Below the pieces are notes generated by a model. The model was not told the DNA's origin. It made no database searches and saw only the letters and a program-made list of their open reading frames with translations. A program made the position numbers and the translations under genes. From the NCBI RefSeq assembly GCF_026210795.1, contig NC_089433.1, positions 4,303,001 through 4,367,000 on the forward strand: a DNA stretch of 64,000 bases, written 5' to 3'. Shown here one piece after another: positions 1 to 64,000 of the stretch. Within the stretch, counting starts at the first letter, position 1. The number at the start of each line of letters is the position of its first letter. This stretch comes from Rhizophagus irregularis. Lineage: Eukaryota; Glomeromycota; Glomeromycetes; Glomerales; Glomeraceae.

Positions 1-1918
1 CGGGTTGTTGCTCAGGAACTTGGTCTGCAGTTGTAGAATCTGAGTCAGATAGTAAGTTATCTAAAACGTCGTAGTCATCATTAGCTTCAAATGCAGGTTC
101 CTCAGCAGGCAGCTCATTTTCTTGATCAGGTACCTCATCAGATAGATAACAGTCTGAGAAACTGTCTATAATTTCATTAGTATCTGACTCTATGGGAGCT
201 GGAGATTCCTCAGGAATAGGATCCTCTTTGATGACAGGTGCAGGTTTTACCTTCAAGCAATCAGGTTTAGGTGGTACTGGTGGAGGAGCCTTTTTGGCAA
301 CTGGTTGCTTTTCAGTAGGTTTTTCTTCAATAGGAGCAGGTTTTTCCTCAGCAGGTTTCTCAACAACTAGCTCCACTTCCTCTTGATCTACTTGCGATTT
401 ACTAGCTGGATTATATATATTTGCCAAGAATTTCACCAAGGCATTTGGATCAGATGCGGGCTTCTCAGGAGTTTCTACATCTATTCCTTCTATATTGATT
501 TCATCTGTTTCATGGATCTATTTTTTGCTGAGGTATTTCTTGTAAAGATCCTCCCTGGATATGCTATATACTTGGGTTAACTTTTTATTTATATAAGTCC
601 GATTACTATTTATACTCAACTCATTTGATAGAATTCTAGAAGCGTTTATATTTGATAATGGTGAGATGCAATGAGTTTCACAGTATGAAGTATATACCCT
701 ATAAAATTCTTGAACAGGTAGGTCGGTTATATGATTTTTTACTATGAGGTAAGTGTCCTTTATGAATTGAAATAGGGGTGGAAGAGTCGATATGATGTGA
801 TCCTGCTTAGATGTTGTCATAGGTGGTGGATTCCCATTGAAGTCTGGGTAAGCATCTGCAATGGCTCTCAAGTAAGCATAGAATGCCTCACTGGTGCCTG
901 GGTATTTCATAGCGTCACTGAGTTTCTTAAAGTAGTTGAGGTCTCCCTTGCGGGATGGTGACACATCCAAGAACACTGTGTGCCTATCGTCATTCTCCAC
1001 TCTAAGAGCATTTTCATTAGTGAGTACAATGGTGGATATAAAGTTTTTGTAATGTGTTGGCATCTTGTATTTTTCATGGATTTCCATTATGTCACCTGTT
1101 ACCTTATCCTTTAACGATCGATACAGATTATTCCACTGGCTTTTTTCTGTAGGTATTTTCTCGAGGAGGAGAAGAACCTTACCTTGTAATTGCCCATTGA
1201 AACTTCCAAGAATCGTTTGAGGATCGCTAGTCTTATAAACAAGTTGAGTACCTAAGACACTACGTTGAATGAAATCTGTTATAATACTCTTACCCCAACC
1301 CTGTCCAGATTTCAGGTAGAGAATCGAATACATTTTCCTTCCAGCTGCCACACCGGCCAACCACTTTATGATATACTCAGTAAGATTCCAATCGCCTGAA
1401 CACCAAATATCCTGAATGTGAGAGAAGATAAATTTAACCGCGAGGTGGGTTGTAGATTCAAAAGTGGATATCGGACACAGGATATGGAGGAATCCTGGAA
1501 AGATATTGAGATAAAGTTGGCCACCTAGTTTAAAGATACGGGATTTTTGAGGGTCACAGGTAGCTACACATACAGTACTATATTCGATCATAAACCATTT
1601 GTTGATATTAAATTCAACCTTTTGTAAAGGACCCTGTTCAGATTGTGTGTAAAAGACTTTGGTAATTGGACGGATAAGTTTATTAATATTTTTATCAGGG
1701 ATGTGCTTGAGGTTTTTGATTTCTGATCACCACATGAAGACTCCATGCGGGTTGGAGCAGGGGATAAAGTAACTGCAAAGATAACCTTTAGCTTGATTGA
1801 GATCTCTCATATTCTTTGCAGCGTTAATGAGCCGTTTAAGCTCATCAATACTAAAAGCCTTCTTTTGTTCACCGAACTTGGGGATAACTTGAGCTTGAGT
1901 GCTAGTTTGGGCAGTCAT
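1..1918 (-). pseudogene. SF3-type (D5/NS1-like) helicase, decayed copy A
   Basis: The reading frame runs leftwards from an ATG at 1918 and is partial at the window edge. Walker A (GQGWGKS) is near 1290, Walker B (a run of hydrophobic residues, then E) near 1175, and the TIVLTNEN sensor motif near 1015, as in superfamily 3 helicases. Two premature stops break it. TGA at 1727-1729 stands where the other copy has CGA (Arg). TAG at 518-520 stands where the other copy has TGG (Trp). Beyond the second stop the frame keeps a Pro/Glu/Lys-rich tail. It is almost certainly inactive. The role inferred from the family is ATP-driven unwinding during replication of the element. Confidence 0.85.
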
Positions 1919-2138
1919 TTTTTGTTCTATCAAATCGAGTACTAATTTATAGTTACCTAATCTTCAATTGCCGAATATTTTTTCCAAAGATCTGCACTCC
2001 TACCAGGTTACCCTCCTGTAGTCCTGTGGTCCTGCGATTCTGCGGTCCTCTGGTTATATCTGGTTATCTTCTAGGGGTAAAAAAAAAACTATAAACCACG
2101 AACCTTTACGACTGCTCTAAATCTTCCCTTCCCCTTTT

Positions 2139-2507
2139 TCAAACTACATATATCTGAAATCCAAACCGCTCAAGAGCTCCTTTTACTATAGTTAGCTCTT
2201 TTCTAGTGTCCGTTAACTCTTTACAAGCCTTTTGATACGCCTTCCATTCAAGTTCATGGAGGTCACGATTTCTATTATCCTCCTCCTCCGATCGACCAAG
2301 AGCATCATTTGCTTTTTCCTTCTTTTCTACTGCCCTGTCGTATGCCTCCTCAGCTTTTTTATGCCACTTCCAGAGTACTTGTTCAGCTTCGGCTTTCCAG
2401 ATTGGGCTGACTTCTAAAAGATGTGGCCCAAAATTGCTACTTGGAATGAGTTCCAGGATATGGCCTACAAGTTCGGGGATTACTGATACTGCGTGCGGGG
2501 TATACAT
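2139..2507 (-). CDS. F-box-like protein with coiled-coil tail (copy A)
   Basis: A complete 122-codon frame from ATG at 2507 lies next to the decayed helicase. The first 45 residues resemble a degenerate F-box (IPELVGHILE, then a WKAEAEQVLW segment). The remainder is a charged helix rich in K, E and A, predicted by eye to form a coiled coil. The intact version at 32948-33307 is very similar and differs by a small indel in the middle. F-box proteins normally hand substrates to SCF ubiquitin ligases, but that role here is inference from a weak motif. It may no longer be expressed because its element is truncated. Confidence 0.5.
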   Translation of the reverse strand: MYTPHAVSVIPELVGHILELIPSSNFGPHLLEVSPIWKAEAEQVLWKWHKKAEEAYDRAVEKKEKANDALGRSEEEDNRNRDLHELEWKAYQKACKELTDTRKELTIVKGALERFGFQIYVV

Positions 2508-2549
2508 GTTATCTGTCCTTCATCGGGAAATTTTTTAAGATGCAGAACT

Positions 2550-2580
2550 GCGGAGATCTGTTAAATTAGCAGATCTCCGC
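2550..2580. repeat. Perfect 11-bp inverted repeat
   Basis: GCGGAGATCTG and its exact complement are separated by 9 bases and followed by a T run. Partial copies of the same half-site (tgcggaagtctgcg) lie just downstream, so this is probably the remnant of a small inverted-repeat element at the edge of copy A. The T run makes it look like a bacterial terminator, but the setting is eukaryotic. Confidence 0.6.
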
Positions 2581-2689
2581 ATTTTTTTTGTGAATTTATG
2601 CGGAAGTCTGCGATTTTGCAGATTTTCACTTTTTATTTTTTACAAAGTTATGTAATAATCTGCAATTTTGCATATTTCCAATTTTTTAT

Positions 2690-4680
2690 GTATGCATTTC
2701 TGTACGCTAAACCCGGAAAGTTAAAATTAATTCGTTCTTCGATGTTTTCATAAATATTATTAACTCTAACACCATCTATATATATTATATCCTAGATTTG
2801 AGTTCTTGATTTTAGTTAATAATGGATCATAATAAATAATCCATAAAAGTGGCAAAAACTTGATCAATTTCGCATTGCATATCGAAAGCGTCTGTTAGCA
2901 AACCTTATTCTTCCGTCCAGTCGATAATCCTGTTAATAAGTTAATCAATTCTATTGGAAATTTAATTCTTTTCATCGCTTTTTCCAGCATAAAAATATTA
3001 ATCCGATCATAAGCTTTTGACATGTCGAAGGCAAGAATTCATAATTCTTTATCACGTTCATTGCTATGTTGAATTATCTTATTAATTATTCGTAATGGCT
3101 CGAAAGTTGAGTTTAAAGGTAAACCCGCGTATTGATATCCTTGCAAAATTTGATGTTCTACTATTATCTTCGAGATACGTTTTGTAATTATTTTCATCAT
3201 AACTTTTCTAACTGTTTCCAATAACATGATTGGCCTAGTATTATTTAATCTATACCCCTAAGGTTTCGGTTTTGGGATTAGATATATATTTGCTAATTTC
3301 CAATCTTTGGGCATTATTTGAGTTCGCAAAACTTCATCTATAATATTCCTTAATAATTGATTAAACTCTAACAGAGCTTTCTTAATCTCATCATATGCAA
3401 TTCCTGTGGGTCCCACTGCTTTTTTAATTGGTAAATCCTTAATTACGATATTCCATTCGTCATCTGTAATTGGTTCAAGGCAATTATTATAAATTAATTC
3501 ATTAATTGATCTTATCGGTTCATATTCATCAGACCACTCTTGTAAATCTTCTATTGTACGATTTTTCGAATCAGCTGCATTTTGAAAATAATCTTTAGTT
3601 ATATCTTTGATTTTATTTTCATCAGTAACTAAAATACTATTTCCATATTCATTATCAATTAAAACTCTATCTATAAAAATTTTTTTCATCTCATTTTCAG
3701 TAATATTATCAATCATTCTTCGTTGATTATCTGCTAAATCTGCACAATGTTTATTCTATGGTTTCTTAAATTTTTTCATTTTTTAAATTAAACATTTCTA
3801 ATGAAAATTTTGAGAATAAAACGTCATATATCTCATTTAATTCCTTAACATATTGACCTATCAAGAATCGACTTAATCTATGTTGTAATAAGAGATACGT
3901 TGAATTCACTTCATCTATTGAATGTCTTTTAACAAGATGTTTTAAATAATTATTGTAGTGTTTCCAATTTAGAGCGAGTCTTTCAAAACTCAATTTCTTT
4001 TTAAATTTTCTTCTTAAATATATAATGTATCGTAAATCTTTATATAGTTATGTATGTTGAAATGTTTTGTCATGATCGATATTAACGATAATTTCTTTAG
4101 ATCGAATATGTTGTTGTTTAATTTTCAATAAATTATTTTTAAAAAATGACCACTTTTCTTCTATTGAGCCATTTAAATTAAAAGAAATAGCAACCTTTTT
4201 TAAGTCATCTTGAAAATTTAAAAGATCTTTTTCTTCAGTATTGTCAAAGTCAAAAATTTGTCTAATTAAATTCTTATTAGTCGTATTCATTTTTTTTGTC
4301 TATAAAATCGGATAAATCAAATCTTCATTAATAAAATCAAAAGTTAATAAAGCATGATCCGTTTTAATTATATCTCTTATATTAATAATTTTGCTTTCGA
4401 TATTTTCGTGAAAAGATTTTCTGATATCCATATATAATCAATTCTTGAGTTGAAACGACCAAAATAAGTCATTATTTCTTTTGTATTATCCATATCATAA
4501 GTTTCTTTATGAACATCCCATAAATTAAGATCCTCTAATTTCTGAAAAATTTTCAACATTTTTGGCATAGATTGTTTATTATCTTGTCATTTTTTAAACC
4601 TTCGATATTGTAAATTAAAATCACCACAACAAATAATATCGAAAAAAAAATTTTCTAAGTTTTTCTTTGTAAAAAAAATG
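2690..4680 (-). pseudogene. Decayed non-LTR (LINE) retrotransposon: endonuclease and partial reverse transcriptase
   Basis: The pieces read right to left. An APE-type endonuclease end is recognisable from a CCGDFN motif near 4630 and SRIDYIW near 4440. A linker occupies about 4290-3770. The reverse-transcriptase N-terminus spans 3716-3258 and contains KKAVGPTGIAYDEIKKALLE. RT blocks near 3230-2940 include RPIMLLE, QYAGLP and AFDMSKAYDR (motif A with its Asp). The frame is broken by several stops and shifts, and the region with RT motif C (YxDD) and the 3' end is absent. Lineage cannot be fixed by eye. The style matches LINEs common in Rhizophagus. It is non-functional. Confidence 0.8.
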
Positions 4681-4752
4681 AAATGTAGGAACGGGAGAGA
4701 GTTTTCCTCATTCTGATCTGACATTGTCATTGTCATAAAGTTATATAAGATT

Positions 4753-5401
4753 CCCTATAAAAAATAAATGTCCGGAAAATGTCTAAGAAAATGTCCGGAA
4801 ATTGTCCAGAATAAATCTGGCATGTTCAGAAATTGTTTGGAAAATGTCTATTTTTTGCTACAAATTTGATACCTAAAATTTTGACATATCCGGACTTTGT
4901 CCAGAATATATCCAGAATTTGTCCAGTATAAAATTTTGGACAAATTTCAGACAGATAAACCTGGACAAATTTCGGACATAGTAAAAATTCAGATAATTTG
5001 AGCTGGACAAATTCTGGACGCTACTTCCAAAAAAGGATAAATTAATTTTGTAAAAAAATGCAAAAAGCACAAGACTGACATTCATAACCTTCTTTGTCAT
5101 ACTAATTAAATTTGCTGAGCAGGCAAAAATACTATATATCTATGATATAAAACTTTAAGTTAAAAGTAATTATAATGATGGTCACCTGTTGATCATCTTT
5201 TTGTACCAAATTTTATGAAAAAATATTTCAGGTCAATTTCTGAACAAATTCTGGACAAAATGAGTGTTCGGAAATGAGTGTGTTTTCAGAACAATTTCCA
5301 GACACGGTACCTGGCATTTTCTGGATATTTTCCGGACAATTATTTAGACAAATTTTCTGGACAATTTCTGGACAATTTCCAGACACTTATTTTTTATAGG
5401 G
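4753..5401. mobile_element. 649-bp inverted-repeat (MITE-like) element rich in TGTCCGGAAA-type repeats
   Basis: The ends are inverted copies: CCCTATAAAAAATAAATGTC on the left, and on the right the complement of a nearly identical stretch. ATT flanks both sides (4750-4752 and 5402-5404) as a possible 3-bp duplication. The interior is filled with variants of TGTCCGGAAA and TGTCCAGAA in both orientations. No coding capacity was seen. Confidence 0.65.
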
Positions 5402-6345
5402 ATTAATTTGAGAGTTTTTTACCAAAAAGGAAATTTTTTTATAAAAAAAGAAATGATTTTCAATTTCGAGGTAATTCAGCAGGTGTTTTAATAACAAATT
5501 GAAAAATGATTTCCATAGAAAATCTCATGACAAAATTTATAATAAATTTAAAAATAAATGATCAACAAATGATCAACAAAATCGTTATTAGTTTTATAAA
5601 AAACGCCCAATAATATCTTTTTATTGTTTTAAAAAATAAAAAAAAAAACTTCTATATTACACTATATCATAAGCCATTGAAATTCCATGCATTTAAAGTG
5701 AACCAAAAGACTTCAAAAAAAAGAAAGGCCACATCATGCAACTATTCGTTGGTGTTTTCTCTACTAGGAGTAAGCTTTCATTGATAGTGAGATGAATAAT
5801 CTCGTCTTGGCAAATGTTAAAAGGCTTTAAAGACGGTATGATCATTTTGGTTATTTTGCATTCTTGTAGATGGGCAGTCAAGAATATACAGTTTCATTAA
5901 ACCACCATATGATTGCATTTTTAGAATACTAATAATTAGTCAATCCTATCATTCTGTTTGTTGAGACAAGTGAACAATGTCGAATTTAAGTTGAGAGGGA
6001 TGTATCAAACCAAGAGATAAAGAGGTGGATGAGGATGAGCCTAAATTTTTTAGAGTTTTAATGATGTTATATCCTAGGATTGCATTTTTGAAAGTAATAA
6101 AAGTCTGGTCCTGGAAAATTCTGACTTATTATAAGTCACAAAAGGACCTGGAAGAAATACTGTCAAGGCAGCTGAAAAAGGAGATGGCATAAAATGGACT
6201 TTCCAGACTTTCAGGGAAGTAAGAGACCAAGTAGAACAAGAGCAGAAGGAAAGGAGAGGCAATCAACAATGTAAGAAACAAGCACTGTTCAAACTACAAG
6301 AAAGAAATCTTTCATATGGGTCAGTAAATTTAGATAAACTTCAAG
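5402..6345. other. Spacer without recognised gene
   Basis: AT-rich up to about 5950, then more balanced sequence (5980-6345) that continues after the nested elements at 34166. Short coding-like stretches occur but stops interrupt every frame. No family was recognised. Confidence 0.5.
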
Positions 6346-6393
6346 GTCACCATTAGGGATGGCAACGGTCACGGTCATTAACCGGTTATGACC

Positions 6394-6866
6394 GTCGTCG
6401 TGCTGGGTGTGGGCACGGTGCAAGCACCACCCACCTCCGGGTCTAACGACCTGTCGCAGTACCTATCTGGTCCCTACGGAACTCAGGAATCCCCATAAAT
6501 CCTCCACAATCCTACACATAGATCCTCCACAAAAATATATAACAAAAAAGGATAAAATAAAAGAAAAGAGAGGAAAATAAGAGGGAATCAGAAGAGTGTG
6601 GAGGATGTGGAGGATGTGGAGGATGTTTTAAAAAAATCAGGAGAGGGATTCCCCCAGAAAAAAGTTTTGATTTTACCCCCCCAGATCCTCCACATCCAGA
6701 ACATCTTCCACACGTACAGGATTCCGTCCGATCATCTGTATAAGCCGATGAGACAGCAAACCAGGTAGATTAACAGGTAAGCCCCTAGAAGGTCTATAGA
6801 GCTGGTAAGACCAACCCCATCCCGCCCCCGTCAGAAAAAATAAGTAATTGAACAATGGGTATACCA
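6394..6866 (+). repeat. Left terminal inverted repeat of the Polinton
   Basis: 473 bp that match the reverse complement of 33333-33805 almost base for base. It contains GC-rich end sequence and several GTGGAGGATGTGGAGGAT-type direct repeats near 6595-6625. An open frame across it (6673-6867) is mirrored in the other TIR and has no coding signature. Confidence 0.9.
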
Positions 6867-6897
6867 AGACGATTCAGAATACTTTTAAAAGGCAGTA

Positions 6898-7218
6898 CTA
6901 ATCCGTTTTCCTCTTTTTTGCCTCTTTAAGACATTTATCAATACACTGCTTGCAAGTGTCATCAGCATCTAAAATTTTCTGTCCGAGTTTTTTGCATTGC
7001 CGATTGTAAGCCGTCTGCTGTCTCTTAGCAGCGGTTTCTTTCTTTTTCTCCTTAGTCTTCTTCTTGATCACCCAGTCTACTCCAGTAAAAGTATTCTTAT
7101 GCATACCACAAATTGTGCAGTCACCATGCAGCCGGTAACGCCCATTTGTAGTCATATCTTGTATTTCACTAGCAGTCTCAGTTTCCTTCTTGCACTTTAG
7201 ACAGTAAAATCGTGTCAT
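6898..7218 (-). CDS. Small zinc-ribbon protein (DUF5679-like)
   Basis: A 106-residue protein starting at the ATG at 7218. The longer frame upstream overlaps the integrase and lacks coding character. The N-terminus MTRFYCLKCKKETET and a later CTICG give two CxxC pairs, the pattern of the short zinc-ribbon domain found in Polintons and several large DNA viruses. The C-terminal half is Lys-rich with another CxxC. The function in the family is unknown; nucleic-acid binding is a guess from the ribbon and basic tail. It diverges from the integrase across a 44-bp shared promoter region. The family assignment is by motif only. Confidence 0.7.
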   Translation of the reverse strand: MTRFYCLKCKKETETASEIQDMTTNGRYRLHGDCTICGMHKNTFTGVDWVIKKKTKEKKKETAAKRQQTAYNRQCKKLGQKILDADDTCKQCIDKCLKEAKKRKTD

Positions 7219-7262
7219 CTTGAGATTTGAAGTCTGAAATCTTTCCTTTAATTTGTCATAAT

Positions 7263-8354
7263 ATGTCACAATTAGAGAATTACTACAAGTACTACAGTCT
7301 ATCCAGAGTACCAGCACGAATTTTAAAAGGTGAAGAGCACTACAACCTATACAAAAAGCCCTTAAAGGAAAAGTCAACAGAACGCCCAAAGGTAATTGTA
7401 TGGAAACCAAATGCAACACACCAGGCAGATCTTGCAGAGATGCCAGTTGACCCCAAAGGATTCCACTATTTCTTCGTAGTGGTGGAAGTTGCAGGAAAGA
7501 GAGTCGATGCAGAGCCCTTGAAGGATAAAACTGCAAATAGGGTTCTCAATGGATTTGTCAAAATCTACAGAAGAAATCGTATCAAGCCTCCAACACACCG
7601 ACTGGAAACCGACTCCGGATCAGAATTCACTAATGACCAGGTACGTGATTTTTTCCTGAACAGCCTAGGGGTGATGATTAGGTTTGGAGAGCCGGGAAGA
7701 CATAAACAGCAATCATATGCTGAAAGAGCTATCCAAGCTATCCAAGAACCCCTTCTTAAACGAATGGTAGCACAGGAGTTGAAAACTGGGGTGACATCCG
7801 TGGAATGGTCAGAAGATTTCCATAATATAGTGAGTAAAGTAAATGAACTCTGGCAGAGAAATCCCCCAGACATTCCGACAGGGTCACCCAAAGTGTCAAA
7901 AAAGACAGACCTCCTCTCTGAAGGAACACGTGTCAGAGTCAAGTTAGATGAACCTATTTCTGTACTTGGTAACAAACTTCATGGAAAATTCCGTACAGGA
8001 GACATAAGATGGAACCCAAACATTCGTGTAATCAAAAAAATGATACTCTCACCTGAACAGCCTCCTACATATCTCCTTAATGGACCACATGGTCGATTAG
8101 GTGTATCCAGATGTGCATATACCCGAAAGGAATTGCAAGTAGTTTCTATTAATGAAAAGCCTCCACCTGACTCTGTGATAAGAGGACAACCCAAAAGATT
8201 CATACCTGAGCAGATACTTCGGCATCGCATTAGAAAAGGTCAAGACCAGTATTTGGTTAAGTGGGAGAGATACCCAGATACAGAAGCCACTTGGGAACCT
8301 GCTGACCAGTTGAAGGAAGATGTCCCTGACTTAATTCGCAAATTTTGGGAATAA
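7263..8354 (+). CDS. Retroviral-type integrase with C-terminal chromodomain
   Basis: A 363-residue DDE integrase. I chose the ATG at 7263 (MSQLENYYKYY) because the 12 codons before it overlap the divergent promoter. Catalytic residues by motif are Asp56 (HQADLAEM), Asp117 (LETDSGSEF) and Glu154 (SYAERAI), a D-60-D-36-E spacing. The last ~50 residues (from FIPEQILRHR to RKFWE) form a chromodomain with LVKWERYPDTEATWEP, which in related elements can direct insertion to marked chromatin. It would cut and join element ends, producing the 5-bp duplication seen. Polinton integrases often carry such a chromodomain. The frame is intact. It converges on the protease gene with a 25-bp gap. Confidence 0.92.
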   Translation: MSQLENYYKYYSLSRVPARILKGEEHYNLYKKPLKEKSTERPKVIVWKPNATHQADLAEMPVDPKGFHYFFVVVEVAGKRVDAEPLKDKTANRVLNGFVKIYRRNRIKPPTHRLETDSGSEFTNDQVRDFFLNSLGVMIRFGEPGRHKQQSYAERAIQAIQEPLLKRMVAQELKTGVTSVEWSEDFHNIVSKVNELWQRNPPDIPTGSPKVSKKTDLLSEGTRVRVKLDEPISVLGNKLHGKFRTGDIRWNPNIRVIKKMILSPEQPPTYLLNGPHGRLGVSRCAYTRKELQVVSINEKPPPDSVIRGQPKRFIPEQILRHRIRKGQDQYLVKWERYPDTEATWEPADQLKEDVPDLIRKFWE

Positions 8355-8379
8355 AAAAAAATAGAAGAATTAAAGGGTC

Positions 8380-9120
8380 TTATTTTTTATCCCCTCGATT
8401 AGCATCAGGAACTATTGGGATAAAAACATTCTTCCCATTACAGGTAAAGGCTATATGTTCACGTGATTCATGGATATCATAATTGTAACGTTTCAGACAC
8501 GTTCGGCTTAACCCAATTTCCCTATGCTTGTAACCACTTAAGACTGCAAGGTCCTCAGTGATAGCATAATCAGGGGTAAGTTTGATTGTCACTCCCTTTA
8601 CCATACCGAATGTCCTACCTGTTCCTGGAGCACCAGATATGTTGTATGTAATACTCTTGTCGATATCCAACCCTAATTCCTCAGCAGCTTCTCTCTGAAT
8701 AAAAGACGCATTAGCACAAGTGTCTGCTAAACACTGAATTGCTATCCCATTAACCTCCCCATCCAGTGCTAAAAGATCTTTAGTATTCTCCAAACGAGCT
8801 ATATCAATATCCATAGGATCGTATTCCCTGATATCCTCTTCTTGTTCCTCCTCAGCTAAGTCATCTGAAATCTCTATGACTTTTCTAGCAGACATCATCT
8901 CCTCCTGAAGAATCTCACGGAGTAATTTCCTAAAGTCTGCAGACCTTAACAGGCTTAATAAGTCATTCTTAGTAACAGCTTTTGCAGGTGTAGACTTACT
9001 ACCAGTAACTTTCACAGGAATCTTAACAGGGGTTGCTTTGCCTTTCAAGGGTACACTAGAAGAGCTAACTGCTGTCTTATTTGGGGACGACTTAAGAAGT
9101 TTTGAGATACTCGAACCTAC
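8380..9120 (-). CDS. Retropepsin-like aspartic protease (Pro), in -1 frame after Gag
   Basis: The frame is open from the A run at 9121-9129 to the stop at 8380. No ATG begins the domain, and TTG at 9048 is the nearest start-like codon, so expression as a Gag-Pro fusion is likely. The protease core contains LADTCANASFI, where DTCA replaces the usual D(S/T)GA, followed about 70 residues later by a GLSRTCLKRYNYDI segment resembling the retropepsin ILG region. It probably matures the Gag shell. The N-terminal ~90 residues are Lys- then Asp/Glu-rich. Finding a retropepsin in a Polinton rather than an adenain-type cysteine protease is unusual. Loss of the Gly after the catalytic Asp-Thr leaves activity uncertain. 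Confidence 0.75.
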   Translation of the reverse strand, partial: VGSSISKLLKSSPNKTAVSSSSVPLKGKATPVKIPVKVTGSKSTPAKAVTKNDLLSLLRSADFRKLLREILQEEMMSARKVIEISDDLAEEEQEEDIREYDPMDIDIARLENTKDLLALDGEVNGIAIQCLADTCANASFIQREAAEELGLDIDKSITYNISGAPGTGRTFGMVKGVTIKLTPDYAITEDLAVLSGYKHREIGLSRTCLKRYNYDIHESREHIAFTCNGKNVFIPIVPDANRGDKK

Positions 9121-9130
9121 TTTTTTTTTG
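9117..9130 (-). promoter_or_regulatory. -1 ribosomal frameshift site between Gag and protease
   Basis: On the minus strand the zero frame reads TCA AAA AAA AAG TAG. The nine A residues (9129-9121) give two ideal slippery heptamers, A AAA AAA and A AAA AAG. Stepping back one base leads straight into the open protease frame. The Gag stop codon follows immediately. This is the classic layout for making a minority Gag-Pro product. A downstream pseudoknot was not assessed. Confidence 0.65.
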
Positions 9131-10547
9131 ACCCAACACGAACCATATAGACATCACCAACTTTTTCTCTCAATTCTACCTTTTCACCAAAACTCACAGT
9201 ATCAATGTCCATAGCATCATCGTTAAGATCAAGGTTTCTCATTGCTCGGGCCAAATCCAGATCATCACGTCTATCTTTAGCCTTCTGAAGTTGTTTTGTA
9301 AGTATTTTAGACGTCCCACGTTTATATCCCATAATAAGATCAATAGCATTTTGATGATCATCCAAAGTCCACTCAGGAGCATCAGGATCATCACCAACAT
9401 CATGATCTACATAACCATCATCCCAATCAGGATCCTGAGGATCCTGAATAACACGTCTCTGTGGTTTTGGTCGAACAGGTTTAATCTGCTGTCTATAGAC
9501 TGGTGGATTACGAACTGGCCGAGCCTGTAATTGTTTAAATTGCACCTGAAAATTCTTGGTAAGTTCCTCAGCTTGAGCCTTAAGTAACTCTTGTAATTGT
9601 TCTTGAGTAACCCCAGATGACTTTGATGTCAGTACGACAGGTTCCTGTTTTCCTAACGGAGGTTGAGTTACATCACTGTAATCTGCTTGAAGTCGTCGAT
9701 TTCTATCTTGTAACCCCAAGCGCATTTCAGCCCTTCTCTGTTCTAAATTTCTCAGATGTTTAACCAAGTCATCAGAATTAAGATTGTGAAACCTTTCTGC
9801 TTCAAAAATATTATCAGCCGAAAGACCTCTAAAGAACTGGTCGATAATAAGATCATTAGTTAGTTTTAGTAATTTTCCAGCCCTCTTTACAGTTCTATAA
9901 AATGCATCAACTGGCTCATTTTCCTGATAAAGACTGTTAAAACGGATACGTTTCTTTTCATCTAAAATAGTTGGGAATTGTGTTCTAAGCCAATAAAGCG
10001 CCTGGTTAGGTTTAATACCTGGAAAAACTATAGGCCGATTATCATTAGCAGCAACACCAGCATCTGCAGTAGCCGGAGCAGCTCTATCTGTCGGACGAGC
10101 ACCAGCTCTTCCTCAAGCTTTATCTCCACCTATTAAATCATGAGTAGGAATAAATGCTGCTCTAATAGTTGCTAATGCATTAACTGGATCTGTAGCATAA
10201 GTCTGTGCTTCAGACCCATTTACATAAGTACCTGCATTCGGTCCTCCTGCACCTTCTGGTATTACTAATGCTACAAAAGCAGCTAAATTAGCTCCACCTC
10301 TTGAAGTGATACCAGAAAGTTCCCAATTTTTTCCTGTAATTTCTCGATCAAACCATTCAGCTGCTCCACCGGCCATGCAGCTTCTAAGTATACCCATAGC
10401 TCTTTTCCAAGACTCTGGTGGCCCTCCAGCAGCATATGGGTTAAGATTAATAGTATCAAGATAACCCATATAAAGCCTAACAAATGTATCAATATCATCA
10501 GTAGCTTTACCCTCAAAAATCGGCAATCCTATCGCAGTGGTAGCCAT
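9117..10547 (-). CDS. Ty3-like Gag (capsid) protein with one in-frame UGA
   Basis: Start at ATG 10547; the frame runs 476 codons with a single TGA at 10113-10115 (GCT TGA GGA, where CGA Arg would fit). The N-terminal domain starts with GLPIFEGKATDDIDTFVRL and contains RSCMAGGAAEWFDREI. It lines up with GMPTFSGKEDEDINDWIRQF and the LRGIALQWYNEE segment in the Gag of the Ty3 element in this same window. The second half has FPTILDEKKRIRFNSLYQ, EPVDAFYRTVKR and IDQFFRGL, the usual retrotransposon Gag C-terminal pattern. A Pro/Arg-rich and acidic tail follows, and no CCHC knuckle is seen. I infer a shell-forming role. The first 19 bases overlap the coiled-coil gene upstream. Confidence 0.8.
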
Positions 10548-11326
10548 ATCGTCTCTAGTGGATTGTTTAATATAGGTGGAGGAGGGTTCAATTGTCTAAT
10601 TCGAAACCATTGTACCTGAATTCTAAGAGCAGCTATCTGTTGGAAAAGTTTATTTCTAAGTCTCCCTAATGTCTGAATCCCAAAACGCACCCTATTATTA
10701 GCATGTGCTAGCTGTGCATTAACCTGTCCAAGTTGCGCATTAGCCAATACAAGTTGTCCTCCAGTCCGAGTAGCCCTCAGCCGCCAATGATTTAGAAGGA
10801 TATTACCACGATTCACAGCATTTTGAGCCTCATTACGATCCCTTACTGCTTGAGTATAATCTGCTTGTAATACATTACGTTCATGTCGTGCCTGATTACG
10901 TTCACCTATAGCCCGTCGACGAAACTCTACCATAGTATCATAATCTCTTTGCAGGTTATGGTTTTCTTCTATGAAATTATCATTGGCAGCACGTATAATA
11001 ACTAATTGACGTTCTAAATTAGTAAACGTTTCATCAAATGCATTTATCTTACCTTGTGCAAAAACTAACAAATCTTTTGTAATACCAAGTTCTTCATGTT
11101 TTGCTTTACAGCGATACATTAATATATTAATAATATGTTTGATTTGATTATTTGCCTCCTGTATCTCTGAATCAACAGTTAAACGACCCCTGGTAGTCAA
11201 TAAATTTGCATGAGCCTTTAGTATTCTAACTAATTCATCATCGTCTTTTTCATTGACCAAGTGTGCAGGAGGCGGTCCAGTAGGTTCTGAAGGAGTATAA
11301 ACTGGAATTGGTGTTGATGTCGACAT
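10529..11326 (-). CDS. Coiled-coil structural-type protein, possible Gag partner
   Basis: 265 residues, intact, starting at ATG 11326. The N-terminus is Pro/Thr-rich (MSTSTPIPVYTPSEPTGPPP), the middle is a long amphipathic helix rich in Arg, Gln, Asn and Glu, and the end is Pro-rich. No catalytic motif is visible. It overlaps the start of Gag by 19 bases, with Gag in the -1 frame relative to it, so the two may be translationally coupled. It diverges from the ATPase with only 31 bp between the start codons. By position it could be a matrix or scaffold component; that is inference. Confidence 0.65.
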   Translation of the reverse strand: MSTSTPIPVYTPSEPTGPPPAHLVNEKDDDELVRILKAHANLLTTRGRLTVDSEIQEANNQIKHIINILMYRCKAKHEELGITKDLLVFAQGKINAFDETFTNLERQLVIIRAANDNFIEENHNLQRDYDTMVEFRRRAIGERNQARHERNVLQADYTQAVRDRNEAQNAVNRGNILLNHWRLRATRTGGQLVLANAQLGQVNAQLAHANNRVRFGIQTLGRLRNKLFQQIAALRIQVQWFRIRQLNPPPPILNNPLETIWLPLR

Positions 11327-11357
11327 AGTATTTAAACTAAGTAAGAATAAAATTTAA

Positions 11358-12581
11358 ATGGATCTTTATGTATACAATTTGGACGAGTACACGACTGACT
11401 CAAGACAAGGCAATGAGTTTGCTCCATCATGGCCCTTTCGATTAGCCGTAGCAGGTAGCTCAGACTCAGGTAAGACAACTATGATCATTAACTTGTTAAT
11501 GGGTGACAAGAAGGCAAAGGAGGATGGTAATCGGTATGTACTATGTGATGCAGTACTTTTAGTTGGCAGATATCTTGACGAGCCGAAGTGGGCAGTTGTA
11601 CATGATTTTTTCAAAGAGGAGAAGATCCCATTCACTGCAGTAACCCATAGTGAGATTCCAGAGATTGACTCCTTCGACCCTACTCAAGCTACTGTGGTAA
11701 TCTTCGAGGATCTGATGGATGCACCTAAAAAAATCCAGGATCTCATCACTGGTTACTTTACACATGGACGACACAAAAATATTTCATATATTTATGTAGC
11801 CCAAAGATTCTTTGCCATGCCTAAGGCTATTCGAGAAAATGTTAACTACATCTCACTGCATGGAGGTCATGGGAGCCTTACAGATACTAAGAGAATCATC
11901 CGCCTATATACAGAAGAATCAGAGTCATTAGCACCAGTAATTGATGATCTTACTCTGCAACGTGAATTTGTAGTGTTTGATCTTAGACGGTCTAAAAGTG
12001 ATCCACTGTCCATTCGAGTAAGATGGGATACTAGTCTCAGTTCGATCACAGAGCAATCTCAGTTCAATCCTAGTTCAATCTCAGTTCAATCTCAGTTTGA
12101 TCCAAGTTTGAACCCAGTTCGATCTCAGTCTGAACCCAGTTCAATCACAGTTCGATCCAAGTTTAGTCCCTATGGTCAGAAAGCTGTATCTGAAGCAAAA
12201 AAAGGTGGACACTTGATTGAATTTGCTCGGGTATTTCCATCCCCTAAAGAGCGTCAACATTTACTTGTACCTGGTGTCTTAGCCAAGAATACAGATACCT
12301 GGATTAAATTTGTCTTTCGGGAAGCTTATGGACTTTCTGGTAAGACCCTAGGAGCTGACTTTCAGGACTTCTTAGCAAAAGTACAGGGTAGGACTGCAAA
12401 GACTGAAACTCTGAAAACTGAGAATGTGAAGGAGTTATTCTCCCGATATGAAGCCCTGAAGTCTAGTCGCCCTCTGGATAATAAAAAAATAATAGAAGGT
12501 ATTGAAGATCTTCTACAGATCTTTTCTAAGAGCCACATGGACCGTCGAGCATTACAAGTAGGGATTAATAGTATCTTGTGA
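11358..12581 (+). CDS. A32-like DNA-packaging ATPase (FtsK/HerA superfamily)
   Basis: 407 residues, intact, ATG at 11358. Walker A is GSSDSGKTT at residues 33-41. Walker B is TVVIFEDLMD near residues 112-121, followed by a conserved TGYFTHGRHKNISYIYVAQ segment containing the sensor Gln. This layout matches the packaging ATPases of Polintons and large DNA viruses, which pump the genome into capsids. Residues about 225-275 are a low-complexity insert made from repeats of an S-x-F-(N/D)-P-S pattern (DNA 12030-12170), absent from typical members. Its presence beside a Gag-like gene suggests that the element packages DNA into a Gag-based shell. Confidence 0.9.
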   Translation: MDLYVYNLDEYTTDSRQGNEFAPSWPFRLAVAGSSDSGKTTMIINLLMGDKKAKEDGNRYVLCDAVLLVGRYLDEPKWAVVHDFFKEEKIPFTAVTHSEIPEIDSFDPTQATVVIFEDLMDAPKKIQDLITGYFTHGRHKNISYIYVAQRFFAMPKAIRENVNYISLHGGHGSLTDTKRIIRLYTEESESLAPVIDDLTLQREFVVFDLRRSKSDPLSIRVRWDTSLSSITEQSQFNPSSISVQSQFDPSLNPVRSQSEPSSITVRSKFSPYGQKAVSEAKKGGHLIEFARVFPSPKERQHLLVPGVLAKNTDTWIKFVFREAYGLSGKTLGADFQDFLAKVQGRTAKTETLKTENVKELFSRYEALKSSRPLDNKKIIEGIEDLLQIFSKSHMDRRALQVGINSIL

Positions 12582-13125
12582 GAATATCAAGTAATTCGTC
12601 TGCAGAAGCTCTAAGAATCATAGCACTTTTTTTACGGCCTTCAAAGTCAATCCTTAACATCTTAGCCTTCAACCCTATTGCTCCTAAGGCACGAGAAGCA
12701 AAGTTCTTAGTCATTGAATTACTTATATGATTTACATAGTTCTCATAGAATGTATTGAAAGGCTCGTCGATACCATCTGGATATGTACCCCTTAGAAATT
12801 GATATAAGGCAATTTCTCCACTATCACAACCTATGGCTATAAGCTGTTCGAGAAGCCACTTCCTAATATCTTCATATGGCTCTCCATCCATAATTTTCAT
12901 ATCCAGTCTTTGTGAAAACAATTGTGTAAAGTCCACATTACTTGCCCGACGAATGATCTGAACTAACTTATCCCTAGCAAGTCCCAAGGCTTGTAGAGGG
13001 TCATTCTCATCATTAATCTTCTTTATAATCTGTCTGTATAATACACTGGATAATCCTCTATGTGCTGTTTTTGGAGTGATTACTCCACAGTTTTGGCACT
13101 GGTTTATTACGATTGATGTTGACAT
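12565..13125 (-). CDS. Conserved-looking protein of unknown function
   Basis: 186 residues, intact. ATG at 13125 gives MSTSIVINQCQNCGVITP, with one CxxC close to the N-terminus, then a mostly helical body ending ADELLDILTRYY. No family was recognised. It converges on the ATPase gene and overlaps its end by 17 bp, which supports a genuine compact element gene. The Polinton genes for minor capsid, penton or maturation factors have no recognised counterpart here, so this is a candidate for a structural role, without direct evidence. Confidence 0.6.
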   Translation of the reverse strand: MSTSIVINQCQNCGVITPKTAHRGLSSVLYRQIIKKINDENDPLQALGLARDKLVQIIRRASNVDFTQLFSQRLDMKIMDGEPYEDIRKWLLEQLIAIGCDSGEIALYQFLRGTYPDGIDEPFNTFYENYVNHISNSMTKNFASRALGAIGLKAKMLRIDFEGRKKSAMILRASADELLDILTRYY

Positions 13126-13170
13126 GGCTATCTTTCTTTATGTAAAAAAGAATTATTCAAAATTAAGTAA

Positions 13171-13752
13171 CTATTCGGAGCAGTCCTTGCACAACTTGTC
13201 CGTTAAGTCACTTGGGCTTACAGGCATGAGACATTCCTTACACAACTCAATATTAAGCTCTGCAAGTCTCGGGGTATGGTCCTCCAAAGTTCGTGGATGA
13301 CCGGAAGGACCAGAGGAAGGTGTCCCATTAGTCGTATCTTGCTGTAAGATAAAATCATCATATTCATCTTGGTCAGCCTGAATAGCGGCCCTGATTTGTT
13401 GTATATCATTGAAAGTTAACCGCTGCCCATCAAGATTTTCCTCATTATAGCGTGTTTCATTGATGATTTCCTCTATAAGCGCCTCTTTTTCATAATGGAC
13501 AAGGTAGTAATCCTCAACTACCTCATAGTCACTCTCAATCAGTCTATGATATGTTCTAGTACCACGTCAAATATAACGTCCTGTATCTGTATTTAAATAT
13601 ACAGGTTGCTCTTCAGGTGGAGGTGCAGTTTGTCTACGGACAAGCCTTCCATCAATATAATCATGGGATTCCATAACTATTCGATTAAAGGTATCTCCAC
13701 CAACACAGATTGGACGTCCAGTTATAGGATTAGTTATATAAGGGTATGACAT
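13171..13752 (-). CDS. 2-cysteine-adaptor-like protein with one in-frame UGA
   Basis: The frame runs from ATG 13752 to TAG at 13171 (193 codons) with a single TGA at 13567-13569. The N-terminus NPITGRPICVGGDTFNRIV resembles the short NPxTGRxIxxGGxTYxxL module repeated in many large DNA virus proteins. A second, weaker copy follows (TDTGRYI, then the UGA, then RGTRTYHRLI). The UGA sits inside that second module, where CGA or a Cys codon would fit. An acidic middle follows, and two CxxC pairs at the C-terminus (CKECLM and CKDCSE) suggest a zinc site. Function is unknown. The frame is fully open apart from one codon, so loss is recent or the UGA is read through. Confidence 0.6.
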
Positions 13753-13794
13753 GTCTTTTTTCTGTACGTGTCTACATACCTAATTGTTATCTTC

Positions 13795-14025
13795 AATTTA
13801 CAATAACCAAGTGACATCGTCATCAGTCGTTATCAAAAAAAATGCAAGAATACCTGATGATGAGGTTACATGGTCATCAGTCCTTATCAAAAATGCAAGG
13901 ATACCTGATGATAAGGTTACATGGTCATCAATCCTTGTCGAAAAAATGCAAGGATACCTGATGATAAGGTTACATGGTCATCAGTCCTTGTCAAGAAATA
14001 TGAGGATACCCGATAAATAAGCTAC
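13795..14025. repeat. Tandem repeat of about 51-54 bp, four copies
   Basis: Units contain ATGGTCATCAGTCCTTATC and GCAAGGATACCTGATGATAAG with small indels. The array sits between the adaptor-like and F-box-like genes, within the longest intergenic gap of the Polinton. A short plus-strand frame through it is repeat-derived, not a gene. Confidence 0.75.
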
Positions 14026-14040
14026 TCCTGTTGAGTCCAT

Positions 14041-14439
14041 TCATTCCACTCCCCAAGGGTCGCCTCCCCATCTTTGTTCACTTAATGCATGCTCTATGGT
14101 TTCCCTTTCCTGGGGGTTCACAACCATCCCATTCCTAAGCATTTTCTCCATAATATAAAGCTGATCCTCGGTGAGGCGGTCTATCCAGTTTTTATAGGAG
14201 TCATTTACATCTTCAAATGTCATCCACTCAATATCCCCCTTTTCAAACCGCTTTCCAAGAGCCTGGATTTCCCAGTACACATCCCCGATCGTAGTAGCGT
14301 AATTTTTCCATCTCTTATATGCTTCTTGACGAACCTCCTGCCACCACACACTATCTACTTTACTCGCTGCAATAAGGTCAGTATCTGGGATCTTTGCAAC
14401 AATGCGTTCGACTATTTCTACTGGTAATCGGTCCAACAT
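14041..14439 (-). CDS. F-box protein
   Basis: 132 residues, intact, ATG at 14439. The N-terminus MLDRLPVEIVERIVAKIPDT, followed by DLIAASKVDSVWW, is a good match to the F-box (LPxEIxxxI, DLxxxSxVxxxW), which binds Skp1 in SCF ubiquitin ligases. The rest is charged and helical, ending GGDPWGVE, with no recognised substrate-binding repeat. F-box genes are not part of the standard Polinton set, so this looks like a captured host gene. A plausible role is to redirect host ubiquitination, which is inference. The second F-box-like gene at 32948-33307 supports a real theme. Confidence 0.7.
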   Translation of the reverse strand: MLDRLPVEIVERIVAKIPDTDLIAASKVDSVWWQEVRQEAYKRWKNYATTIGDVYWEIQALGKRFEKGDIEWMTFEDVNDSYKNWIDRLTEDQLYIMEKMLRNGMVVNPQERETIEHALSEQRWGGDPWGVE

Positions 14440-14532
14440 GATGTTATGTTACTTATACTATAGCCATCTTCAATTACTGTATGCCCATTACAAATGGATA
14501 AAAAATATAAACTAAATTCGTACAGGAGCCGC

Positions 14533-15003
14533 TTATGCAAGAAGTTCTGCTAAGGTTTTCTCAGCCTCATTCATAGTGACAGCTCGCTTTGGGGGACCTG
14601 TTAATGAGTCCTTAGTTACATTATAATACAACTCGAAGAGGGCCTCAAGTTTGTCTAAAAGAGCTTGTTTATTCTTGTATGATTCACGAATCTTTGCTAT
14701 CTTAGCAGTATATGCTGCATTATCTGGGAAGAGTTTTTTGGCCACGAACTTCACATATGATACAGGAGACTTTGCTGTCTGGATTCTCTTGATATACTTC
14801 ACATGATCCTGGACAAGGTAGCTGGTTTTGCTAAACCCAGATACTAATGTGACTACTATAGTGTCTTTCAATGCACGGATAATCTTGAGGACAGTTTCAT
14901 CAGAGACAATGGTGAACTGATTGCATGATGCATCATAAATAACTTCATCACTAATGCTGTCAGTGCGGTTAATAACGCTTGCTAATTCAGTATATGTTGA
15001 CAT
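14533..15003 (-). CDS. Unknown element protein
   Basis: 156 residues, intact, ATG at 15003 (MSTYTELASVINRTDS). It is predominantly helical, with a Lys-rich middle (KYIKRIQTAKSPVSYVKFVA) and an acidic end. No motif was recognised. It lies 113 bp downstream of the polymerase stop, on the same strand as its neighbours, so it probably belongs to the Polinton. Confidence 0.6.
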   Translation of the reverse strand: MSTYTELASVINRTDSISDEVIYDASCNQFTIVSDETVLKIIRALKDTIVVTLVSGFSKTSYLVQDHVKYIKRIQTAKSPVSYVKFVAKKLFPDNAAYTAKIAKIRESYKNKQALLDKLEALFELYYNVTKDSLTGPPKRAVTMNEAEKTLAELLA

Positions 15004-15116
15004 GATTCCTTATACTTTTTTGTACTTTGTAATAAATAGGAATCTTCAAATTGACTTTACATTCAAGCAAGAAAAAATATATATACCTACTGTAAATCCA
15101 ACTGCATTCTTGGCAA

Positions 15117-16973
15117 TCATGTCCAGATAACCTTGTTTGCATTTTTCACATGGCAGTATCCTGCGGTTTCAAACTTGAGAGCTTTCAATGCTTTGGATGC
15201 ATTTTCTGGACAAGTGATAAGTGTAGGACTACTCGGCTGTTCCTCTAGAATAAATCCATCTGTATGGATGCGTCGTACTTTATCCTTATATAGTTCTAAT
15301 AACTCTGAAGTCGTCTTCTGACCATGTGCTAATAAGAATGGAGCGATCCTAGGATACTCACCCTTGAAGGGACTACCTGGGTTTGTGAACTGGAATCGCC
15401 ACTGGTCAAATCCTACTGGTACGATGGAGTCAAGTGTGTGGCCTTCTGGAAACTTGAATGGATCTGTTTGATCTGTGGTGAGTGTCTTGTAATTGCGTTT
15501 CCTCTGGCAGAGTGCTCCCCATAGTGTATTGAGAACTCTCTTTGCAACACGACCGGCCACGCCACCCTGGTTCTTTATATTGAAGAGAAAGTGAACATAC
15601 TCACCAAATATTACAGTCCCAGGAATTCTTGCTTCTCTGTCATATATCAAGGCATTTGGCTTTCCATCCTGGATTAACTGTATATCGAGACCAAGTTTCT
15701 TTGCTCGTTGTAAGTCAATGAATGTATAGACTCCCCTCTTATTCTGTCAGAAGAGAATGTCATTACCACTTACCTTGGCACGAAATAATCCATACAAGGC
15801 ATAACCTCTGTGGTCTACAAAGTCTTTGAGTATTTGAAACTTACCTTGTCGGATTGGAAAGTTTGCATTTGATTGCTGAATACTTGGATACAAACTTGTC
15901 ATGTCGTATTGTCTTCCATAGCCCTTCCATTCATTATCTGCCCAGATAAGACCTCCCATCATTGCATCACTTATCCACTCTGCTTCGACTGGGTCAAGAG
16001 GATCATTGGCTGGAACCCCTACACTAAACTGTTCAAAAAGCCAGAGTGCAGTTCTCTTGTACGACCAGTTGTGGTAAGATAAGTCGATTCCTAGACCGAA
16101 CTTCTTTGTAGCCTGTAGAAAGGAATCCCGCTCTTCATGGATCCTCTGGTATGTTTCCTCAAGTGTTTCATATATTCCAGTTTTACGATTCTTCTCAATA
16201 GGGATGAAGGAGTAACTATCAGAGTTCTTACCTTTCTGAAACTGTCCAACTGTAAGAGACTTAACTGTCTTACCATTGTATATTGTTACTACATTATTAA
16301 CCCCATCTTCACGATAAACAAAGGGAGACTTTTGTTTTCTATCTAATTTACTAGGGTGAAGTCTTCCGGGATTCAGTGCAAGAGAGTAGTGGCCTTCAGA
16401 CAGGATGAGGGTTGCACGTCTGTCAGATTTGCTCTTGGAAATTCGAGTGGAATCCCCTACAATATTAAGTGCAAGGCTTCCTGCAAGTTGTTCAACCTTA
16501 TCCATATATGAGACTGGAACTGGAGCATCACGATTGAGACCTAATGCCTTTTTGATATATTCAGGCTTTTTTATAGTCTCGGGTATTTTAGAGAATATAC
16601 CATAGATATGCTTCAGGCATTCATACAGGCAATCATTTAGCTTCCCATTGCATCCCCCTGCAACCGGTGGAGCATCTCTCACATAAATTATGAATCGTTC
16701 AAAGTAATCAGGATCTGCATCATCCGGTAGTTGTGCTTCATCATAGTGGTTTAAGAGTGAGAAGAGGCTGGCTGGTTGGTTTCCTGATGTCCATCTACCG
16801 GGTTTCCAGTTTTCATAGGGGAGCAGGATCTGAAATTTATGTGTCGGATACCGGGATTGGAGTCGCTGTCCAAGTCTTGCTATTACTCCTCTGGAAAATC
16901 TTGCGCCTGAATACTGTAATTCTTTGATATCCGGTCTTGTAGGTAAAGCACGGACAATCTCTGAATAAACCAT
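15117..16973 (-). CDS. Protein-primed-type family B DNA polymerase with OTU-like N-terminal segment; one in-frame UGA
   Basis: 618 codons from ATG 16973, interrupted once by TGA at 15747-15749 (codon 409; CGA would fit between LF and QNKRG). Polymerase motifs in order are A, YDMTSLYPSI (356-365); B, AKRVLNTLWG (478-487); and C, HTDG (570-573). The order and spacing suit the protein-primed PolB of Polintons. No 3'-5' exonuclease motifs are evident and the protein is shorter than typical Polinton polymerases. Around residues 107-120, GCNGKLNDCLYECL, and near 195, GHYSLAL, resemble the Cys and His boxes of an OTU-type cysteine protease. It would copy the element from its ends using a terminal protein. 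The UGA separates motif A from B and C, so this copy may be dead. Confidence 0.88.
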
Positions 16974-17037
16974 TTGATGTATTTATGAATTGTGTTCAGT
17001 TGTAATATAGGTTTTTTATACAAAAAATATAAGATAA

Positions 17038-19106
17038 CTAAGAAGTGCTTATCTTATTAAAAGGAGTCAATCTTGCTGCATACACGATCAAGATCCTCTT
17101 CATCCCAGTCATCGACGATTCCATTGGCAGCTTCCCATTCACGTTCCATATCAGTTTTTGGACATTCCTCTGGAATTTCTCGTGCTTTACCTTATTCATC
17201 TTCATAGTTTCATAACCAGAGGTGGTAGGGATAATCTCGGCATCACGATCCTCCTTGTATACTCTTATTAGATCTGCAAGCTCTTTACGGCTAGGTGTTT
17301 TAGATAAGTATCCATTATATTCGATCCAGTCCTTGAAGCGGTCTACTACTTCCCTAAGGTAGTACTGGTACTCGTCTTCAATACGTGTTGTGGGACATTC
17401 CTCTACTTCAAACGCGAGTATTTCCAAGTCATACTCGTCTGACGCGTTTTGGTACTTAGCCCATAAATCCTTACCTGTATTGTAGAGATCATTGAAGACC
17501 TGGTCCTTTGAATTCTTGACCCATGGCTTATAATCCCATCGGTGCCTTTCATGCCAAGCCCAGTGTGCTCGAGTACCTTCCTTTGGTTCAGGGTCCCAGT
17601 CAACTTCTAGTTCTGTGTCGGGTTCTGGGATAGGTTGCTCTTCAGGAGCCGGTTCTGGGTCAGGATTAGTGACAGATGCAGAAGATTCTGCGGGAGACTC
17701 GGATTGTTGTTCAGGAGCCAGTTCTGGGTCAGGCTTAGTGACAGATGCAGAAGATTCTGCGGGAGACTCGGGTTGTTGTTCAGGAGCTGGGTTCACAGTT
17801 GTAAAATCTGAGTCAGATAGCAAGTCATCTAAAACGTCATAGTCATCATCAGCTTTAAATGCAGGTTCCTCAGCAGGCGGCTCATTTTCTTGATCAGGTT
17901 CCTCATCAGATAGATAACAGTCCGAGAAGCTATCTATAGGTTCATCAGTATCTGACTCTATAGGAGCTGGAGATTCCTCAGGAATAGGATCCTCATTGAT
18001 GACAGGTGCGGGTTTTACCTTCAAGCAATCGGGCTTAAGTGGTACTGGTGGTGGAGTCTTTTTGGAAACTGGTTTCTCTTCAGTAGGCTTCTTCTCGACA
18101 GGAGCGGGTTTTTCCTCAGCAGGTTTCTCTTGTACGTCTTGTGGATTATTAGCAGGAATGCTATGTATATTTGCCAAGAACTTCTCTAAGGCTTTGGGAT
18201 CAGATGCGGGTTTCTCAGGAGTATCTATATCAATTCCTTCTATATCGATTTCATCTGTTTCATGTATCCAGTTTTTGCCAAGAAACTTCTTGTATAGATC
18301 CTCCCTAGATATACTGTAAACTTGTGGTGTTGTTTTACCTATACGCATTTTTTTACTTTTTATACTTAGCTCATTTGATAGGATTCTGGATGCATTGATC
18401 TTTGATAGGGGTGAAATGCAATGAGTTTCACAGTATGAAGTATATACCCTATAAAATTCTTGAATAGGTAGGTCGGTTATATGATTTTTTACTATGAGGT
18501 AAGTGTCCTTTATGAATTGAAATAGGGGTGGGAGAGTCGATATGATGTGATCCTGCTTAGATGTTATCATAGGTGGTGGATTCCCATTGAAGTCTGGGTA
18601 AGCGTCTGCAATGGCTCTCAAGTAAGCATAGAATGCCTCACTGGCGCCTGGATATTTCATAGCATCACCGAGTTTCTTAAAGTAGTTGAGGTCTCCCTTG
18701 CGGGATGGTGACACATCCAAGAACACTGTGCGCCTATCATCATTCTCCACTCTGAGAGCATTTTCATTGGTGAGTACAATGGTGGATATAAAGTTTTTGT
18801 AATGTGTTGGCGTCTTGTATTTTTCATGGATTTCCATTATGTCACCTGTTAACTTATCCTTCAACGATCGATACAGATTATTCCACTGGCTTTTTTCTGT
18901 AGGCATTTTCTCAAGGAGGAGAAGAACCTTACCTTGTAATTGCCCATTGAAACTTCCAAGAATCGTTTGAGGATCGCTGGTCTTATAAACAAGTTGAGTA
19001 CCTAAGACACTACGTTGAATGAAATCTGTTATAATACTCTTACCCCAACCCTGTCCAGATTTCAGGTAGAGAATCGAATACATTTTCCTTCCAGCTGCCA
19101 CACCGG
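17038..19106 (-). pseudogene. SF3 helicase, C-terminal portion (split by the Ty3 element)
   Basis: This is the larger part of the Polinton helicase; its N-terminus is at 32164-32729. Walker A GQGWGKS lies near 19030, Walker B (VLLLLEKMP) near 18920 and the sensor STIVLTNENA near 18770, typical of superfamily 3 helicases fused to primase-like regions. The tail is long, with Pro/Glu/Lys repeats (including two copies of an ESPAESSASVT module near 17660-17770) and then a Trp-rich acidic region. Removing the Ty3 element and one 4-bp target copy restores an uninterrupted frame of about 876 codons, so the gene was intact before the insertion. Confidence 0.85.
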
Positions 19107-20484
19107 TGTCACCCCCGTCTGCCACCCGGCGGTAAACAAAGTTCCCTGCTTCTGTTATATGTGCTCTCAGCGAAACATTAACATTCTTGCTTGGTTTAGT
19201 TTTATTACTACTTAACTTTCAAATTGCGATAGCTCTCGCCACGATATTTCATCCATTATCTTCTTTCAAAATACGATAGTTCTCTTTACAAAAGTTTATA
19301 TTTTATTCATTTCATAATTCTTGTTATGACATTAAATTCACCATGAATTTGTCCAATTAAAATTAATTAAGCGAACATTACAGTAAAGTTTAGGGCGAAC
19401 CTATTACCTTTAAAATAACATTACGCTTTACTAACAATTAATTAAACAAAATTACTTTTTCATCATAGGAAAATAGTAACAAAAACAATCGAAACAATTA
19501 ATTTTCATATAAAGGGTATTTTATTTATTCTTCATAAAATTCACAATTTAACTAATTTACTTAAAGTTTTACATCGTATCTGACGACTGTGGAATTCACC
19601 TCCCATTCCGCTCCTATTTAAACCAACTTTCTTATTCTTTCTTTTCTTACTTCTTATTTCTTTCTAATATTTTATATGTTATCTTTTATGCGCTATCTTA
19701 TATGCTATTTATATATTATCTTTTCTAATATGTTATACTATTTTAATACGCTATCTTTTCTTTAAAATAAAATAATCTTTCAAATATTATATCGTAAAGA
19801 TCCATCTTTTGTGGCTATGCTATCTTTTCTTTAAAATAAAATAATCTTTCGAATATTATATCGTAAAGATCCATCTTTTGTGGCTGTGCTATCTTTTCTT
19901 TAAAATAAAATAATCTTTCAAATATTATATCGTAAAGATCCATCTTTTGTGGCTGTGCTATCTTTTCTTTAAAATAAAATAATCTTTCAAATATTATATC
20001 GTAAAGATCCATCTTTTGTGGCTGTGCTATCTTTTCTTTAAAATAAAATAATCTTTCAAATATTATATCGTAAAGATCCATCTTTTGTGGCTGTGCTATC
20101 TTTTCTTCTGCGTCTCGTCAGCTATTCTTCTACTGCGGCTGCAGTTCATCAATATTTTACATGTTCCTATTTTTTTTGTTCCTTTAATTCGCTATCCTTC
20201 CTTTTTATATGATTTATCATTTGTGGCTTATGATTACTCCTCCTAATTGTTCCTATTGTTGAACTTGATAAACTGGTTGCTAAGCCACATCGATCAACTC
20301 CCCACTTGATCTATTGGTTCCCCGTTAATCATTTAATAAACATTACATCATGTAGATCATTCCTTCTCCTAAAAGTTTATCCTTTCCGGTTAGTTTTATC
20401 CAATCATGTGACTTTCTATCGTTTGATCTTTTATTCCATATTATTCCTCCATATTATGCGATTACTTCAGCATCTATGGCTACA
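19107..20484 (-). repeat. LTR (3' LTR of the Ty3 element)
   Basis: 1,378 bp bounded by TG and CA on the coding strand. It holds five copies of a 69-bp tandem repeat. The polypurine tract abuts it at 20485. It appears identical to the LTR at 30786-32163. Confidence 0.95.
19750..20094. repeat. Five 69-bp tandem repeats inside the LTR
   Basis: Units begin at 19750, 19819, 19888, 19957 and 20026, followed by a partial unit. Copies are almost identical. Because 69 is a multiple of three, they create an open frame of repeated 23-residue blocks, which is a by-product, not a gene. The same array recurs at 31429-31773. Tandem blocks in an LTR often act as enhancer-like elements; here that is a guess. 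Confidence 0.9.
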
Positions 20485-20499
20485 GTTTGCCCCCCACCT
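20485..20499 (-). promoter_or_regulatory. Polypurine tract of the Ty3 element
   Basis: On the coding strand AGGTGGGGGGCAAAC lies directly before the 3' LTR start TGTAGCC, the standard position for plus-strand priming. It follows the integrase stop by about 15 bases. Confidence 0.8.
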
Positions 20500-20514
20500 A
20501 AAATTTGAGTCCCA

Positions 20515-21702
20515 TCAAATTCGAACTATTACTTCAAAATTTGTCCTATCAATATATTCTTTCAGTAATTCGCCATTTACTGGTGTTTTCAATATCTTCC
20601 CTTCCATAGTTTTAATTCTGTATGATCCTTTAGAAATTATCTCATGTACATAATAGGGTCCTTTCCATTTTTCTTCTAACTTTCCAGACCATTGTTTTTC
20701 TTTTGCTGCGTCATAATATAGTACTTTATCTCCGATTTGTAATTTCTGCTTTACTCTATTCTTTTTATCATGGTACGATTTTTGTTTTTCCTGAGATTTC
20801 CTGACATTTTCTTTAGCTTGATTCCTAATGTTTGGTAATCCTTCGATCAACCCATTAACTCTCTCTGCCATGGTAATTTCCTTATCTTCTAAATCTAATA
20901 ATGTCTTCATTTGTCTCCCATATATTAAATATCCTGGTTCCATTTTCGTTGAATCATTCCTTTTAGTTCGATACGCGAACAATACTCCTGGTACTTTCAA
21001 ATCCCAATCTTCGATATTACTTAGCTTTGCTAATGATTCACATAATGTCTTATTAAATCTTTCAATTAACCCATTAGTTTTTGGATGATAAGGCGTTGAA
21101 AAGTTATGTTTTATCTGAAATTCCTCCATTAATGATTTCACTAATTTATTATTGAAATGACTCCCTCTATCACTCAATATCTTCTTTGGACATCCATGCC
21201 TACATATTATATCTTCATAAATAAATCTTGCAATTTCCTTAGCATCTGCTGTTTCCAATGCCTTTGCTTCAGGCCATTTTGTAAAATAATCCATCGCTGT
21301 AACTATATATCTATTATTTCTCTTTGTTACTGGTAATGGTCCCACTACATCAATCCCAATTTGATAAAATGGTTCTATAACTTTGATTACATTCAGTTCA
21401 TGTTTTCCTATTGGTTTTCCTCTTCTCTGACAATTATTACATGATTTGACATAAGCTTCCACATCTTTTCTCATCCCTTTCCAATAATACCCATCCTTGA
21501 TCCTATTATACGTTGCATCTATTCCAAAGTGTCCTGATAATTCATGATCATGAGCTATGTACATTAATCCTTCAAATTCGTATTTTCTTATCACTCTTAG
21601 TCTTTTCTCATCTTTTATTTTGTAAATTAATCCTCCTATAATTTCATATTCCCGTTCGTCGTTGATATTCCTCGCTATCCTATTATATTCTTCCTCTTCC
21701 AT
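20515..21702 (-). CDS. Ty3-type integrase
   Basis: 395 residues from ATG 21702. An HHCC zinc domain (HELSGHFG, then CNNCQ) precedes the DDE core: Asp in QIGIDVVGPLP, Asp in LSDRGSHFN and Glu in NGLIERFNKT. After the core, WKGPYYVHEIISKGSYRI is the GPY/F module. No chromodomain follows. It has its own ATG and lies in a different frame from RT, separated by about 230 bp that include short repeats of a TTGTAAAA motif. Most Ty3 integrases are made as part of Pol, so a separate ORF implies re-initiation, splicing or a damaged junction. The frame itself is intact. Confidence 0.92.
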   Translation of the reverse strand: MEEEEYNRIARNINDEREYEIIGGLIYKIKDEKRLRVIRKYEFEGLMYIAHDHELSGHFGIDATYNRIKDGYYWKGMRKDVEAYVKSCNNCQRRGKPIGKHELNVIKVIEPFYQIGIDVVGPLPVTKRNNRYIVTAMDYFTKWPEAKALETADAKEIARFIYEDIICRHGCPKKILSDRGSHFNNKLVKSLMEEFQIKHNFSTPYHPKTNGLIERFNKTLCESLAKLSNIEDWDLKVPGVLFAYRTKRNDSTKMEPGYLIYGRQMKTLLDLEDKEITMAERVNGLIEGLPNIRNQAKENVRKSQEKQKSYHDKKNRVKQKLQIGDKVLYYDAAKEKQWSGKLEEKWKGPYYVHEIISKGSYRIKTMEGKILKTPVNGELLKEYIDRTNFEVIVRI

Positions 21703-21932
21703 GTCTATGTTGTAATTCTAAAAGCTAAAGTGTTGTAAAAGGTTGAAATGTTATAAAAGGTTGAAGTGTTGTAAAAATTAAGGTGTTGTAAAAATTAAGG
21801 TGTTGTAAAAATAAAGCGTCGTGATAACTGTTCCATATATTTTTAATTTTCATCTCTTGATTTATTTTTGATCCTTGGTATTTCTATCCTTCTTATATAT
21901 TTTTCATTCCCTACAATCAATTTAGATCGTAC

Positions 21933-22184
21933 TCATCCTAATCCTTTTTCTATTGGTCTTTCTTCTATTATCATATTGTTTCCATCTTCCATAATTAATT
22001 TCACCTTTTTCTCTTTTAGTCTTATTATAATGTGTACATCTACTAGTATGAAGTCTTCTTCTTCTTCAATCCTTAAATGGATAATTGTTTCGTTCTCTTC
22101 TTCTTTTATGGTCACTTTCCATATCTTATCGACCTTTACTCGATAAGTAAGAAACCAATTCATATAACAATCTCCTAATACCAT
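21933..22184 (-). CDS. Small ORF between RT and integrase
   Basis: 83 residues (MVLGDCYMNWFLTYRV onward), alternating charged and hydrophobic residues in a beta-rich pattern. It lies in the same frame as the RT ORF, one TAA after it, and its own stop is TGA followed by GTA. After that stop the frame stays open for about 28 more codons. It may be a former C-terminal part of Pol or an intron-containing junction. No family was recognised. Confidence 0.4.
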   Translation of the reverse strand: MVLGDCYMNWFLTYRVKVDKIWKVTIKEEENETIIHLRIEEEEDFILVDVHIIIRLKEKKVKLIMEDGNNMIIEERPIEKGLG

Positions 22185-22199
22185 TTTGGAAATATAATT

Positions 22200-24533
22200 T
22201 TAAGCTCTTTGGTGTTTTTCTATCTCCTTATATACTTTTCTCCAACTACTATCGTCATTCCTAACTTCAATTTGACTGTATCTTTTGGTATCTTTGTATA
22301 CATCCTGGTTTTCTTTAAACATTTTAACCATGTCCAAATATTCATTTTTCTTTAATGTTGGGTATGACGATTTCTCCATTTTCTTCGTTTCTCTTCCAAT
22401 ATAATTTTCCCAACATACATCACCATCTTTTTCCAAAAATATCACTATTGATTCATCTATTGTTCCTTTTAATCTGAATATTTCTTTTTCCATCTCATGG
22501 TTCCCATGTGGAGTAATTAATCCTCTGTTGAAACTTTTCGTCTTCTGATAATAATATTCGCAATATGGCGATTTGTCTAGAATTATTATATCCGTATCTT
22601 CATCATATTCTAACATTCTTCTGTTTATTTGTTCTACTACTTCCTTTCTAAATTTCCATTCTGTTTCTAATTTTGATTCGTGAAATTCACCTTTGTCTTT
22701 TCTTCTCCTTTTGAATGTATTAAATCTTACTTTTAATCCTTGCTTTTCCCACTCTTTAATCAAATTTTGTACTATACTTGTTTTTCCTAATCCATCCACT
22801 CCGTCGATTATAATAACTTGTGGCTTATTTTCTCTTCCCAATTTCTTTAATAATTCTTTTTCTGTCCTTTCCTCCAAATTCAAAAGTATTGCTTCTTTAT
22901 CGGTAAAATATTTTTCATCATCCCATCTCCCTTTGAATCTTTTAACATTATACCATTTATTCCTAAATTTGATATATCTCAATTTCCCCTTATTACTTTC
23001 TATTTTTGTTATTTCTTGATTCTCGTTCCTTTCTGTTTCTTTTTCTTTAAATCTCAGTCTTGATAATCCATCTGCATTTTTAATTTTCTTTCCACTTCTA
23101 TGTACTATTTTAAAATCAAATTGTTGTAATTTCATTACCCATCTTGCTCTCCTTCCCGTTTGTTCCTTTCCATCTGTTAATCCTTTTAATGCTGCGTGAT
23201 CTGTTATCACTATAAATTTCCTTCCTACTAAATATTTCTGAAAATGTTGTATTCCCCAAAATACCGCTAAGCATTCCAATTCTGTTGGTGGATAATTCTT
23301 CTCTGCTCCAACTGTACTCCTACTTGCGTAAGCTATTACAACCTCTTTATTTTCTTCATTCATTTGAGCTAACACTGCTCCTAATCCTATCTTAGATCCA
23401 TCAGTTATCAATATAAATTCTCTGCTGAAATCCGGATATACTAAAATTGGATTTTCTGTCAATTTTGTCCTTAATACGTCAAATGCTTCTTGTTGTTCTT
23501 CTTTCCATTCAAACTTTTCATTCTTTCTTGTTAAGTTAAGCAAAGGTTTTGCTATCTTCGAAAAACCTTTTATAAATCTCCTATAATATGAACATAATCC
23601 TGAAAATGATCTTACTTCTGTGACAGTTTTCGGCCTCCTCATATTTTCTATTTTCTCAACTTTCTCTTTATCCGGTCGCAATCCATCTCTTCCTACTATA
23701 TGCCCTAAGAAATTTATATTTCTCAATCCAAACTGACATTTCTTCAATTTCACAATCATATTATTCTCTCTCAATTTACTCAATACTTTATCTACATGTT
23801 CTATATGCTCCTCAAAATCTTCTGAATAAATCATTATATCATCTAAATACACTGTAACAAATTCTCCTATATATTCTTTTAATATTTTATCCATTAATCT
23901 CTGAAATGTTCCTGGTGCATTCTTCAATCCAAATGGCATAACATTGTATTCATATAATCCTTGTGAACAAATGAATGCTGTTTTCTCTTTATCTTCTTCT
24001 GCCATTTCTACTTGATGATATCCTGCTGCTAAGTCCAAACTTGTGAACCAACTTCCCTTTCTAAATTTTTCTAACAATTCGTCTATCCGGGGTAAAGGAT
24101 ATTCATCTGACTTTGTCACATTATTTAGCTTTCTATAATCTATACAAAATCTATAATTTCCAGTTTTCTTTCCTGCTAACGTTACTGGAGATGCCCAATT
24201 ACTCCATGATTCTCTTATCTTCCCCATCTTTAACAATTGTTCAATTTCTTTCTTTATAAACTTTCCTTTTTCATCAGTTTCTTTATATCTCTTTTGTGCT
24301 ATTGGTCCTTGATTTTCTTCAATTATTATTTCATGTTTAACTGTATTTATCCTTCCCAGTTTCTCTTCGTCATATTCGAATATATCTTCATATTCCCTTA
24401 TCAATTTTTCAAATGCTATTCTCTCCTCATCGCTCATTTCTCCCAGATGTGTTTTCTTTTCAAATTTTTCTTCTTTGCTCTCATTTAGCATCTTTACCGT
24501 CTCTCCTTCATTCAGAAAGCCAAGACCATTCAT
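22200..24533 (-). CDS. Pol: reverse transcriptase - RNase H - thymidylate-kinase-like domain
   Basis: 777 residues. The RT begins near residue 80 and includes FCIDYRKLN, FTSLDLAAGYHQ (catalytic Asp) and VYLDDIMIYS near residue 230 (YLDD active site). RNase H spans about 370-490, with ILITDGSKIG, PTELECLAV and ITDHAALKG supplying the acidic residues, ending ADGLSRL. After a linker, residues about 570-777 form a P-loop kinase: IIIDGVDGLGKTS matches the thymidylate-kinase phosphate loop, and DIIILDKSPYCEYYYQ matches the DRxxxSxxAYQ-type substrate region. Such kinases make dTDP from dTMP, so it could raise dNTP supply for reverse transcription. The start ATG overlaps the protease stop as ATGA (-1 frame). 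The fusion is not one I know from Ty3 elements. Confidence 0.9.
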   Translation of the reverse strand: MNGLGFLNEGETVKMLNESKEEKFEKKTHLGEMSDEERIAFEKLIREYEDIFEYDEEKLGRINTVKHEIIIEENQGPIAQKRYKETDEKGKFIKKEIEQLLKMGKIRESWSNWASPVTLAGKKTGNYRFCIDYRKLNNVTKSDEYPLPRIDELLEKFRKGSWFTSLDLAAGYHQVEMAEEDKEKTAFICSQGLYEYNVMPFGLKNAPGTFQRLMDKILKEYIGEFVTVYLDDIMIYSEDFEEHIEHVDKVLSKLRENNMIVKLKKCQFGLRNINFLGHIVGRDGLRPDKEKVEKIENMRRPKTVTEVRSFSGLCSYYRRFIKGFSKIAKPLLNLTRKNEKFEWKEEQQEAFDVLRTKLTENPILVYPDFSREFILITDGSKIGLGAVLAQMNEENKEVVIAYASRSTVGAEKNYPPTELECLAVFWGIQHFQKYLVGRKFIVITDHAALKGLTDGKEQTGRRARWVMKLQQFDFKIVHRSGKKIKNADGLSRLRFKEKETERNENQEITKIESNKGKLRYIKFRNKWYNVKRFKGRWDDEKYFTDKEAILLNLEERTEKELLKKLGRENKPQVIIIDGVDGLGKTSIVQNLIKEWEKQGLKVRFNTFKRRRKDKGEFHESKLETEWKFRKEVVEQINRRMLEYDEDTDIIILDKSPYCEYYYQKTKSFNRGLITPHGNHEMEKEIFRLKGTIDESIVIFLEKDGDVCWENYIGRETKKMEKSSYPTLKKNEYLDMVKMFKENQDVYKDTKRYSQIEVRNDDSSWRKVYKEIEKHQRA

Positions 24534-25051
24534 TTTTCCTCATCCCTCTTTTCTCTATCAGTTTTTACAATCGATAACAACTCTTCTTTTTCCATCTCCT
24601 CATATTCATCTTCACCCCCTGACTCTTCACTAGAATTGCCATCTATATCATCTATATTCTTTGGATCTCCATTAAATTCACCCCTATTCCCTGACTTCTC
24701 AAATTCAACATTTTTCTTTCCTCTAAAATCAATTGGTATTTCATATATTCCATTATCCCATTCTATTGTTAATAGACCTTCTTTCATATTTATTATCCCA
24801 TATCTTAATAAATCAGTTCCTAATATTAAATCTCTTCTTCTCGAGTCGATTACTTCGAACTCCAAAGGTATTTCTAAATTTTCATCAATTTCTATTCTAA
24901 TTTCCACTCTTCCTAATGAAGCTATGTTATTTCCATCTGCTATTGTTAATACGACATTACTTTCCTTCGTTATTGGTATATTTAATTCTTTTCTCAGTTC
25001 ATTCGTTATTACTGAAGGTCCTGCTCCTGTATCAACTAATGCTCTAATCAT
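24530..25051 (-). CDS. Ty3 aspartic protease
   Basis: From ATG 25051 the protein starts MIRALVDTGAGPSVI, carrying the catalytic DTGA, and later has RRRDLILGTDLLRYGI, the ILG motif of retropepsins. The C-terminal ~70 residues are Glu/Asp/Ser-rich and lack a fold signature. The frame is continuous with the nucleocapsid ORF through one TGA codon at 25136-25138, so translation may normally come from the Gag frame. Its stop overlaps the Pol start codon (ATGA). It cleaves the Gag and Pol polyproteins during particle maturation. Confidence 0.88.
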   Translation of the reverse strand: MIRALVDTGAGPSVITNELRKELNIPITKESNVVLTIADGNNIASLGRVEIRIEIDENLEIPLEFEVIDSRRRDLILGTDLLRYGIINMKEGLLTIEWDNGIYEIPIDFRGKKNVEFEKSGNRGEFNGDPKNIDDIDGNSSEESGGEDEYEEMEKEELLSIVKTDREKRDEEK

Positions 25052-25135
25052 TTTTCCCTCAATTATTATATTACATCTTGTTGCTTGTGATTTTTCTTCT
25101 TTCTGATTAATATTCTTTAATTCCCCCGAGTGTAG

Positions 25136-26032
25136 TCAATATCTCAAACCATTTAATAATTTCTTCCTTACTTCTGGTCTTTCATTCATCATTTGTCCCC
25201 AATTAATTGGTACGCTTGAATTTACAAATTGTTCAAATGGATCAAAATCTCCAACATTTGGTATATTTCGATTTAACTTCACTTTCTCGTTTGTACATTC
25301 TCTAGCAAAATGTCCTTGTTGTCCACAATTGTGACACCTATTATTATTCTTTCTAGTTTCATATCCTTTCTGTAATTGTTCTTTTGTAAAACCCCTCTTA
25401 TTATTCTCCTGTGCTTTTTGCTGTTGTCCTTGCCATTGTGCATTTCTTCTTCTATCTCTTTCATCGTTCATAACCTTGTCTTTATTTCTTTCACTCTTTC
25501 TAGGTGGTACTGGAAACATATCATATCTCTCCTCATCTTCATAGTTATTCACTTCGTATCCATCGAATCCATTATTATAGTTATCATATCCACCACCCTC
25601 ATTATATCCATCATATTCATCATTATATTCCACATTATACACATTATATCCTTCACCATAATATTCTTCATCAAGGTAATTAACTTGATTATTTTGGCTA
25701 TATGACCCTTTATTATTTCCTCCATATGATCTTCTTTGACCTTCCCTACAAACTCTAGAAGTATGTCCTTTTCTTCCACATGTATAGCAAGTCATTCTAT
25801 CCCAGTTCATATTATTTCTTTGGACATTATTATTTCCGATCGGTCTCCTATCATTCCCATTCCTTTGCATTACATATGCTTCATTTCTCTGCATTACATG
25901 TGCTTCCAACCTTTTTATTCCATTAATTAACTCATCCCATTCATCACTTTTAACTTCTTTATTTTGTAATTCTTTCGCAATTGGATTCATTCCTTTATAC
26001 TTATTTGTCTCTTCTTTCAAAATTTCTTCCAT
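25136..26032 (-). CDS. Nucleocapsid-type protein with two CCHC zinc knuckles
   Basis: 298 residues. Two CCHC knuckles, CYTCGRKGHTSRVC (about residues 82-95) and CHNCGQQGHFAREC (about 233-246), bind RNA in Gag proteins. Between them lies a stretch rich in Asn, Tyr, Gly and Asp that looks disordered. It is in the same frame as Gag, separated only by a TGA at 26051-26053, and in the same frame as the protease, separated only by a TGA at 25136-25138. The arrangement suggests a single Gag-NC-PR polyprotein with two leaky or acquired stops. Confidence 0.85.
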   Translation of the reverse strand: MEEILKEETNKYKGMNPIAKELQNKEVKSDEWDELINGIKRLEAHVMQRNEAYVMQRNGNDRRPIGNNNVQRNNMNWDRMTCYTCGRKGHTSRVCREGQRRSYGGNNKGSYSQNNQVNYLDEEYYGEGYNVYNVEYNDEYDGYNEGGGYDNYNNGFDGYEVNNYEDEERYDMFPVPPRKSERNKDKVMNDERDRRRNAQWQGQQQKAQENNKRGFTKEQLQKGYETRKNNNRCHNCGQQGHFARECTNEKVKLNRNIPNVGDFDPFEQFVNSSVPINWGQMMNERPEVRKKLLNGLRY

Positions 26033-26050
26033 GTTTTTCTCTTGTCCTAC

Positions 26051-29000
26051 TCATTTCATATCCAACCCTGTTGTTTTCATTAACAATTCATCTTTTGCTT
26101 CCTCTTCTCTTTTTGCTTCGTTAACTGCATCATTCAGATTCGTCGGATTACTTCTCCTAACATGATAACCTAGCATGGCATCTAACCCTTGAATAAAATA
26201 ATTCACTTGGTATAAATCATCTAACGCATGACCTCTAGTTGCAACTCTTAATATTGACCTAAATCTTCTAATATATTCTTCAACACTTTCATTTGTTCCC
26301 TGTTTAATTCTTGTTAATTCTAACATTTTTCTTCTTTGAACATCATTCCTAGTAAATCTGTCGATTAATCCTCTTTTTAAATTCCTGTCCTCATTATGGT
26401 CACACCAATTCACTAAATTAGCTGCTACCCTTTCTTTTTCCTCATTATACCATTGTAATGCAATTCCTCTTAAACAAGTTATAGCTATGTTTGCCTTATT
26501 TTGTCTACATACACCTCCTCCAACATTTCCTTCTGGTCGTCCACTTACTGTAAATGCTATCTCAAATTGTCTAATCCAATCATTAATATCTTCATCCTCT
26601 TTTCCACTAAAAGTTGGCATACCTACTATTCCCCCCATTCCTGCAGTCTGAATCCTATCCGCCAAAGTCTGTCCTGCTCCTAACGCATTATCTAATGCAT
26701 TTGGTGCCAATCCCATAGCATTCTCCATTATTCTTCTTATTTGTGCTTCATTTGCCATATTTACTATATTCTCTTGAAATAATTCTTGTAAATTGTAATC
26801 AGATATTTCACTTTCTGTGTCAGAATTTTTAAAATTTAATGAACTATTCGAATCTGAATTTTGATTCAGACCAAAACCTCCTGTATTTATAACATTTTCG
26901 ATTTCATTTTCAGATTCTTCTTCTTCAAAATCTTCATCACTTCCGTCCCATATTTCATCCGGACTTAATATTTCTCCAATCTTTTCTGAATTATCCGTAT
27001 TGTCTTCTTCTGATTCTTCATTATCACTCTTTTCACCACTTTCTTCACTATCCATTACTCCTGCTTGTTCTTTCAACAACTTATCTAACTTTTTCTTCAA
27101 TTCTTTTTCCGACTCATTCTTATTTTCTTGAAAGATTTCAATGAATTCTTTATCTAAAATTTCTCCATCTGTATATCCCATACTAGTTAATCTTAACAAT
27201 TCTTCTTCAGTTATCATTGTTCCAATATCTTCAAAAATCTTTTGCAATCTTTTTACCCGATCATCAATTTCATCAATATCTTCTTCCTCACAATCTTTGC
27301 ATATAGTTCCTTCTAATCTAAACATATCATTCATCCATCTTATTTCGCATCTTTCGCACCAGGTTGTGTTCTCATTTAACCATTTGTGCACCTCTTTTCT
27401 TAACTCTCTATCTTCTAATTCTATTATCCCCATATACCTTTCTATGAATCCTTCTGTTACTATTATTCGATTATTAACTCCAAAATTTTTTATTCTTTGA
27501 ATTTCCGATACATCTATTTCGTATCCTAATTTTTCTAAGTTGTTTTTTAGTTCTATTAATTCATCTTGTTCATCTTCCCGTATTTCCCGATTACATTCTT
27601 CACATCTGCCGTCTTCTTCCGATATCACATAATCTAATTTCTGTTTATTGCATCTACCACATATTTTTGTACTCAAATCTATCCACTCCTTTATGTCTTC
27701 AGACTTATCAAATTTCCCCTCCTGAAAAATATAATATCTTATAAAATCATATGTCAACAGTACTCCCGTCTCTATCTTTTCTTTTATTCCAAATTTCATT
27801 ATTTCTCTGATGAATTCTTCTTTTGGATTTACCATCAGTTGTCTTAATCCTGTCCTTATTTCACTTAACTTCCACGTTTTATCTTCTACTATTATTTCTA
27901 TTTCTTCTTCAGAATCATACATTTCATTATCTTCTTCTTGCTTTATCTCCACTAACTTGAATTTTTGTGTTCTTTCCATTGTTTCTTTTAAATCTGTTAC
28001 AACCCATTCTATTACACCATCATCTATTCTCAATATGATAGGATTTCTTGTATATATATCTTCGCTATCTTTAAATGTCATACTATCCATTAGTTTTCTT
28101 ACAGTATCTTCTTGCAAATTTTCTCCCTCAGATAACATCTTCTCGAACCATTCTGGTGAATCATTTTCATGATATGTATGTATTTGTTTACCTTCATATT
28201 TGTCATTCCACCAGTACCTAAATCTTTCAAATCTAAGATATAAACTCGTGTTAAAATTCTTTTTCATTTCGTAACTTTCTAAACTATCTTCGCTTTCTGA
28301 ATCTTCTGGTTCTTTTATAAAGCCCCTAGTATCTATAAATATTCTTATTATCTTTTGTACCATATTCCTGTGATATTCGTGAACATTTTCTATGTCTATA
28401 TTCCCATATTCCATATTGGACATTAATTCTTTTACTTTCTCCTCATTCGTAGCTATTCCTTCTTCTTCATAAAGTAATTCCCTGAAGGTCTTTATTGCTC
28501 CCATCTTTACCCGTAATGGTTTAACTTCTTTCGATGTGATCTTGTACCATTGCCAAAATTTTTTAAACCTTCTTTCAACATCCCAATCTTCCAAAATATA
28601 TTTGTGTTCTATTAATTCAGGATTCCCAATTAATCTATCAAATACTTCATTCTCTAAATCTCCTTCAATACAATCTCTTACAATTACTAATATAATTGTT
28701 CGTAATCCTTTTTCTTTCATTTTTGGTTGTATTCTATATCTTATTGATTCTGTTATTCTATCCATTATGTCTCTACATTTTCCCTTGTGTATTGTATCTT
28801 CTCTTTCTGAATTATCCATACTTAATAAATCTATTACTCCCTTGATCGTTACATTATTATATATTATTATTGTATCTTCGAACTTAAATAATGCATCCCA
28901 AAATTTCTTGAATACCATTGGTTCATTTCCTATCGGATGACATAATTCACAATTTAAACATTCATCTAATTCTCCCATTCTTAACTCATGTTCTTCTTTA

Positions 29001-29053
29001 TGTATCCTATATTCACTTTCCCATTGATGGTACCATTCCATCGTATACTCCAA
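26051..29053 (-). CDS. Long Gag with repeated CxxC modules and C-terminal capsid domain
   Basis: 1,000 residues from ATG 29053, much longer than usual for Ty3 Gag. The N-terminal 600 residues contain CLNCELC, then CGRC...CEEC and CERC...CKDC pairs spaced like zinc ribbons. Each pair follows a repeated helix block ending in a FIxxY-type segment, so the region looks internally duplicated. An acidic Ser-rich linker follows. The capsid domain lies at the end (GMPTFSGKEDEDINDWIRQF, LRGIALQWYNEE, VEEYIRRFRSI). The stop is TGA (ATG AAA TGA GTA), followed in frame by the nucleocapsid ORF. The role of the N-terminal module is unknown; RNA or chromatin binding would suit the zinc sites. Confidence 0.85.
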   Translation of the reverse strand: MEYTMEWYHQWESEYRIHKEEHELRMGELDECLNCELCHPIGNEPMVFKKFWDALFKFEDTIIIYNNVTIKGVIDLLSMDNSEREDTIHKGKCRDIMDRITESIRYRIQPKMKEKGLRTIILVIVRDCIEGDLENEVFDRLIGNPELIEHKYILEDWDVERRFKKFWQWYKITSKEVKPLRVKMGAIKTFRELLYEEEGIATNEEKVKELMSNMEYGNIDIENVHEYHRNMVQKIIRIFIDTRGFIKEPEDSESEDSLESYEMKKNFNTSLYLRFERFRYWWNDKYEGKQIHTYHENDSPEWFEKMLSEGENLQEDTVRKLMDSMTFKDSEDIYTRNPIILRIDDGVIEWVVTDLKETMERTQKFKLVEIKQEEDNEMYDSEEEIEIIVEDKTWKLSEIRTGLRQLMVNPKEEFIREIMKFGIKEKIETGVLLTYDFIRYYIFQEGKFDKSEDIKEWIDLSTKICGRCNKQKLDYVISEEDGRCEECNREIREDEQDELIELKNNLEKLGYEIDVSEIQRIKNFGVNNRIIVTEGFIERYMGIIELEDRELRKEVHKWLNENTTWCERCEIRWMNDMFRLEGTICKDCEEEDIDEIDDRVKRLQKIFEDIGTMITEEELLRLTSMGYTDGEILDKEFIEIFQENKNESEKELKKKLDKLLKEQAGVMDSEESGEKSDNEESEEDNTDNSEKIGEILSPDEIWDGSDEDFEEEESENEIENVINTGGFGLNQNSDSNSSLNFKNSDTESEISDYNLQELFQENIVNMANEAQIRRIMENAMGLAPNALDNALGAGQTLADRIQTAGMGGIVGMPTFSGKEDEDINDWIRQFEIAFTVSGRPEGNVGGGVCRQNKANIAITCLRGIALQWYNEEKERVAANLVNWCDHNEDRNLKRGLIDRFTRNDVQRRKMLELTRIKQGTNESVEEYIRRFRSILRVATRGHALDDLYQVNYFIQGLDAMLGYHVRRSNPTNLNDAVNEAKREEEAKDELLMKTTGLDMK

Positions 29054-30765
29054 TTAAATTATTATAAATATTCATCCAGAATTCAAATTGAAATTCCACT
29101 CTCTTATATATCATTTTTATCGCTTCTATTTTGATCTTCTAACCATCCTTTACTATATTGTCCTTTCCTATTACCTATATTGAATGTATAATCTTTCTTT
29201 CATTATGAATATTCATTTAACAACTTATTTTTTTTTCTAAATCTTTTACTTATTCATAATATTCTTATATTAATCTTTCAATCTTTAAATCCTCTTTTTT
29301 TTTTTGATTTTCACAAGTTTCTTCTGCTATTCTTATCTTTCATAATTTCATGTATATATTTTACTGCGCCATTAATTCAAAAATTATTCTAAGTCCACAA
29401 TCTCCTCAGACTGCGGAGGTTTTTATTGCGCATTCTAAAAATTCCAAAAATTTTCTAAGTTTTTACTGCGCCTCAAAATTTTCTTTTATCATCAAAATTT
29501 GTAATTTTCGCATTTCACGAACTTCAAAATTCTCATAACTTCTAAAGTTTGTGAATTTTTAGTTCTTTTTCATTATATATGTAATCTTTACATCTATATA
29601 TTCAATATTACGCAAAATATCTTCTTTGTTTAATCTTGTACTAATTCTTATTATCACCATTATGTCGACACACAACATATTATACTTTATGCGACACACG
29701 CATTTACACTTATGCGACACACGCATTTACACTTATGCGACACACGCATTTATACTTATTTAACGGTGTTTCTTCTTATTTATTATCTTTTACAATTTAA
29801 TAACCTATACTCGGCTTGCCTTTACCTTCACAATGAAGTATAGTAGTTTCGAGGTTTGCTATTCACATTTTATCATTTGACCAGCAAATATTCCTAAATT
29901 TCGCATTATTCCATAACGTTCATCTTCTTTTCGTGAGTTCAATTGCGCATTTCCCTAAATGCTTTCAGTTTTATCTGAAGAAGTTATACTCACGATGGTT
30001 TCTCTTTTTGCCTTGTGAATTCAATTACGCATTTTCAAAATGCTTTCAGTAGGGAGATGTTCCACTCACGTCTGAGTCCAATTATTTCAATTCCCATCTG
30101 AAGAAGTTATATTCACAGCCGGTGTTTTTGTAATAGGTTCCCACGTAACCCTTGTGTTTTAAATAGGTTCCCACGCAACCCTTGTGTTTTGGTAACAGGT
30201 TCCCACGTAACCCTTGAGTTTATAGCTTACTCGTCAACTTTTCGTTACAACATTGTATCCCCAGGAACTTCTGGCATCTGCAAAATACAATGGTGCCCCT
30301 CCCAGAATACCACATCTTACGAGGGCTTCCTTAATTTCTCGGTTTTACAATTATTAGCGTGAAAACTTCAAAGATGACAACTTTTGTGACTTACTACAAT
30401 ACTTTCCGGATTTTCCTGTAATAAATCTATTATTTTGAAACGAGTTCATTATATTCCATCATATCACCGCATCCTTCTTTTTATAATTCCTAAGGTAGGT
30501 GTACAATATCGCTATTTTGCCCGTTCCCATTTTAAAGTTTTTCAGGTACTTACAACCTTTTTCCCAAATATTATATTTTAATTCTAACACCTCTTTTTCT
30601 GAGTTCAGATTCTTCGGAATACCACGTCGGTACCATGATCGGAACGATCCTTCCCTTCGCGAGTGATCAATTCACTTAGTTGTTAACCGTTTCCTTCTTA
30701 ATACCGCATAGGTACTTGACTATAAGAAGATAGTCAAAATGTCAACGCAAAGTCAACATTTCCTT
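29054..30765. other. Untranslated leader of the Ty3 element (about 1.7 kb)
   Basis: No open frame of note. It contains three copies of a 23-bp unit with TATGCGACACACGCATTTAC (about 29688-29757) and three copies of a unit with GGTTCCCACGTAACCCTTG (about 30138-30220), plus repeated TGCTTTCAGT segments near 29960 and 30040. The region presumably holds packaging and dimerisation signals, which is inference from position. Confidence 0.6.
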
Positions 30766-30785
30766 TCTCGGAGCATGCACCAAAT
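30766..30785 (-). promoter_or_regulatory. Candidate primer binding site
   Basis: On the coding strand the 5' LTR is followed by ATT and then TGGTGCATGCTCCGAG. It starts with TGG, complementary to a tRNA 3' CCA end, at the usual distance from the LTR. The matching tRNA was not identified. Confidence 0.6.
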
Positions 30786-32163
30786 TGTCACCCCCGTCTG
30801 CCACCCGGCGGTAAACAAAGTTCCCTGCTTCTGTTATATGTGCTCTCAGCGAAACATTAACATTCTTGCTTGGTTTAGTTTTATTACTACTTAACTTTCA
30901 AATTGCGATAGCTCTCGCCACGATATTTCATCCATTATCTTCTTTCAAAATACGATAGTTCTCTTTACAAAAGTTTATATTTTATTCATTTCATAATTCT
31001 TGTTATGACATTAAATTCACCATGAATTTGTCCAATTAAAATTAATTAAGCGAACATTACAGTAAAGTTTAGGGCGAACCTATTACCTTTAAAATAACAT
31101 TACGCTTTACTAACAATTAATTAAACAAAATTACTTTTTCATCATAGGAAAATAGTAACAAAAACAATCGAAACAATTAATTTTCATATAAAGGGTATTT
31201 TATTTATTCTTCATAAAATTCACAATTTAACTAATTTACTTAAAGTTTTACATCGTATCTGACGACTGTGGAATTCACCTCCCATTCCGCTCCTATTTAA
31301 ACCAACTTTCTTATTCTTTCTTTTCTTACTTCTTATTTCTTTCTAATATTTTATATGTTATCTTTTATGCGCTATCTTATATGCTATTTATATATTATCT
31401 TTTCTAATATGTTATACTATTTTAATACGCTATCTTTTCTTTAAAATAAAATAATCTTTCAAATATTATATCGTAAAGATCCATCTTTTGTGGCTATGCT
31501 ATCTTTTCTTTAAAATAAAATAATCTTTCGAATATTATATCGTAAAGATCCATCTTTTGTGGCTGTGCTATCTTTTCTTTAAAATAAAATAATCTTTCAA
31601 ATATTATATCGTAAAGATCCATCTTTTGTGGCTGTGCTATCTTTTCTTTAAAATAAAATAATCTTTCAAATATTATATCGTAAAGATCCATCTTTTGTGG
31701 CTGTGCTATCTTTTCTTTAAAATAAAATAATCTTTCAAATATTATATCGTAAAGATCCATCTTTTGTGGCTGTGCTATCTTTTCTTCTGCGTCTCGTCAG
31801 CTATTCTTCTACTGCGGCTGCAGTTCATCAATATTTTACATGTTCCTATTTTTTTTGTTCCTTTAATTCGCTATCCTTCCTTTTTATATGATTTATCATT
31901 TGTGGCTTATGATTACTCCTCCTAATTGTTCCTATTGTTGAACTTGATAAACTGGTTGCTAAGCCACATCGATCAACTCCCCACTTGATCTATTGGTTCC
32001 CCGTTAATCATTTAATAAACATTACATCATGTAGATCATTCCTTCTCCTAAAAGTTTATCCTTTCCGGTTAGTTTTATCCAATCATGTGACTTTCTATCG
32101 TTTGATCTTTTATTCCATATTATTCCTCCATATTATGCGATTACTTCAGCATCTATGGCTACA
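30786..32163 (-). repeat. LTR (5' LTR of the Ty3 element)
   Basis: 1,378 bp, same length and apparently same sequence as 19107-20484. It drives transcription leftwards. It contains the same five 69-bp tandem units at 31429-31773. Confidence 0.95.
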
Positions 32164-32729
32164 GCGGCCAACCACTTTATGATATACTCAGTAAGATTCC
32201 AATCGCCTGAACACCAGATATCCTGAATGTGGGAGAAGATAAATTTAACCGCGAGGTGGGTTGTAGATTCAAAAGTGGATATCGGACGCAGGATATGGAG
32301 GAATCCTGGAAAGATATTGAGATAAAGTTGGCCACCTAGTTTAAAGATACGGGATTTTTGAGGGTCACAGGTAGCTACACATACAGTACTATATTCGATC
32401 ATAAACCATTTGTTGATATTAAATTCAACCTTTTGTGAAGGACCCTGTTCAGATTGTGTGTAAAAGACTTTGGTAATTGGACGGATAAGTTTATTAATAT
32501 TTTTATCAGGGATGTGCTCGAGGTTTTTGATTTCTGATCGCCACATGAAGACTCCATGTGGGTTGGAGCAGGGGATAAAGTAACTGCAAAGATAACCTTT
32601 AACTTGATTGAGATCCCTCATATTCTTTGCAGCGTTAATGAGCCGTTTAAGCTCATCAATACTAAAAGCCTTCTTCTGTTCACCGAACTTGGGGATAATT
32701 TGAGGTTGAGTGCTAGTTTGGGCAGTCAT
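32164..32729 (-). pseudogene. SF3 helicase, N-terminal portion (split by the Ty3 element)
   Basis: This starts at ATG 32729 (MTAQTSTQPQ); the TTG five codons earlier is also in frame. It supplies about 190 residues of the region preceding the ATPase core, with RSEIKNLEHIPDKNIN and SGDWNLTEYIIKWLA. This is the stretch that precedes the D5-type helicase core in related proteins. The frame meets the C-terminal part (17038-19106) exactly if one copy of the 4-bp target duplication is discounted. It carries CGA at 32538-32540, where copy A has TGA. Confidence 0.85.
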
Positions 32730-32947
32730 TTTTTGTTCTATCAAATCGAGTACTAATTTATAGTTACCTAATCTTCAATTGCCGAATATTTTTTCCAAAG
32801 ATCTGCACTCCTACCAGGTTACCCTCCTGTAGTCCTGTGGTCCTGCGATTCTGCGATCCTCTGGTTATATCTGGTTATCTTTTAGGGGTAAAAAAAACTA
32901 TAAACCACGAACCTTTATGACTGCTCTAAATCTTCCCTTCTCCTTTT

Positions 32948-33307
32948 TCAAACTACATATATCTGAAATCCAAATCGCTCAAGAGCTCCTTTTACTATAG
33001 TTAGCTCTTTTCTAGTGTCCGTTAACTCTTTACAAGCCTTTTGATATGCCTCCCATTCAAGTTCACGGAGGATACCCTCCTCCTCCAATGATTGGCCAAG
33101 AGCATCATTTGCTTTTTCCTTCTTTTCTACTGCCCTGTCGTATGCCTCCTCGGCTTTTTTATGCCGCTTCCAGAGTACTCGTTCAGCTTCGGCTCTCCAG
33201 ATTGGGCTGACTTCTAGAAGATGTGGCCCAAAATTGCTATTTGGAATGCGTTCCAGGATATGGCCTACAAGTTCAGGGATTACTGATACTGCGTGCGGGG
33301 TATACAT
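32948..33307 (-). CDS. F-box-like protein with coiled-coil tail
   Basis: 119 residues, intact, ATG at 33307, only 25 bp inside the right TIR. The N-terminus AVSVIPELVGHILERIPNS with LLEVSPIWRAEAERVLW resembles an F-box with a poor first block. Residues 50-105 are a continuous Lys/Glu-rich helix. Together with 14041-14439 this makes two F-box-type genes in one Polinton. It is less convincing than the first and could be a helical protein of another kind. Confidence 0.55.
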   Translation of the reverse strand: MYTPHAVSVIPELVGHILERIPNSNFGPHLLEVSPIWRAEAERVLWKRHKKAEEAYDRAVEKKEKANDALGQSLEEEGILRELEWEAYQKACKELTDTRKELTIVKGALERFGFQIYVV

Positions 33308-33332
33308 GTTATCTGTCCTTATAGATTACTTA

Positions 33333-33805
33333 TGGTATACCCATTGTTCAATTACTTATTTTTTCTGACGGGGGTGGGACGGAGTTGGTCTTACTGGCTC
33401 TATAGACCTTCTAGGGGCTTACCTGTTAATCTACCTGGTTTGCTGTCTCATCGGCTTATACAGATGATCGGACGGAATCCTGTACGTGTAGAAGATGTTC
33501 TGGATGTGGAGGATCTGGGGGGGTAAAATCAAAACTTTTTTCTGGGGGAATCCCTCTCCTGATTTTTTTAAAACATCCTCCACATTCTCCACATCCTCCA
33601 CACTCTTCTGATTCCCTCTTATTTTCCTCTCTTTTCTTTTATTTTATCCTTTTTTGTTATATATTTTTGTGGAGGATCTATGTGGAGGATTGTGGAGGAT
33701 TTATGGGGATTCCTGAGTTCCGTAGGGACCAGATAGGTACTGCGACGGGTCGTTAGACCCGGAGGTGGGTGGTGCTTGCACCGTGCCCACACCCAGCACG
33801 ACGAC
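33333..33805 (-). repeat. Right terminal inverted repeat of the Polinton
   Basis: 473 bp, inverted partner of 6394-6866, ending in CACGACGAC. The two arms differ at scattered positions, several of them CpG sites. TGACC follows at 33806-33810. Confidence 0.9.
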
Positions 33806-34165
33806 TGACCGGTCATGACCGTGACCGATATCGGTCGGTCAAAGACCTCTGACCGACCATTTGACTGACCGTTTAACCGATCCTGAAAATGTTTGCGAAA
33901 CGTAATTTAATAAAAAAAATGTTTCACAAACGTTTTTTTAATTATTTTAATAGAAAACGTTGCGAAAACGTTTTTTATTAAGTATTTCAATTAAATTACG
34001 TTTCGCAAACATTTTCAGGACTGGTTAACCAGTCGGTCAAACGGTCGGTTAACCGGTCGGTCAGACCGGTCAGTCAAATGGTCGGTCGGTCGGTCAAAGG
34101 TTCTTGATCGGTTATGACCGACCGATGACCGACCATAACCGACCGTTACCATCCCTAGTCACCAT

Positions 34166-36613
34166 AGATGGAATTTGGACAAGCTCTTAGAAAAGGAGGA
34201 GAATATGAGCAAAGAAGTGATACATCCTTTGGTTGAGCCTGAGGATAACTCTTGAGGAGATATTCAACCACGCAATTAAAAAGAGGGTGAGAAAAAAAAA
34301 GAACAGTGCATTGAACGCTTCGCACAAAAGAGGTAGTAACTAAGGAAGACATGGTTGATTTCATTAATGAGTATAGAGATGTTCAATACAAGGGTGTGAT
34401 GGAAATGGATGAAATTGCGACCGCTACTTTTGGAAACAAGTTACGCATCATTTTGTGATTAATGACAAAACGTGATCCTGCAGTTCATGCCATACAATTC
34501 TAATCAGGTTCCAAGTAAAGCAGAGGTCGCAAAGTTTGATGCTAACAATGAGAAGATGAAGATTGTCTTGTGAAAGAAGATAGGGTAAGTACTTTAGGAT
34601 AGTCTAATGTGGTTTTTTGCTGGATATCGTAGTTAGTAAATATTTTACAAAAAATGTACATAAATGCCACAATGTCAAATTTAACTAACAAAATAACCAT
34701 TTCAATTTGATACGCCATTTTTCTTTGTTGGAGTTAATTTAAGTTCATAGTTCAACAGTGTAAAGGGTAACTGTTAGTAAATTTAATAGCCAAACTAAAG
34801 GTGTAGGTCAGTAACTTTGTTCGTAGTTAGGAAGAGTAACAAAGATGTTGTATGGCAGGAGTAATATCTATTCGATATGCATAAATGTAGGTTATTCAAG
34901 TTTTGCTGTGTAAGTTTACACATGATTTAGGTTGCGTAAGTTGCATAACAATCGATAGATATATAAAATAAAATAAATTTTCACATGTACAAAAAATTAA
35001 TTATTACATGAATTGATTAAATTGATATAAATATAACCTTGAAAATCAAATTCTTGTATTTTTGTTTTATTCCTGTCTTATATTTCTCTTCTAATTTAAT
35101 AGAATCTGCATTTTATACAATAAAATTTGGTAATAAATACCATTTTGAGAACAAAAAAAAAATTTAAGTTAAGAGTATTCTTTGTACTGTACCATTTACT
35201 CTCTGAAACTACGAAATTGCCTTTCTTTTTTTGAGTAGTCATAACCAACTAACCAAGTCCAAGGTGATTAGAGTGAACTGTTTTGGTAAGGTTGTAATTA
35301 AGTGTTGCCATATGAGTATTGGGCTTGATTTTTTTGTTTCCCTTAAAAAGTGTGGGTTGTTGGCTGTAGAAGTGCTATCGTGAGAAAAGGTTGTGAGAAA
35401 ATGTTCTTTAGATCTGTACACTATCTACAAATTCTTTTTTGTTGCCGTCCCTTCCAATTCATGTGATCTTGTAGTATTGCTGCGGTTATTCAGTTGAGAC
35501 AAAGAATTATCTTCAAGGAATTGTGGTGAATTTTTCTTCAAGATATGTGTACTCCACCTTATTATAAAAAATTTAATATTCATTGTTTGGTTTGAGAATG
35601 GCCTATGTGCATATATCTTGTAAAAATATTTCTGGTATTACAGTATATTCCAGGTGCCTGTCTTTTTGGTAAACTCTTGAAACTCCTTTGTCTTCAGCAT
35701 ATCGTAGTATATTGCAAATACCTCTTCTCAAAATCCAAATTGTTAAACTCTTGATAGAACTCTATTATAAATTGTTTTTCTGACATTATATCTGTGTTTT
35801 TTGATATGTTTATATATTAGCTTGTATATAATAATTGTACTTTTGTTGAATATTTTTCTGCTAAAAAATTGGTACGAAAGATCATCAGAAAAACCATAAA
35901 ACTTTCGTTATTTTGATCAAATAAAAATCTTAACATTATTAACAATAATGATGTAAATGGCTTCAATCAATGTAACCATAAAGGCGTAAGGACGAAGGCT
36001 TTATTTTAACCAATAGTATATTAGTTGACATCAAATTATGTGAAAGAAATTTGAAAAATGTATTTATTCTTGAACAATATCATTCAGGTTTTATTTATTA
36101 ACAATAATTTTTCCCGATCTGAAAATTTTTTTCTTATTAACAATAATAATTTTATATTAAAGTAAATTATATATAAAAGTTTATTTATTAATTATACATA
36201 AAAGTTTTTTGTTAAGTATACATAAAAGTCTAAATTATTCATCTAATAAGCTTAAATAGACTTTTCTTATAACCTTATTTCTTATCTAAACTTCTATATG
36301 CAATAACTGAATAGATTAGTACGATAAAATAAAAAACTTTCGTGCTAGTTTTATTTCATAATTTCATAATTTTAAATATTTTTAAGCATTTTAAACTTTA
36401 TATATTTAAATATTTATTAAAATGATATGAAAATCTTAACAAAATACTGCGCCAAATGAAACAGAAGCTGCAAGCAAGTATTAAATTACAGAATTACACT
36501 ATATTATGATATTTTATTTATATTTTTCATTATTGCAATTAGGAGAACATGAAAGAGGTCATGGCCATGGTCGTGGCCATAGCAGAATGAATCAACTAAT
36601 TGAATTAGTAGAA
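34166..36613. other. AT-rich spacer with a possible coding remnant
   Basis: The first 350 bp continue the sequence left of 6346. A plus-strand stretch at about 34337-34504 (from TKEDMVDFINEYRDVQY, then MEMDEIATATFGNKL) reads like coding sequence with one TGA, family unknown. The remainder (34570-36613) is AT-rich with no frame or structure that I can support. Confidence 0.4.
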
Positions 36614-36617
36614 TTAA

Positions 36618-38137
36618 AGCTCCGAACGGTTCGGGCTAAACTGGGAAACCGATCTGAAACTGGCTCAAAATTCGGTTCAGTTCGGTTCAGGTATTAGAAC
36701 TGAAAAACCGGCGGTTCAGTTCGGTTTAATCCGATTTTTTATAAAAATGCGAAAAACGAATAGCCGGCCATCTAGTGATCGTACAAAGTCGAGCCATATA
36801 TCATTGGATTCGTCTCGACGAGACGCGTCGAATGGTGGTATGTCCATGTCTCTAGCATCGATAGATCACACGTTAACCCACGCTAAATGATTTATAAATA
36901 ATTGGAATTAGCAAGCTATCTATCGGTCCTAGAGACATGATCTTAGCACCATTCGACGCGTCTCAGTGAGACGAATCCAATGAATATAAATTTGTTCGTG
37001 TACGACCACTGGATGGCGAATAATATCAAGTTTCGCATTTTTTTAAAATTTTCGAGCGTTAAAAATTAAAAATTCCGATACATGAATTTATTCGTCGTCC
37101 AATGGTCATACAAATATGAATTAGGACTCATTGGATTTGTATCAATGAGACGAGTCGAATGGTGGTAAGATCACGTCTCTAGCATCAATAGATAGCTTGC
37201 TAATGCCAATTTTTTATAAATCATTTAGTGTGAATTAACTTACGATCTATTGATGCTAGAGACATGGAACTCACCACCAATCGACTCGTCTCATTGATAC
37301 GAATCCAATGAGTCCTAATTCATATTTGTACGACCATTGGACGACGAATAAATTCATGTATCAGAATTTTTAATTTTTAACGCTCGAAAATTTTAAAAAA
37401 ATGCGAAACTTGATATTATTCGCAATCCAGTGGTCATACACGAACGAATTTATATTCATTGGATTTGTCTCACTGAGACGTGTCAAATGGTGCTAAGATC
37501 ATATCTCTAGCACCGATAGATAGCTTGCTAATTCAAATTATTGATAAATCATTTAGCGTGGGTTAACATGTGATCAATCGATGCTAGAGACATGATCTTA
37601 GCACCATTCGACGTGTCTCGTCGAGAGAAATCCAATGAATATAAATTCGTTCGTGTATGACCACTGGATGGCGAATAATATCAAGTTTCGTATTTTTTTA
37701 AAAATTTTGAGCGTTAAAAATTAAAAATTCCGATACATGAATTTATTCGTCGTCCAATGGTCGTACAAATATGAATTAGGACTCATTGGATTCGTCTCGA
37801 TGAGACGAGTCGAATGGTGGTGAGATCATATCTCTAGCACCGATAGATAGCTTGCTAATTCCAATTATTTATAAATCATTTAGTGTGGGTTAACGTGTGA
37901 TCTATCGATGTTAGAGACATGATCTTACCACTATTCGACGCGTCTCGTCGAGACGAATCCAATGATATATGGCTCGAATTTATACGATCACTAAATGGCT
38001 GGCTATTCGATTTTTCGCATTTTTATAAAAATCGGATTAAACCGAACCGAATCGCTGGTTTTTCAGTTCAGTTCTTACGGATTTCGGCTCTAATCTGAAC
38101 CGTCTATAATCTGGACCAAACCGACCCATTCGGAGCT
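36618..38137. mobile_element. 1,520-bp nested palindromic element flanked by TTAA
   Basis: The ends are inverted copies beginning AGCTCCGAA, bordered by TTAA at 36614-36617 and 38138-38141, the target of piggyBac-type transposases. Inside, about five modules of roughly 250 bp are each palindromic and alternate in orientation. Recurrent pieces are ATTGGATTCGTCTCGACGAG, CTAGAGACATGATCTTAGC and TAAATCATTTAGCGTGGGTT. No coding frame was found. It may have grown by repeated insertion of a hairpin element into its own copies. Confidence 0.75.
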
Positions 38138-38141
38138 TTAA

Positions 38142-39481
38142 GTAGAATCTTCTGTAAATATTATCAGAAAGTAAAAACTAAAGGTAGTAATCTTAAATGT
38201 TTTTTATCAATTAATCTTTAAAATTTGTAATGTTGTTCTGATTATACTATTTGATGGTTTCTTCTGGTTTCTTTATAGAGAATTTTTGGTTCTTTTAATA
38301 GTATTGACATCTAAATCAAAAAGACGAAAAACAATGAAAGAGAAATGAACACTTATGGGGATGCAAAGTAATTGACGAAAAAAGGAAAAAATTTGACTAA
38401 AGAAAGAGAGAAGAGTGTGTATAGACATTTAAATGAGAATAGAAGATGATTGAGTAATGCAAATAAATCTTCTGGTAAACAAAATTGATAGTAAAATCGA
38501 ACTGGAAGAATGGCTGGAAAGAAGTAATAAGAGGGAGAAAATAGGTGATATAGTTTTTACAGGAAGCAAGTTTATTTACTGAGAATACAATTAATAGAGA
38601 CGTGTCTAAAAATTCAGTTATAGTTGTGTCACAAGGGGCGCTATGTCAACGGAAATTTAGTACATTGATCACTTAAAAATCTGCAGCTATCCAATTATAA
38701 CGAATTTGTAATGAACTGTATTTTATGTTAAATTTACAATATATTTATTTTACAATATATTTTACAATAATTGTTATAATTTATTAAATATACATGTTAA
38801 TAAATTGTATAATGTAATGCTTTTTTAAATATATATTTGGATACTAAGTATTTGTACATATAATAAATTTCCAATAATTCTGGCGCCATCATCTTGATAT
38901 TTATTTCACTAATTTCACTATTACTGCAATTTCATACCTAAGTGGCCTAATTTTAACCTTTTTACTTGATATATTAATTTTAATAATTAATAAAATTTAT
39001 GATTATTCCGAGTTTTGGATTATAGGTCACTTAACTAAAATTTATAAAATAACACAAAAGAAATATTTATAAATAAATAAAATACAGCTACCTGGTCGCA
39101 GCTTAGGAAAAGAAAAAAAGCAGTAACTAGGTAGCTTCAAAGCTGAAAAATACGGGTTTCAGTAAAGAATACATGTATTTGATATTTGGATAAAATATAA
39201 AAGAAGGAATTATTTAATTACAAACTAAGAATCTTTAAAATATCTTACTACTCTAGCCTTAGTGTTTAAATAAATAAAAAAAGAATAAAATAAAGAACAA
39301 TTTTTGTTGAATGCATGATATTAAATATCATTTAGAAAAGCTATAAACCTTTTTTAAAATCCATAAAAATAAACATTATCATATGAATCTAAACAATTTT
39401 CATGATGTTTCCACTATAAAAAAATAATAATATATTAACACAAATAGATTATACTTTACTTTAAAAAAATAAATAATATAA
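38142..39481. other. AT-rich spacer
   Basis: No gene or clear repeat seen. A GC-containing patch near 38630-38650 and another near 38880 (TCTGGCGCCA) may be edges of small decayed elements. Confidence 0.4.
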
Positions 39482-39709
39482 CATTTTACTTCATTTAAAA
39501 ATTCAATTAAATTTTCATTTAAATCATTATGACATTTAAGAATTACTTCTTCACTATCTCTATTACTCTTTAACCAAATAGCTTTGTATATAATACCAAA
39601 TCCCCCTTTATTAAGATATTCAACATCTTTAAATTTATTATAAGGGATCCATTTTAACTTATTTTCAAGAATAAATTCATCTAAGATTGTATTGCCACTT
39701 TTTCCATAT
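39482..39709 (-). pseudogene. Protein kinase N-lobe fragment
   Basis: An exon-like stretch starts after a TTATAG splice acceptor at 39710 and encodes about 75 residues: LKWIPYNKF, the Gly-rich loop in LNKGGFGIIYKAIWL, and VILKCH with the ATP-binding Lys. This pattern is typical of the very large tyrosine-kinase-like families of Rhizophagus. Sequence homologous to the kinase stops after about NEVKCY, and the remaining subdomains (HRD, DFG) are absent nearby. It is therefore a gene fragment. Confidence 0.7.
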
Positions 39710-40159
39710 CTATAAATTTAAATAATTAATATATTAAAGTTTATAATAAAATTTACACTAACATTTAAGATTAAAATTAGTAACACTTACTCTAAAATCA
39801 CCCCAGCCAAATGATCGATATAGTTCGTGATAGTATACTTTTAATGTGATAGTTATTGATGATCACTTTCCAAATAAATGTATTTTTTCGCTTAATTTGG
39901 TATTTGTTGTGTGATCTTCAAGTATTTTTTCAGAAATTTGGAAGTGTACAACGCGAACTTTAGAGTTCAAATTTATATATATATAAAACAAGAAATTGAC
40001 TTATTAGCAGGGGAGCAGGGGAGCTGCCATTCGATTTGTTTCATTGTGTTATAGGATAATAAGAACCATTTAAAGGAGGACTAAATAGTAAGCTTTATTT
40101 ACTAATAAATTCACATAAAATTTTCGTGATTAGGTATTTTAAACATCAATAAGATAATT

Positions 40160-40246
40160 TCACAATCTAGCCCTATTCTCCTCCTGTAATCTTTCATATT
40201 CTTTGATTACATTTTTATCCACCTTAATGGAATTAAGGTCAAAGTA
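40160..40246 (-). pseudogene. C-terminal relic of a Helitron (Pif1-type) helicase
   Basis: An open stretch of 28 residues ends in TGA. YFDLNSIKVDKNVIKEYERL resembles the end of the Helitron helicase at 48569 in this window (DKSMIEEYKRLEQK). It is too short to assign beyond that. Confidence 0.4.
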
Positions 40247-40250
40247 TGTA

Positions 40251-43115
40251 GTATAAATAAAAAATTATAGATTATTTTAGTGATTAAATGGATAGTCTCT
40301 ATGGGTTGAAATAGTTTTTTTTAAAAAAATATTGATTTATATAATAAAATGATAAAAATAATTTTTTATTTTTCTTGAATACTTTTATTGTAGTATAACT
40401 TGCTATTAATAAAAGAAATGAACTATATTAAAATAAGTATTATACTAATCATTTAGATAAAAAAAATTATCTATGTAATTTAAAAATTATAATTTATTAA
40501 TTTTCAATTTAACTAATTTTATTTTTACTAAATAAAAAAATATATTTATCCTAACTAAAAAATCATGTGAAACATGTTTATTCAAATAAAAAAATCATTT
40601 ATTTGATTATATTACTTGAAAGAACAAAAAAAATTTTAGCAAAAAAATATTGTAATTAGGAAAAATAATTATTATTAAAAATAAGAATTGGAAAAAAGGC
40701 GCTGAATGTAACAGCATAATGTCATAGTGTTAATCTGATCACTGATCTAGATTCAAGTCTAAAAACAAAATAAACAATAATATACTTATATAACAATAAT
40801 TTAAAAAAATACATGGAAAAAATTATATAAAAAAATATAGTATGGATTATAAAGGAAAATTAAAAATATTTCAAACCAATTTTTGATTTTAGAAAAAACA
40901 AACTCAAAAAAGGAAAGGGTGAGTCAGAAAACCTGAAAAATTTTGTTTTAAAAGAAAAAAGGAAAAATTAAAAAAAATCAGTTCAAAAAAAAATGAAAAA
41001 AAATATCAAAAAAAAATTTTAAAGATCGGAAGAGGATCAGAAATGAAATTTATATAAAATAATTTTAGTAATTACAAGTTTCAAATTAGCTAGGTCTTAT
41101 TTAGTGTAGGTTTCAATAGAAAATAGATACTTTGTTATGTATATATGGCAAATAAAGGTATGATTACAATGTAATTGGTTCAGTACTAATAAAGTTTTCA
41201 TTAAAAAAAAAAAAAATATTAAGGGTAAAAAGTATTAGTAAAAAAAAAATCCTAAATTTACAATAAGAAAAAAGAAACGAAAAAAAGGTGCTTACCGTTG
41301 CCTGCAGCACTAATCTGATCACCTGATCCAAACCTAAATGGTGAAAAATTCAGTTTGAAAAAAAAAAGCCAACCCAAAAAAAGAAAGGTGAAAAAAAATT
41401 TTCAGATTGGAAAAAAAGCCAAAGCCAACCTGAAGAAAGAAAAAGGTTTAAAGAATTCTAAAAAAATTGAAAAAAAAAAATTGTGGGGAGGGAAAAGAGA
41501 AAAATCGGGTTGAAAAAAGAAATTGAAAAGGAAAAGGAAAGAAAAATAAAAAAAAAAGATCAAAAAAAAAATAATATAAGCTATTTAATAAAAAAAAACG
41601 ACAATAATTTTTCAGTTTTGGAAAAAAAAAATCTAAGTGGAGAAAGAATGAAAAAAAAATAAAAAAAAAGAAAGAGGGAAAAAAACGAAAATTTTTAAAA
41701 AAAGATAAAAAAAAAGGAAAAGAAAAAGGTGGTTAAAAGAGAAATGACGGAATTTAAAAAAAAGAAAGAACTAAAAGTAAAAGATTGGTTCAAGAAAAAA
41801 ATTTGAAAATTTAAAAAAAGGTGAACTGAAAAAATTTAGATTAGTTGGAAAAAAAATAAATATTTGAAAAAAAAAAAATTCTGATTAGATGTACAATATG
41901 ACTTGCCGATCAAGTAGGTCTTAAGTCTTAACTATAAAAAATACGATTTATATTAATTATTAAATATATATATAAAAAAAAATAAAAAAAATTCTTTACG
42001 AAAGAGAGCAAAAATAAAAAGGCATTTTCTTTTATTTTTATAAATTTTTTTTTTTTAACAAAAAAAAAATTTTTATGAAAGAAAAAAAGATATTAAAAAT
42101 GGAAAGGTATTTCCATTTTTATTTTTATAAAATTTTTTTTTGACGAAAAAAAATGTCTTTTTTATGAAAAGAGAAAAAGATAAATCAAAAATGGAAAGGT
42201 GTTTCCTTTTTATTTTTGTAAATCTTTTTTTTTGATTTTTTTTCAACGAAAAAAAAATTTTTTTTTACGAAAAGAGAAAAATGTAAATCAAAGATGGAAA
42301 GGTGTTTCCTTTTTTATTTTTATAATTTTTTTTTTATTTCTTTTTTTCAACGAAAAAAAAAAAGTTTTTTACAAAAAGAGAAAAAGGTAAAACAAAAATG
42401 GAAAGTTATTTCCTTTTTCAATTAAAAAAAAATCTAAAAAGCTATACTAACATATATATAAAATTATCTGAGACTTTTTCATCCAAATTTGGACTTATGG
42501 TTAGATCAAATGCAAAATCTAATCCATAAAAATGCACTAACTAATCCATAAAAACGCAAAATTTTTCACAATTTTTCATAATTTTTTATTTTAAGATATG
42601 ATTGTCAATGATCTAATGCATTCCAGGATATGATCATCATTTTGGCACAAAAAAATCTATCGAATTATTTGATATGAGGGTTAATGCAATATGCATATTC
42701 GCAATTTCAATAGTAATACATTATTTAATGCTAATATTTCAAAAAATATTGCTATATGCAAATATTGCTTCTTTTGACATCATTAGAATAAAATCATAAA
42801 TTGGGCACTTCTGTGATACTCTTATTGCTTGTTAAGTTTAATTATCAAATAATAAACTTTTGTAAAAAAAAAATTTTGTTGATCATCTTTTTTCTTTGAT
42901 CATCGTCAAAGAGATAAATAAAAAAAAATTTAAAAAAAATTAAAAAATGAAAAAACAATTAAATTTAATTAACATTTAATTAAATAATGAAGTTTTTATT
43001 AAAATTTATTAAAAATAATATATTGTTTTAATTATTTTATCCATTACAATATAATTTTTATATTAAAAAATTAAACCAATAATACTAGTGCGTTGATCAT
43101 TTCAATTGAATAATA
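40251..43115. other. Very AT-rich low-complexity region
   Basis: Long runs of A and T and A-rich purine tracts (40860-41880) with no coding frame. It contains the tandem array at 42010-42425. A short segment with more balanced base composition near 41290-41335 (around CTTACCGTTGCCTGCAGC) resembles one near 40700-40760. Confidence 0.5.
42010..42425. repeat. Degenerate tandem repeat of about 100 bp, four copies
   Basis: Each unit has a GGAAAGGT(A/G)TTTCC core followed by T-rich and then A-rich sequence (with a conserved ACGAAAAAAAA part). A single T-rich frame across it is compositional. Confidence 0.6.
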
Positions 43116-43119
43116 AAAA

Positions 43120-43347
43120 AGCTCCGAACAGTTCCAATTTTCAATTCTTTTTTAATTGGTCAGAATTGTTTTCACGTAATAACTCACCATTCAGTGATCG
43201 TAGAAAGATGATTAAGAGCTCATTAGAATCCTCTTATCGAGAGCTTTCAAATGATGCCAAAATCATCATTTTAGCATCGATAGATGGCGAGTTATTTTGA
43301 CACATTATCAAAAAAAAAATAAAATTGAAACCATTTGGTCGGGAGCT
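43120..43347. mobile_element. 228-bp MITE related to the nested palindrome
   Basis: The ends AGCTCCGAACAGTTCC and its loose complement GGTCGGGAGCT match the terminal type of 36618-38137, and the interior shares CAGTGATCGTA and AGCATCGATAGATGGC pieces. TTAA follows on the right (43348-43351); the left flank is AAAA. Confidence 0.55.
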
Positions 43348-43351
43348 TTAA

Positions 43352-44849
43352 ACAATACGCAAAATAATATTATGTACTGATTATTGACATTTACTGAACA
43401 TTATTCACTCAAGAATTGCTCATTGTATTGTTCAATGCTATATTATTTTTTGTAGAATTATTTTACTTTTTATTCAATACTTATCAATTTTTAAACTTCA
43501 CAATAAGAAACTTTCAGTTAGTAAAAATTAAATATGTGTTATATATTCAGATAATCCAAATTTATCAGAAAATAAAAAAATTTTTTTTATTATATTCAAA
43601 AACAAACATAATAACCAATTCTTTTTTCAATCACTTTTCAATCACTTTTTTGTTAAAAAAAATTAATAAATATATAAAGTGGTTATTTTAAACAGTAAGT
43701 AAAAAAAAAATTATTTTTCATAAGAAAAAATTATTTTTTATTTGTATTAACTTCAGTTCCCTACTTTTTTTTATATAACTGAAAATATTAAAAATATAAG
43801 CTATGATTTAAGATTTTTGATTTTTTTAAGTTAATAAGATTCTAAAATTTTTTTTTGATAAGAAATGATAACTTTATGTCAGTTTATGCAATTAACAAGT
43901 TCATTAATATCTTGGCATTTACATATGCTAATCAAATAATTTTAAACTCATTTGAAAGGTAAGAATGTACTTTATTTTAGCATTACTAGGCATGGTGATA
44001 TCAACAATCAAAGATAAAAATTAAAAAAAAAAATATATTGAATGCATTTGCTCAGAAACCAGTGAATCAATTCATTTGTTTTTGGATTCATTAGATAGGT
44101 CTTAATTTTCTCTTTTGGGTGAATATAAATTCATCCATTTATCTTATATAGACATCAAGTTATTTGCAATTTTGTTCCAAGAATTTTATTCTGATTATTT
44201 AAATTTTAATAATGGTGTATTAAAAAAAATATGATTAACAATTTTATTCATAGATTATTATTTTGTGCAACCGGTAATTTGGTAAAGTTTGTTTTTTAGA
44301 AATATTTTTTTATTAGTAAATTTTTATAAAAAATGTATTGCAGTATTAATGAATTTTATTTTATAAAGATTTTTTTCTTTAATAAAAAATTAAAAGAATT
44401 TAAGGTTATAAAATAAAATATTATAATAAAATTTTGTATTTTATTATAGCATTTAATTTTATTTTTGATTTTTAATTTCAGATTTTTTAATTTTATTTTT
44501 TTTATTCAATTTTTAGTTTTAATATTTCTATAGCAGATAGTACTATTTTTTAATTTTCTTAAAATACTAACAATTTGTTAAAATAGGTAAAGCATTTATT
44601 TTTTTTATATAAAAACTTTTATTAGAAAATTTTTGATAAAGAATTTTATTAAAAAAATTTTTTTTAATATAAAAGATTTTTTTTTAATAAAAAATTTTAT
44701 TGGAAATTTTAATGCAATTTAATAATAAATTTTAAAGAAGTTTTATTTTTTTAAATTTAATTATATAAATAAAAGGCTATTTTTCATAAAAAAGTTATTT
44801 TATAATAGTTATTTATATTTACTTTATATTTTAATTACTTTATGATAAT
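43352..44849. other. AT-rich spacer
   Basis: No gene, RNA or structured repeat that I can support. Confidence 0.4.
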
Positions 44850-45003
44850 TGGGGTGAGTGCTGGAAAAAGAGAAAAAGAGACCAAATTGAAATTTTTAGT
44901 TTATAAGTAAAATAGATGTAGATCTGATTATCTGATTCAGAACATTTGTTATTTTAAAAAAAATTTTTTGTCAATTTGGTCCCTTTTCTCAGCACTCATC
45001 CCA
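44850..45003. mobile_element. About 154-bp inverted-repeat MITE
   Basis: TGGGGTGAGTGCTG at the left pairs with CAGCACTCATCCCA at the right. Next to it, GACCAAATTGA pairs with TCAATTTGGTC. The centre is AT-rich. A target duplication is not clear. Confidence 0.55.
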
Positions 45004-45975
45004 TATTATAGTTATATATAAATTAAATTTGCTATTATTTATAAAAGATGAAATTTATCATATTAAAATTATGAAAAAAATACAGCATTTTCTTAATTAT
45101 AAATTAAATAAATTAAATAAAGAATTTTAAGAAAAAAATATAATTGAAAAATAGTTATCATATTTTTTTAAGGAATTAATATTAAATAAAGTTATTTTCA
45201 GAAAACTTTACAAAAACTTTTAAAATTTAAACTTATTTTTATTTATTTATTTATTTTATTACTAAAAGAGTGTTAAAACCCAGGCTATTACAAATAGAAG
45301 AAGAAAAGAGTTCGAAAAAACTTAAAACTAATATATGTGTATAGACCTTTGTTCGTCATCCCTACGGGACCCCACTCTTTGATCTGTACTATTTGATAAA
45401 GTAGGACTACGCTAATAAATCAAATGGGAACCATAAGAAAACCATTTGAGAAACTAGCGGCTATCTAAAAAAAAAGAAAGTTAAAGGGCGGTTAATATAG
45501 TCTAACTTTATCTACAGTATGTGATGAGCGAAGAGGTTATATGGTATAATAAAACAATCAAAATTAGAAAAAAAATAATGATCCGTATTTTCCTTTCAAC
45601 CAAGGTTGCCACCTGTGAATACTGTAAGAGGTGGAGTGTTTCATACTATTTTAAGTTGTGTTATACATGTGATAACGAAAATGAACAGAAATGTAGCTAA
45701 TACTACTAGATAAGGGTATCGTACTCCTAATATTGAGAATACTAATATATATAATATATAAATTAAATGTTCTTTGAACTTGAAGGTCCTGGAGCCAGGG
45801 AGTCATTGGTAGTAATTGGCGTAGGACGGAGTCATTTCATCTTATGATCTAGAAATGGCAAATAATGATAATCATTATGAGCGTTATCCCGTTTATTGGG
45901 GTGATATTCAAACTCAGCTGTGTCATCAGATACTGTGGCTACTATATGTGTAGGAAAGCGCATAGCTCCTTGAGT
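45004..45975. other. Spacer downstream of the unrecognised gene
   Basis: AT-rich to about 45280, then more balanced sequence. A 31-codon plus-strand frame at 45855 (MANNDNHYERYPVYWGDI) is the only coding-like item and is too short to call. Confidence 0.35.
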
Positions 45976-48041
45976 TCAGAGTCTATTGTTTTTGAGGAAT
46001 TTAGTAAGATTTTTATCTAATGTGGCGTTACTACAACCATATTCGTAATTTTCTTTTCTCTTCGCCAAATATTTAGGTATGCAGGTGTGAAAATTATCTG
46101 AAGCCTCAGTTAGGGATTTAATGGTATTGATCTGAGAATAATAATGTTTGGGAGTAGTTCCATAATAAGCTGATTCTTTGCGTAAGGCAACCGCCTTCAA
46201 CTTTTCCAGGCTCTGTTTTTGAGCTTTTTCTACAATATGAGTTGGTACATAATTTCCGATGACTTGTGAACGGTAAATAGGATATCTTGGAATATATTTC
46301 CCTTTTCTGTCATAACGTGTGGTTTTATCCTCTAGTGGGTAGAAAGATTCATCAAAATTGTACATATAAGTAAACCACTCACGAGATCCAGGAACTACAT
46401 AACGATCGTTCACATATATTGGATCCTTTGGTATAATATCATGATATTTTGAGGGTATGAATATATCCGGAATTGGGTTGTAATCAGAAGGAGGTGCTGA
46501 AAGTGCTGTAGGCACTTGACTGAGTTTAGTCATGATTTGTTTCTTATGATTGGCATCTATAGCGAAAAAAGGAACCAAGAACGGATAGTCATCAGCGTTA
46601 GGGATCGTATGAGCATATTTGTACAGTAAATGTCGAATAGGTACTTTGACATATTGAGATTTCAAAAATAGAAAACGGTATTTGCGCGCTATCGCCAAAT
46701 AATCTTGATTTTTAGCTTCACGATTGGAAGGTAATCGCATCTTATTAAATACACGATGGCAAGTGCGTTTAAAACATATTTCTTGTTGCTTTTGAGTGCG
46801 TAAATTAGGACTCAAATCATATTTGAAGTTGGACAAAGATTTACGATACATATGTCTATTGTCCCGTTTGGTGATAGATAGAGAGTCTCTAGCATGAATA
46901 TTGCTGTCATATGAAATACCCAGTCGTCTAGAGGTAATACGTTTGGTTTTACTATCGAGCCATCTGTAATATAATAAATTGGCATGAGAAGCCTTATTAT
47001 TAACAAAATCAGTTGATGTAGTTGCCGGATTTTGTATATCTTTTTGTTTAATATTATTGAAACATTGTGTTTTTACGAAAACATGTTGATGAATGACGCA
47101 TGCGCGTCGATGTTGTGACATAACAAAGGGGTAGAATACTACATTGTGTATCTTTATGAAAGTGTTCAGGGTCGTTAACATGAGGGCAAGGAACATATAT
47201 GCCAAAGTAAAAGTGACGTTTCTTATAAGTAAAGTTAAAAAAAGTCTTTGTAGAATAATTTCTTTTTGCTGTACTAGTTGCACGTGATTTGATGATCTTG
47301 ATTCTATCCAATAATTTGTTGCGGAGAAAATTGAAATATTTATCTTGTACACGACGAGGGAGAACTCTTTGTGAGATAAAAAAATGCGTAAGCATACAGC
47401 TGATTTGATATTTGTCATTAGGGAACGAACTTGTGTTATTATAACTAATTGGTTTAGTTTTCATATGATAATCATTCGTGTGTATCTTCAAATGAATTTC
47501 ATTGGTGTTTTGATTATGATCAGCAAGCTCAAAAAAGAAACTCCTAGATCGGCGAATTTCGTAAATCTTGTTATAACCGGAACGCTTTGGCGTAGTCACG
47601 TGAAATTTTTTCAGGGAAACCAGCAAGGTATTTTTTTCTCGTCTGTGGGTAATTTTTCTAAGAAAGGCACAGTATCCAAAGGTGCCATAGGATTAATGTC
47701 TTGTATGGGAGGTTATCAACAGGAGGTATATCATTTCTTAGTATGCTGACTTCTTCTATTTCAGCATTTAAATTAGCCTGTAGTAGCTGTTGAAAATAGT
47801 CTTCATCGTCGTAGTGTTCTTCCGTTTCATTGTCTTCAAGATGAAGAGTTGAGTACATATAAGGATAAATATCGTCAATATCAAGAGAGAGAATATCCTT
47901 AGCGGAAAGTACTTCTGGCCGCTCAGTATTGTATGGTATATTAGCTGAGTGACTTTCAGATGGTGTAGAGTCACCGAGTTGAGGATAAGAATGTTGTGAA
48001 GCGGAAGACCAGTCTATTTCAATAAAAGGTGTAGAAGACAT
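45976..48041 (-). pseudogene. Unrecognised protein of about 690 codons, broken by two one-base shifts
   Basis: Three overlapping open segments read leftwards from ATG 48041 and together look like one protein. The acidic N-terminus (MSSTPFIEIDWSSASQHS) runs to about 47640, where an A7 run (one A short) shifts into the second segment. That segment (LVSLKKFHVTTPKRSGYNKI onward, with CPHVNDPEHFHKDTQC) ends near 47054. An A5 run near 47070 then shifts into the third, a basic segment rich in Arg, Lys and Tyr that ends KNLTKFLKNNRL. No known domain, signal peptide or membrane span was recognised. Base composition is less AT-rich than the surroundings. The shifts could be decay, assembly errors in homopolymers, or short introns. 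It starts 340 bp from the 3' end of the Helitron. Confidence 0.55.
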
Positions 48042-48380
48042 ATTCCTTTATAATGTAGGATATTAAAGAACTAAAAACCTCATCGTATGCCCGAGGCGCC
48101 CTATAGGGCCTCTTCCTCTTATGAGTTTATATAAAATTTAAAACTAAAAAAAACTTCGCTATTTACTGCGGAAAACTAACAAAAAATAAAAAAGGGGAAA
48201 GAGTTTTTTTTTTAAAATTTAAACTTAAAATAGTAATTATGTAAAATTTATTGTAAAACTTTGGTCATTATATCCACTGATCGGCAGAATTAAGGATTTA
48301 GGTCACATGACGTTTAATCGGCTGAATGTGACATGATCAAACCATTCCCAAATAAAAAAAGATCAAATATCATATTAAAA

Positions 48381-48419
48381 CTAGAATATGCGATTTGCCA
48401 GGGGACTTCGTCCCCCAGG
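48381..48419 (-). repeat. Helitron 3' terminus (stem-loop plus CTAG)
   Basis: On the minus strand CCTGGGGGACGAAGTCCCC forms a stem-loop with a short loop. About a dozen bases later CTAG ends the element, and the next base is T, as expected for insertion between A and T. Confidence 0.8.
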
Positions 48420-48568
48420 AGTTATTATTTTATTTATGGCTTATAGTTTTAAATATACAAATAAAATATATAAAAAAAAGTATAGAAACTTGGAATATAC
48501 TAATGTTTTTATTTAATAAATTAATATGTTAATTATTTTAATAATTAATATTTAATAAATTTTACATT

Positions 48569-50305
48569 TATAAAGGTAATGGAACAGCAGCTTTTTGTTC
48601 TAAACGTTTATATTCTTCAATCATTGATTTATCTGTAATAAAAGTAGAAGGATGTAAGGAAGCTATATGCAATTTAGATAAATCTGAATATCTACTTAAT
48701 GCAGTGTATGCTTACCCAGCAGCAAAAAATTGGTTATCAAGACTTACAGAAACTTCTGGTAAAGTTAAACCTTGTGTTTTATGAACTGTAAGTGCAAATG
48801 CATTTTGTAGAGGAAATTGACATCTACTTGATGGCTTTCCATTATTAATCATAAATGTTGCAGTTTCTTTTTTAATTCCAATATCAATAATACCACCTTT
48901 TACACTAAAGGCTATCCTTACTTCTAGATTTTGTAAATCAAGATCAGTTATAACTCCAATAGTACCATTATATATATTTTGATCTATTAAATTATTTTTA
49001 AGATACATAACACGAGCACCTTGTTGTAAACATAAATGACTGGAAAGATTAGTTTTCTTTTTAAAAAGTTTTTGTGTATCATCTGGATTGTATTGTTGGT
49101 TATCAATATAATCAATAGCTGAACTAATTAGAAATTTATCTTCATTTACTGGTAACATATTACAAATAATATTATTAATCCGATTAGCAGTTTGGTTATA
49201 TCCAACAATATTTGTAATATTAAGAATGGTGTTAAGAGGTTTATTATGATCAAAATTATTTTCTTTTTCATATAAAATAGTCCATGTAGTTATAGAAATA
49301 TTACCAAATCTAATTTCTTGTAAGGCATTATAATATTGCATATCTTGATTTTGTCTTTGTAGTTCTTTTAAAAATAAAGGATAAAAGAGTTTTCATTCTG
49401 ATGATTTATATACTGGTGAGCCAGTTACTGGAGGTAATTGAGCTAAATCACCAACAATTATTACATTTAATCCTCCAAATGCAATAGTTTGTTGCTGAAT
49501 AATAGAAAACATATCAGAAATAAAACTAAAAAGAGTAGCTGATACCATAGAAATTTCATCAATAATTAAAGTATCTATAGTTTTTAAATATTTGAAAAAA
49601 TCATAATCATAAAAAGCTAAAGATTGAAATCCACTGTGTGTTTCATGAATCCTTAATGTGGAATGTATAGTTTCACCTCCAATATTTGTAGCAGCTATAC
49701 CAGTTGGAGCTAGTAATAAATAATTTGACCTTTTACTTTTTAAATCATTAATAATTAAATTAATTAAAAATGATTTACCAGTACCAGATGATCCAGTAAT
49801 GAAAAAATATGGATGTTTGTTTTTTTGATGACTTGGGCCACCCAAAATATTGCGAATTGTAGAAAGAGCATTTAATTGATCATTTGGAAGAGTTAATGCA
49901 TTACAATGGGAATAAATAGGAGGATCAATTCGTAAGGAATTAAGTTGTATTGTAAGAAGTTCTGTTATAGAAGCTGGTATTATAGTTTGTAAATTATTAA
50001 TTAAAGATTCTAATAAATTATTAAATTGAAGATTAATCTTTAATTGTTGTGAACGTAAAAAATCTTGGGTAACTTGTTGTATTTCTTCTTGAAATTCTGG
50101 ATGATGATGCAGCCAATGTTCTCAATATGTTGAAAAAGTGCCAAGTAATTCTTCTTCCCTTCTGCAAGGAATTTCAAGTAAAAGTTTTTGATAAAAAAAT
50201 AGTTCTCCATCTTCTAATTTTAAATGTCTAAATCTAACTAATTTTTGATTTGTTCTTTTAATTACATAATTTCCTAATTTATCAATATAAATAAACTGTG
50301 GAGTT
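48569..50305 (-). pseudogene. Helitron Pif1-type helicase domain
   Basis: Helicase motifs in order are ITGSSGTGKSFLINL (Walker A, near 49775), APTGIAATNIGG, TLIIDEISMV (Walker B, near 49570), VGDLAQLPPV (motif III, near 49430), QGARVMYLKN and FALTVHKTQGLTL. The end is FFAAG, a stop, AYTALSR, and then a C-terminus near 48569. The stops are TGA 50122-50124, TGA 49393-49395 and TAA 48712-48714; the last stands where the family has CAA (Gln), giving FAAGQAYTALSR. The helicase would unwind DNA during rolling-circle transposition. The motifs are well preserved, so decay looks moderate. Confidence 0.9.
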
Positions 50306-50313
50306 GTTGGTCT

Positions 50314-51401
50314 TAGTGCTCTACATGAGCTGGCTCGAGCCGAGCTACAGTCTGGCTTGGCTCGGCTTGAAGATCTGCGCCAAGCCAAGCCTGAAATGAG
50401 CCGAGTCACAAAAAATCTTGGCTCAGCTCAGTTCGAGCCAAGCTGAGCCATGAAAATCCTGGCTTGAGCCAAGCTGGGCTCGAGCTGGCTCGAGCTTTAT
50501 CATAAAAATGTTTTCGCAACATTTTTACTTTAAATTATTAAAAAAAACGTTGTGAAACATTTTTTACTTTTATATTTATATAAAACGCTGAAACTATTTG
50601 TTTCGGTGTTTTTCCTTTTAATTTTACATGTAAAAACGCTGAAACTGATAGTTTCGGCGTTTTTTTTTCGATTTTACATGTAAAAGCACCGGAATAATTG
50701 GTTCCGGCATATTTTCTTTTGGTTTTACATGTAAAAATGCCAAAACTGATAGTTTTGGCATTTTTTTTGATTTTACATGTAAAAACGCTGGAATAATTGG
50801 TTCCGGTGTATTTCCTTTTGGTTTTACATGTAAAAACGCCAAAACTGATAGTTTCGGCATTTTTTTCGATTTTACATGTAAAAGCACTGGAATAATTGGT
50901 TCCGGCGTATTTCTTTTTGATTTTACATGTAAAAACGTCGGAATCATTAGTTCCGGCATTTTTTTTTCAATTTTACATGTAAAAATGCCAGAATCATTAG
51001 TTCCGGCATTTTTTTCAATTTTACATGTAAAAATGCCAAAATTATTAGTTCCAGCATTTTTTTTCAATTTTACATGTAAAAACTTAAATAAATGTTTTCG
51101 CAACGTTCTTTAATAAACAATGAAAAAAAGTTGCGAAAACGTTTCATTTATGCATGCATTATTATATAAAAACATTTCGCAACATTATTTGTATAATAGC
51201 TCATTTGGCTCATAAGCCAGCTTGAGCTTTTTGAGCCAAGTTTGTTACAGGCTCGAGCTTTTTGAGCTGAGCCTAATAACTGGCTCGAGCTCTTCCAAGC
51301 TGGCTTGTGAGCCACCAAGCCAATTTAATCATGGCTTGGCTTGGCTCAGCTTGAAAAGCTTGAGCCAGCTCATGAGCCAGCTTGGCTCGTGTAGAGCACT
51401 A
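50314..51401. mobile_element. 1,088-bp non-autonomous hAT element
   Basis: The ends are TAGTGCTCTACATGAGC and the complement of TAGTGCTCTACACGAGC. Perfect 8-bp duplications GTTGGTCT lie at 50306-50313 and 51402-51409. Subterminal regions are packed with GGCTCGAGC and GAGCCAAGC repeats. It has no transposase. The same TAGTGCTC end is used by the autonomous hAT at 53336-56982, which might mobilise it. Confidence 0.88.
50600..51080. repeat. Tandem repeat of about 57-60 bp, eight or so copies
   Basis: Units contain TTTTACATGTAAAAACGC, itself a palindrome (TTTTACATGTAAAA), followed by a GATAGTTTCGGCGTTTTT or TTGGTTCCGGCAT segment. The repeats sit in the core of the non-autonomous hAT. A minus-strand frame with repeated LHVKSKK blocks is repeat-derived. 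Confidence 0.8.
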
Positions 51402-51409
51402 GTTGGTCT

Positions 51410-51537
51410 AGTTATTACTACTTCATAATTTTGAAAATATTGTGGATAAGTTAAATTGCTAAATTCTTCTTCTACTGGACGATCAAAATATTTTTCAATA
51501 TGGTTTTTCCAATAAGGATTATTATTTTCATCAATTA
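51410..51537 (-). pseudogene. Helitron protein segment between two insertions
   Basis: This codes for DENNNPYWKNHIEKYFDRPV and NLTYPQYFQNYEVVITRPT, a segment that in Helitron proteins links Rep to the helicase. It joins 50305 (TPQFIYIDKLG) on one side and 52009 (QKAIRPIYLLP) on the other. Confidence 0.75.
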
Positions 51538-52006
51538 TTGCCATTTTCAGAAATGTTGGCACTCAGTGTGTTGATCATTTCTCAAATCGAACACACTGAA
51601 CACACACTGAACACAAACAAAACACAGCAATTAAAATTGCGAAAAAAAATTTTTTCCTTTATAAAACAAAAAATTAGACTTCGATAATATATTTTTAGGT
51701 AGTGTGCATAAAAAAATGTATAAAAATTATATTATTTATATATATGTATTCACTTGTATTTGCTTGTATTCGCTTATATTCAGTGTGTTCGGTTGTGTTC
51801 AGTTGTGTTCAGTGTGTGTTCGGTATAAATTTTAACATTTTCAATTTTTTTCATAACTAAAAATTGATAAAAATAGTTTTTATGTAAAACTATATACGCA
51901 CACTTCAAGTTCTCATAATTTTTTATATGTGTTCACGGTGTGTTCGGTGTGTTCATTTTGTAAAAATGATTGACACATTGAGTGCCAACATTTCTGAAAA
52001 CGGCAA
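51538..52006. mobile_element. 469-bp MITE with TA target duplication
   Basis: Inverted ends start TTGCC and share TTTTCAGAAATGTTGGCACT, with TA on both sides (51536-51537 and 52007-52008), as in Tc1/mariner-type elements. The interior carries clustered GTGTTCGGTGTGTTC and GAACACACTGAACAC repeats. No coding capacity was seen. Confidence 0.7.
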
Positions 52007-52008
52007 TA

Positions 52009-52924
52009 AATAAATAGGTCGAATAGCTTTTTGTCTACTTGTAGGAGGATCAGTAGTAAGATATGTAACAGCACAGGAAGAGTTACAAATAGTTTCTCCT
52101 AATATTAAGAACATTAATTCCATAGATCCTAATCTTCGAGCTACTATATGTTCTTTGAATTTGTCATCTTCTTGTATATTGAAAACATGGGATAGTTCTG
52201 ATTTTGCTATATATTTTGTTAAATAAAAGGCTAATTTTCTAGAACTAACATATTGTATATTCATATGAGCATTCCAAATCATTAAAGTTTGTGGATGATA
52301 AGGAACTATCCATTGATCTTCAGCTTTAATACATCTGTAAATATAATGTTGAGTATCAATATCAAAATATGTAACTGGAGAAAAAGGATGAGGAAATCCT
52401 TTTTTACAAGTATGACCTAAAGTAGCTGAACCTCCACATTTTGCACTACATGTATGAACTTGATTTGCTTTTACTTTTTCATATAAATCAGATTCAATAT
52501 CTGGATCAGGTAAATCAGATCTTATAAGATTTTTAGCAATCATTTGTTCAATAGATTTAGAAACCCAATATACACCATGGGTATGTGCTGCACCACGATT
52601 TTGAAATTCTACTCTTTCAAAAAAGTTAGTTAAATTACCCCATTCTGAATGTTCAGGGTTTTTCCAAATATGTTTTTTAAGTTGCTGTAAACGGTGTATA
52701 AAATGTAATGTAGTATGTAATGGTCTATTTGTTGGAATAGTATCATGATTATCTGTTGCTTTTAAAATTTTATGCAAATGTGTCCAGTGGCTTTCAGCCA
52801 TTGTAAGAGTAATAAATAGTGATGGTAATCCAAATGTTGAAATCATTGTATTTACATGAAGTTCTTTTTCATAAAAATATATATCACCAGTACGAATAAA
52901 AGTAGGTAAAGTAGGGATGCTCAA
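52009..52924 (-). pseudogene. Helitron Rep (HUH nickase) domain
   Basis: Recognisable Rep motifs include GLPSLFITLTMAESHW, the HUH signature in FQNRGAAHTHGVYW (metal-binding His-x-His, near 52585), a CSAKCGG zinc-like segment, and the two-Tyr motif AFYLTKYIAKSE near 52220 that forms the covalent DNA link. The frame is open through this segment. It is cut at 52009 by the TA-flanked MITE, and on the upstream side about 190 bp of unexplained sequence (52925-53113) separates it from the preceding segment. Confidence 0.9.
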
Positions 52925-53113
52925 CCAACTCGACTCATATAGAGGATAATCCTGTGTGCATAAAGAAGGAAAATATCACAAATCAACAATTATTGACGTA
53001 AAACGTCCAACCAATAATTACCAGAACACTTCCACTTTTGAGATTTTGACACCTGTTGATTTGATCAAGACGAGAATAATTACGAAACCTTCATTGTACG
53101 AGAATGAATCCCC
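52925..53113. other. About 190 bp of unexplained sequence inside the Helitron Rep gene
   Basis: The Helitron protein reads up to NRLIIDESITTS on the right and resumes at LPTFIRTGDIYF on the left, which in relatives are adjacent. The intervening sequence is not coding. No terminal inverted repeat or clear duplication was found; it could be a small insertion or an intron-like segment. Confidence 0.45.
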
Positions 53114-53327
53114 TTTTGTATCACTTGTTGTTATAGATTCATCTATTATAAGTCTATTGGAATAACTTGATGTTTTTATAATTTCTGCTGCAGTTGGTGG
53201 ACGATAAACTTCATCAGCCTTATTTTGCCTCCAGATACGTTGATTATTTTGGTGATTACGAATTTTTTCTAATTGTAAATATGACCATGCTAACCATTTA
53301 GGATGAAGTCTAAATCGTGAATCAATA
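53114..53327 (-). pseudogene. Helitron protein segment before Rep
   Basis: It encodes DSRFRLHPKWLAWSYLQLEK, then RIWRQNKADEVYRPPTAAEI, a conserved part of the Helitron_like_N region. It resumes from 56991 once the hAT element and its 8-bp duplication are removed. Confidence 0.75.
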
Positions 53328-53335
53328 TTTAAGAC

Positions 53336-56300
53336 TAGTGCTCCGAACGAGTCGATTCGAGTTAAGTTAAAATTAAACTCGGTTTGACTCGAAAAAAACG
53401 AGTCGATCCGAGTCAAGTTTTAATTATAAAAAATTATCAAATCGATTCAGATCGACTCGGAAAATGTATTGGCTCGTACTCGACTCGAATCGGTCAAGTC
53501 AAATCGAGTTAAGTACCCGAATCGAATTTAACTGGGTAATATTGTATTTTATAATGTCTGGTTTTTCTTGAGAGAAATGTGTCAAAACAATTCTCTTTTA
53601 TTTGAAACTCAAAGTTCAGTTATTGTTTTACACTTTTATTTGACCTAATATATTCTTTATTAATATTAACGTTTTGATAATACTCAAGGTGTATACTTTG
53701 AATTATAGCGCATTATACACATAAAGAAATTAGTGGTAGTCTGGTAGATGATAATAAACAAATAATAAATGCGGAAAGGACTACGAACAGCTTAATTCTT
53801 AAATTGTCAGATATTGACAAACTGTTTAAATGAAGTTAACAAACCATAAATTGAGGAAAATGCGCGTTAACGATGTACCAGGTAAAGAAGAACAAGAAAG
53901 TCAACGTATTAGAACTTCGTTCAATGTTCAACAATATTCTGGCTACGTTTTGGACTCTAGGATTCTTTGTACGATCAGTTATACTCAAATCAACGTGGTA
54001 TATTTTTATTTATAGAAAAGAGACTAGTTTAATTGTTTGGTTTATGGATACGTTATGTAGATTAGTTAGATAATTATTATTTATCGAGTATCAACATAAA
54101 AATAATAATGGAATACTTGAACCCAATTACATTAATATATTTTTCGATTATAAAATTTAAACAGTTAATCACATATGCAACACCTGTTATTCAGTAAATC
54201 ACATTTTTAAAAAAATTACATTAATTATTCAATCCTAATTTTTCCACCACGATTTTAAACACATGCACGCTTTTATAGTTTCGGGTGAAAGGCTGCATCT
54301 TTTTTGCGTCACAAGATCGGTACCTCCAGAAAAAGCTCTTTCGATTGGTACACTGGTTGCTAATTTAAACAATTAAACATTAAATCAGTAAATTAAAGTT
54401 TTGATCAATAATATATTTTTAAAGAATTTACCAGGAATGGCGAGATAATCACGCGCCATTGCCGCCAAGTGAGGATATTGGGATTCATTCAACTATAAAT
54501 AAATAATTTAGATTTAATAAATTATAAATTTTCCAATAAAATTATATTTTATTAGCCATACCTTCCACCATTCCAGTAAATTTATTCCATTTATACCTCC
54601 AGCTACAATCGGACATCCAAGATATAAATCCAATTCATTTTCATTCGATGATCATCATTTTTTGTATATATGTTGAAAGAGATCATCATCGGGAGATGAT
54701 ATATCATTGTCTTGAACTACATTTAGATCTAGTGTTGGCGCATACTGTGTTTCATATAAATTGTAAATATGTTGTCGTGCCTCTAATATATATTCATCCT
54801 CCCAATTATTATCCTTATAGTAGGTAAGTTTCAACCGGGGATCAAGAACTAAAAAAAAAATATAAACGTTAAAAATAAGTAAATAAAATTAAAATATAAA
54901 TGTTAAAAATAAGTAAACAAAATTAAAATAACAAAAAAAAACATACTGGTAGAAATGCTATATACCAAAGCATCTGTATACTGATAGTATTTTTTAAGTT
55001 TGTTCATAGCCTTCATTGCCGCTGTCTTTATAACATCTTTTATATCACTATTTTGAAAATCCTCAATTTTGTCCATTAACCAATTAAAAACAGGAATGGA
55101 GTTTTCAATTGTTGGAAAACGATTATGAGAAACATGTTTTGTAGCACGATCAAATATCTATAATATAAAAAATATTGTAATTTCACTAATTTGTAAATCA
55201 ATAAAAAATAATTATTTTATATAATTCATAAATCATAATATTCTTACATGTAATAACTGGTTTATTTCGTCAAGTAGTTCCCATTCAGCATCTTCTAACT
55301 CCCATCGGCATAAATCTTTATCTGCTGTTGCGGTGTTATCTAAAGCCTAAAGTGATTAATTAATTAATAAACAATTATAAATAAAATTTATTAATGATGG
55401 CAAATATTACCTCACGCAATTCACAGCTTCGTTTGATCATACTGTAGGTCGAGTTCCATCTCGTCCTTACATCAAGGACAAGTTCTTTATCGGGTAAGTT
55501 AGCTGCTCCACATTGGCGCGCAAATTTTTCTCATCTTTGTGAAGATGCGAGAATTTTTACAACAAGTTTACGGAGCTTAGGAATGACATCAACTATTTCT
55601 TTATTTTGGTTTAAAATCTCATCCTCACTCTCAACATATCCAACTTTCAAACTAGATAGTGCATCTTGTGCAGCAAGATTGATTACATGGGCCATGCACC
55701 TAATATGATTATTGTACGCAGTAAAATCGATACCTTTTTCCTGACAAGTTGTTTCTAATGCACTCATTAGGGTATCATTATTTGTAGCATTGTCTGTAGT
55801 ACATGCTATAATCTAAATTTCATATAATAAAAAATAATTAATAAATTATAATTTATGCCAACTAATAATGAACAAATTACTCTACCTTTGTGAGTATTTT
55901 CATGTCATCACAAACACATCGTACAAAAGATTCATATAGGTTTTCACCAGAATGTAGTCCAGATAATTTAACAAAATCAAGTAAAAGTTCTTTTAGTTTC
56001 CAATCTTGGGATATCCAATGTACAGTGATCCCAAGAAACGGAATGCAACTTGGTGAGGTCCATGCATCAAGCGTGAATGAAAGACGTCCCGGAGTATTCT
56101 AATAATCAATATAATTATTAATTAATAATAATATTATTAGTTAAATAAATAAAAGTAATAAAAAAATTTACCTGTAAAGTATCCCCGTATTTTATTTATT
56201 TCTTCTTTAAATGCATTCATGATATCATTGCGGACTGTGTCTGCAGATGGTACTTTAGCATTAGGATTAAGTAAACAAAATAATCTTCGAAGTTGATCAC

Positions 56301-56982
56301 ATTCTACAACTACAAAAGGTTGGTCGTCACAAACGACCCATTTAAAAATAAATTCTCAAAATAAATCTGCAGTAAAACGCTAAATATATTTATTAAAACT
56401 CAAACATATTAGTTTTATTGTTAAATATTAAATATATTAATACAAAAAAAAAATTAAAAACTTACGGGAAATTCTTTTATGACAAACTTATCAATCTCAC
56501 TGGTATTTTCTATGTCTGACTCAACTTTATTAGGATGCTTATTTTTTAAGTGTTTATGAAGGTTAGAAGTATTTCCACCAGTTCATTTATACGCTTTACT
56601 TTTTATTTTAAATTATTTATTAATAAATTTACCTATAAAACTTAATAATAATAATTTTTAAATAATATACTTACGAACAGTAATTACATTGTGCCTTTTC
56701 CTTAACTATTGTAAAGTGTGCCCATACTGAACTATAAGTTCTTGATGAACTCTCACTCATTTTGGAGTTCGGGCTTATGGTTAAAATAAAAAAAAAAGTA
56801 TTGATCATCGATTTCAAACCAGGTCAGTCAAGTTTAATAGGGGACTCGGATTTGACTCGACTCGTGATCGACTCGTGACTCGACTTGATATCACGAGTAT
56901 AAAAATTATTTGACTCGTAATCGACTCGACTCGACTCGACTCGAAATTAAACCCGATTTGGCTCGACTCGTTCAGAGCACTA
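53336..56982 (-). mobile_element. Autonomous-type hAT transposon, 3,647 bp
   Basis: The ends are TAGTGCTCCGAACGAGTCGA and the complement of TAGTGCTCTGAACGAGTCGA. Perfect 8-bp duplications TTTAAGAC lie at 53328-53335 and 56983-56990. Subterminal GACTCGACTCG repeats are dense on both ends. It carries one multi-exon transposase gene and about 900 bp of non-coding sequence on the left (53336-54234). Confidence 0.9.
54235..56760 (-). pseudogene. hAT transposase, about ten exons, several in-frame TGA
   Basis: Approximate exons are 56760-56675, 56598-56466, 56379-56172, 56098-55886, 55812-55411, 55346-55258, 55157-54957, 54848-54562, 54492-54432 and 54359-54235, mostly with GT-AG borders. The junction near 56172/56098 does not keep frame as drawn. 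The N-terminus has a BED-type zinc finger (QCNYC, then SNLHKHLKNKH). The catalytic region includes SFTLDAWTSP, LGITVHWI and RCMAHVINLAAQDAL. The C-terminus has the dimerisation motif SVPIERAFSGGTDLVTQKR. TGA codons at 56583-56585, near 56357 and near 55528, and a double TGA near 54658, interrupt it. In most cases CGA (Arg) would fit. The transposase is probably inactive now but was recently whole. Confidence 0.82.
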
Positions 56983-56990
56983 TTTAAGAC

Positions 56991-58088
56991 TCTTTATTTG
57001 ATATATTTGGAATATGTTTCTTCACGAGTAAGATTTGAATTAGAAGTATTATCATTATAATATCCTTTTCCATTTGGGAATAAATCAGGAAATAATAATG
57101 CTTCTAAATCTGGATCATTTATAGCTAAAGGTAATAAAGTACTATCTGGTGTTCTGATAAATCCTGCCATTAAATGAGAATAATGGTAATCCTCATTATG
57201 AATTTCAACATTAAAATTAGCATTAGGAACTACAATATCATTTGGCAAATATGGTGGTGCTGAATTATCATCAGGTAAATGAAAGGCACTTGGAAATGGA
57301 TTAGCTGTTTGTGAACCAGGTAAATCTAAAAGATGTGAATAATTTTTTAAAAAGGGGTTATGTTGTTTTAACCAATTGGCTGCTTCAATTAAAGTATCAT
57401 CAAGCCAAGAATTATTATTTCTTGATGAATTATTATCAAGGTAAGCACCAAGCATTCCAGAATATAATGTTAAAGCACGCATATTTTTTGAAAGGTTCAT
57501 TGATCCAGTTAATGTTCTGTATTCTGTATATATGGCACTTTGACCAGAAGTTCTACCTAAAGAATAATGTATAAATACGGGAGATAAATACATTCGTTTT
57601 CCTATAGGTATGGCTTGAATTTCATTTGGAATGGGATAAAGAAATGGAAATGCATATCTAGTAGTAGGTTTTTTACATGATAAATATACAGCAATGCGTC
57701 GTGGAGGTTTAATGTGAAAAGTTAATAATGATTTAGGTTCAGTTTCTGGGTATGCTTGCAAAAGAGGGTAAGAAAAATTCTCATCATAAGGTAACCATTC
57801 ACATTTCTCAGGATATATTAGACGACCACAAAATGCACATACAGCGCAAATAAATTGATTTAAAATAGATAAATTAAAATTTGATAGCAGGGTTAAGAAT
57901 TTTGTGCTTGGTATCCAAGGGTCAATGGGTGAATAATTTACAATAATAGGCATTGAATTTTCATATCACCAAGATTGGTGAGACTGTAATTGATTTTGTA
58001 ATTGTCTTAACATAATTTCAGGATCACTTTGATGATCAGTAAGAGGATCTGTATCAAAAGTATAATGTTGATATGTATTGAAAGACAT
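56991..58088 (-). pseudogene. Helitron protein, N-terminal portion
   Basis: ATG at 58088 (MSFNTYQHYTFDTDPLTDHQ) with one TGA at 57966-57968 (TGG TGA TAT, CGA would fit), then an open stretch to 56994. It includes a CAFCGRLIYPEKC zinc-like segment and HDPLLFPDLFPNG-type sequence (LEALLFPDLFPNGKGYY), typical of Helitron N-terminal regions. The hAT insertion ends it at TSKYIK. Confidence 0.85.
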
Positions 58089-58149
58089 AGTAATTAAATG
58101 TAAAGTTAAAAAAAAATTATTAAAATTTTAATTTTTTTTAAAGAAAAAA

Positions 58150-58680
58150 AAAAAGGTTCATTTTATACTATGTTAACTGGTCATGATCGGTCATGACCAT
58201 GGCTGATATTGGTCGGTCAAAGGCTTTGTGATCAACTATCTTAAATGCCTAAAATGTTAACTGATCAGGATTGATTATGACTGTGGCTGTTTGGCTGATA
58301 TTGGTTGGCCAAAGGCTTTGTAATTGACTATCTTAAATGCCTAAAATGTTAACTGATCAGGATTTGTCATGGCTGTGCTTATTTTTTTTTAAAGAAAAAA
58401 AAAGTTCAGAATATGCATTATTTTATACTATATTAACTGGTCGTGGTCGGTCATGACCGTGGCTGATATTGGTCGATCAAAGCCTCAAAGGCTTTGTGAT
58501 CGACTATCTTAAATGCCTAAAATGCTAACTGATCGGGATTGGTCATGGCTGTGCTGGTCAAAGGCTTTGTGATCGACTATCTTAAATGCTTAAAATGGGC
58601 AGAATGCTGAAAAATGCTGAAAATGTCGAAAAATGCCGAAAATGCTGAAAAATCAAGAATGCCGAAGGCTGAGAATTCAT
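58150..58680. repeat. Imperfect repeats of GGTCATGACC / CAAAGGCTTTGTGATC type
   Basis: Three to four loose copies of a roughly 110-bp unit with TATCTTAAATGCCTAAAATG and GGCTGATATTGGTCGGTCAA. The GGTCATGACC and GGTCGGTC pieces also occur in the hAT-type element that hosts the Polinton, so this is probably a decayed relative. A GAAAATGCTGAAAAATGCCG simple repeat follows (58600-58660). Confidence 0.55.
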
Positions 58681-58689
58681 TGATTTTTG

Positions 58690-59555
58690 TGCGAAATGTA
58701 TGAATTTTGGCAATTATTATAATATGAAATTTTTTAAATTACCTAACAAATTTATTTAAAAATTTTTATTTTATGGTAAAATCATTACATTTATTTTTTA
58801 ATTGTTTTACTTAAAAAGAATTAGTGAATATATTAACGAAATCAGTGGCAATTTATTATCAAATTTCTTTTTGGATTTTATTTGTAATTTTATTTATTTT
58901 TTCTAAAAATATTAATATTTCAATTAATCAATTGTTAATGATAAATGAAAAAATAAGTTTATCAGTGTCATGTGCTTTCAATAAAAAAGTTTTTTTTATT
59001 TACAAATAAATAATTAATAAATCATTTTTTTTAAATTAGAACATTTATTTTTTTAGTAATTCATAAGTATCATGCTTTAATGTCTTTTAGAAAAAAAAGA
59101 ATAATAAATTTTATTCAAAACGAAAGTTTCAAAATGTACTAATCTTGAAAAGTTTGAATAAAAAGAAACTGAAAAATACTTTAAAAAAAATTAAAGAAAA
59201 AAATTCAAAGCTGTTTTAAAATTATTCATTCAATGAACCTATTATATTCGAAAATAAAAGGTGACCTACGATAAGTAGAGAAAATGTTGTTTCAAGATGA
59301 CATTTATTAACCCATGCAAATCAAAGCAAAGGACCTATAGAAAGAAAAAATGAATTGTTAAAAGTTTTTCAAGATTAATAAAAAGGAAATTAAAAAATAA
59401 ATTTACCAAGAATCTGAGATAGTAAAATGAAATCGAAGAAATCTACAAAACAAAAAAATAAAGAAATGTTAAATCTATTTTCAAGAAAAAAGATAAAAAA
59501 AGTTTCAAATTTACGTTATTATCAATCATCATTATAATTCGCTATCTACTTCTAA
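58690..59555. other. AT-rich spacer
   Basis: No gene recognised. Short AT-rich frames are compositional. Confidence 0.4.
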
Positions 59556-60160
59556 ATCATTGTTCTCATCTTTCTTTTTCGTGTCTTTGTCCTCTAAATT
59601 GTTGTTTTTGTCATCTAGAACCATTTCCACTTCTCTTTGTGTTGATTGGTTAGACTATGGAATCATTGGGTCATTATAATAGAATATTTATCTGAATTAT
59701 CCAAATCGAAATAGGAACAGAAATCTACAAAAGATAAAAGGAAACATTAGTAATGTTTCTTAAGTCAATTCCGAATAGAACGCCACTCTTACAACTTACC
59801 CAGGTAAGTTTCAGGTCTTCAAGGCCGTTCTCTACAAAAACAAAAGAAAAACAAAACGTTAATAACGTTTCTTAAGCCAATTCCGAATAGAACGCCACCA
59901 TTACAACTTACCCAGATAAGTTCCAGATCTTCAAGGCCATTCCCTACAAAAACAAAGGAAAAATGAAACGTTAAAAACGTTTCTTAAGTATTAAAAAAAA
60001 CCTTTGTCCCCAATGAACTTACGAAATCGTTTCCAAGATTTCAAGAGTCCGTTTCCTATAAAATATAAAAAATAAACGTTAATAAAATTTTTAAAAAGTG
60101 AATTTAAAAACTTTTTGATATTTACCTTTCAAGTCGAGTCCTAAATAAAGTTCTGTGCTC
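59540..60160 (-). CDS. Possible multi-exon gene with tandemly duplicated small exons
   Basis: On the minus strand several 30-40-nt blocks are bordered by AG and GTAAGT. One ends GGACTCGACTTGAAAG (60140). Another near 60045 is ETDS-like. Two near-identical blocks near 59945 and 59825 encode GLEDLEL and GLEDLKL. The last exon, near 59650-59540, reads NQSTQREVEMVLDD onward and ends EVDSEL. The two middle blocks sit in a tandem duplication of about 120 bp. Frames across all junctions were not resolved, and no signal peptide was found upstream. Exon-sized repeats are known in SP7-like effectors of these fungi, but the link is only structural. Confidence 0.35.
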
Positions 60161-60597
60161 CTGATTTTATATTTGAAATTTTTTTTTTAAAAAAAGAAAA
60201 ATCAAAATCCCAAAAAAATTTATATAAAAAAAATAAAAATCAGGTGTAAAACTGAAAAAAATAATGATTTAATAAAATCGAAAAAAATATATTTTTTAAA
60301 AAATAAAAAATAAAACTGATAAAAAAAAATTAAATAACAAAAAAAGCCATAACGGGAAAAAATGTTTATATAAAAAAAAAATTATATAAAAAAAAAGGGT
60401 TTAGTTTATAAAAAAAAATATTACCGATACGAAATTTTTTTTTTATTTAAAAATTGAAAAAAAAGAGATCGATAAATAATTTATCAAATCTGATTTATTT
60501 AGTCCAATTAAATTTGATTGTCAAAAATTATTTTGGTCATTTATTTTTGACGTAATTACAATACGGCCTTGTGCGACATTTGGAACAGAATCTTTTT

Positions 60598-60797
60598 TTT
60601 TTTTTACGATGACAAACGCATATTTATTTAATTATAATACCCTTGTAAATGGTATATTGCTCACAAATACAAATACAAGCTATAGAATAATCTCAATATA
60701 TCCATTGAAATTAAGTATGTAAAACCACTCGCTCTCTTCATGTCAAAGCGATTCCCGTCCCTGATCAACACCTTAACCACTACACCAACCTATCTAG
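60598..60797 (-). mobile_element. SINE-like sequence with tRNA-type A box
   Basis: On the minus strand it begins near GGTTGGTGTAGTGGTTAAGG, a good RNA polymerase III A box, and runs about 200 bp to an A13 tail. The B box is poor (GGGACGGGAATCG) and the acceptor arms do not pair, so it is not a tRNA gene. No clear target duplication was seen. Confidence 0.45.
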
Positions 60798-60807
60798 AGC
60801 TATCTAC

Positions 60808-61031
60808 GCCCAGGGTTCTTTTCTTTTTTTAACTTTAACTTCTCTCAAACCGTCTTCTGATTCTTCAAAATCCATGTCGCTGCGTGTTCCCTGTTTTTTC
60901 TTTATACGCTTTTTGACTTTTTTATATAATCTTCATCCTCCTCTGATGATGACGATGTAGGCAGTGAAAATCCACTACTTTTGATATAGCAAATGGATTC
61001 CGATTCATATACAGTATTGGAATCTGACATT
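60808..61031 (-). pseudogene. Small charged protein, one-base shift
   Basis: ATG at 61031 (MSDSNTVYESESICYIK), then an acidic Ser-rich run and, after a one-base slip in an A6 run near 60930, a Lys/Arg-rich part (KKRIKKKQGTRSDMDFEESE) ending EPWA near 60808. The KKRIKKK cluster could be a nuclear signal. No family recognised. It may be a gene fragment, or the shift may hide an intron. Confidence 0.35.
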
Positions 61032-61391
61032 CTGAGGATGAGGATTTGAAATTAGTGTAGTATGATTAACAGTTTAATATACATCACTTATTATATGTCC
61101 ATGTTAACAAATATTTTATTTATATAAAGAAAATGCGAAATACAGATAAGATAAAACAAAAAGAGAATGATATATTTATAAAGGGATATAATAAAATGGA
61201 AAATGAGAAATGTAGAGAATGAAGAATCAAAAAAATAGAACTATCAAAGTAAAAAAGTGAAATGTAAAAAGCTAATTAGGGTTATCCAAATTATTATTGG
61301 AATCAGTGGTGGCAAGAACGTCTGAAGCGATATCTGCTAATTTTTGTAATTTGTTAACACGAAAAGATGATCTCGGTTTTCTTTTTGTAGG

Positions 61392-62389
61392 TTATTTGGG
61401 TTGTTGCAAGTTTTTATGGATTGTTTTCGCGTTAGTATGTGTGTTTGCTGCTGGTGGAGTAGAGATTGTTTTCACGTTAGTATGTGTATTTGCTACTGGC
61501 GGAGTAGAGATTGTTTTCACGTTAGTATGTGTATTTGCTGCTGGCGGAGTAGAAGAGGAAGTGGTATTTGTTGTTGAAGTAGGAGGTAGTTGAGGCTTGA
61601 TAGGTGATGCATCAGGACTTGAAACAGGTGATTTTAAGGAATTTAGCCATGACATACGTTTTGTTGGGGATGAAGTAATAGGAGATTGTTGGCCTTGAAG
61701 GAAACTAAAGTTGTGTAGCTCTAAATAGAGCTTGCCTTTGATTGATGATAGTGTGCCTGAAAAAAAAACAGATGATCCTCGTTTAACAATAGTGGTTTGA
61801 TTCATAAACCTGCTACCGGTTGGGTGAAATAATGTAATTGACACTTCAGTAGGTTTATCTTTTGATAAATAATCGGTAATAACACAATCTATTTGAATAC
61901 CAATATCAGTAATTAGAGCAGGTTCAGATGCCACAGCGATACCAACTACATTAATTTGGTGTACTGGAAGATTTTCGGGCAATATATCCAAAATAGTGGC
62001 CGAAGTTAAGATAATCTAAATTGGTTAATAATAATTTTTTTTCAATATTCTTTCCCTTTTTTTCTTGAAGTTTAATTAATGACAACAAAAATACATGATT
62101 AAATTTTATTTATTTACAAAAATTGAATACTTACGTCAAGTTCATTATTTTTAGCACTTTTACTAAATTTAGAGTTTGCAATTGATAAAACTTGTCCTTC
62201 GCTCAATTTCGGTACATAACATGGCTTAGTTTCATCTACAGGATAAAATACTGTAATGTTGAAAGTTTGTACAGCCTCTCCCTCCTCCTCGAGCCGAGCG
62301 TATCCAAGAGCAGAACCTATGAAAAAGTCACTCAAGGTTCTTTCTTTATAATCTGATACGTAAAGTATCGTCGAAAGTTGGGCAGGCAT
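61392..62389 (-). CDS. Two-exon gene of unknown function, possible OB-fold domain
   Basis: Exon 1 is 62389-62135 (start MPAQLSTILYVSDYKE; the in-frame sequence before this ATG is non-coding in style). The intron is 62134-62016, with GTAAGT and TTTAG borders. Exon 2 is 62015-61392. The join is in frame and gives 292 residues. The centre (INVVGIAVASE, then IDCVITDYLSKDKPTEVSIT and KGKLYLELHNFSFL) has the strand pattern of OB-fold single-strand DNA-binding proteins; this is a by-eye suggestion. The C-terminus is Pro/Ser/Thr-rich with three copies of a 15-residue block containing TPPAANTHTNVKTI. This is the best-supported intact host-style gene in the window. Confidence 0.65.
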
Positions 62390-62399
62390 TATTGATGTA

Positions 62400-63490
62400 T
62401 ATATATAAAGACAGGTAAAAGAAAATAGGAAAAGAAAAAAATTTTTTTTTTCATTCAAATTAAAAGGACTAGATAATTTATTATCAGTCACCAGAAATGT
62501 CACATGCAAATCATTTTCATAATAAATCGATTTTGTGTAATGTTAATCCAACAACTTTATTTTATAATTAAACGTCAAATTCCAAATGTACCACGCTTGT
62601 GTAAATTACAAAATTTATAGATAATCATGTGTTCTATAAATTTTATCATTACTTTCCATTTTAGTAATTTTTTTTTTCGTTTTACATTTCGTGCAAAAAA
62701 CCCTTAAAAAAAGCTTTTCTTTGAGATTAAAGTTGAGAAATGGAGTAAAAAATATTTTTAACAATAGTAATATATGCAAATTCACGAGAAGAAAATGTTT
62801 TTCTAAGTTATTAATGACGGTCAGTTAGGTAGTTTTTGTGTAAAATGTAAAAAATTGGATTTTTTTTTATTATAAGGAGCTTTTTAATATAAAAAACGAA
62901 AAAAAAGTATATTAAAATCATTTATTTTTGTAAGTTATCAATATCCTCTCGTATCTACAACTCTTCAATTATACTTGTTAGTTATACAATACTATATGCT
63001 AATACTAATTTCTCTTCTCTAGGCGATCTGGAATTATTTTTGATGATTTGGAATTTCTTATTTTTTCAGCTTAGAAATTTTGCCTAAAGTAAAGATAATT
63101 ATTTTTTTTCTCATACTACCATTACTTATTTTATAACTAATATGTATTGTTTGTCCTTTTTTTTATGTAGGTTTAATAGTAGTTAAAAATTATTTTTGAC
63201 GATTTCTTAATTTTCGTGATGGACGTCAAATAATATTAATTAATCAGATGAAAACAAGTTGATTATTCATGTGAGTTTATTTTTTGCATAGATAATTTTG
63301 TATTCATATAGGATAGATTTATTTTTATGTAGAACAATTATTTTTTCGTGTATAATAGAAATTTTTTTATCAATTTTCATAGATAAATAAATATAAATTT
63401 ATTTTTTTTTAAATATTTTATGCTGCCATCAAAATTTTTTTTAATATTTTAATTAAAAATAATTTATTTTTTTTACAAATTACTATAGCA
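62400..63490. other. AT-rich spacer
   Basis: No gene, RNA or repeat that I can support. Confidence 0.4.
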
Positions 63491-63493
63491 TAA

Positions 63494-64000
63494 CACTAGT
63501 CGAAAAAGGAATATTTGGCCTTAGTAAAATTCGGCCTATATTCGACTAAAATTAAAAATTCGACCTTAATTAGCAATGATCTACGATTAGACATTGGTCG
63601 AATAACCAACCATGCTGGTCGAATAGCCATGTCACGCATTACGCGTATCAAAAGTTTAAAAAAGAATCTTATGCATTCTTTTTTAAACTTTTATTCCTTC
63701 TTTTCCTCGTCCTTTGGCTCTATAGGCGCGGAAAAAAACAAAAAAAAATTATTTTATTTTCTTTTTAAAAATTTTAATGTGGCCCTTTCCCTTTTCGTAG
63801 TAATTCTATGGGAATACTGGTCGAAACCACGCACCGGACTTTGGATAATAAGGTAAATGGGAAGGGAAGTCGTTTTTTTTACTTTAGAACCGGTTTTTTT
63901 TACTTTAGAAACGTTTTAACGTTTCTTTTTTTTCTTTTTCTTGCAGGTATTGCCGGATGAAACGAGCTTCGTGATAATAAAAAAACTAAGATTCGTAAGT
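63494..64000 (+). mobile_element. Left end of a CACTA-like element, cut by the window edge
   Basis: It begins CACTAGTCGAAAAAGGAA, followed by subterminal TTCGGCC and GGTCGAAT repeats, the style of CACTA (EnSpm) transposons. Exon-like blocks with AG and GTAAGT borders occur at about 63803-63851 and 63949-63993. The right end and any transposase are outside the window. Confidence 0.4.
63650..63692. repeat. Perfect 18-bp stem with 7-base loop
   Basis: AAAAGTTTAAAAAAGAAT (63650-63667) and its exact complement (63675-63692) flank CTTATGC. It lies in the subterminal region of the CACTA-like end. It may be another small element or part of the terminus. Confidence 0.8.

Follow-up and report, generated by a model that had tools for sequence, protein, structure and literature searches.

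Results

Genes and boundaries of the element

The window, that is the whole stretch of 64,000 nucleotides of Rhizophagus irregularis DNA that was analysed, carries a degraded member of a large transposable-element family of this fungus. The element and its target-site duplications (TSDs) contain the following features:

6389..6393, left TSD TGACC, repeated at the right end
6394..6866, + strand, left terminal inverted repeat (TIR), starting GTCGTCG
6898..7545, - strand, ORF with a DUF5679 domain (Pfam, 1.3e-16)
7224..8354, + strand, integrase with rve core (2.6e-9) and C-terminal chromodomain (2.1e-17)
8380..9153, - strand, retropepsin-like protease in the -1 frame relative to gag, active site LADTC (Asp_protease_2, 7e-8)
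9117..10595 (ATG at 10547), - strand, capsid-type gag, interrupted by a TGA at 10113-10115 in the window copy
9120..9130, - strand, putative slippery site C A9 G, directly before the gag stop
10529..11353, - strand, coiled-coil-like protein, its end overlapping the gag start in a different frame
11358..12581, + strand, A32-like ATPase (Pox_A32, 9.2e-9, above cut-off)
12565..13137, - strand, conserved 190-aa protein (dN/dS 0.10)
13171..13566, - strand, remnant of a protein of ~202 aa; open copies weakly match a 2-cysteine adaptor domain
14041..14448, - strand, F-box-like protein (F-box E 0.008, below cut-off)
14533..15009, - strand, 158-aa protein (dN/dS 0.17)
15117..16982, - strand, B-family DNA polymerase-like protein (DNA_pol_B_2, 6.9e-5, below cut-off), with a TGA at 15747-15749
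17038..19106, - strand, larger part of the helicase gene (DUF5906, helicase-type, 2.7e-15), broken by the nested Ty3
19107..32164, - strand, nested Ty3 LTR retrotransposon with identical LTRs, foreign to the element
32165..32774, - strand, rest of the helicase gene (N-terminal part), by eye like the N-terminus of the open L062 gene
32948..33325, - strand, small protein close to the right end, F-box-like by eye
33333..33805, - strand, right TIR, complementary to the left arm
33806..33810, right TSD TGACC, repeated at the left end

TIR comparison and Pfam profiles bear out an earlier note on this DNA, which had described TIRs of 473 bp enclosing PolB, helicase, chromodomain integrase and A32-like ATPase. 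The arms (6394-6866 and 33333-33805) are 98% complementary, and those of a sister copy agree at 485 of 488 aligned positions, TSD bases counted in. Long TIRs as in Polintons/Mavericks are thus present in both copies. The exact 20-base terminus of the window element occurs in the genome only at its own two ends, with related termini elsewhere. As the flanks are mutually similar GGTCA-rich repeats, the TGACC duplication of the window copy is weak evidence alone. A TSD of exactly 5 bp was found in 8 of 10 further family copies (none in the other two) and in the C13 copy; the window copy also shows 5 bp, in its repetitive flanks. The family TSD is therefore 5 bp long and departs from the 6 bp of Polintons/Mavericks.

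Two further hallmarks of Polintons/Mavericks, the retroviral-type (rve) integrase and the A32/FtsK-like packaging ATPase, are present by Pfam profile (Pox_A32 for the latter, which has 107 matches in the genome). The polymerase is divergent: in a copy of subfamily B it reaches DNA_pol_B_2 at 7.7e-6, its 25.5 bits falling short of the 25.8 cut-off, and a PDB sequence search with it gave no match up to E 1. The same search with the ATPase gave a single match at E 0.69, which we take as chance. In a single comparison of subfamilies A and B, purifying selection acts on gag, protease, integrase, PolB and ATPase, with dN/dS values of 0.07 for PolB, 0.08 for the integrase, 0.09 for the ATPase and 0.39 for the fast-evolving Gag. 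The coiled-coil protein, whose B counterpart matches coiled-coil families, is weakly constrained (0.56).

The window copy itself is decayed. The earlier note had read gag (9117-10547) as an open frame; this does not hold here, the frame being open in other copies, and polB is likewise broken by its stop codon. The helicase gene is split by the Ty3 insertion, whose LTRs (1379 bp each) are 100% identical. This is the Ty3 element to which the Gag had been compared earlier; it is nested inside the element's TIRs. Insertion of one sister copy into a Ty3 element was observed as well. We considered whether integrase and protease had been borrowed from the nested Ty3 and rejected this, based on pairwise BLAST (E 0.035 and 3.4) and on the H2C2 domain, which the Ty3 integrase has and for which the element integrase gave no match.

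A capsid-type Gag followed by a protease

On the larger gag fragment of the window the Retrotrans_gag profile reaches only E 0.11, and it does not match the smaller fragment, so homologues were required to establish the identity of the protein. Retrotrans_gag matches 32 of 39 Gag homologues at E up to 1 (best 3.2e-5), and a match to PEG10 was found at E 7.7e-4. Structure prediction, which the earlier note had proposed for deciding between a jelly-roll and a Gag fold, gave a CA-type capsid: the model contains both lobes of the helical capsid (CA) of retroelement Gags and an SP1-like helix, and the 50 structural matches listed are all Gag-type capsids. Chance resemblance to retroelement Gags is rejected by these profile and predicted-fold matches. 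A CCHC zinc knuckle, which is not universal among Gags, was not found on reading the 492-aa gag frame.

The protease ORF overlaps the end of gag at a run of nine A, and A9G is conserved in the B copy despite different flanking bases. As in retroelements, the protease thus follows Gag in the -1 frame, and slippage on the A-run is predicted. An RNA hairpin behind the run was considered and rejected. Asp_protease_2 matches above cut-off in both the window and the B copies (2.9e-8 in the latter). Among 31 copies examined the active-site motif was found in 30, as DTC in 29 and DIC in one; the canonical D-T/S-G of retropepsins is absent from these 30. Together, the homologue profiles, the predicted fold and Asp_protease_2 confirm the earlier reading of a Ty3-like Gag followed by an aspartic protease.

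It might be possible that this Gag, integral as it is, binds nucleic acids or takes part in targeting or transport, in a transposon without any capsid. The DTC active site, the missing zinc knuckle and the fast evolution of Gag would fit such a role. However, the model predicts both capsid lobes and the SP1-like helix, protease and A-run are retained beside Gag across copies, and a packaging-type ATPase is kept under strong selection. We regard a non-shell function as unlikely, and a Gag that forms a shell, either intracellular or transmissible, as the rather more probable reading.

Search for a jelly-roll capsid

Might one of the small genes, or a gene split by introns, encode a jelly-roll protein that is the true capsid, with Gag as an accessory? 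Several genes lack a known function (the 190-, 202- and 158-aa proteins and the coiled coil). However, in an intact sister copy of 15,013 bp all ORFs of at least 300 aa are assigned, namely to integrase, Gag, ATPase, PolB and helicase, so that this inventory of continuous ORFs contains no double jelly-roll (DJR) capsid. None of the functionally unassigned genes is large enough for one; a low-confidence model (pLDDT 47.6) predicts the 190-aa protein to be all-helical, with no strands. Open homologues of the 202-aa protein match 2C_adapt at 0.00088 (L063) and 0.001 (L061), below cut-off. We hence consider a hidden jelly-roll very improbable. An NCLDV capsid family gave no match in the R. irregularis genome, and the control genomes were equally without match. 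In the element proteins scanned, Pfam gave no adenain-like cysteine protease up to E 1. The sister-copy inventory and the Pfam scans thus agree with the earlier statement that no DJR or adenain-like gene was recognised. No reverse-transcriptase match was obtained in the proteins scanned either, and the termini are inverted repeats, not LTRs.

The gag-pro module across the genome

Integrase, protease, Gag, ATPase, PolB and helicase occur together in both the window copy and the intact sister copy. Counting A- and B-type termini, with the window's own, different terminus excluded, 38 of 39 adjacent exact-terminus pairs enclose gag (13/13 A-type, 25/26 B-type), the sole exception being a B-type pair of 3 kb. 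Merging gave 113 gag loci. At 100 of them an A32-like ATPase lies no more than 15 kb away, and the divergent arrangement is the same every time; conversely, 99 of the 102 merged ATPase loci have a gag partner. This genome-wide co-occurrence of gag, ATPase and termini excludes chance association. The earlier note had named copies with the same TIRs but no gag-pro as speaking against its reading; in the family members bounded by TIRs of this kind, gag is not missing. Retrotransposons do enter these elements, as the nested Ty3 shows, but a secondary insertion of gag-pro into one or few copies of an ordinary Polinton is rejected on the terminus-pair and locus counts and is next to impossible, given also that gag is under selection in two subfamilies whose Gags are 55% identical, with gag-pro at the same position in both, and that neither LTRs nor a reverse-transcriptase match lie beside it. 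Hence gag-pro is integral, and Gag is almost certainly a CA-fold protein of the element itself. Scanning viral contigs with a few peptide patterns of Gag, ATPase and integrase, which is weak evidence, revealed no relatives.

Discussion

In this study we describe an element that is probably a degraded copy of a self-synthesising transposon of the Polinton/Maverick type, 14-15 kb in length, whose shell module consists of Gag and a retropepsin-like protease. The earlier proposal of a virus-like DNA transposon with such a module stands in that gag-pro is integral and no DJR capsid was found. Because of the 5-bp TSD, the divergent PolB and the adenain-like protease that was not found, we call the element "Polinton-like" and not a canonical Polinton.

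As a mechanism we propose that PolB would copy the element as linear DNA, starting from the TIR ends, and that the integrase would carry out insertion. A shell of CA type would be assembled from Gag, a minority Gag-Pro product might arise by slippage at the nine A, and the protease could trim the shell. The ATPase may load or organise the element DNA; that it loads DNA into the Gag shell is a tentative suggestion. Equally speculative is the wider idea that PolB-replicating transposable viruses of Glomeromycotina went from a DJR to a Gag shell, loaded with dsDNA by a retained A32-type motor, the capsid lobe passing as a module from one lineage to another. If true, this would be an autonomous DNA element with a retroviral CA-fold capsid and without reverse transcription.

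That virus realms have exchanged capsids is for the most part deduced from comparisons over large distances. Here the DJR module appears to have been replaced by a retroelement Gag-Pro in a many-copy family with at least one intact copy. Whether Gag forms particles and whether they hold element DNA become testable questions, and other "capsid-less" Polintons would be worth searching for non-jelly-roll shells.

Comparison with known systems

Polintons carry a chromodomain on their integrases. The present element resembles Polintons/Mavericks in its TIRs, rve integrase, PolB-like polymerase, A32-like ATPase, length of ~15 kb and integration into the host genome. It differs in having Gag and a retropepsin-like protease, with DJR capsid and adenain-like protease not found, and in carrying a helicase. 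TSDs of 6 bp are given for vertebrate Mavericks (PMC8097293) and for polinton-like viruses (PMC12220804). For the Polintons described early from Glomus intraradices (R. irregularis), the jelly-roll capsid gene is given as undetectable and thought lost, in passages that do not mention Gag-Pro (PMC7805220). The host species is the same, and we liken the two by description, not by sequence. The Gag-Pro pair may explain why no capsid gene was detectable in those Polintons. Among the titles, abstract openings and passages considered from the open PMC literature, we found no report of a Gag in a Polinton.

With the Gag-Pro of Ty3/Metaviridae the element shares a two-lobed capsid fold and an aspartyl protease after Gag, here in the -1 frame; it differs in its DTC active site and in being without reverse-transcriptase match, LTRs, zinc knuckle and integrase H2C2. 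In caulimoviruses the coat protein derives from Gag, the particle contains double-stranded DNA, and replication proceeds by reverse transcription. The likeness to them would lie in a Gag-derived coat around dsDNA. In contrast to these viruses the present element, without a reverse-transcriptase match, has a PolB-like gene.

Results

Gag-pro as a part of the element family

Gag and the neighbouring retropepsin-like protease are integral to this family of Polinton-like elements and are not a secondary insertion. The earlier note had proposed that gag-pro replaced the shell module, and had named gag-free copies with matching TIRs as an observation that would speak against this. In our search of the 146.7-Mb genome (32 contigs) we found at least 122 Gag and at least 107 ATPase matches. 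The ATPase gene lies within 15 kb of gag at 100 of 113 merged Gag loci, with an identical divergent layout in all 100, and 99 of 102 merged ATPase loci have a gag partner. Among exact 18-base termini of the two subfamilies, type A has 46 occurrences and type B has 75; the reversed control pattern gave no matches. Adjacent inward-facing terminus pairs less than 45 kb apart enclose gag in 13 of 13 cases for A and 25 of 26 for B, with 20 A and 23 B termini unpaired and outside this count. The window also stands outside it, since its own terminus differs from both types and was found solely at the two ends of its element. The pairs reach 40 kb, and three B pairs contain the gag of two copies, by their coordinates nested or neighbouring elements. 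Both the window and an intact copy on contig C13 combine gag with integrase, PolB and helicase genes, and a copy on C24 combines it with PolB and helicase. Together, the Gag-ATPase pairing and the terminus pairs (38 of 39 with gag) answer the question of gag-free copies.

The sole gag-less pair consists of B termini spanning 3 kb (C6:1450872-1453909). It is perhaps a non-autonomous deletion derivative.

Anatomy of the copies

The window's element contains PolB, helicase, chromodomain integrase and A32-like ATPase genes within terminal inverted repeats (TIRs) of 473 bp, as first described; the helicase is of the DUF5906 type and is split by a nested Ty3 retrotransposon.

Features of the window's element in rightward order, and its intact sister copy
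6394-33805: element; inverted repeats of 473 bp each, 98% matching
Leftmost inside the TIRs, minus: DUF5679 ORF
Next rightward, plus: chromodomain integrase
Then, in this order, all minus: protease, Gag, coiled-coil-like ORF
Right of the coiled-coil-like ORF, plus: A32-like ATPase
Right of the ATPase, minus: 190-aa protein
Right of the 190-aa protein, minus: remnant gene; weak 2-cysteine-adaptor similarity in open copies
14041-14448, minus: F-box-like protein, Pfam score below cut-off
Right of the F-box-like gene, minus: 158-aa protein
Rightmost of this order, minus: PolB-like gene, then DUF5906 helicase
32948-33325: second small F-box-like gene of the element, recognised by eye
C13:658218-673230: intact sister copy, 15,013 bp (loci L061 and L062)

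TGACC stands at both outer edges of the element, and the surrounding flanks are GGTCA-rich repeats. The Ty3 sits in the helicase gene between identical LTRs of 1379 bp (19107-20485 and 30786-32164); subtracting it together with one assumed 5-bp duplication leaves about 14.3 kb. Gag and the PolB gene, both open in other copies, each carry an in-frame TGA, so the window's copy is degraded.

In the C13 copy integrase, protease, Gag, ATPase, PolB and helicase are open. The alignment of its TIRs, which takes in bases of the target-site duplication (TSD), ATTAA, spans 488 positions, of which 485 match. When fused minus one TSD copy, the flanks match Ty3 pol on both sides of the insertion in differing frames, and thus the surrounding Ty3 copy is not open there. 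We inspected both ends of ten further copies: eight show a TSD of exactly 5 bp and two show none. All ORFs of at least 300 aa in the C13 copy are assigned (integrase 376, Gag 514 from stop to stop, ATPase 411, PolB 624, helicase 836), leaving none for a double jelly-roll capsid, in agreement with the earlier failure to recognise one.

Several neighbouring features were observed. A partial second copy of the family (helicase end, F-box-like gene) occupies window positions 1-2520, left of the element; large palindromic repeat arrays lie to its right (33852-34049 and 36697-38069), and Helitron-like remnants at 48712-52975 (PIF1 helicase, 1.8e-29; Helitron_like_N, 9.2e-18). In the nested Ty3, the Gag domain is preceded by a very long N-terminal stretch of about 850 aa (26051-29053, minus), and pol carries, after RNase H, a P-loop domain that looks nucleotide-kinase-like by eye (22200-22850, minus). 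Pfam gave a weak NB-ARC match and nothing else for this domain, which the Ty3 surrounding the C13 copy shares at 64% identity.

Protease and its expression

The protease follows gag in the -1 frame, as had been claimed, and its motif was found next to gag in all but one of the 31 copies examined. Ahead of the gag stop stands a run of nine A, then a G; the run is A9 in 25 of 31 copies, A7 or A8 in four, and was not found by script in two. A9G is retained in the B copy, where the neighbouring sequence differs, and a K-rich C-terminal tail, to be expected under conservation of the A-run, occurs in 35 of 39 Gag homologues. As we found no significant RNA structure downstream of the run, Pro would likelier be expressed by polymerase or ribosome slippage on the A-run alone. 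The active-site motif reads LADTC in 29 and LADIC in one of the 30 copies with the motif, which leaves catalysis by the putative protease uncertain. A dN/dS of 0.15 in one A-B pair nonetheless indicates purifying selection on it. Among PDB sequences, the protease matched a single entry up to E 1, 7efy (E 0.047); the entry bears the name of a UBA domain-containing protein, and we take it to be a Ddi1-type retropepsin domain.

Selection and mosaicism

With one A-B pair per gene and sequences drawn from several copies, dN/dS was 0.08 for integrase, 0.09 for ATPase, 0.07 for PolB and 0.10 for the 190-aa protein. For Gag it was 0.39 overall, being 0.28-0.35 in the first 160 columns (dS 1.2 or more) and rising to 0.52 for columns 241-320 and to 0.82 for columns 401-480. 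An overall value of 0.56 was obtained for the coiled-coil protein, which was near neutral across its first 160 columns. A and B Gags are 46% identical in the capsid part and 66% in the tail, whereas other pairs show the reverse (database protein P0019 against A: 95% and 48%); the comparison covered 10 of 39 sequences. Such opposite divergence points to exchange between lineages, and from these alignments capsid lobe and C-terminal tail seem to have been swapped, giving mosaic Gags whose two parts have separate histories. The helicase core also differs between the C24 and C13 copies (L063:5325-7799 against L062:2517-5027, 24-49% identity in columns 81-640), the tail being mostly 79-90% identical; the window's helicase resembles the C13 type (79% overall identity to L062).

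Distribution

Database proteins named R. irregularis reach 98% identity to a Gag of the family. A Gag search with 87 matches found, among others, proteins of R. irregularis, Gags from metagenomes and P0280 of Paraglomus occultum, which is 37% identical to the query; a separate search added Rhizophagus diaphanus P0040. The 120 of 232 ATPase matches listed include P0175 from Rhizophagus clarus as well as many metagenomic sequences. For both Gag match P0043 and ATPase match P0154 the source is an ENA contig 9,782 bp long, probably one and the same.

Discussion

According to passages in PMC7805220, the capsid gene was undetectable in Polintons described early on from Glomus intraradices (R. irregularis), hence the idea of its loss. 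Passages in PMC4028283 state that, of 72 Polintons, 46 had a full-length capsid gene and 13 a split one. In R. irregularis, Mavericks belong to the elements that expanded recently and have numerous copies with weak methylation, according to passages in PMC8647823. Judged by titles, the first lines of abstracts or passages, no paper listed in our searches of the open PMC library describes a Gag in a Polinton-type element. The TSD is 5 bp in these Rhizophagus elements, in contrast to 6 bp in vertebrate Mavericks (passages in PMC8097293), and therefore the integrase reaction is slightly different.

On the most probable reading, PolB would produce linear DNA copies of the element, the integrase would put these into the genome, and a shell built from Gag-Pro would substitute for the jelly-roll shell. 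The weakest step of this reading is the putative loading of DNA into the shell, in which the ATPase may act alongside Gag. Retroviral Gag normally collects RNA without a motor, whereas here an A32-type ATPase is present beside Gag.
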